Source: Actinopolyspora alba | Lineage (GTDB): Bacteria > Actinomycetota > Actinomycetes > Mycobacteriales > Pseudonocardiaceae | NCBI RefSeq assembly: GCF_900112765.1 | Contig: NZ_FOMZ01000022.1 | Coordinates: forward strand, 1-32,492 | DNA length: 32,492 nucleotides | Direction of reading: 5' to 3' | Shown: piece by piece, positions 1-32,492 of the stretch | Numbering within the stretch: position 1 is the first letter of the stretch | How the letters are laid out: each line of letters starts with the position of its first letter | The notes under the pieces: generated by a model | The model's input: only the letters and a program-made list of their open reading frames with translations | The model's database searches: none | Told to the model about the DNA's origin: nothing | Position numbers and translations under genes: made by a program

Positions 1-496
1 TGGAGCGGGTGGCCAGGTTGCATCCGACCAGCCAGAACGGCGGGCGCAGCTCGCACGGCTCGCTCGGCCAGTCGGGCGGGACGAAGAACTGCGCGAGGCC
101 CGGTTCGAGCGCCGCTGGTTCGGAAAAACCCACGAAAAGGGGGGCGACTCGGCCACCCGCGCAATGGGTACCCGTCTCGATGAGAGTTCGAACCTGAGCA
201 CTGGCCCAGCCCGGATGAGGACGCGAGTCCGGATCGGTGAACAGCACGAATTCCCCGGTCACGTGCTCCACCCCGGTGTTGCGGGCTCGGCTCAGCCCGG
301 GGCGGGGCTCGTGGACCACGGTTCCGGCCAGTCCCGCCTCGGCCAGCACCGACGGTGAGATTCTGCGGCGACGGTGGTTGTCCACCAGGATCATCTCGAT
401 CCGTCCGGTGAAGTCCTGGGCGGCGATGTGCCGCAACAGGTCCGCGATTTCCCGGTGATTGCCGCGGACGGCGACCACGATGTTCGCTGTGCGCAT
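1..496 (-). CDS. Family 2 glycosyltransferase, N-terminal part (cut by window edge)
   Basis: The ATG at 496 opens a frame with no stop to the left edge, giving about 165 residues. The protein begins MRTANIVVAVRGNHREIADL, a GT-A Rossmann start, and continues with EMILVDNHRR, a PRPGLSRARNTG segment and FTDPDSRPHPGW. GLSRARN followed by an acidic DxD-like turn is typical of GT2 enzymes, which move a sugar from a nucleotide-sugar donor. The C-terminal half lies outside the window, so acceptor and product are unknown. Only three bases separate its ATG from the stop of the upstream gene, so it is probably translationally coupled as the last visible gene of a leftward operon. Confidence 0.8.
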   Translation of the reverse strand, partial: MRTANIVVAVRGNHREIADLLRHIAAQDFTGRIEMILVDNHRRRRISPSVLAEAGLAGTVVHEPRPGLSRARNTGVEHVTGEFVLFTDPDSRPHPGWASAQVRTLIETGTHCAGGRVAPLFVGFSEPAALEPGLAQFFVPPDWPSEPCELRPPFWLVGCNLATRS

Positions 497-499
497 CGT

Positions 500-859
500 T
501 CAGTCCTGCCGCGAGTGGTGATCGGTGGGGAGGCTGATGGCCTGCCACCTGCTCACGAGCGCGACGAGGCGGTCCCACAGCGGACCGCCGTACTCCTTGA
601 GCGTGGACTGCTTCTCGGCACGTTCGAACACGATGACCCAATCCCCCGTGCGACGATCCCGATAACCGTGCACGGTTTCACTGCGGGAGCGGTGTAGCTG
701 GTGGGCCTGTTCCAGATCGGGGTAGGTGTCGGCGACCAGCGCACGCACCTCGTGGCCACCGAGGTGGGGAGGAACCGATGCCGGTCGTTCGGCTTCGATG
801 GAGTGTTGAAGTCTCAGCAGCGGAACAATCGTGCTGGCCAATGTCGGAGCGATCGTCAT
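500..859 (-). CDS. Small hypothetical protein (119 aa)
   Basis: The ATG at 859 was chosen because AAAGGA lies six bases upstream; the frame is open much further but the extension is low-complexity Arg/Pro/Ser. The protein has a helical N-terminus (TIVPLLRLQHSIEAERP), a middle rich in His and Arg, and a compact C-terminus with GDWVIVFERAEK and GGPLWDRLVALVSRW. I do not recognise the family. It sits between a Cys-rich small protein and a glycosyltransferase, whose start is three bases past its stop. No signal peptide or membrane segment is visible. Confidence 0.55.
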   Translation of the reverse strand: MTIAPTLASTIVPLLRLQHSIEAERPASVPPHLGGHEVRALVADTYPDLEQAHQLHRSRSETVHGYRDRRTGDWVIVFERAEKQSTLKEYGGPLWDRLVALVSRWQAISLPTDHHSRQD

Positions 860-950
860 CGAAGGTCCTTTCAGGACGACAGTGGGGTGGAAAGGTGGCC
901 CGAACACGGGGGAGGGAAGCCGGGTCCGGGCCACCTGTCTGTCGAGCGGC

Positions 951-1160
951 TCAGCCGTTCGAGACGGGAGTCTCGGCGTCAACATGCCGCCGTACACACG
1001 TGCCGCAGACTCGCGGGCCTGCCGGTTCGAGGTCGTTGTTGACACCAGCGTTGAGACCGCACAACGTGCGGCCGGTATCGGCCGCGAGTCGTTCGTGCAC
1101 CGTTCCGGTGTGGTCGATCCACACGCGGGCAACGCAGTGGGACTCGTCCGCGGCCGTCAT
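951..1160 (-). CDS. Small zinc-ribbon-like protein (69 aa)
   Basis: The ATG at 1160 overlaps the stop of the upstream gene by four bases (ATGA), which supports this start. The protein holds Cys34 (RTLCGL) and Cys52/Cys55 with His59 (RVCGTCVRRH), a plausible zinc site. Small actinobacterial accessory proteins with a CG...CxxC layout are common and mostly uncharacterised. It may bind zinc and act as a DNA- or protein-interaction module, but this is inference. It belongs to the same leftward operon as the glycosyltransferase. Confidence 0.6.
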   Translation of the reverse strand: MTAADESHCVARVWIDHTGTVHERLAADTGRTLCGLNAGVNNDLEPAGPRVCGTCVRRHVDAETPVSNG

Positions 1161-1579
1161 GCCCGTACCTGCTGGGGCGTGTTCGACAGCGGAGCTCGTC
1201 GTAGACAGGGTATGCAGGGCATCCCCTCACCCGGGGTGAGGAATTCCAGATCGGTGATCGCGATAGTCGCTCCGCACCACGCGCTCAGCGTGTCCCCGTG
1301 CCAGTCTCCGGGGCGCATCACAACGATGTGTGCGACCCGTCTGGTTTCGCCGACAATCCCACGGCGGTAGCGAACGACGAGTGAGATCGGTTCGGGCCAC
1401 TCAGCCGAGAGCCCCCATGCACCGGAGACATTGGGAAGGGATTCGGCGAGGATCCGCACCAGAGTGTCAAACGCGGTCTCGGGATCGCTGACGGTGAGCT
1501 GCCGGGCAGTACCTCCTTCGCCAACGGCCACGACGAATGGCCGCGCGTCCCCTATCGTCGTGAGGCTGTGATTGCCCAT
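1157..1579 (-). CDS. Hypothetical protein with C-terminal zinc-ribbon motif (140 aa)
   Basis: This is the first gene of the leftward operon, starting at the ATG at 1579 with only a weak upstream GGA. The middle is beta-rich (ISLVVRYRRGIVGETRRVAH, MRPGDWH) and the C-terminus carries Cys102 (SAWCGA) and Cys122/Cys125 (MPCIPC). The WCG...CxxC spacing resembles that of the next gene, so the two may be distant paralogues. The stop overlaps the next ATG by four bases. Function is unknown; a metal-binding accessory role is inferred only from the cysteines. Confidence 0.6.
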   Translation of the reverse strand: MGNHSLTTIGDARPFVVAVGEGGTARQLTVSDPETAFDTLVRILAESLPNVSGAWGLSAEWPEPISLVVRYRRGIVGETRRVAHIVVMRPGDWHGDTLSAWCGATIAITDLEFLTPGEGMPCIPCLRRAPLSNTPQQVRA

Positions 1580-1842
1580 GTGGTCGGTCCATTCACGTGC
1601 GAGTCCAGCTTGGTCACGGCGACCCCGTCGGAGGTCGGGGGCAACGACGGGACCGCCGCGTCTGTGGTGTCAGGACAGAGCACCGATCGGGGAGTTATGA
1701 TGCTCTAGTGATTCCCGACACATGAGAGAATGATGCTGGAATTATTCCGATCAGTCTAGACGTCCGATCGGGTGATCCTCGTTGACACCGTGGCCGCATC
1801 CTGCGGGTGTGGCGGTGCAACGACCCCGTTGAGGAGCGACAG
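1580..1842. promoter_or_regulatory. Divergent intergenic region with three CCGATC(G/A)G sites
   Basis: This 263-base gap separates the leftward zinc-ribbon operon from the rightward XRE regulator and should hold both promoters. The palindrome CCGATCGG occurs at 1683-1690 and 1764-1771, with a one-base variant CCGATCAG at 1747-1754. The stretch 1696-1760 is AT-richer than its surroundings. Sites of this kind next to an XRE gene could be its operator. No convincing -10/-35 pair was assigned. Confidence 0.35.
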
Positions 1843-2715
1843 GTGGCACGCAAAACGATCAGGGCACGTCGACTCGGCAAGCAGATCCGGAAGCTGCGTG
1901 AGCGGGCTGGCTTCAACCAAGACCAACTGTGCGAGGCGATCAATGCTGGGCAGGAACGCCGAGCCTCCGTGAGCCAAGGACAGCTGTCCAAGATCGAGGT
2001 CGGGGCCGCACGACTGGACGCCACGCAGCTCGAGCGCATCCTGACCGCGGTCGGTGCGAGCGAGGACACCGCCGCACGGTTGGAAACACTGCGAGCCCGC
2101 GCCGAAGAACCAGGCTGGTGGTCCGAATACAGCCCCTACATTCACGAGACGCTGGAACTGACCATCGAACTCGGTGAGGACGCGCGAGCCATCCGCACCT
2201 ACGACACCAGCGTGGTACAGGGACTGCTGCAGACCGAGGACTACGCCCGAACAATCATCGAGTCCAGCCGTGCTTGGGTACGTCCCACGGATGTCGACAT
2301 GCTCGTCGAGCTGCGCATGCGACGACAGAAACGCCTGGCTGACGACGACTTCGGCGGGCTCACCGCTGTGATCACCGAGGCCTCACTGCGCCACCAGGTG
2401 GGCAGCCGCGCGGTCATGCGCGCCCAGCTGGAGAAGCTATGCCAGATCACAGAAGAGGGAACCGCCGCCGTGCACGTCCTACCCTACGAGGAGGGACCGT
2501 GGCCGGGTTTGGGCGGTTTCCTGATCTACTCGTTCCCGGACGAAGAGGATGCGGAGGTGGTGCAAGTCGACGGAGATCTCGGTGCAGGAATCTACGAAGA
2601 CCGTGAGCCCATCTCAGCACTAACGTATACGTTCAACGCGGCACTGGCCAAGGCACTGCCCGCTCGGGAAAGCCTGAATCTGTACCGCACCGTGATGAAG
2701 GAACTGGACACATGA
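1843..2715 (+). CDS. XRE-family helix-turn-helix regulator with DUF5753 domain
   Basis: I chose the GTG at 1843 (VARKTIRARRLGKQIRKLRE) because GAGGAG sits six bases upstream and the helix-turn-helix begins at once; the frame is open from 1807. Residues about 10-70 form an XRE/Cro-type DNA-binding domain (LRERAGFNQDQLCEAI, then VSQGQLSKIEVG). From about residue 85 the sequence fits the DUF5753 region (WWSEYSPYIHETLELTIELG, VVQGLLQTEDYAR, ITEASLRHQVG). At 290 aa it has the usual length of these actinomycete regulators. It overlaps the DUF397 gene by four bases, the normal pairing for this family, and probably controls itself and perhaps the divergent operon. Confidence 0.88.
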   Translation: MARKTIRARRLGKQIRKLRERAGFNQDQLCEAINAGQERRASVSQGQLSKIEVGAARLDATQLERILTAVGASEDTAARLETLRARAEEPGWWSEYSPYIHETLELTIELGEDARAIRTYDTSVVQGLLQTEDYARTIIESSRAWVRPTDVDMLVELRMRRQKRLADDDFGGLTAVITEASLRHQVGSRAVMRAQLEKLCQITEEGTAAVHVLPYEEGPWPGLGGFLIYSFPDEEDAEVVQVDGDLGAGIYEDREPISALTYTFNAALAKALPARESLNLYRTVMKELDT

Positions 2716-2966
2716 GCAGCAACCCCTACCACGACATCCCCGACGAGGTGTACGAGCAACTCGTCCACGCCGAGCACGCGGCACCGGCCGCGAGCACCGG
2801 CAACGGTGCCTGCATCACCGTGGCCTCGACAGACGGCTACATCTCGTTTCAGGACAGCAAACTCGACGACAACGACCGGCAAGCACGTACCCAGATCTAT
2901 ACCCCGGCCGAACTCGCCGCGTTCGTGGCCGACGCCAAAGCAGGACGCTACGACCACCTGATCTGA
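2712..2966 (+). CDS. DUF397 domain protein
   Basis: The 84-aa protein starts with ATG inside the stop of the XRE gene (ATGA overlap). It carries the DUF397 pattern: a small Gly/Ala region followed by CITVAST, then ISFQDSKL and a C-terminal FVADAKAGRYDHLI. DUF397 proteins are nearly always coded next to XRE/DUF5753 regulators in actinomycetes. The pair has been discussed as regulator plus partner, or as toxin-antitoxin-like, but the biochemical role is not settled. Co-translation with the regulator is clear here. A strong hairpin follows 21 bases after the stop. Confidence 0.85.
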   Translation: MSSNPYHDIPDEVYEQLVHAEHAAPAASTGNGACITVASTDGYISFQDSKLDDNDRQARTQIYTPAELAAFVADAKAGRYDHLI

Positions 2967-2987
2967 GCGCGTCAACAACGACATAAT

Positions 2988-3028
2988 CGGATGTGCCCCG
3001 GCTTATCGTGGAAGCCGGGGCACATCCG
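2988..3028. terminator. Perfect 17-bp hairpin between convergent genes
   Basis: The arms 2988-3004 and 3012-3028 are perfectly complementary around a seven-base loop. The hairpin sits between the stop of the rightward DUF397 gene and the stop of the leftward ATPase gene, so it could end transcription from both sides. No long T-run follows on either strand, which is common in high-GC actinomycetes. Confidence 0.8.
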
Positions 3029-3105
3029 TATCGTGCCGCACAACTCCGCACCGGGCACACTGAGAGTGCCACGAGCAACGGCTGAACTCCTCGGCAGACA
3101 CGCCG

Positions 3106-6100
3106 TTATGTGCTGGTGGCGTTGCGTGCGTCTTCGAGCTGTGCTCGGCTCAATACTGTTCCATCGGGCCAGGGGTGTTGCATGAGCTCCTGCAGTCCGG
3201 GCGAGTGGTGGTGGCTGTGGTCGAGGTCGGCGCCGGGGGTGGTGATGTCGTCGAGGAGCCGAACTGCGAGCACCGCGAGGGTGGTGGAGTCGCCGTCTCC
3301 CCAGGTCAGGCCGTGGGAGTCACCGTGGGGTGCGGGATAGAGCGTTCCGTTTTCGGTGCGCACCCAGATGTCGCCGTCCAGGATCAGTTCAGCAAGGGGA
3401 CTGGAGGAGGGAAGCCGGGAGGGCGCCAGTGCACGCATTTCCGCACCGCTGGGATCGATCGTGACAGGGGTGTCGCTGAGCGGGTCGATCCAGAGGGTGT
3501 CTGCGCTGTCCGGGACGAGCATGACGAACACGGCCCTGTAGGTGACCGACTCGAGGCGGGTGAGGAACTCTTCTCCCCACTTGCTGCGGGGGATGGTGAT
3601 GGTGGAGATGTGTGGGAAATCCGCGCGCACGTTGGCTAGCATGTCTGCAGTGTTGTGCACGCAGTCGACTGCGAGTTTGTCGGACCGTTGCAGTATCTGG
3701 CGCCACGCGTCGCGGCGCTCGTGCTCAGGCAGGTCGTCCAGTTCGACCTTCGGGGTTTCGACTGGCTCGGCGGCGAGGTGAATGTGGTGGCTGCTGATCC
3801 GACCGTCGGCGAGACGCTCGTGCAGCAGCCGTTCATCGGAGGCATCACCGTGCTGGGAGGCTTGCACGGCGTTGATCAGGGTGCGGTGTACCGCGTGCCC
3901 GGCCGGGTAGAGCATGGCCATGCGCAGGAGCACCGCTTCATCGACGTTGATCGACAGGTGCGGAGGGTAGCGCACGGGTTCGTCACCGGGCTGCCAGTCC
4001 AGAATGAGTTGCGGGAGCCGCAGCGAGAACGGCCAATACGGCAGGGATTGGCCCAAGGTGGTGGCGACCGTGGACCATTCCACCTCCTTGCCGTTTCGTC
4101 CAGGATGCCGGCCTGTCGTGGCACGCAGCTCCGGCGCGTGCAATCCCCACAAGGCTTCTTTGATCACCACGTACGCATCCCGTCCGGGGAACCGGTCGGC
4201 GATGTGGACGAGCCGAGTGTGCATTCCCGGCATGGGCCAGCAAAACGCGACGGTGGCCCCATCCGCGCGTCGCCAATCCTGCACCACCATCGCGGTGAAC
4301 TGCGTACCCAGATACCGGTGGTATCTGCGGCCTTCGGCCGCGCCCAAGTAGGTAGCCGCGGTGTTGGTGACTGGCCACTGGTCGATCAGCGTGGTGCTGA
4401 ACTGGGTACTGCTCATAGAGTTCCCTTCACTGGCAGGAATCGGTGCTGGGGTGCCGGTTTCGTCGGCCAGGGGCAGCGACCAGTGTTTGCGCACCGTGGT
4501 GAGTAGTCGCCAGCTCCACGCTGGCGTGACTGCCAGGGCTTGCCGGGCGGTGGCGAGTTGGCTCAGGCTGCCTGGTCCGGGCTGCCAGCCGGCTTGCAGA
4601 GTCGACTCGTCGAGGTCGGCGTCGAAGATGTCGAGCACGGTGGCGCAGTAGTAGAGATAACTGGCTGCGTGCCAGCGCAGTTGCGTCAGGCCAGCGGTGG
4701 GCTCGGTCTCGGTGACCTCGAGGAGCCGGGTGGCCAGAACGATCATGTCGTCGGCGGTGTCGCAGGAACTGGTGTGCAGGGTCAGGGTGGCGGTGTCGAC
4801 ATCGGCTGCGGGACCGAGCTGCTGACTCGCGGCGGCGAAGGCTCGGATCTTGGCGCTCAGATCGGTGGTGACCAGCTGATGTGTTACCTCCTCCAGGAGA
4901 GGAGGTTTTGCGCTGTCGATGCGGTCATGCAGGGCGATAGCGGTGCGGCTGAGCTCCCGGGGAATGCCACCGGACAGGCAGTGACACAGGCCGATGAACG
5001 GCAGCGGCAGGCCGATGACGCGGCGGCTGAGCCAACGCTGGGACTCATCCAGCGTGAACGGCGGCACGGAGATCATGGTCGTGAAGGCGCTGTCGAGAGC
5101 ATCGCGGACGGGAATGCCGCGACGTTCGAAGTCGGTGAGTGCGTCGTCGGAGACGGACACGACGAACGGGCAGTGGGTGATGCCGAAGATGCCTTTGATC
5201 TCGTTGACGAAGTCGTGAGCCTGGGTCGGGCTGGCCATTTTGTCGAGTTCGTCAATGGCGATGACCAGCCCGTCGACGTCTCCGGTCTCGCGCAGTACCG
5301 CCACAGTCCGTTCGAGGAACGCGCGGAGCTGGTCGACCAGTTCCGGGTGTGTCAGTGGTTGTTCGGCATGCTGGAGTGAGCGGTTCCAGTTGATTTCCGC
5401 GCCTTTGCTCGCGCTGAGTTTGCCGGACCAACCGGAGGTGTGGGTTTGCAGGTAGCGCACCCGACGGAGCTGATCTTCGGCGAGTTTGCGCAGCGCAGCG
5501 ATATCAGCATCGAAGGCCCGATTCTCTGCTGTCGGATTCTGGGCCTTGGGCGTGTACGCCCGGATCCGCGGGGTGAACGACTCCAGGCCGAGCACGACGA
5601 ACACGCGGGTTACCGCGTTCCCCACCGCCCGGGAAGCGCCTGAGGAATGCCAGCTGTAGCGTAGCTGTCTGCCGAACTGGACGATGTGACGCCCCTGCGC
5701 GCCGAGGATCCTACCCAGGGGGATCGCTGCGACCCCCAGGGCGTTGACCACGGCGATGAACAGGCCCGTGGTCACCGCGAGCAAGGCGAGCAGGTGCCGA
5801 GCAGACCACTGCGGCGGGTCGGCACCGCTGGCCCCCGCGGCGTGCAGCAGCCGCACATCGGCGACGTAGTGATCCACCGCGCTGGCTGGGTCGCGATACC
5901 ACAGCAGCCAGCCCAGTACCAGCAGCGGCACCGCCCAGCGCAGTCCCCGCCAGAGCCGGCGCAGCAGCCTGCTCGCGTCATGACGGCGCCGAACTTGACC
6001 TCGCAGGTGCTGCCAGCGCTGGTACTCGGCGCTGAAGTGGTCCGCATCGCCGCGGGCAGTCAGATGGTCCAGGACGGCGCGACAGACCCGAGCATGCAGA

Positions 6101-6561
6101 TGCAGTACGAAATCCCGCGCCTCGTAGCGGGCGGGTGCTCCCACGGTGATCGTCAGCCGTCGTGGTTCGTCGTCGCCGACCATGCTTCCAGCCAGCGCCT
6201 GGATCAACGTGGTTTTGCCAGCTCCGCGCTGGCCGGCCAGAGCGATGGCGCCCACCTGCGGGCGCCGCAACTCTCGCAGGAGTGTGCTCATGGAGTCGGT
6301 GCGGATGAGCAACGACACCTCGTCGACCGACTGCAGACCCGCGGCGTCGCGCACGGTGAGGGTGTGCTCGAACGAGGGAGCATGGCTGTCGTTGATGCGT
6401 TCGCGCACTTCCGGCAGGATCAGTTCATCCCGGACGGTTTGCTTCCACCGAAACCGCCGGACGGGAACACCGAGCTGCAACGCTTGCCGTCGGCGCCCCC
6501 ATTGCAGCCGTTCCCAGGTGGCCTGTGGCAGATTCGCCAGCTCCAAAAGCGGCCGGCACAC
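3106..6561 (-). CDS. KAP-like membrane P-loop NTPase, main part
   Basis: The frame gives 1151 aa from a GTG at 6561. It holds a Walker A motif at residues 110-118 (GQRGAGKTT) and a Walker B at 431-441 (GLVIAIDELDK). Two hydrophobic segments lie between them (about 209-222 and 256-283). Transmembrane helices inserted inside the P-loop domain are the hallmark of KAP NTPases, which are predicted to organise membrane complexes and often occur in conflict or defence contexts. About 430 C-terminal residues are not recognised. The GTG has no clear ribosome site, and the sequence upstream in another frame looks like the missing N-terminus, so a frameshift near 6560-6590 is likely. An internal ATG at 4416 has GAAGGGA well placed before it and could yield a separate 436-aa product. 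Confidence 0.7.
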   Translation of the reverse strand: MCRPLLELANLPQATWERLQWGRRRQALQLGVPVRRFRWKQTVRDELILPEVRERINDSHAPSFEHTLTVRDAAGLQSVDEVSLLIRTDSMSTLLRELRRPQVGAIALAGQRGAGKTTLIQALAGSMVGDDEPRRLTITVGAPARYEARDFVLHLHARVCRAVLDHLTARGDADHFSAEYQRWQHLRGQVRRRHDASRLLRRLWRGLRWAVPLLVLGWLLWYRDPASAVDHYVADVRLLHAAGASGADPPQWSARHLLALLAVTTGLFIAVVNALGVAAIPLGRILGAQGRHIVQFGRQLRYSWHSSGASRAVGNAVTRVFVVLGLESFTPRIRAYTPKAQNPTAENRAFDADIAALRKLAEDQLRRVRYLQTHTSGWSGKLSASKGAEINWNRSLQHAEQPLTHPELVDQLRAFLERTVAVLRETGDVDGLVIAIDELDKMASPTQAHDFVNEIKGIFGITHCPFVVSVSDDALTDFERRGIPVRDALDSAFTTMISVPPFTLDESQRWLSRRVIGLPLPFIGLCHCLSGGIPRELSRTAIALHDRIDSAKPPLLEEVTHQLVTTDLSAKIRAFAAASQQLGPAADVDTATLTLHTSSCDTADDMIVLATRLLEVTETEPTAGLTQLRWHAASYLYYCATVLDIFDADLDESTLQAGWQPGPGSLSQLATARQALAVTPAWSWRLLTTVRKHWSLPLADETGTPAPIPASEGNSMSSTQFSTTLIDQWPVTNTAATYLGAAEGRRYHRYLGTQFTAMVVQDWRRADGATVAFCWPMPGMHTRLVHIADRFPGRDAYVVIKEALWGLHAPELRATTGRHPGRNGKEVEWSTVATTLGQSLPYWPFSLRLPQLILDWQPGDEPVRYPPHLSINVDEAVLLRMAMLYPAGHAVHRTLINAVQASQHGDASDERLLHERLADGRISSHHIHLAAEPVETPKVELDDLPEHERRDAWRQILQRSDKLAVDCVHNTADMLANVRADFPHISTITIPRSKWGEEFLTRLESVTYRAVFVMLVPDSADTLWIDPLSDTPVTIDPSGAEMRALAPSRLPSSSPLAELILDGDIWVRTENGTLYPAPHGDSHGLTWGDGDSTTLAVLAVRLLDDITTPGADLDHSHHHSPGLQELMQHPWPDGTVLSRAQLEDARNATST

Positions 6562-6982
6562 GTAGCTCTGCCCAGTAGGCGACTGCCACGAGCCCGAAGC
6601 ACACCCACAGGGGCGCCGACCAGATAACGCCGAACAGAACGCCTATCGCAACCGGCGGGAGTAACCCCGCTGCCAGCACGACCAGCCAGTGGCGCCGCCC
6701 CGGCTGCCAGTCCTGCAGTCCCCAGGAAGGCTTGCGCGCGCGGTGTTCCCGCAGCTGCTGGCGGCGCTTCTCGACCGGCTCGTACATACTCGACGCCCGT
6801 GCCCGAAACGATCGATCGCGCAGGATCTGCCCCATCAGCTCGTGTCGATTCAGACGCGCCGCCTCCAGCGCCTCCAGGATCTCCGGAGTGCTGAGCACGT
6901 TTTTCAGCAAGTCGTCCAAGCTCGCCACCATGCTCGGGTCGAGCTCGGCCTCTGGAGACATCGGCCCCCGGGCCTGGGTCAT
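6425..6982 (-). CDS. N-terminal membrane part of the KAP-like NTPase (probably frameshifted)
   Basis: The ATG at 6982 is preceded by AAAGGAG seven bases upstream, the best start signal of this locus. The first 130 residues look real: acidic and helical (SLDDLLKNVLSTPEILEALE), a basic stretch (EKRRQQLREHRARK), then two hydrophobic segments (HWLVVLAAGLLPPVAIGVLF and PLWVCFGLVAVAYW). After residue 130 the sequence turns into low-complexity Ala/Gly/Arg text. From that point the other frame reads like a natural continuation (RPLLELANLPQATWERLQWG). A +1 shift between about 6590 and 6560 would fuse both into one protein near 1290 aa. A sequencing error, a true mutation or genuine overlapping genes all remain possible. 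Confidence 0.55.
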   Translation of the reverse strand: MTQARGPMSPEAELDPSMVASLDDLLKNVLSTPEILEALEAARLNRHELMGQILRDRSFRARASSMYEPVEKRRQQLREHRARKPSWGLQDWQPGRRHWLVVLAAGLLPPVAIGVLFGVIWSAPLWVCFGLVAVAYWAELRVPAAFGAGESATGHLGTAAMGAPTASVAARCSRPAVSVEANRPG

Positions 6983-7559
6983 GCGGCTGCTCCTTTGCTC
7001 ACGGCACCACCACCCGCGAAGATCATCACAAGGAGTCCTGACAGAGCGATCACGAATCAGGCGATGTCACCTACATGGAGCAACCCACCGCTAGCCGTGA
7101 CCCTCAGCAAGCCCTCGGCCCAAGACCGCCGGCCACGCGACCCCTTCCCGGCGCATACCGTTCCCACCCCGCCGCGCGAGACCTGGCCGCTGTGAGGGAC
7201 CTTCCGTGAACAACCGGCAGGCGTGACCGAGCGACATCGGAAACGAGTTCCGAACGACGGTGAGAGACGTCCGCACCTCCCCGCTGACCAGCACGACGGG
7301 AAACGATCTTCACTAGCGCTGGGAAACTTCCCCGAGCAGGGTTGATCTCCGCTGGTCAGTGGATTCCATCGGTAGTCCGATGCGCTACGAGTTTCTCGAC
7401 AAGGTGTGGGAGGTTGTCTCTCCCTGGCAGCTGGATTAAGTAGAGAATAGGAGTGCAAGAAAGGTAAGGATGGGGCCGGGTTGACTCTGTGGAAGGTTGC
7501 TCTGATCGAGCTTTTCACATGAAGCTCGAGCGGGACTGGTAGGTCCCAAACCGGCTACC
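6983..7559. other. Intergenic stretch without a convincing gene
   Basis: About 580 bases separate the NTPase locus from the small membrane gene. Frames here read as Arg/Pro/Ser-rich text without motifs. Complementary CTGACCAGC (near 7280) and GCTGGTCAG (near 7350) could pair. Base composition falls toward AT from about 7380, which may mark the border of transferred DNA. Confidence 0.4.
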
Positions 7560-7925
7560 GTGCTCCTTTACGGAGCGTTATTTCCCCTGGTTATAGGGTT
7601 TACTTTCTTTCTTGTGGAATTTGGACTCGGTGTCGCGCAACTTTTGACCGAAAAGCTCCAGGATAAATTCGGGCCGCGACGTTGCCAAAGTATTGCTTCT
7701 GCAACTGAGACTGACAGGATTCAGTCAAAGAAGTATTCAAATACGTACGACTACGCGAGCGACGGCAAGACAGTGGCACAAGCAGGGGAGATCCATGGAA
7801 ACGTGAGTCAGTCTCAGGTGCATGTCTACTTACCCTGCCATCGATGCCGCTCTGCGAAAGACGAGGCCGCTTGGCGAGCCTGTGGCAAGGAACGCAGTGA
7901 ATATCCAAAAGATACACCGTGCTGA
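7560..7925 (+). CDS. Small membrane-anchored protein of unusual codon use (121 aa)
   Basis: The frame starts at a GTG (7560) without a clear ribosome site and has no other start that keeps the first hydrophobic helix (LLYGALFPLVIGFTFFLVEF). After a basic linker comes GKTVAQAGEIHGNVSQSQVH. VxQAGxIHGxV-like motifs recur in small and multidomain actinomycete proteins, with no settled function. The C-terminus holds Cys-rich LPCHRCRSAKDEA and a final Cys. Codons ending in A or T (TTA, ATA, AAA, TCA) are far more frequent than in neighbours, which suggests horizontal acquisition. It ends where the IS5 remnant begins. It may be a real orphan gene or a remnant. Confidence 0.42.
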   Translation: MLLYGALFPLVIGFTFFLVEFGLGVAQLLTEKLQDKFGPRRCQSIASATETDRIQSKKYSNTYDYASDGKTVAQAGEIHGNVSQSQVHVYLPCHRCRSAKDEAAWRACGKERSEYPKDTPC

Positions 7926-7927
7926 GA

Positions 7928-8390
7928 TTGTGTCTCATGTGGTGTGTTTTGTAGCAGGTCAGTGCTGTGGCGAGAGTGAGAAAGGTGGCGAAGTGGGTGG
8001 CTGTGCGGTCGTATCGGGTGGTGAGACGGCGGTAGTCGGATAATCAGGAGAAGCTGCGCTCGACGACTCATCGGTGGTGGCCGAGTGTGTCGCTGGTGTC
8101 GAGGTCGCGACGGGCGATGCGGGGAGTGATTCCTCGATCGCGGAGCCATCTGCGTAATGTGCGGTAGTCGTAGGTTTTGTCGGCGTGCAGTTTGGTCGGG
8201 CGGAATCGGCGAGGTCCACGACGGGACCGTGTGGCGGGGATGGCCAGCACGAGAGGGATGAGCCCGTGACTGTCGTGCGTGTTGGCGGCCGAGACACCGA
8301 TGGCCAACGGCAGTCCGGTGCGATCGGTCAGCAGATGGTTTTTTGAGCCGGACTTGCCTCGGTCCACAGGGCTGGGCCCAGTCATCGATC
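7928..8390 (-). pseudogene. IS5-family transposase remnant with two Trp-to-stop changes
   Basis: On the minus strand the sequence reads MTGPSPVDRGKSGSKNHLLT, then PLAIGVSAANTHDS, KLHADKTYDYRTLRRWLRDR and LGHHR-stop-VVERSFS-stop-LSDYRRL. The IS5 catalytic C-terminus normally reads HRWVVERxFxWLxxYRR. Both stops (8070-8068 and 8046-8044) are TGA in place of TGG, in one unbroken frame. The N-terminal third, including the first catalytic Asp region, is missing, and the element borders IS110 sequence near 8390. The left border with the small membrane gene is near 7930. It is not active. Confidence 0.8.
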
Positions 8391-8628
8391 CCCCATTACC
8401 TTCTTGTGGTGGCCCCGCAAGGGGGCTCCCGGCCTGTGGGTCCGGCAGGACTTGTCCCCCCTGTCTGCATGATCCGGGGGGTGGTGTCACCGGGCCTGCA
8501 GGCACCGCATGACCGCTGATAGAGGCCGGAGCGTCGCCCTGAGCGAGCGGCAGGCTCTGCGTAATGTGGATGCTGGCTGGACGGTGCCGCCTGGCAGGCC
8601 GGGATGAACTGCGACGGACAGGAACATC
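8391..8628 (+). mobile_element. IS110-type left-end noncoding segment (possible bridge RNA region)
   Basis: These 238 bases lie directly upstream of the IS110-like transposase and have no gene. They contain several short complementary blocks, such as GCCCCGCAAGGGGGC near 8412-8426 and GGTGTCACC near 8482-8490. In IS110-group elements the left-end noncoding segment encodes a structured bridge RNA that guides recombination. Whether this copy kept such an RNA cannot be told by eye. Confidence 0.4.
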
Positions 8629-9235
8629 GTGGTCGAGCCCAACGAGATTGGCGCTTTCGTCGGCTTGGATGTTGGTAAGGGCGAGCATCACGCCCGCGCG
8701 CTGACACCGTCCGGCAAGACCGTTCTGAACAAAACCCTGCCGAACAGCGAGCCGAAGCTGCGGGCGATCGTCGACAAGCTGCAGGCCAAGCATGGCACCG
8801 TGTTGGTGGTGGTCGACCAGCCCGCCTCGATCGGGGCGCTGCCGTTGGCGGTCGCCCGTGACGCCGGCTGTCGGGTGGCCCATCTGCCCGGGCTGACCAT
8901 GCGGCGTATCGCCGACCTGTATCCCGGGGAAGCCAAAACTCCACGCCCGCGATGCCGCCGTGATCGCCGACGCGGCCCGCACGAGGCCCCACACCCTGCG
9001 GGGTCTGGCCCCCGATGACGAGACCGTGGCCGCCCTGTCCATGCTGTGTGGCCACGACGACGACCTCGCCGCCGAGGCCACCCGGGTGCGCAACCGGCTA
9101 CGCGGACTGCTCACCCAGATCCATCCCCACCTGGAACGCGTCCTGGGACCCCGTCTGGACCACCCCGCCGTGCTGAAGCTGCTGTCTGACCACGGCACCC
9201 CGGCTTCACTACGAGACACCGGGCACTACAGCTAG
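8629..9235 (+). pseudogene. IS110-family transposase, frameshifted and truncated
   Basis: The first part from 8629 (MVEPNEIGAFVGLDVGKGEH) shows the N-terminal Asp of the DEDD RuvC-like domain, then VLVVVDQPASIGALPLAVAR and RIADLYPGEAKT. The frame then breaks near 8938-8942: one extra base moves HARDAAVIADAARTRPHTLR into another frame, which ends at 9235. IS110 transposases are about 400 aa; here only about 200 remain and the C-terminal serine (Tnp_20) domain is absent. The copy is therefore dead. It lies on the downstream flank of the lanthipeptide operon. Confidence 0.85.
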
Positions 9236-9269
9236 CCGCCACTCCGCAAGAGTGTTTCTGCGCTCATGG

Positions 9270-9308
9270 ACTGTCCTCCCGGCCAGACGTGGTGGACGGG
9301 AGGACAGT
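9270..9308 (-). terminator. 12-bp hairpin after the lanthipeptide operon
   Basis: ACTGTCCTCCCG at 9270-9281 pairs perfectly with 9297-9308 around a 15-base loop. It lies about 110 bases past the stop of the last leftward gene of the cluster, so it is a good candidate terminator for the operon. It could instead be an inverted repeat from the adjacent IS110 border. Confidence 0.6.
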
Positions 9309-9418
9309 TCGGCGAGCTCCACACGGGCTCACGGCAGATGATGCCACCGCCCGCTGCACGGCGACAGCTCTTATCGAGCTCAGTCCACGATGGCGTGACC
9401 AGGACGATCTGACGGTCA

Positions 9419-10624
9419 TCATTCTTCGGAATAGGTAACGAGGAGTTCGCAGTGCCGCTTTTCGATGGATGCTTCCGAGAACTTGGTGTCGGCTGGGTAG
9501 GCGGTTACGGTGGGGCGTGCCTCGCGGGCGGGCGACCAGCGATCGATCATCTCGATTAGCCGGTCGGCCAGGGTTTCGGCGGCCGGTCCGTGGCCGATCG
9601 CGCCGAGTTCCCAGCGGGAGCCGTTGTCGGTCTGGTGCCGGTTCTTGGTCGCGTAGGCCAGTGACTCGTCCGCCGCGAGTGCTGGGGACCGCATCGGCGC
9701 GAGCGGGTCGGCGACCTCGCTGGGCACGTCCGGGTTTACGTCGAGTCGGCAAGTGCGGTTGTCCTCGGCGGTCATTCGTAGCCAGATCCCGTCGAAGGGT
9801 TCGTTACCGCCTATCGTGTGCCCGGACCAGCGGGTGGTGCTCGGAGCATCGAGCACACCGTGCAGCTTGTTGGGATCGAGTGGTTGGTCGCGGTCCCAGT
9901 GCAGACTGATGGTGCCGTCGTCGGTGATCGCGCCGCTCTGTTCTCCTTCGGTCTCCCCGGTCAGGTTCACGAAACCGCACAGTTCCACCGAGTCCGAGAC
10001 GAGCGTGCCGTGCTGGTCGGCGAAGGCCACGGCGCGGGTTTGGCCGCGCCAGCGCAGGGGGAGCGCCATGCGTCCGACGGGGGTGAGTTGGTGCCACCAG
10101 GCCGGTGGGATGTCCCAGGGAGAGACGGTGGCGATGATCCGGTCGTAGGGTCCGTGCTCGGCTACCCCGCGCGTGCCATCCCCGGTGACCACACGCACGT
10201 CGCCGTACCCGGCTGCGTTGAGGTTCCGCCGGGCCTGCGTGGTGACGTCGGGGTCCACGTCGATGGTGGTCACGAGCCGCGCGTCGTCGGTGAGTTCGGC
10301 GAGTAGGGCGGCGTTGTAGCCGGTTCCGGCGCCGATCTCCAGCACGCGATCTCCGGGGCGCACGTCGAGTTGGTCGAGCATCATCGCCACGACGAACGGG
10401 GCGCTGGCGCAGCTCAGTGAGGTGCCGTCGGAGAATCGGTGGGTGATCGCGGCCTGGAACGGGTGGTACGCGGTCTCCAGGTCGTGTCCGGGTACGAAGT
10501 CGTGGCGCGGCATGTCCCGCAGCACTTGCTCCACACGCGGGTTCGTCGCGAATCCCTTGTCACGAACCTTGTCGACCATGCGGGCGCGCAGCTCGTCAGC
10601 TGAGGAGGTGTCGATGGTGGTCAT
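9419..10624 (-). CDS. PIMT-like O-methyltransferase, FxLD lanthipeptide system (second copy)
   Basis: The 401-aa protein starts at the ATG at 10624, overlapping the previous stop by four bases (ATGA); the longer open frame upstream is antisense Pro/Arg-rich text. Residues 94-106 carry the SAM-binding motif VLEIGAGTGYNAA, followed by the acidic strand TIDVDPDV and GPYDRIIATVSPWDIPPAWW. The layout matches protein-L-isoaspartate methyltransferases. The additional C-terminal domain is shared with the first methyltransferase of this cluster. Lanthipeptide-associated PIMTs methylate an Asp of the modified peptide, leading through succinimide to isoaspartate. It is the last gene of the operon, and a second MT in the cluster is notable. 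Confidence 0.85.
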   Translation of the reverse strand: MTTIDTSSADELRARMVDKVRDKGFATNPRVEQVLRDMPRHDFVPGHDLETAYHPFQAAITHRFSDGTSLSCASAPFVVAMMLDQLDVRPGDRVLEIGAGTGYNAALLAELTDDARLVTTIDVDPDVTTQARRNLNAAGYGDVRVVTGDGTRGVAEHGPYDRIIATVSPWDIPPAWWHQLTPVGRMALPLRWRGQTRAVAFADQHGTLVSDSVELCGFVNLTGETEGEQSGAITDDGTISLHWDRDQPLDPNKLHGVLDAPSTTRWSGHTIGGNEPFDGIWLRMTAEDNRTCRLDVNPDVPSEVADPLAPMRSPALAADESLAYATKNRHQTDNGSRWELGAIGHGPAAETLADRLIEMIDRWSPAREARPTVTAYPADTKFSEASIEKRHCELLVTYSEE

Positions 10625-11601
10625 TCGGTGTTGTTTCGGAGTGTTGGTGGCGGGCTTTGTTCGGTGTCGAGGATCGCGGTGGTGGCGGTGTGGGCGAGGA
10701 TGCTTTGTGTGGTGGTGTTGAGTCCCAGGCGGTTCCAGTGGAACAGCACGTGGTGGGCGAGGATGTCGCGGAGTCCTCGCTGGAGGGGGTGGGTGTGGGC
10801 CAGGGCGTGTCCGGTGTGGGCGAATGCGTGGGCCCAGGGCGCGTAGGTGTGTAGTGGCCCGTCGGGGCCGAACAAGGGGCCGGTGGGGTGGGGGTCGTGG
10901 GTCAGCAGTGTGTGCAGCTGGTGGGTGAGTTGTTCGGGGTGGGTGAGCGGTGGGGGTGCGGGTCGTGTGCGGCTGACGCGGTGCCAGATGTCGCCGCATT
11001 CGAACCATTCTTGCCCGGCGGCGCGGAACAGGCTGCTGCACAGCAGCAGGGACAGTTCTCGTCGCCCGAGGGATGGGTGTGGGTCGTGCAGGTAGGTCGT
11101 CAGGTGGTGGCTGTCGGCGGCGAACAGTTCGTGGGCGAGGCTCATCGCGGTGGGCCCGCCGAAGGCGGCTTGTTCTGGTTCGTACAGTCCGCGTCGCCAC
11201 GTGGTGAGTGCGCCGGTGGTGCGGAGTTCGTTGAGCAGGGGGTCGATAGTGGAGGCGCTGTCGGCGGGGGTGATGCGCAGGCGTAGTCCGGGGGTTTTGC
11301 GGAGGAACCACCAGCCGGTGATGGCGCCGGTGGTGGTGAGTTGGCGCAGCTGGGGCGCGAGGCTGCTGGTCAGGGTTTCTTCGAGGTGGTCTGGGGGCAG
11401 TTCGAGGGCGAGTTGATACCAGTCGCTGTCGATCCGGGTGGCCAGCGCTGCTTGTCCGGCCTGGTGGTAGGTCTCGACCGCCTCGGCCAGTTCTGCGGAG
11501 CTCATCCCGGCGGTGGCCGCGGCGTGTGCGAGTGGTGTTCCGCCAAGCACGGTGAGCACGGCGTGGGTGGTGGCGTCGTGGGTCAGCTCAGCAGCAGACA
11601 T
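10621..11601 (-). CDS. Stand-alone thiopeptide-type bacteriocin biosynthesis protein (SpaB_C domain)
   Basis: I chose the ATG at 11601 (MSAAELTHDATTHAVLTVLG), with GGATGGGA just upstream; an ATG at 11610 is possible. Residues 1-55 form a helical N-terminal module. The rest fits the SpaB_C fold, with GWWFLRKTPGLRLRI near residue 100, YEPEQAAFGG, a C-terminal HVLFHWNRLGL and a length of 326 aa. In class I lanthipeptide and thiopeptide pathways this fold removes glutamate from glutamylated Ser/Thr to give dehydroamino acids. It overlaps lanC by 19 bases and the second methyltransferase by four, so it is co-translated. It probably works with LanB on the precursor. Confidence 0.85.
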   Translation of the reverse strand: MSAAELTHDATTHAVLTVLGGTPLAHAAATAGMSSAELAEAVETYHQAGQAALATRIDSDWYQLALELPPDHLEETLTSSLAPQLRQLTTTGAITGWWFLRKTPGLRLRITPADSASTIDPLLNELRTTGALTTWRRGLYEPEQAAFGGPTAMSLAHELFAADSHHLTTYLHDPHPSLGRRELSLLLCSSLFRAAGQEWFECGDIWHRVSRTRPAPPPLTHPEQLTHQLHTLLTHDPHPTGPLFGPDGPLHTYAPWAHAFAHTGHALAHTHPLQRGLRDILAHHVLFHWNRLGLNTTTQSILAHTATTAILDTEQSPPPTLRNNTE

Positions 11602-12794
11602 GCGTCCCATCCGGATCGTGGTGGTGTGTCGATGAGGGCGGTGTGCAGGGCGAGAGCGGTTCCGGCGGTGCCGGTGAGGAATCCGGGATCGCTGGTGGGG
11701 GTGATCGTGTCGAGGTGGCTGGTGAGCTGCTGGGGCAGCGTGGACAGGTGGTGGGTGATCGAGGTGCTTCGGGCGTCGCCGGCGATGCGCCAGCTGGTTT
11801 GGTAGAGCCCGGCCCAGCCGTGGCACAGCCCGTTGTCGCTGATCAGTGCCAGTTGCCGTGGGTCGGTCAGGCAGGCGGTGAGGGCGTTTTCGGCGTGGCG
11901 TTGCCGGGTGGTGTCGTCGAGGGCGAGTGCGGCCAGCTGGTGGGCGCGGGCGATGCCGGGGGTGCCGTAGCACCAGGAGGGGCGTGGTGGACCGTGCTGG
12001 TGGGCGGCGGTGAGTGCGTGGTGCTCGTGGGTGATCCATTGGGGCCACCAGGAACCGTGATCGGTGTCGTGGCGCCAGTGGTCGTAGTGGGCGAGGATTC
12101 GTTCGATCGCTTCGCGCTGGCCGGGCACGGTGATGCCGCGTCGCCGTGCGAGGGCCAGCAGCGCGAGGGGGCCGGCGATGCCGTGGGCGAGGCCGTGGTT
12201 GGCGTGCCCACCGGGGGTGGGTAGGGCAGGGTCGGGATCGTGGGCGGCCCACCAGCCGGGCAGGGTGGTCTCGGTGTCCCGCTTGGGGTGAGTGAGTCGG
12301 ACGAGGTAGTCGAGTACGCGGGCGAGGGCGTCGTCGCCGGGGGCGTGGTCGAGCAGCAGTCGGCCTGTCCCGGTCAGTCCGCGAAACAGGTCGTAGTCGC
12401 TGAAGTGGGTGCTGCCCTGCTGGAGGTGTTGTAGGGCGAGGTCGACCCGGCGGTGGGTGTCGGCGGTGATCGACTCGTGCAGGGTGGTCGCGGCGGCGGC
12501 GTAGGAGGGGATGTTCTCGCTGGCGGTGTGCAGCAGTGTCGCCACGGCGGGGGCGCCGAGATACAGCGAGGTGTCGGTGCCGGCGAGCACGGGGTGGGTG
12601 GTGGCGGCGCGCACCCAGGTGTGGGCGCGGTGCCAGGGGCCGTGGCCGCTGCGGGCTCGTTCCAGGTGCAGCAGGGCGGTCCCGGCGGTGCCGCGGGACA
12701 GTGATTGCGCGTGCCAGGCCGGCGTGGCCGGTGGGGGTGTGGCGAGTTCTTCGGCGATGCGGGTGAGGCAGGAAGCGGTGGTAGTGGCGGTCAT
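11583..12794 (-). CDS. lanC: LanC-like lanthipeptide cyclase
   Basis: The ATG at 12794 (MTATTTASCLTRIAEELATP) overlaps the LanB stop by four bases. The 403-aa protein has repeated GxxG-type turns expected of the alpha/alpha barrel (LSRGTAGTALLHL, LFRGLTGTGRLLL, GLAHGIAGPLALL, FLTGTAGTALAL). It has the zinc ligands Cys275 (SWCYGTPG), Cys324 and His325 (GLCHGWAGL), plus His204 as a likely acid/base residue. LanC adds Cys thiols to dehydroalanine/dehydrobutyrine to form lanthionine rings. All catalytic positions appear intact, so the enzyme should be active on the four-Cys precursor of this operon. Confidence 0.93.
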   Translation of the reverse strand: MTATTTASCLTRIAEELATPPPATPAWHAQSLSRGTAGTALLHLERARSGHGPWHRAHTWVRAATTHPVLAGTDTSLYLGAPAVATLLHTASENIPSYAAAATTLHESITADTHRRVDLALQHLQQGSTHFSDYDLFRGLTGTGRLLLDHAPGDDALARVLDYLVRLTHPKRDTETTLPGWWAAHDPDPALPTPGGHANHGLAHGIAGPLALLALARRRGITVPGQREAIERILAHYDHWRHDTDHGSWWPQWITHEHHALTAAHQHGPPRPSWCYGTPGIARAHQLAALALDDTTRQRHAENALTACLTDPRQLALISDNGLCHGWAGLYQTSWRIAGDARSTSITHHLSTLPQQLTSHLDTITPTSDPGFLTGTAGTALALHTALIDTPPRSGWDACLLLS

Positions 12795-15700
12795 GGGGCT
12801 CTCCGGTCGCCGAGGGCGAGGCGGCGTTGGGCGACGGCTCGGGCCAGCCGTTGGGTCAGCCGTTCGGCTCCGGTGTCGACGCCGACGGCGCGCAGGTGGT
12901 GTTCGCGCAGCAGGGACCGCAGCACGGTGTCGGGGTCGGCGTGGTCGTGATGCTGCTGGTCGCGGTAGGCCAGGACCGCCTCGCGCCGACGGCGCCATGC
13001 GGTGGCCAGCTCGGTGCCGCCGGTGAGTGTGGTCAGCTGTTCCAGAGGGTCCCGGTCGGCCAGGTGGAGCGCGGCGTCGCGCAGCTCGCGGTCGAGTTTG
13101 CCGGGCTGGTGGGCCAGCAGGTGGGTCAGCCAGCGATAGCCCTGCTCGGGGGTGGGGGCCAGATGCGCGGCGATGTCGGTCATCGACACGGCCGCGGTGG
13201 CTTGGCTGGGCAGGCCGGTTGTGCTGGCCCAGTGCAGTTGGGACAGGGCCGTCTCGGAGTCGGTGGTGAAGAGCTGTTCGGCGGCGGTCTCGGTGTCAGG
13301 CCGCGTGCCGTAGGTCCCGTGCGGGTGGTACGGCGCGAGGGTGTACTCGGCCAGCAGCCCGATCTGCTGCAGGGGTGCGGCCCAGTCGGCCAGGCGGGCG
13401 GCGCTCTCGGCGTAGTGGCTGCCTGATTCGAGGCGGAAGCACAGGGTGAGGTACTGGTCGCTGTCGGGGCGGTGGGGCTGGTGGTGTCGGGTGAACCACC
13501 AGCGGCGCGTCCGCTCGGCGAGGGCGTGGCAGAGGCTCGGCAGGTGCTGGGTCAGCACGGTGGTGGCTCGCTCGGGATGGACGAGCATGTCGGCGCGCAG
13601 CACGTGCCCGGTGCCGGGCAGGTGTGCCCGGCTGGGGGAGGGAACGGCTGCGGCGGGTGCCGGGGCGGGCTGGTGCGCGGGTGGGCTGGCGCTCAAGGGG
13701 GTGAGGAATTCGCAGACGCGGCGCGACCAAGCATGATCCTGGGGGCTGCCTGTTTCGCGGAGCAGCACGTGGCTGCTGCGGCTGTGCTGCAGGCGGCGAC
13801 GCAGCAGCGCCCGGTCACCGGGATCGTCCAGGTCGAGGGGGAGCCGCTGGTCGCCGCGTTCGATCAGCTGCACGTGTGCGGGGATGTGCCAGCGGTGGCG
13901 CCACGTGGCCAGCGCGGTGTCCCAGCTGTCGGTGTCCGCCTCGGCGGTGAGCAGATCGGCGCGGGGCAGGCGCCACTGGGCGGGGGAGAGCACGGTGCGG
14001 CCGTATCGCAGGCGGGGAAGCATGGGCATCTCTCGGGCGGCACCGACGTCGACGAGTCCGTAGAAACCGCTGCAGGCCGAGGGCAGCTCCGCCAGAAACC
14101 GCGCCAGTGGGGGTGTGTGCTGCTGGGTCTCCAGCGCGTGCGGCAGCCACGGCCGTACCCGCTGCCCGGTGGAGAGCCGTATCAGCCCCATGCTGCGGTG
14201 GTCGGCGGTGACGGCGAGATCGTCGAGCGGGATCACCGTGTGGTCCTGCTCGTGGTACTCGCCGAGAGGGATCAGGTGCGACGTCAGCTGGGGCACGCGG
14301 GTGATGTTCTCGTTGTGTTCGCGTCGTGGGGGAAACGACAGTTGGGCGGGCAGGGTGTGCTCGTCGTCGGGGGCATAGGTCTGGGCCAGCCGGTGCTGGT
14401 CCGGCTCGGACAGCAGCGGGGCGAACCGGCCGGCCATGCTGCCGGGGTGCATCGCGCCGGTGACCCACAGCTGGAACCGGCCGTGCCGCAGCGCGGCCGG
14501 TGAGGGGCTGTGCAGCTGGAAGGCCAGTTCCACTCTCTCCGGCGGGATCATGCGCTCGTGGTCGCCGACCCGCAGCTGCTCGAGAAGCGGTTCGGTCAGG
14601 GTGATCTCGCGCTCTCCGGCGGCGGTGACCTGCTGGATCAGCCGCAGCAGGGTGGTGTCGCGCTCGGTGAGCATGTGGGGGCTGTGCGCTCGGGCGGCGC
14701 CGAGCCATCCGGCGGGAAACCCCAGCCCGGAATCGGCGATGATCTCGCGCACCGGCACGCGGGCCCCGGCGCCGTAGCGGGCGAGGAAACGCTGGTGGTA
14801 CTCGCGCCAGGCGGGCGTGCCGAACGGGTGCGGAGTCAGCCGCAGCAACGCCGTCGCGGCGGATTCGGCTTCGGCCAGTGCCTGCTCGGGGATTGTGGGC
14901 GGCTGGTCCAGGGTGGCGTCGACCGCCAGCACCGTCTCGGCGGGGCGGAGGGTGCGCATCCGCGTGGCGGTCTCGGTCAGCGCTGCTCGGCCCGCGTCGT
15001 CGGCGATGGTGTGGTGAGGCAGCGCGGTGTGCACCATGGACAGCTGGGTAGCCAGCTCGGTGACGGCGGGAAGATCCTCGAGCTCGGCGTTTTGCAGCGT
15101 TTCCACGACATGGGCCAGCGGGTTCGGGCTGGTCATCGGGGGCCGCAGGTTGGTCAACAGTGCTTTGGCGGCCACCAGCTCGCCCAGCAGCGTCTCGATC
15201 GTGGTCGAGGACGCGTGGGCAAACGTCTCGGCGAGCTTGTCCTGCAGACTGGCCAGCAGGATCGGCTCGCTGGCCGCGTCCAGCGCGGCACGCACCGGCC
15301 CGGTTAACCGCAGCGACAGGTCCAGCGCGGACGCGTGGTCAGGGGCGGACTCGGACAGGTGGGTGGGCACAACGAGTTGGTCTCCGCGAACGTGCGCGGC
15401 GTTGTTGGTCACCACCAGCAAGCGCGTGCGCACCTGCCGGTCGTGTTCCAGCTCGTCGATGAGGCCGCCCAGCCAGCCCGCGTCGGGGCGTGCCGTGATC
15501 CGGTGTGCGTCGCCGGCCGGGGACGGCTGGTCGCTGGGGACGGTGGCGGCCACCCCGGCGAACAGGCCGAACGGGGTGGCGCGCCGTTGCCAGCGCCGCA
15601 GATACGCCGAGACCGTGCCGAGCAGGCGGGGCAGGGAATGTTGCCCCCGGGAGTGCCCGGCGAGTTCGGTCTCGATGGTGCGTGCCAGCGCGGGACTGGC

Positions 15701-15877
15701 CACCGTCACCGCCGAGCGGATCTCCTCGCGGCGCCACAATTCGACCAGCCAGTCCCGGCCTGTCTGCTGGTCGGCGCTGGCGTGAAGCACGGGCGGCAGA
15801 TCCCAGCTGCCCGGATCGGTGCTGGCGCGCACCTGCACCACACCGGTGTGGCGGTAGACGGGGTGTCCAGAACCCAC
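12791..15877 (-). CDS. lanB: LanB-type lanthipeptide dehydratase
   Basis: The GTG at 15877 (MGSGHPVYRHTGVVQVRAST) is preceded by GGAGAG. At 1028 aa it has full LanB length. Residues 99-106 (RATPFGLF) give the family signature of the glutamylation domain, which uses glutamyl-tRNA to activate Ser/Thr. The C-terminal third, from about residue 700 after a Pro/Ala-rich linker (PPAHQPAPAPAAAVPSP), resembles the elimination domain (VLRADMLVHP, RRWWFTRHH). However, the LRLR-type motif seen in the separate SpaB_C protein is replaced by YLTLCFRL. It follows the precursor gene after a 50-base gap and overlaps lanC. It should dehydrate the precursor core. Confidence 0.92.
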   Translation of the reverse strand: MGSGHPVYRHTGVVQVRASTDPGSWDLPPVLHASADQQTGRDWLVELWRREEIRSAVTVASPALARTIETELAGHSRGQHSLPRLLGTVSAYLRRWQRRATPFGLFAGVAATVPSDQPSPAGDAHRITARPDAGWLGGLIDELEHDRQVRTRLLVVTNNAAHVRGDQLVVPTHLSESAPDHASALDLSLRLTGPVRAALDAASEPILLASLQDKLAETFAHASSTTIETLLGELVAAKALLTNLRPPMTSPNPLAHVVETLQNAELEDLPAVTELATQLSMVHTALPHHTIADDAGRAALTETATRMRTLRPAETVLAVDATLDQPPTIPEQALAEAESAATALLRLTPHPFGTPAWREYHQRFLARYGAGARVPVREIIADSGLGFPAGWLGAARAHSPHMLTERDTTLLRLIQQVTAAGEREITLTEPLLEQLRVGDHERMIPPERVELAFQLHSPSPAALRHGRFQLWVTGAMHPGSMAGRFAPLLSEPDQHRLAQTYAPDDEHTLPAQLSFPPRREHNENITRVPQLTSHLIPLGEYHEQDHTVIPLDDLAVTADHRSMGLIRLSTGQRVRPWLPHALETQQHTPPLARFLAELPSACSGFYGLVDVGAAREMPMLPRLRYGRTVLSPAQWRLPRADLLTAEADTDSWDTALATWRHRWHIPAHVQLIERGDQRLPLDLDDPGDRALLRRRLQHSRSSHVLLRETGSPQDHAWSRRVCEFLTPLSASPPAHQPAPAPAAAVPSPSRAHLPGTGHVLRADMLVHPERATTVLTQHLPSLCHALAERTRRWWFTRHHQPHRPDSDQYLTLCFRLESGSHYAESAARLADWAAPLQQIGLLAEYTLAPYHPHGTYGTRPDTETAAEQLFTTDSETALSQLHWASTTGLPSQATAAVSMTDIAAHLAPTPEQGYRWLTHLLAHQPGKLDRELRDAALHLADRDPLEQLTTLTGGTELATAWRRRREAVLAYRDQQHHDHADPDTVLRSLLREHHLRAVGVDTGAERLTQRLARAVAQRRLALGDRRAP

Positions 15878-15927
15878 GGTTCTCTCCTGATGCTGACGAT
15901 CACACGGGCCGCGGCGAGGCAGGACTG

Positions 15928-16107
15928 TCAGTACGGGGTCTGGGCGACCTGACTGGTGCAGGCCGACCCACAGGTGGTTCCGCCGCAGCCGTCGCTGGTG
16001 TCGCAGGACATCTTCGCCAGGGGCAGGCTGTCCTCGACCACACTGATGTCGAGCGTGAACTCGTCCAGCTCACCGGGGGCGGCAGTCTGCTCGAGTGCCT
16101 GGGTCAT
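15928..16107 (-). CDS. lanA: FxLD-family lanthipeptide precursor (59 aa)
   Basis: The ATG at 16107 has AAAGG eight bases upstream; a GTG at 16116 touches that site and is less likely. The leader MTQALEQTAAPGELDEFTLD holds the FxLD motif (FTLD, residues 17-20), followed by ISVVEDSLPLAK. The core begins near residue 33 with MSCDTSDGCGGTT, then CGSACTSQVAQTPY. It has Cys35, 41, 46 and 50, up to nine Ser/Thr for dehydration, and Asp36 and Asp39. Asp39 precedes Gly, the most favourable context for succinimide/isoAsp formation, which fits the two PIMT-like enzymes. The leader cleavage site and ring pattern cannot be read from sequence. No dedicated transporter or protease was seen in the window. 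Confidence 0.92.
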   Translation of the reverse strand: MTQALEQTAAPGELDEFTLDISVVEDSLPLAKMSCDTSDGCGGTTCGSACTSQVAQTPY

Positions 16108-16131
16108 CTCGGTCACCTTTCGGTCGGTTTC

Positions 16132-17376
16132 TTACTCGGCCTGGCTCGCGGCACCTTCGGCCGCGGGCCAGGAGATCGTGATGCGGCTGTGGCGCTTGGT
16201 GATCACCAGATCGGCCGGGGGCAGCCGCTCGTCGGAGGTCTCGCGGGGCCAGACCGCGATGTCGGGCCCGGGCCCGTGACGCCGCTCGCGATCCCAGACA
16301 CGGATCTGCTCGGCCATCTGCTCGGCGAGAGTGTCCGCGTGCGGCCCGAAGGCATACACACCGAATTCGGAGACACCGGGCGAGGCGCGCCGTGCCGTCA
16401 GATAGGCCACCGAATCGTGGGTGACCACCGCCGGGTCGAACCACAACACCTCGGCAGAGGCCAGCGTGTCTTTCTGGTCGGGCTCGGCGGCCAACCGGCC
16501 GAATCCGGCAAACCGGGTGGCCAGCCAGAATGAGAGCGTGTCGAACGATTCACTACCGGGCAGGGTCACCCCGCTCCACAGCTCGACCCGCGGGGTGGTC
16601 ACCAGCTCATCGAGCTCCGGGGGCTGATCGTCGGGCCAGCCATCGTCGAACCGCACGACGACGGTGCTGCCCCGCAGCGACACCAGCTGCTCCGTGGTGG
16701 CCCCCTGGCCCTGCATGGTGACGAACCCGCACACCTCGGCAGAGCGGCTGACCAGGTGATCGTCCTGCCGGTCCAGGGCCAGCGAGCGGGTCAATCCCCG
16801 CATCCGCAGCGGAACCACCAAGCGGCCCCGCGGTGCGAGCTGATCCATCCAGGCGGAGGGGATGTCCCACGCGCTGACCGTGACCACGATCCGGTCGTAG
16901 GGGCCGTCACCGACCTCTCCGGCCGCCGCGTCGGCGGTGATCACGTTCACTGCTGGAAAACCGGCTCGATCCAGCAACTCGCGGGCCCGGGCGGTCACTT
17001 CGGGGTCAATGTCGACGCTGGTCACAGACCCGTCCGGGCCGGCCAGATGGCTGAGCATGGCGGCATTGACCCCACCGGAACCGATTTCCAACACGCTCAT
17101 GCCGGGGCGAATGTCGGCCTGTTCCAGCATTCCCGCCTGCAGCTGCGGCGCCGAGACAGTGCTGATCGCGACCCCGTGCTCATCACGCTTGATCGGCACG
17201 GCCGCCCGGGGATCGTAGGCCTGCTGCAGCGGTGCCTCAGGGGTGAACCATCGCCGATCCACCACCCGAAACACGTCGGCGATCCGTTCACTACGCACCG
17301 CACCCATCGTCCACAGTTGATTGATCATGTCCTCGCGCAGCGCGTCGGCCTGCGCGGAATCCGTCGACGTACTCAT
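16132..17376 (-). CDS. Methyltransferase, FxLD lanthipeptide system (first copy)
   Basis: The first gene of the operon is 414 aa from the ATG at 17376. Residues 75-84 (SAPQLQAGML) match the PIMT substrate-side motif. Residues 95-102 (VLEIGSGG, followed by VNAAML) form the SAM site, then come TSVDIDPEVTARAREL and GPYDRIVVTVSAWDIPSAWM. The C-terminal 190 residues are the extension found in FxLD-system methyltransferases. It lies 24 bases before the precursor gene and is clearly homologous to the operon's last gene. The SAM loop reads GSGGVN rather than the GAGTGYN of the other copy. The expected role is methyl transfer to an Asp side chain of the modified precursor. Confidence 0.9.
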   Translation of the reverse strand: MSTSTDSAQADALREDMINQLWTMGAVRSERIADVFRVVDRRWFTPEAPLQQAYDPRAAVPIKRDEHGVAISTVSAPQLQAGMLEQADIRPGMSVLEIGSGGVNAAMLSHLAGPDGSVTSVDIDPEVTARARELLDRAGFPAVNVITADAAAGEVGDGPYDRIVVTVSAWDIPSAWMDQLAPRGRLVVPLRMRGLTRSLALDRQDDHLVSRSAEVCGFVTMQGQGATTEQLVSLRGSTVVVRFDDGWPDDQPPELDELVTTPRVELWSGVTLPGSESFDTLSFWLATRFAGFGRLAAEPDQKDTLASAEVLWFDPAVVTHDSVAYLTARRASPGVSEFGVYAFGPHADTLAEQMAEQIRVWDRERRHGPGPDIAVWPRETSDERLPPADLVITKRHSRITISWPAAEGAASQAE

Positions 17377-17943
17377 CTACACGTCACTTCCGGTCGTTGT
17401 TTGACGACAGTGCTGGGGGTGAAGGTGCCCGGAACACGTCACAGCGGCCGCCGCGTCACAGGATGGCGGAACCCGCGAGGCGCGGGGCCGGCGATAGCCG
17501 TGTCGGCACCGTGACGGGTCCGTTGCCCGTCCGAGGCTGGCGGCGGCGAAACCGGGGATGACCGCTGGGCAGCGGCGCCGTTAACGCCTCGGAAGTCTCG
17601 ACGTGTGAGCACGGAGTGCGTTCGGCAGCGACAAGGCTGCTCGGTCCTCGTCGTCTTCGTGCCTTTCGCTCTCGACCGGGGAAAGGCTGCGCGGCCGGCG
17701 GGAGAGCTCCAGAGCGGGCAGGAGTCGGAACTCGCCTACGAGTCGGCTCCTTCGGAGACACGTGTTCGAAGGCGCCCAGCTGGCAGGGGGCATGCCGCTG
17801 CTGGTCAGCTGCGGCGGTTGTTGTCGAGGGGGTCACGGATCACCTTCACCATCACGGCAGCGGCAAATGCGTAAAGCATGTTCTTGGCGCATATGCGATA
17901 TTGCGTCGTTCGTGGGGAGGTGATCAATCGTCCAAACGAGTGA
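17377..17943. promoter_or_regulatory. Upstream region of the lanthipeptide operon
   Basis: This 567-base gap has no convincing gene; open frames read as Arg/Pro/Ala-rich text. It must hold the operon promoter. It includes the perfect palindrome CGCATATGCG at 17888-17897, also found upstream of the neighbouring XRE gene at 19252-19261. The stretch 17868-17936 is AT-richer than the rest. Confidence 0.4.
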
Positions 17944-17976
17944 CGCCCTCGGTGACGACGTGGGTCACCGAGGGCG
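17944..17976 (-). terminator. 13-bp hairpin after the DUF397 gene
   Basis: CGCCCTCGGTGAC (17944-17956) pairs perfectly with 17964-17976 around a seven-base loop. It lies 20 bases past the stop of the leftward DUF397 gene. It should separate the regulator pair from the lanthipeptide operon, which therefore needs its own promoter. Confidence 0.75.
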
Positions 17977-17996
17977 CCTTCCCATTCAGCAGAGGC

Positions 17997-18203
17997 TCAG
18001 AGGTCGAACTCACCTGCTTTGACGCCGGCCAGGAACGCGGTCCATTCCCCGGCGGTGAAGACATGAGCGCCCTGGGCGCGGTCTTTGGTGTCGCGGACGG
18101 CGACGTGTCCCGGCGCGTAGCCCACCTCGACGCAGCCTCCGCCATTGGCGGCGCTGGCCGTGGCCTTGTGCCAGCCGCCGAAGCTCTCGGTCGTCGGGAT
18201 CAT
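17997..18203 (-). CDS. DUF397 domain protein
   Basis: The 68-aa protein starts at the ATG at 18203, which shares one base with the stop of the XRE gene (TAATG). Its sequence MIPTTESFGGWHKATASAAN, followed by GGGCVEVGYAPGHVAVRDTK, then FTAGEWTAFLAGVKAGEFDL is a classic DUF397 pattern with a WxKA start, a CVEV strand, VRDTKD and a W-x-x-F-L end. It is more canonical than the DUF397 near 2712. Its role is unknown beyond partnership with XRE/DUF5753 regulators, here probably that of the adjacent gene. Confidence 0.9.
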   Translation of the reverse strand: MIPTTESFGGWHKATASAANGGGCVEVGYAPGHVAVRDTKDRAQGAHVFTAGEWTAFLAGVKAGEFDL

Positions 18204-19132
18204 TATGATGCTTCTCCTTCGGATGTGGATCGTGCGAACTCCCCGGCGATACGACGCACGAGTTCGCGCGAATGCACGGGATCGAGGGCCGCTCCCAACA
18301 GCCCATGCCACAGATCACTGTATTCGGCGACCTCAGTGGGGCCATCGAGGTAGTTCGCGTCGTGATACTGCTCAACCAGCACGAACTCCAGCGGTGATGC
18401 TTGTGGCCCTATCGAGGGTATGCGGAACTGCACGAACGGGAAAGAAAGCCCGATAGCGGTCCTGCTGCCGAACGCGGCGACATGCAGGTCGATGTTGGGG
18501 CGCTCGGACAACTCCACCAGGTAGTCCAGCTGCCGACGCATCACCGCCGGTCCGCCCACCTGCCGCCGAAGCGCGGACTCGGACAGCACAGCGGTCACGC
18601 GCGGGGCGGTGTCGGTGGTCAGAACCTGTTGACGCTCCAGCCGAGCCTTGACCGCCGACTCGGTGGACTCGGTGACAGAGCGCAACGCGCCGTCGGTGAA
18701 CAACGCTCGAATGTATTCCTCGGTTTGGAACAGCCCGTGGATGATCTCCGACTGGTAGAGGTTGATCACCTCGGCGTCGGCCTCCAGATCCATGGCCATC
18801 CGAAACCACTTGGGCACGATCGAGCGATACCCCCGCCATCGCCCACGAACATCCGTGCCCTTGTTGATCTCGACGAGCTGTTCGACATCAACCTCGTCAC
18901 CCCCGTCAGCGGGCGCGCCTCGCTCCGTGGAACCGAGGGTCTCCCGGTAGAACCGAACCAGTTCACGGAGGTCTTTCTGGCGGATGCTCGTCACGCCGTT
19001 TTCGAGCTTGCTGACGACACTCCAGTTGCGTTCGATCACCCTCGCGGCATCGACGAGCTCCAGTCCAGCGCGTTCACGTAGCGAACGTAGCTCTTTGCCC
19101 AGCATGAACCGCAGCACTGTGGGGGTTGACAT
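18203..19132 (-). CDS. XRE-family regulator with DUF5753 domain
   Basis: I chose the ATG at 19132 (MSTPTVLRFMLGKELRSLRE), with GGGAGGA eight bases upstream; the ATG at 19138 is too close to that site. The helix-turn-helix spans about residues 8-65 (LRERAGLELVDAARVI, NWSVVSKLENGVTS). The DUF5753 part follows (YRSIVPKWFRMAMDLEADAE, IIHGLFQTEEYIRALF, LSESALRRQVGGPAVMRRQL, LVEQYHDANYLDGPTEV). At 309 aa it is of normal length. It sits between its DUF397 partner and a gap containing inverted repeats and is the closest regulator to the lanthipeptide operon. Confidence 0.9.
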   Translation of the reverse strand: MSTPTVLRFMLGKELRSLRERAGLELVDAARVIERNWSVVSKLENGVTSIRQKDLRELVRFYRETLGSTERGAPADGGDEVDVEQLVEINKGTDVRGRWRGYRSIVPKWFRMAMDLEADAEVINLYQSEIIHGLFQTEEYIRALFTDGALRSVTESTESAVKARLERQQVLTTDTAPRVTAVLSESALRRQVGGPAVMRRQLDYLVELSERPNIDLHVAAFGSRTAIGLSFPFVQFRIPSIGPQASPLEFVLVEQYHDANYLDGPTEVAEYSDLWHGLLGAALDPVHSRELVRRIAGEFARSTSEGEAS

Positions 19133-19197
19133 GGGCATGATCCTCCCACGTTCCGAGTCGACCGAAAACGACGGATTCGAAGAACTTTGACGCATCG

Positions 19198-19261
19198 CAT
19201 TGTCGTTTCGCATGTTCGAAGTTACTGTGATCGACACGCGACAATGCCAATCGCATATGCG
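19198..19261. promoter_or_regulatory. Inverted repeats upstream of the XRE gene
   Basis: CATTGTCG at 19198-19205 is mirrored by CGACAATG at 19239-19246, and a perfect palindrome CGCATATGCG follows at 19252-19261. The region is AT-richer than its surroundings and lies 65-130 bases before the regulator start, a suitable place for promoter and operator. Confidence 0.45.
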
Positions 19262-19818
19262 ACGAGGGGGTGTCTCCTCCAGGGACGTGCCTCTCGCCCC
19301 GCCTCGACGTCTGCTGTGCCCGTTTCCTGCGGCGTCCTCCGAGAACGGACACACGGCGTCGTGGACTCGTCCTGGATGTGGGTGGGACGGGACTGGCGCG
19401 GGAGTGCGTGCTGGCCGGTGTCGCGATCGAGCCTCGGGCATGTCTCCGAGGCCGACGCCTCACGTCGGAGGCCTCCGCCGAGACGCTGCGGCAGTCCCAG
19501 CGGGGTGCCTCCGGCATGCCAGGCACCCGTCGTCGGTGACGTGACAACGGGGTCCGTCACCGGCGGTGGGAGAAAGCCCTTGGCTTCTCCGCCCCTCGGG
19601 GGAGCTGAGGGGAGGCGGCTGCCGCTCGGGCCTGTTCGCGACCCCCGACCGCATCGGTTCGAGCGGCAGTCGGCCTGTCCGGTCTTCCATTCGTGCTCTG
19701 GAGGGAAAGCACTCCCATGCTTATGCCCCTTGCTGCCATCACCGCCGACACCGTCTGCCCCTCGCGCACCGGCCGAGGCAGGCACTACCCCCTCTTTCGG
19801 AACGAGAAGCCGGTGACC
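19262..19818. other. Intergenic stretch without a convincing gene
   Basis: About 560 bases hold no frame with recognisable motifs. Near 19566-19588 GGAGAAAGCC can pair with GGCTTCTCC, and directly after it CCCCTC pairs with GAGGGG (19591-19612). These two adjacent hairpins may be terminators or remnants of a mobile region. Confidence 0.35.
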
Positions 19819-19998
19819 ATGCCCGGCGAGACCTCTTCACCACTACGACGTGAGGTGCTTCTGCTGTCGCTGTGCCGAACCGCGCACCTACGCACCCCAC
19901 CCCACGACGCACCACTATCGGAACGGGTGTGCGCGCTGTGCCTGCGTGCCCGCGCCACAGCACGAGACGAGACCAACGAGCTCGCCACCACGGCCTGA
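19819..19998 (+). CDS. Small Cys/His protein, possible zinc-ribbon (59 aa)
   Basis: From the ATG at 19819 the frame gives MPGETSSPLRREVLLLSLCR, then TAHLRTPPHDAPLSERVCAL and CLRARATARDETNELATTA. Two His (HLRTPPH) precede a VCALC pair, which could bind a metal. The start lacks a strong ribosome site. Similar small Cys-pair proteins are frequent in actinomycete accessory regions. The coding call is tentative. Confidence 0.42.
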   Translation: MPGETSSPLRREVLLLSLCRTAHLRTPPHDAPLSERVCALCLRARATARDETNELATTA

Positions 19999-20026
19999 AG
20001 ACTGACGTGTGGAACGCAGCACCACC

Positions 20027-20236
20027 ATGGGGCGACACGAACTGCGCGATGGCGACGGGGACCCGGCGCGCTACAGCGATGGAGGCGGTCGACACAGCAC
20101 CGAAGTCAGGACGCGCTCCCCGCGTCCGTGGCTGCGGGAGGTGGGTGAGCCCACCGAGCCGCTACTGGCCATCGGAGTCGATGACACGCAGACGCTCCCC
20201 GCGGCCACGGACGAGGAACGGCCCACCTCGCCTTAG
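20027..20236 (+). CDS. Possible small hypothetical protein (69 aa)
   Basis: The ATG at 20027 opens MGRHELRDGDGDPARYSDGG and ends at 20236 (ATDEERPTSP). A GTG at 20009 is an alternative start. The protein is acidic and polar without motifs. Another frame ending at 20522 overlaps and includes PTFDPHDPDGLDALLNELRR, which also looks protein-like, so it is unclear which frame is used between 20030 and 20518. Confidence 0.28.
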   Translation: MGRHELRDGDGDPARYSDGGGRHSTEVRTRSPRPWLREVGEPTEPLLAIGVDDTQTLPAATDEERPTSP

Positions 20237-20518
20237 CGGGAAACCACTCACGCCAAGAACCACGCGACCGATATCGCCTGCCGGGGAAACAGCACCTCAA
20301 CCACCGACGTTCGATCCGCACGATCCCGACGGCCTCGACGCGCTGCTGAACGAGCTGCGCCGCCGGAACCCTGACCCAACCAACCTGCCTGGGAGCGATC
20401 GGAGGCGATCGATGAGCACCTCCCGACTGTCAACGTCGGAACGCTCTCCCGAGCAACACACCGACCCTCCGCCCACGACGGCCCTTATCGAACCGAGCAC
20501 CGACAAGGAAGAAACCCC

Positions 20519-20863
20519 ATGAACAAACCTGAGTACGGTAACGATCCACACCGCTGGCGCGTCACCATTAGCCATGTCGACCCCGACGCTGTGTATCGCT
20601 CAATCCGTGCCCTCAACGGATTCCGGAGCTGGGAAGACCCACCACGCACGCTGTATCAGCTCGCCACAACCACCCTCGAAGTCGTGCGCGACACCGGCAC
20701 CTGGACGTTGCTGATCAACGGGGCCAGTACCGACTGTGTCCAGGACACGGTCGCACGTCTGGGATATCAGCCCGACGACGTGAAACCTCATCCCCTCCCG
20801 GAACTCGCCGGGCTACCGGAGCAAGTGCAGCGGGCTCGACTGCGGAACGCGGGTGCGGCATGA
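20519..20863 (+). CDS. Hypothetical protein, first gene of a coupled trio (114 aa)
   Basis: The ATG at 20519 is preceded by AAGGAAG at good spacing. The sequence begins MNKPEYGNDPHRWRVTISHV and contains TTLEVVRDTGTWTLLINGAS and DTVARLGYQPDDVKPHPLPE. It looks like a small alpha/beta fold with two central strands; I do not recognise the family. The stop overlaps the RapZ-C-like gene by four bases, so both products are made together. Codon use is normal for the organism. Confidence 0.65.
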   Translation: MNKPEYGNDPHRWRVTISHVDPDAVYRSIRALNGFRSWEDPPRTLYQLATTTLEVVRDTGTWTLLINGASTDCVQDTVARLGYQPDDVKPHPLPELAGLPEQVQRARLRNAGAA

Positions 20864-21252
20864 GCGTTCCGCCGGTGCTGTATGTCGTGTCTTTCGGGTA
20901 CTGCCACGGTGATCCTCCAGTGTCCAACCTCGTGGTGGATGTGCGCTGGCTTCCCAACCCGTTCCACACGGCGGAATCGCACGACCTGTCCGGTCGGGAC
21001 CAGTCGGTGCAGGAATGGGTGCTCACCCACCCCGTGGTGCAGGGATGGTTTCACTCCGCACTCGATGTCGCCTACCCGTTGATCCGCGCCGCACGAGAGC
21101 AGGACAGTCGGGCGGTGACGATGGCGTTCGGCTGCCAGCGCGGGCACCACCGCAGCGTGGCCATCGCCGAGCGGTGTGCGGAGTCGCTGCGCCACGCCGG
21201 GTACCGGGTGATGACCGAACACCGCGACATCCACCACGGGACAGGGCGATGA
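20860..21252 (+). CDS. Stand-alone RapZ C-terminal-like domain protein (130 aa)
   Basis: The protein shows VVSFGYCHGDPPVSNLVVDV, RWLPNPFH and, near residue 90, FGCQRGHHRSVAIAERC. These match the RapZ C-terminal domain, where FGFKxGxP, DVRFLPNP and GCTGGHHRSV motifs form the phosphate and RNA-binding pocket. Full RapZ adds an N-terminal P-loop ATPase and binds GlmZ-type RNA or GlcN6P in Enterobacteria. Here the kinase half is absent. Stand-alone versions occur in actinomycete accessory regions with unknown ligand. It starts within the previous stop and its own stop overlaps the next ATG, so all three genes are coupled. Confidence 0.75.
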   Translation: MSVPPVLYVVSFGYCHGDPPVSNLVVDVRWLPNPFHTAESHDLSGRDQSVQEWVLTHPVVQGWFHSALDVAYPLIRAAREQDSRAVTMAFGCQRGHHRSVAIAERCAESLRHAGYRVMTEHRDIHHGTGR

Positions 21253-21494
21253 TCGTAGGCATTCTGGTGACCGTGTTCGGGCTGTTGCTTACCAGTATCG
21301 GGACGATCATCGTGGTGCTGTGGCGACGCCAGCGACAGGCGAACAGACCACCGATTGTTCCTGACTACCAACCACGACGGCGGCAACGACGCGTAGAGCG
21401 AGTACGAGCGCGGGAACGAGGCGATACGGAGGTCACGGACGTGCTGCCGTTGCCCGGCGACCAGAGTGGAACGCCCTGGTCGTCACAAGAATAG
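21249..21494 (+). CDS. Small single-pass membrane protein (81 aa)
   Basis: The ATG at 21249 overlaps the stop of the RapZ-C-like gene (ATGA). Residues 1-25 form one hydrophobic helix (MIVGILVTVFGLLLTSIGTI) followed by a strongly basic stretch (VLWRRQRQANR, RRRQRRVERVRARERG) and an acidic tail. This gives N-out/C-in topology by the positive-inside rule. It may anchor the operon products at the membrane; no family is recognised. Confidence 0.6.
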   Translation: MIVGILVTVFGLLLTSIGTIIVVLWRRQRQANRPPIVPDYQPRRRQRRVERVRARERGDTEVTDVLPLPGDQSGTPWSSQE

Positions 21495-22274
21495 GAAGCA
21501 CGGTGCACCACGGCGCGCTCCACAGTGCAACGTCACCTCGGACCTGCCACCGGCAGGGGTGCGGGCAGCGCGTATTCGTCGAACTGTTTGCGTCTGGTCC
21601 ACTACGCAGCGAGCAGAAGCGGCTATCCTCGCTGGTGAGGGATCACCGGTGCGCCCGTCCCTCTCCTTCGGAAACGTTGCCTGTGCCCTGGCTGATCTCC
21701 TGTGCTCCCAACACAGGCGTCAGGGCACAGGCAACAACGTCACCACCCCGACGCGGATACAGCAGGGGAGTAGCTCCGTTCGACAACCGCATAGATCATC
21801 GAAATCCTCGTTGTGGGCCCCGGTTCGTCGGTCACATCGAGTGGCGGCTCGTAGGTATCCCTCGCAACCGTGTGATTCAGAGACACGGCGTGAATCCGTT
21901 CCAGAGCCTCGTGGTGAGAACTCTGCCTCGCCGTCGACGTATTTACTTGTGGTCGGAGCTGGCCCAGTTGTGCTGGATGCTCTCGTCCCGTCAGCCGGGG
22001 TATTGCGCTCGGTATCGCCCCGGACCGGCATCCAGGCTCGTCACTGGGATCCACTGACTCACCCAGTAAACCCAGTACACACGCAACGCCCAGATTCCCA
22101 CGCGTCACCGCAGCTCCGCTATCGCGGGCGAACTGTTTTTCGATTTCTGCCGCCCGTGCCACCGGTCCAACTGTTTCCAATGCTATTGCCTTTGTCGCTC
22201 GTTCACCGAGCAAGTACGACTCTGACCCCATCACTGATCAGGAGGGTCGTGCTGCTGGTTCGCTCAGAGGAACG
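21495..22274. other. Long stretch without a confident gene before CRISPR array 1
   Basis: These 780 bases lie between the small membrane gene and the array. A leftward frame (21720-22234) exists but has no motif or ribosome site. The clearest structure is the 15-bp inverted repeat at 21676-21735. Base composition is lower in GC than neighbouring genes. Possibly it is the eroded distal end of the CRISPR locus or a transcribed noncoding region. Confidence 0.4.
21676..21735. repeat. Large perfect inverted repeat with nested hairpin
   Basis: GTTGCCTGTGCCCTG at 21676-21690 is mirrored exactly at 21721-21735. Inside the loop, CCTGTG (21699-21704) pairs with CACAGG (21712-21717) around seven bases. 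As RNA this forms a two-tier stem. It lies 180 bases past the stop of the RapZ-C operon and could be its terminator or a structured RNA. Confidence 0.6.
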
Positions 22275-22854
22275 GGCTTACACCCTGCTCGCGCGGGGAG
22301 TTCCGGCCGAGGCAGCGAACCGCATCGGATCCATCAGGCTCACCCCCGCGCGAGCGGGGAATTCGAGTGGTCTCAGATCGCGTGGAAGAAGGTGCTGGGC
22401 TCACCCCCGCGCGAGCGGGGACTTCCGGCGGTGGGGCGCCACCCGCCGTCGGCCGCAGGGCTCACCCCCGCGCGAGCGGGGAATTCGGCATCTGGGTCTG
22501 TCAGTTGATGCCGAACGTCGGCTCACCCCCGCGCGAGCGGGGAATTCTCGTGGACTGGATGAAAACCAGGCAACGGCAGATGGCTCACCCCCGCGCGAGC
22601 GGGGAATTCAAAACCCCACACCCGGCGATAGACCATCACCCCGGCTCACCCCCGCGCGAGCGGGGAATTCGCCGGAACCGCTGATGAACGCAGCGGCTTC
22701 GAGGGCTCACCCCCGCGCGAGCGGGGACTTCCCTGATCGGCGCGTTCGGACGGGGCGGATACGAGGCTCACCCCCGCGCGAGCGGGGACTTCGTGCCGGA
22801 AGCCGTCGGGAGGGCACTGCCCGAATGGCTCACCCCCGCGCGAGCGGGGACTTC
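22275..22854 (-). CRISPR. CRISPR array 1, type I-E, 10 repeats and 9 spacers
   Basis: Nine well-kept 28-base repeats start at 22337, 22398, 22459, 22520, 22582, 22643, 22704, 22765 and 22827. A degenerate repeat stands at 22275-22303. Spacers are 33 or 34 bases. Read on the minus strand the repeat has stem CCCCGC/GCGGGG with loop TCGC and 3' tag GTGAGCC, close to the E. coli type I-E repeat. Minus orientation is supported by the degenerate (distal) repeat at the left end and the AT-rich leader plus cas2 at the right end. Repeats 22704, 22765, 22827 and 22398 begin GAAGTC; the others begin GAATTC. The spacers match nothing I recognise in this window. Confidence 0.97.
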
Positions 22855-22915
22855 CCTTTTTGTGCTGGAAAAACAAGGTTGCTTTATTGTTTTGTGACTT
22901 CTTGATTGGGGGAGG
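22855..22915 (-). promoter_or_regulatory. AT-rich leader of CRISPR array 1
   Basis: The bases between the first repeat and the end of cas2 are A/T-rich (runs such as CTTTTTG and TTTATTGTTTTG), in strong contrast to the GC-rich flanks. This is the expected place for the leader that carries the array promoter and the spacer-integration signals. It is short and overlaps the last codons and stop (TAA) of cas2. Confidence 0.65.
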
Positions 22916-23219
22916 TCTCGGGGGTCAGAGTCCAGGACACGAGCGAGAGGCCGTCGAGGTCGGTGATCGTTCGGCCGTTAGTGCCGGGACCGTGGGTATG
23001 GATGTTGTAGCCTTGTTCGTTGTCTGCGTTGCAGATGAGCGCGGCCCATCCTTCTTGGTCGTCGATGCTCTCGCAGACGGCTTCCCACAGGTATTCCCGG
23101 ACACGGTTGGTCAGTGTGCCGACGTAGACTCCTGGGGCAGGTTCGAGCATCCAGCGGGTCAGGGCTCCGCGCGTGCCGTCCGCGACGGCGCTGGTGGTGA
23201 TAACGGCGAAGGTGCTCAT
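22884..23219 (-). CDS. cas2: Cas2, type I-E
   Basis: The 111-aa protein starts at the ATG at 23219, sharing one base with the cas1 stop (TGATG). It carries the I-E Cas2 signatures: MSTFAVITTSAVADGTRGAL, TRWMLEPAPGVYVGTLTNRV, REYLWEAVCE and GWAALICNADNEQGYNIHTH. It forms the Cas1-Cas2 integrase that inserts new spacers at the leader end of the array. The tail GLSLVSWTLTPETSPNQEVT fits the I-E C-terminal strand that contacts Cas1. It is the last cas gene, and the array begins 29 bases after its stop. Confidence 0.96.
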   Translation of the reverse strand: MSTFAVITTSAVADGTRGALTRWMLEPAPGVYVGTLTNRVREYLWEAVCESIDDQEGWAALICNADNEQGYNIHTHGPGTNGRTITDLDGLSLVSWTLTPETSPNQEVTKQ

Positions 23220-24199
23220 CAGAATTCCGGGCCATCGTTGTTTTCGTCCAGGCTGGCGTAGTTGACCCCGGCGGGCACGTTGGTGTCTGGATCCCACAGG
23301 TCGACCACTCCGGTGGGAGTATCTTTCGGGGGTGCGGTGCCGCCGTTGAGGACGTAGCGGATGTCGCGGACCATACGGGGAACGAGTTTGAGTAGTCGGG
23401 CGTTTTCACGTAGCCGGTAACGCATGTCCCGGTCGGGCTGTGTGCTTTGGGCGAGGGCAAAAGCGATCGGAACGGTGAGTTCCGCTTTGTACAGATCAGC
23501 GATGTCGTAAGTGAAGGCGCGTTGGTTGTGCTCGTGTATAACGCCCAAGGCGGGCGAGGCCCCGAGACTGAGCAGTACAGCGGTACATATTCCATAGAGT
23601 GCGCTGTTGCCCGCGGTGATGGCCTGGTTGACCGGATCACTGGCGCTGAAGTCGTTGGGATCGTAGGAGCGGCGGAACGGCCCCACCCGATGCTTTTTCG
23701 CCAGCGCTTTGTAGGTGGCCTTCATCCTGGCTCCCTCCAGACTCCTCAACCGAGCTACGGTCGCGTCCTCCGGAGGTGATTCCCCGAAACGGAGTTGGAA
23801 GTGCCGGTGCGCCGCTGTGATGCGCTGGTCGTCATTGGCCAGGAGCTGGACTTGTTGGTGCAACAGTTCGGTGGAGGTGCTTTCGTGCAGGAAGGCTGAA
23901 TAGCAGCGCACTCCACCGGAGCCGACCCAGCCGAGTACGGTCCCGTCTCTGGTCAATGCGGTGGCGGCGGCATGTGTGACGCTGGTGCCTGGACCGAGCA
24001 GGACACAGGCCAGGCTGGCGGTCGGTAAGTAGACGCGATCGATCGTGCCGGTATCGGGGTGTTCGGTCTGTGCGCACACACCGTTGCGATCGGCCACGAC
24101 TCGAACGCTGTCCATGTAGAGATAGGTGATGCGGTCTTTGACGGGGTGGAGCCCAAGCACGCTGGGCGTACCGAGTGTTTTGGGAAGTCGTTGGTTCAC
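23219..24199 (-). CDS. cas1: Cas1 integrase, type I-E
   Basis: The 326-aa protein starts with GTG at 24199, overlapping the cas6e stop by four bases (GTGA). Metal-binding catalytic residues are present at Glu155 (LEGARMK), His222 (GVIHEHN) and Asp235 (DIADLYK), with a constant offset to the E. coli residues Glu141, His208 and Asp221. SGGVRCYSAF and ITAGNSALYGIC are typical I-E segments. Cas1 catalyses spacer integration with Cas2. The C-terminal 25 residues (after PTGVVDLWDP) extend past the usual end and look disordered. The enzyme appears intact. Confidence 0.97.
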   Translation of the reverse strand: MNQRLPKTLGTPSVLGLHPVKDRITYLYMDSVRVVADRNGVCAQTEHPDTGTIDRVYLPTASLACVLLGPGTSVTHAAATALTRDGTVLGWVGSGGVRCYSAFLHESTSTELLHQQVQLLANDDQRITAAHRHFQLRFGESPPEDATVARLRSLEGARMKATYKALAKKHRVGPFRRSYDPNDFSASDPVNQAITAGNSALYGICTAVLLSLGASPALGVIHEHNQRAFTYDIADLYKAELTVPIAFALAQSTQPDRDMRYRLRENARLLKLVPRMVRDIRYVLNGGTAPPKDTPTGVVDLWDPDTNVPAGVNYASLDENNDGPEF

Positions 24200-24861
24200 T
24201 GGTCACCGTCCGTCATGGGGACGAGGGACAGCATTCCGCAGCCGTAGGATTTCGCACGTCCGATCCCGTCCAGGACAGCGCGGAAGATTGTCTCGGGGTG
24301 GGTGACCGTGGCGGTGCCGTCGAACTGGGCGGCCCCGTGGTAGTGGGTGCGCCGTGCATGCCGCGGTTTGTCCCCCACCAGTTGGTACTCGCGGGTGAGC
24401 ATGGCTGATTCGAGGTCGAGTCCTGCTTCCTCGGCGCGACGGTGCCACCAGGACAGGGCATGATCCCCGGACAACTGGCGCCGGTGTTTTCTGCCGTCGT
24501 CGGTGGTTTCGACGCGGGTGGGATTGGCGACGATCCGGTAGCGTATCCGCGTCCCGGATTCCAGACCGCTGAGCAGGGGGTCGAGCTCGCGGTGTGCGGC
24601 GTTGGCGTAGCCGTGTGGGAGCCGCGTGATGTCGGGGGTGAGGGTGGATTGGATGAGCACCACCGCTGCTGCGTGATTGTGTTCCACGCGGTGGAGGACA
24701 CCGGCTTCGGAGCGGGGATTGTCCCCGAGGGAGTCGGGGAACAGGGACATGACACGGCGGTGCATCCCGTCTACATTGGCCAATTCACGACCGGTGGCCG
24801 GGTGACGCGGATTTAGCCTGAGCTGAGTCAGCATCGCGGTGCGTGGTGCGGTTGTGGTCAT
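24196..24861 (-). CDS. cas6e: Cas6e, crRNA-processing endoribonuclease
   Basis: The ATG at 24861 overlaps the cas5e stop by four bases, giving 221 aa. The protein shows MLTQLRLNPRHPATGRELAN, then MHRRVMSLFPD with the likely catalytic His34. A C-terminal Gly-rich loop (GIGRAKSYGCGMLSLVPM) binds the repeat hairpin. Cas6e cuts the pre-crRNA at the 3' base of the repeat stem and stays bound as a Cascade subunit. Both arrays have the CCCCGC/GCGGGG stem it would need. It is expected to process both, although their loops differ. Confidence 0.95.
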   Translation of the reverse strand: MTTTAPRTAMLTQLRLNPRHPATGRELANVDGMHRRVMSLFPDSLGDNPRSEAGVLHRVEHNHAAAVVLIQSTLTPDITRLPHGYANAAHRELDPLLSGLESGTRIRYRIVANPTRVETTDDGRKHRRQLSGDHALSWWHRRAEEAGLDLESAMLTREYQLVGDKPRHARRTHYHGAAQFDGTATVTHPETIFRAVLDGIGRAKSYGCGMLSLVPMTDGDQ

Positions 24862-25610
24862 GCGGCTTCCTCCAAGGCCGTGGAGAGGGCATCGAGGTAG
24901 TCGGTGCCGTACCCGCCGCACAGGCCGGCGGGGAGGACGCGCCGGTATCGATAGGCGGGGCGGCTGCGGTAGCTGCGGTGGTCGGGGGTGAAGTCCCGTG
25001 GATCGTCGGCGACGTTGTCAGTCCAGCCGGTGGGCTCGTCCGAAGGGTGCTCGGCGACGAATTCCACGGTCACCGACTCCTCGTATGGAGTGGGGCGGGC
25101 CAGCGGGAGACGCTGGTGCAGCCAGGTGTGGGGATCGTCCACTGCGGTGATCAGGAACGGAGTGTCCGGAGGGCATGCTCGGCGTCCGAGATACCCGGCC
25201 CAGTAGGGACGGCGCAGCGCCTGCTCGGTCTCGGTGAGCATCGTGCCGTCCGAGCTGGTCACCGCCACGGTGAACACAGCGTCGGACAAGTGGTGCCGGT
25301 TGGAGACCAGCGTGCCCGTGCCCTCTTGACGGTAACCGCCTTTGGCGGTCGGGACGGTCTGCTTCGGGGGCCGTCCCCCACCGACGGTGTGGAAGTCGAC
25401 GAGATGGGTGCCGGGCCGGTCGATACGCACCAGAAACCGCAGTGGGGAAAAACGGTCGGGGTCCATGGTGCGGGAATGTCCTCCGGCGGCGGCGATGAGG
25501 CCGATCAGCCCGGACCGGGTCGGGTAGGGGTGTGTGTCACGCTCGGTCCAAGTCGAGTGGGTGCCCCATGACTGCAGGGGTCCGCCCAGACGGAGTATGA
25601 GCCCTGTCAT
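24858..25610 (-). CDS. cas5e: Cas5e, Cascade subunit
   Basis: The 250-aa protein starts at the ATG at 25610 in a four-base overlap with cas7e. It has the family start MTGLILRLGGPLQSWGTHST, followed by RDTHPYPTRSGLIGLIAAA, where the TxSGxxGLL-like block binds the crRNA 5' tag. YRQEGTGTLVSNRHHLSDA and a C-terminal YRYRRVLPAG complete the RAMP fold. Cas5e caps the 5' handle of the crRNA (here expected to be derived from GTGAGCC) in Cascade. Length and motifs are normal. Confidence 0.95.
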   Translation of the reverse strand: MTGLILRLGGPLQSWGTHSTWTERDTHPYPTRSGLIGLIAAAGGHSRTMDPDRFSPLRFLVRIDRPGTHLVDFHTVGGGRPPKQTVPTAKGGYRQEGTGTLVSNRHHLSDAVFTVAVTSSDGTMLTETEQALRRPYWAGYLGRRACPPDTPFLITAVDDPHTWLHQRLPLARPTPYEESVTVEFVAEHPSDEPTGWTDNVADDPRDFTPDHRSYRSRPAYRYRRVLPAGLCGGYGTDYLDALSTALEEAA

Positions 25611-26800
25611 GCCGCATCCCCCGCTCGGTTCGTGCTGTCGGTGATCAGGTCGTGCAGGCTGTCGTAGCCTTCGCCGAGTTGCTCGTAGGGCTCGGCGGCG
25701 ATCGAGGCGTGGCCGTGCCAGAGCAGCCCGTCGGTGCCGAGGAAGCGGTGCAGCCTGCCGGTGTAGTTGGCGAGCTGCTCCCGCGACGGCTCCGCGTAGC
25801 CGCTTCCGCTGTGACTACGCACGGGCTTTTCGAACGCTCCTGACAGCGACAACGGATCGTGCCGCAGCGCCAGGTACACCAGCTCCGGACGGGTGGTGGC
25901 TCCGGTGGTGCGTTGTTTTCCACTGGGGACGGCTTCGCAGAATGCGCGCAGGTATGCATCGACCACTCGTAGGGCGTCGTCGAAGCCGTCCCGCGTCTTG
26001 TCCGTGCCGCTGAGGTTGCTGGCGAGGTCGGTGAGGTTGACGCTGCTGTAGCGATAGAACACGCCGCTGGTGAACTCGGCCGTGGCCAAATGTCCGGAGC
26101 CTGTCGCGTCCGGGGGATTGAGGTCGTCGACGGCGGTGAAGAAGTCGAAGTCCATCGCTGATTCGTGCGTGGTGAACGCATGGGCGAACAGGCTCGCCCC
26201 GTCGACTCGGTGGCCAGGGATCTCGGCCAGCATCCGGCCGAGCAGGTTGATCGACGGGGAACGACGACGCAGGATGTCCTCCACGGTTGCCACCGGCAGC
26301 ACCGGCTGCGGCTTGTCCTGTTTCTTCGGACGTTCCTTCTTGGTGACTTCCTGCTGCGACGGCAACGGCATGTCCGCGATGGCATCGGGGTACTGCTCGG
26401 CCAGATCGGCGAGATCCGTGATCACAGCTCGAGGGACCCAGAACAGTACATCGGACTGGTCGTCATCCGGTGTGGGGAACAACCCGCCTTCCTTGCTGTC
26501 TTTGCGGGTGGCTGCCTGATCCGCGCTGATCAGCACAGCACGTCCGGCCTTGCGTGCCGTGTCGTGATCCCAACCGCGGTGTTCCAGCTCCTTTCGCGCG
26601 GCTTCAGGGATTCGGCGGGTGCGGACCGTGGGTTCGTCGAGTTGCTGCTCGAGTTCGAAACGGACGGCGCGTTTCCAGGACTGGCTGGACACGCGTGTGC
26701 GCGTCGATCCACCGTAGACACAACTTTTCGGGCTGCCCAGCGCGTCGCGGTTCAAATTCGAGTACGGGACAGGCTGCAAGGCATGAATGTCCAAGTGCAT
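25607..26800 (-). CDS. cas7e: Cas7e, Cascade backbone subunit
   Basis: The ATG at 26800 (MHLDIHALQPVPYSNLNRDA) has AAAGGAAAG just upstream; the long open frame beyond it is antisense noise. The 397-aa protein shows the I-E Cas7 start, then GGSTRTRVSSQSWKRAVR, SLFAHAFTTHESAMDFDFFT and GSGHLATAEFTSGVFYRYSS. Six copies normally form the helical backbone along the crRNA. A basic insertion around EVTKKERPKKQDKPQPV lies near the middle. A 73-base gap to cse2 is the largest in the operon and holds small repeats, including a hairpin over its own ribosome site. Confidence 0.95.
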   Translation of the reverse strand: MHLDIHALQPVPYSNLNRDALGSPKSCVYGGSTRTRVSSQSWKRAVRFELEQQLDEPTVRTRRIPEAARKELEHRGWDHDTARKAGRAVLISADQAATRKDSKEGGLFPTPDDDQSDVLFWVPRAVITDLADLAEQYPDAIADMPLPSQQEVTKKERPKKQDKPQPVLPVATVEDILRRRSPSINLLGRMLAEIPGHRVDGASLFAHAFTTHESAMDFDFFTAVDDLNPPDATGSGHLATAEFTSGVFYRYSSVNLTDLASNLSGTDKTRDGFDDALRVVDAYLRAFCEAVPSGKQRTTGATTRPELVYLALRHDPLSLSGAFEKPVRSHSGSGYAEPSREQLANYTGRLHRFLGTDGLLWHGHASIAAEPYEQLGEGYDSLHDLITDSTNRAGDAA

Positions 26801-26804
26801 GTTC

Positions 26805-26818
26805 TTTCCTTTCGGAAA
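26805..26818 (-). promoter_or_regulatory. Small GAAA-loop hairpin over the cas7e ribosome site
   Basis: On the minus strand TTTCC, loop GAAA, then GGAAA forms a 5-bp stem whose 3' arm is part of the cas7e Shine-Dalgarno region, four bases before the ATG. A GNRA-type loop adds stability. It might tune cas7e translation, but the stem is short. Just upstream the gap also has CCGATATCGG (26838-26847) and a second GATATCGG (26863-26870). Confidence 0.3.
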
Positions 26819-26873
26819 TCTTTGTCTGTTTCTTTGACCGATATCGGGGAAGGAGCGAGGAAGATATCGGAGC

Positions 26874-27410
26874 TTAGGAGGAGGAAGTCTTGGAGGCGAC
26901 GGAGCGGTAGTAGCTTTGCAGCCAGGTCTTGGCGATCCGGCGAGACTGCCAGGGCCAGCGACCGGCATCGTCGAACAGCCGCGCGAAATCGACCGGTATC
27001 CCGGTATCGCGCAACGAGAGCACGACGGTGGTGAGGTAGCGGCAGAGCGTACCGGGGTTTTGACGGACCACCAGATGCAGGTAGTTCTCCGTGGTGGCGG
27101 AGGCGAGAACGTGGTGCTGGGCGGCGCGGGCCAGGGACTCGCCGAGATCGCCGGATGCGTCTTCGTCGGTGGGGACGGCGGTTTCGGGGGCGTGTGCGAT
27201 GAGTGCGGCGATCGTGTAGTGGACGCGCTCCTTGTCGGGGTGGGGGTCTTCCTCCAGCCACGGGGCGACGAAGGCGTGCATGCGGTGGCACTGGTCGGGT
27301 TCGCGTCCGAGCCCGGTGCGCAGTGCGGTGCGTACGGCCGGGTTCGCAGTGGCCTGGGTGGCGATGTCGGTGACGAATCGGGTCGCGTAGTCGCTGGCTG
27401 CACGGGCCAT
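26874..27410 (-). CDS. casB: Cse2 (CasB), Cascade small subunit
   Basis: The ATG at 27410 has GAGGAAA upstream. The 178-aa helical protein includes ALRTGLGREPDQCHRMHAFV, PDKERVHYTIAALIAHAP, the basic NPGTLCRYLTTVVLSLRDTG and LFDDAGRWPWQSRRIAKTWL. These are typical of Cse2, which dimerises in the belly of Cascade and stabilises the displaced strand. It lies 13 bases after cse1. The C-terminal SVASKTSSS is likely disordered. Confidence 0.93.
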   Translation of the reverse strand: MARAASDYATRFVTDIATQATANPAVRTALRTGLGREPDQCHRMHAFVAPWLEEDPHPDKERVHYTIAALIAHAPETAVPTDEDASGDLGESLARAAQHHVLASATTENYLHLVVRQNPGTLCRYLTTVVLSLRDTGIPVDFARLFDDAGRWPWQSRRIAKTWLQSYYRSVASKTSSS

Positions 27411-27423
27411 GGGTGGTTTCCTC

Positions 27424-31550
<4,127 letters not shown>

Positions 31551-31625
31551 TGAGCCCCAGGTTTCTTGTAAAACAGTCAATCTTTGATTGAAAGCTACTG
31601 TAGCTGATTGAGCACGCGGGGTGAA
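31551..31625 (-). promoter_or_regulatory. AT-rich cas operon upstream region with small inverted repeats
   Basis: Upstream of cas3 the DNA turns AT-rich. CAATC-TTT-GATTG (31578-31590) and AGCTA-CTG-TAGCT (31593-31605) are inverted repeats, followed by a further GATTG at 31606. On the minus strand TTCACC, a 17-base spacer and TACAGT give a weak candidate -35/-10. The nested repeats may be an operator for cas expression. Confidence 0.4.
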
Positions 31626-31772
31626 CAAGGGGGTAGATATCAAACGGAGCTGCTAGCTCTGTCCGAAGAGCCCAGTGTGCCAGGATTGTCTCCTTATTGC
31701 CCCACAAGCAGTACGGTATGCGCCCATTGAGGGGACGGAGGTACTTGCTGGCTTCCTGTTCGACTACCCTTG

Positions 31773-31800
31773 GGAAATCCCCACCCGGTGGGGGTGTACC
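31773..31800 (+). repeat. Possible orphan degenerate CRISPR repeat, opposite strand
   Basis: The 28 bases have the length and layout of the array repeats but on the plus strand: AAATCCCC, a CCCCA/TGGGG stem and an end GGGGGTGTACC resembling the array end GGGGGTGAGCC. By ungapped alignment roughly 16 of 28 positions agree, mostly in the G/C stem. The next seven bases (GATTGAG) also occur at 31606-31612 in the cas3 upstream region. Chance similarity of GC-rich hairpins is a serious alternative. Confidence 0.3.
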
Positions 31801-31933
31801 GATTGAGTGTTTGACGAGAGGTGTCTTGTCGCAGTTCCCCACGGCCGCGCAGCAGGGTCTGATCATGGACCGAATTACCTGATCAGGACTCTGTGCGCTA
31901 GTGGGGGTAAACCACGGTTAACAAGAGCGGAAG

Positions 31934-31983
31934 CGGCCTCTGGTGGTGGCGGTACCTCAGCGTGCCACTACTGTCAGAGGCCG
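31934..31983 (-). terminator. Strong hairpin beyond the distal end of array 2
   Basis: CGGCCTCTG (31934-31942) pairs with 31975-31983, and the stem continues inward with GTGGTGGC against GCCACTAC (one G-U pair) after a small TGT bulge. It lies 40 bases past the last (degenerate) repeat of array 2 in the direction of array transcription, so it may end the pre-crRNA. Confidence 0.55.
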
Positions 31984-32023
31984 AATGCTTCCTGTCATTT
32001 ATCGGTGACTCAGAGCGTTTTTG

Positions 32024-32492
32024 GCCTCACCCCCGCTTGCGCGGGGAAACCGTCAATCAGGTTTTGCTGGAGCTCCCGCCCCTCTGGCTCACCCCCGCTC
32101 GCGCGGGGAAATCCAGACCGACCACCGCGCCCGCGGCGAGCGAGACGGCCTCGCCAGAGGGCTCACCCCCGCTCGCGCGGGGAAATCCGCCCGGTCTCTC
32201 TGTTTCACCCGTGGAGGTTGGGCTCACCCCCGCCCGCGCGGGGAAATCCGTTTCCGGTCGGCGCGGACGGCGGCGACCATGGGCTCACCCCCGCTCGCGC
32301 GGGGAGATCATCGATCGTGGTGGAATACCCCCATTGCAGGGGGGCTCACCCCCGCTCGCGCGGGGAGATCGGCCGCTGATCCCACGTCGCCACCACCCGC
32401 GGAGGCTCACCCCCGCTCGCGCGGGGAGATCTGGCGCGACACCCTGCTCGGGGTGGACACCCTGGGCTCACCCCCGCTCGCGCGGGGAGATC
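32024..32492 (-). CRISPR. CRISPR array 2, type I-E, at least 8 repeats (runs off the window)
   Basis: Repeats of 28 bases start at 32024 (degenerate), 32086, 32160, 32221, 32282, 32343, 32404 and 32465; the last ends exactly at the window edge. Spacers are 33-34 bases except the second, 32114-32159, which is 46. On the minus strand the repeat has stem CCCCGC/GCGGGG, loop GCGA and end GTGAGCC, so it shares stem and 3' tag with array 1 while the loop is the reverse complement. Repeats 32282 onward begin GATCTC, while the distal ones begin GATTTC. The degenerate repeat at the left marks the distal end, so the leader lies to the right, outside the window. Confidence 0.96.

Follow-up and report, generated by a model that had tools for sequence, protein, structure and literature searches.

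The FxLD lanthipeptide operon at positions 9419–17376 of the window (the whole stretch of 32,492 nucleotides that was analysed) is, with good probability, a chimera: a type I cassette took the place of the lanA2, lanB2 and lanC2 genes (A2-B2-C2) of a type II operon, the last gene of that operon, the methyltransferase gene MT2, was kept, and the target is Asp39 of the precursor. The replacement is read from sequence comparison; the shared target, the redundancy and the order of the steps are what we infer. The methyltransferase pair most likely arose by operon merger and does not clearly represent one enzyme per peptide site. A lanthipeptide operon would be remade here by exchange of an entire cassette within an operon that was already there, with a tailoring gene left behind and with breakpoints seen at the base level. 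A caution also follows: two paralogues in one cluster need not mean two modifications.

Organization of the operon

The complete operon lies on the minus strand, in the order MT1, LanA, LanB, LanC, a second SpaB_C/TIGR03891 protein and MT2. These genes and the neighbouring features are listed below in plain coordinates.

16132..17376, minus strand: MT1, first gene; head-clade FxLD O-methyltransferase (LanSA/PAMT type), 414 aa; SAM loop GSGGVN
15928..16107, minus strand: LanA precursor, 59 aa; FTLD leader motif; core ...CDTSDGCGGTTCGSACTSQVAQTPY
12791..15877, minus strand: LanB full-length dehydratase, 1028 aa; glutamylation and elimination domains; PF04738 652.8 bits, PF14028 77.6 bits
11583..12794, minus strand: LanC cyclase, 403 aa; PF05147 147 bits; start overlaps the LanB stop (ATGA)
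10621..11601, minus strand: second SpaB_C / thiopeptide-type protein, 326 aa; TIGR03891 185.3 bits, PF14028
9419..10624, minus strand: MT2, last gene; tail-clade FxLD O-methyltransferase, 401 aa; SAM loop GAGTGYN
18203–19441, minus strand: HTH/DUF5753 regulator gene, PF19054; within the upstream flank 17920..19956
17920..19956, no strand: upstream flank of the type II locus, including the HTH/DUF5753 regulator gene
10600..10640, no strand: right junction of the replaced segment; 3′ end of the cassette fused to the 5′ end of MT2 at the octamer AACACCGA

The locus is predicted to encode an FxLD class I lanthipeptide: a precursor (57 bits to TIGR04363, cut-off 30) with the FxLD leader motif, LanB, LanC and an FxLD methyltransferase are all present. 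A preliminary description of this DNA had placed two full-length homologous methyltransferases at the two ends of the operon, and this arrangement was confirmed, MT1 scoring 522.9 bits and MT2 402.8 bits to TIGR04364 (cut-off 320). The list of open reading frames starts MT2 at a GTG and makes it 630 aa long; the protein that matches its homologues has 401 aa and begins at the ATG at 10624, and this start overlaps the stop of the SpaB_C gene (ATGA). As had been described, no exporter or protease is seen nearby: transporter and protease domains were found in none of the eight flanking ORFs in a Pfam scan, which stops short of the far right of the window. An assembly artefact is unlikely, since the single-contig genome of the congener G047 (5.24 Mb) has the same gene order, MT2 being truncated there.

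Two clades of methyltransferases

MT1 and MT2 share 37% identity across 407 alignment columns and are, as judged from their sequences, old paralogues of separate, well supported clades. Head methyltransferases belong to MT-A-B-C-SpaB_C operons (type I) and tail methyltransferases to A-B-C-MT operons (type II). In a 55-sequence tree, for which three other PIMT-like proteins of the genome served as the outgroup, the head clade holding MT1, the tail clade holding MT2 and the fused clade each received a UFBoot value of 100. For the fused clade the FastTree support is low (0.338), and its UFBoot of 100 was obtained in the smaller tree, where the fused protein L097 falls outside. The expectation of separate clades was borne out. 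Full-length head- and tail-clade methyltransferases stand together in only 6 of 129 distinct clusters, five of the six in one genus. A recent duplication is ruled out by the 37% identity and the separate clades, and near-identical duplicates were accordingly not found. Although both proteins are members of TIGR04364, the idea that one methyltransferase was duplicated in place and then diverged has a negligible probability; the identity of 37% and the grouping of each enzyme with proteins of other operon types stand against it, and the trees already contradict it.

The two SAM loops are present as the preliminary description gave them, but its reading of their difference as specialisation did not hold. 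The short GSGG loop occurs in 71 of 73 head-clade proteins and GxGxG in 48 of 48 tail-clade proteins, so that the difference is taken as a clade signature and no specialisation of this operon. By the SAM motif GxGxG, a criterion for LanSA proteins, MT2 carries GAGTG, and MT1 the shortened GSGG typical of its clade. Each has a PCMT catalytic domain with a C-terminal extension of more than 100 aa, as described for LanSA; in MT1 the PCMT domain covers residues 15–223 of 414, and a C-terminal domain is seen in the models of both enzymes (pLDDT 87.2 for MT1 and 85.1 for MT2). No loss of active-site residues was found either: the SAP motif is kept in both, and its Ser does not vary in an alignment of 15 head and 15 tail proteins. 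The looser S-x-P pattern is not clade-wide (36/73 head, 27/48 tail and 42/43 fused).

The locus in congeners

Among the nine congeners searched, long matches to the flank 17920–19956 were found only in G047 (1405 of 2037 bases) and, over the whole length, in G048, G053 and G046; in all four, the matching flank sits directly upstream of an operon that ends with MT2. G048 has an intact A2-B2-C2-MT2 operon behind this flank. In the window, the type I cassette lies where A2-B2-C2 stood, and of the type II genes only MT2 remains (79.7% identical in DNA to that of G048). In G053 and G046, a type I cassette other than that of the window has taken the place of B2 and the greater part of C2. The cassette of G053 replaces positions 4270–7971 of L134, the intact locus, with flanks that are 96.6% and 95.6% identical; LanA2, a LanC2 fragment and MT2 are left. 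The intact ancestor, a truncated copy and two different replacements are all found in one genus, which makes the fate and use of a captured tailoring enzyme directly testable.

The right junction can be followed to the base. The homology to L130 stops at 10632, eight bases before the ATG of MT2. The octamer AACACCGA lies in codons 2–4 of MT2 in G048, G053, G054 and G051 (six loci were compared), and it closes the SpaB_C gene in the window and G047; the last codons of this gene (NTE and the stop) match codons 2–4 of the ancestral MT2. The dS values between the window and G047 are 0.03–0.06 for MT1, LanB, LanC and the SpaB_C gene versus 0.167 for MT2, and this difference in divergence between the cassette and MT2 supports the merger. 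The LanB of the window falls inside a clade of 40 LanB proteins, all from type I clusters. However, 18 of 58 type I LanB proteins lie outside this clade, so that type I LanB is not one clade. Two more points stand against the merger: the DNA downstream of MT2 has no significant match to G048, and the upstream flank of the window is only 68–69% identical, so that the type II match is one-sided plus MT2. For G053 and G046, both flanks match G048, as in-place replacement would have it; the window matches it in the upstream flank and in MT2. No further trace of A2, B2 or C2 was detected in the window: their tblastn matches below E 0.1 are to genes that belong to the cassette. The genome yielded only two FxLD precursors, each from a type I cluster, and no type II precursor was found there.

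According to the proposed scheme, the ancestral operon of the genus would have comprised the regulator, lanA2, lanB2, lanC2 and MT2. The cassette (MT1, lanA, lanB, lanC and the SpaB_C gene) would have displaced lanA2-lanB2-lanC2, with the old last gene MT2 retained and overlapping the last gene of the cassette by ATGA; this overlap suggests that the two genes are probably translationally coupled. LanB and LanC would dehydrate and cyclise the precursor, after which a LanSA-type methyltransferase would methylate Asp39 of TSDGC, and the ester would pass through an aspartimide largely to isoAsp by hydrolysis, the chemistry of both steps being proposed by analogy with a characterised relative. MT1 would be the cognate enzyme, and the ancestral substrates of MT2 carry the same TxDGC motif.

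Core Asp residues

The 129 clusters were obtained from 181 sources, namely the window and three sets of 80, 20 and 80 loci, one 80-locus set being the best 80 of 96 from at least 96 matches. To be kept, a cluster needed a LanB match of more than 300 aa and a LanB frame whose final 600 aa were distinct. The 20-locus set was partly picked for apparent two methyltransferases, so that dual clusters are over-represented; among the single-methyltransferase rows, some have a head enzyme that is broken over two frames (L155 and L159) or partial (L209). L153 and L161, in which no core was recognised, were left out when Asp36 was counted, and L145 and L146, with two head-clade enzymes, were counted apart. 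L228 was not used.

As previously described, the only Asp residues of the precursor core are Asp36 and Asp39, with TSDGC at 37–41. Asp39 is the Asp of the TxDGC motif and Asp36 lies outside it. Among the 122 clusters whose core was recognised, 120 have the TxDGC Asp, but D or N at this position was already a requirement of the search pattern. Asp36 occurs in 2 of 8 head-plus-tail clusters versus 26 of 49 single-methyltransferase type I clusters, and with L145 and L146 added as dual, in 4 of 10 versus 26 of 49 (p 0.51); in these clusters, Asp36 has no association with dual methyltransferases. The suggestion that two enzymes serve two Asp sites was not borne out by these counts. A division of labour, in which MT1 and MT2 methylate different core residues (36 and 39), is therefore quite improbable. 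It would suit a core of exactly two Asp, and Thr follows Asp36, a residue that, in the available part of a review, is also allowed after the conserved Asp (PMC13001092). In addition, exactly two core Asp are found in 8 of 8 head-plus-tail versus 20 of 49 single clusters (p 0.0019), the clusters being related. However, 6 of the 8 dual clusters lack Asp36, and the ancestral operon types mostly have one methyltransferase each. The two Asp of the dual clusters are placed as DxxD in 2 and as adjacent DD in 6. Because the clusters are related and the Asp places differ, this excess is not read as two sites; it still counts against the explanation that we prefer.

Possible roles of MT2

The most likely reading is that MT1 and MT2 are each able to act on the single conserved Asp of TxDGC, and that MT2 is a redundant enzyme for Asp39 and not one for Asp36. 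That MT2 is still active in this capacity is a tentative view, with somewhat less than an even chance. A less likely alternative is a decaying relic that has no function. In the nearest relative G047, MT2 is truncated after about residue 350, so that three strands and the last helix seen in the model are missing; a comparison of two composite loci counts 25.5 nonsynonymous and 14.5 synonymous changes, with no clear constraint (p 0.20), and that no type II precursor was found in the genome points the same way. On the other hand, MT2 has a full-length open frame in the window, G046, G053 and G054, and its start codon overlaps the preceding stop. Furthermore, between the window and G047, MT2 has 39.5 nonsynonymous and 39.5 synonymous changes, a departure from neutrality (p 1.8e-6) that counts against a plain relic, but the divergence of MT2 between these two is older than their shared cassette, so that much of it, and the signal of constraint, may precede the capture.

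A cooperative ratchet, with both enzymes on Asp39, one favouring Asp and the other isoAsp, and with the product held as aspartimide/isoAsp, is rather improbable. It would draw on the same constraint and on the recurrence of tail-clade MT2 genes behind type I operons in the genus of the window and behind operons with a fused-clade methyltransferase in L069, L084 and L226; moreover, OlvSA, a LanSA that has been characterised, methylates Asp as well as isoAsp according to the available text of PMC13001092. The truncation of MT2 in G047, its broken frame in L082, which is a metagenome bin, and the single methyltransferase of most operons speak against it. Slightly more doubtful still is a general rule that tail-clade FxLD methyltransferases are repeatedly kept behind foreign FxLD operons, where a second, differently tuned PIMT homologue biases the Asp/aspartimide/isoAsp cycle to one product; if true, this would be a two-enzyme aspartimide ratchet in a lanthipeptide. 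The option, raised in the preliminary description, that MT1 and MT2 may be catalytic and helper copies finds neither support nor contradiction in these data.

Relation to known systems

FxLD family class I clusters (TIGR04363, TIGR04364) have the same precursor, LanB, LanC, TIGR03891 protein and PIMT-like methyltransferase above the cut-offs; they have one methyltransferase, whereas the window has two full-length ones of different clades. The characterised LanSA system is OlvA/OlvSA of Streptomyces olivaceus NRRL B-3009 (PMC13001092; Walker 2020 PMC7268733). As far as the available text goes, it likewise has a PIMT homologue with a C-terminal domain, encoded next to a class I lanthipeptide in which an Asp is conserved, but the extra tail methyltransferase is found in the window; the two systems are likened by description. 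In the portions available of PMC10787088 and PMC13001092, the pamtides/imiditides and the graspetide and lasso PIMT homologues also show Asp methylation to aspartimide and a C-terminal domain; these systems lack lanthionine machinery, and their WxxxGxP motif is nearly absent from FxLD methyltransferases (3/164; 2/73 head, 0/48 tail and 1/43 fused) and is in neither MT1 nor MT2. In the partly available literature, nothing on point was found for Actinopolyspora lanthipeptides or for two methyltransferases in one lanthipeptide cluster. Ranked by E-value, the fold closest to each of the two models was that of the Thermotoga maritima PIMT (PDB 1DL5), which has a catalytic domain and a C-terminal extension but is not a RiPP enzyme, is 18–20% identical and superposes poorly over the whole length (rmsd about 10 Å).

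The LanA of G047 is identical to that of the window. A plasmid search gave one 72-base match, and in a phylum-wide precursor search, 7 of 396 genomes matched; apart from the window itself, the strongest match reached 30.9 bits with 48% identity.

Operon content and cluster types

Six co-directional genes at 9419–17376 (−) encode MT1, a 59-aa FxLD precursor, a full-length LanB, a LanC, a SpaB_C/TIGR03891 protein separate from the methyltransferases (MTs), and MT2. The two framing enzymes are:

16132–17376 (−): MT1, head-clade FxLD methyltransferase
9419–10624 (−): MT2, tail-clade FxLD methyltransferase

The preliminary description of two homologous MTs as the first and last genes was confirmed: both are full-length, score 522.9 bits (MT1) and 402.8 bits (MT2) against the FxLD methyltransferase family TIGR04364 (membership cut-off, 320 bits), and share 37% identity. 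Overlaps with the preceding gene are found at LanC, at the TIGR03891 gene, and at MT2, which positions MT2 for translation together with the other operon genes. The genome (42 contigs, 5.24 Mb) contains two FxLD precursors; the second belongs to a type I cluster with one MT on another contig, C39 (L138, 5300–12524; core SPTEDNCGQTCESACPQTGC).

Published work describes PIMT homologues encoded in class I lanthipeptide clusters as well as the additional SpaB_C protein, which can be fused to the MT (PMC7268733; PMC13001092). From 80 loci (the best 80 of 96) and 100 further genome stretches, 129 distinct LanB-bearing clusters were obtained; those outside types I–III are mixed or incomplete.

Table. 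MT content of the 129 clusters
Type I, head MT and separate TIGR03891 gene, without tail MT: 53/129
Type II, tail MT only, without TIGR03891 gene: 29/129
Type III, TIGR03891-MT fusion: 25/129
Fusion and tail MT: 9/129
Head and tail MT with TIGR03891 gene: 7/129
Head and tail MT without TIGR03891 gene: 1/129
Head MT, fusion, and tail MT: 1/129
Unfused TIGR03891 gene, then two MTs: 1/129 (L226)
Head MT only: 2/129 (L174, L211)
No MT in view: 1/129 (L186)

Full-length head- and tail-clade MTs occur together in just 6 of the 129 clusters (that of the window, L076, L079, L090, L128, and L131); two additional dual clusters, L082 and L133, each have a broken MT frame. Other two-MT layouts were also seen: two tandem head-clade MTs in L146, and a second, convergent head-clade MT at the tail in L145. 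Fused-clade MT operons are followed by a tail-clade MT in L069, L084, and L226, which adds further trailing MTs of another operon type.

Phylogeny of the methyltransferases and LanB

In a FastTree analysis of 193 MT domains (167 distinct), a head clade of 73 leaves (support, 0.955) holds all 65 full-length MTs encoded upstream of LanB, and a tail clade comprises 48 leaves (support, 0.885). With IQ-TREE (55 sequences; outgroup, three other PIMT-like proteins of the same genome, monophyletic), the head, tail, and fused clades each received a UFBoot value of 100. The two MTs thus fall in separate clades. The SAM-loop difference, previously read as suggesting specialisation, follows the clades: the short GSGG loop is found in 71/73 head proteins and GxGxG in 48/48 tail proteins (GAGTGYN in 47 of these).

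The closest relative of MT1 in the FastTree analysis is that of the congener G047, followed by the MT1 of L148, a single-MT cluster, and MT2 joins the tail MTs from six further loci of the genus (IQ-TREE support, 100). The window LanB belongs to a clade of 40 that are all type I; 18 of the 58 type I LanBs, including those of the congeners G053 and G054, fall outside it. The type II LanBs form a single clade (26/26).

Probable replacement of type II operon parts

The congener G048 (locus L134) has the order regulator flank, lanA2, lanB2, lanC2, MT2. Its upstream flank is present in the window:

17920–19956: flank with 69% identity to that of G048

Among nine congeners searched, long matches to this flank were found only in G047, G048, G053, and G046, always directly upstream of an MT2-ending operon. 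Between flank and MT2, the window carries a type I cassette where lanA2-lanB2-lanC2 stand in G048. Apart from MT2, tblastn detected no traces of lanA2, lanB2, or lanC2 in the window, the matches being the cassette's own genes, and no significant window match to G048 was found 3′ of MT2. The dS between the window and G047 is 0.03–0.06 for MT1, LanB, LanC, and the TIGR03891 gene and 0.167 for MT2, which indicates separate histories of the cassette and MT2. Homology with the locus L130 in the MT2 region extends to 10632, eight bases before the MT2 ATG. These bases, AACACCGA, lie within MT2 codons 2–4 in G048, G053, G054, and G051; they are the final codons of the TIGR03891 gene in the window and G047, where the MT2 ATG lies just inside. 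At the other edge, homology to L130 stops at 9294 and a transposase domain follows MT2 directly, so that a mobile element may have had a part in shaping the boundary:

8068–9219 (−): DDE transposase domain (PF01609)

The loci of G053 and G046 carry another type I cassette, which takes the place of lanB2 and most of lanC2. What remains of the type II operon there is lanA2, a LanC2 piece of some 100 aa, and MT2; on its two sides, G053 matches the G048 flanks at 96.6% and 95.6% identity. A cassette of this second kind stands alone at another site in G051 (L136; 90–93% identity). One kind of locus has thus received two different cassettes, with MT2 retained in both cases. In L128 and L129, the open frame of lanA2 persists beside the new cassette, upstream of the head MT, and a single LanB/LanC pair may serve two precursors there. 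Neither two LanSA enzymes (PIMT-homologue methyltransferases of lanthipeptides) in one cluster nor MT2-retaining cassette replacement was found reported in searches of one open-access library.

Target Asp and function of MT2

The usual core motif is TxDGC, whose one Asp is the target (PMC10787088; PMC13001092); in the window precursor this is Asp39. The ring system would be made by LanB and LanC, and Asp39 would be methylated by a LanSA enzyme, the cognate one being MT1; an aspartimide would then form and hydrolyse mostly to isoAsp, by analogy with OlvSA (PMC13001092). The earlier proposal of two MTs for two Asp is not borne out by Asp36: 26 of the 49 type I clusters with a single MT have this residue, against 2 of the 8 that combine head and tail MTs (p 0.25 by Fisher's test). 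Against Asp39 as the single target, however, stands the finding that the core contains exactly two Asp in all 8 head-plus-tail clusters, versus 20 of the 49 single-MT ones (p 0.0019, the clusters not being independent); the two are adjacent in 6 of the 8.

MT2 is probably able to modify the motif that MT1 targets, given that T-x-D-G-C or a near variant is found in type II cores as well. MT2 is probably redundant or on the way out, and a cooperative role beside MT1 is possible. Its open frame and overlapping start would favour function, as would the comparison with G047, which gives 39.5 nonsynonymous and 39.5 synonymous changes (against neutrality, p 1.8e-6), a constraint that may date from before capture or after it. 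Counting against function are a rearrangement that cuts MT2 after about residue 350 in G047, a disrupted MT2 reading frame in the metagenome bin L082, and the MT2 of the composite loci G053 and G046, which differ by 25.5 nonsynonymous and 14.5 synonymous changes (p 0.20). Structure models of MT1 and MT2 (pLDDT 87.2 and 85.1) both match PIMT structures, with 1DL5 at the top.

Other features of the window are:

1620–3046: 88.5% identity to DNA immediately upstream of the G051 type I cassette (L136)
1807–2715 (+): second HTH/DUF5753 regulator
3106–6561 (−): ORF of 1151 aa, weak AAA ATPase match under the Pfam cut-off
~22.4–22.9 and 32.0–32.4 kb: CRISPR-like repeats, by sequence reading alone
~22300–32490: large ORFs between both CRISPR-like stretches, cas-like on the same basis
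22337–28741: 89.5% identity to DNA beside the LanC2-MT2 remnant in G051 (L137)
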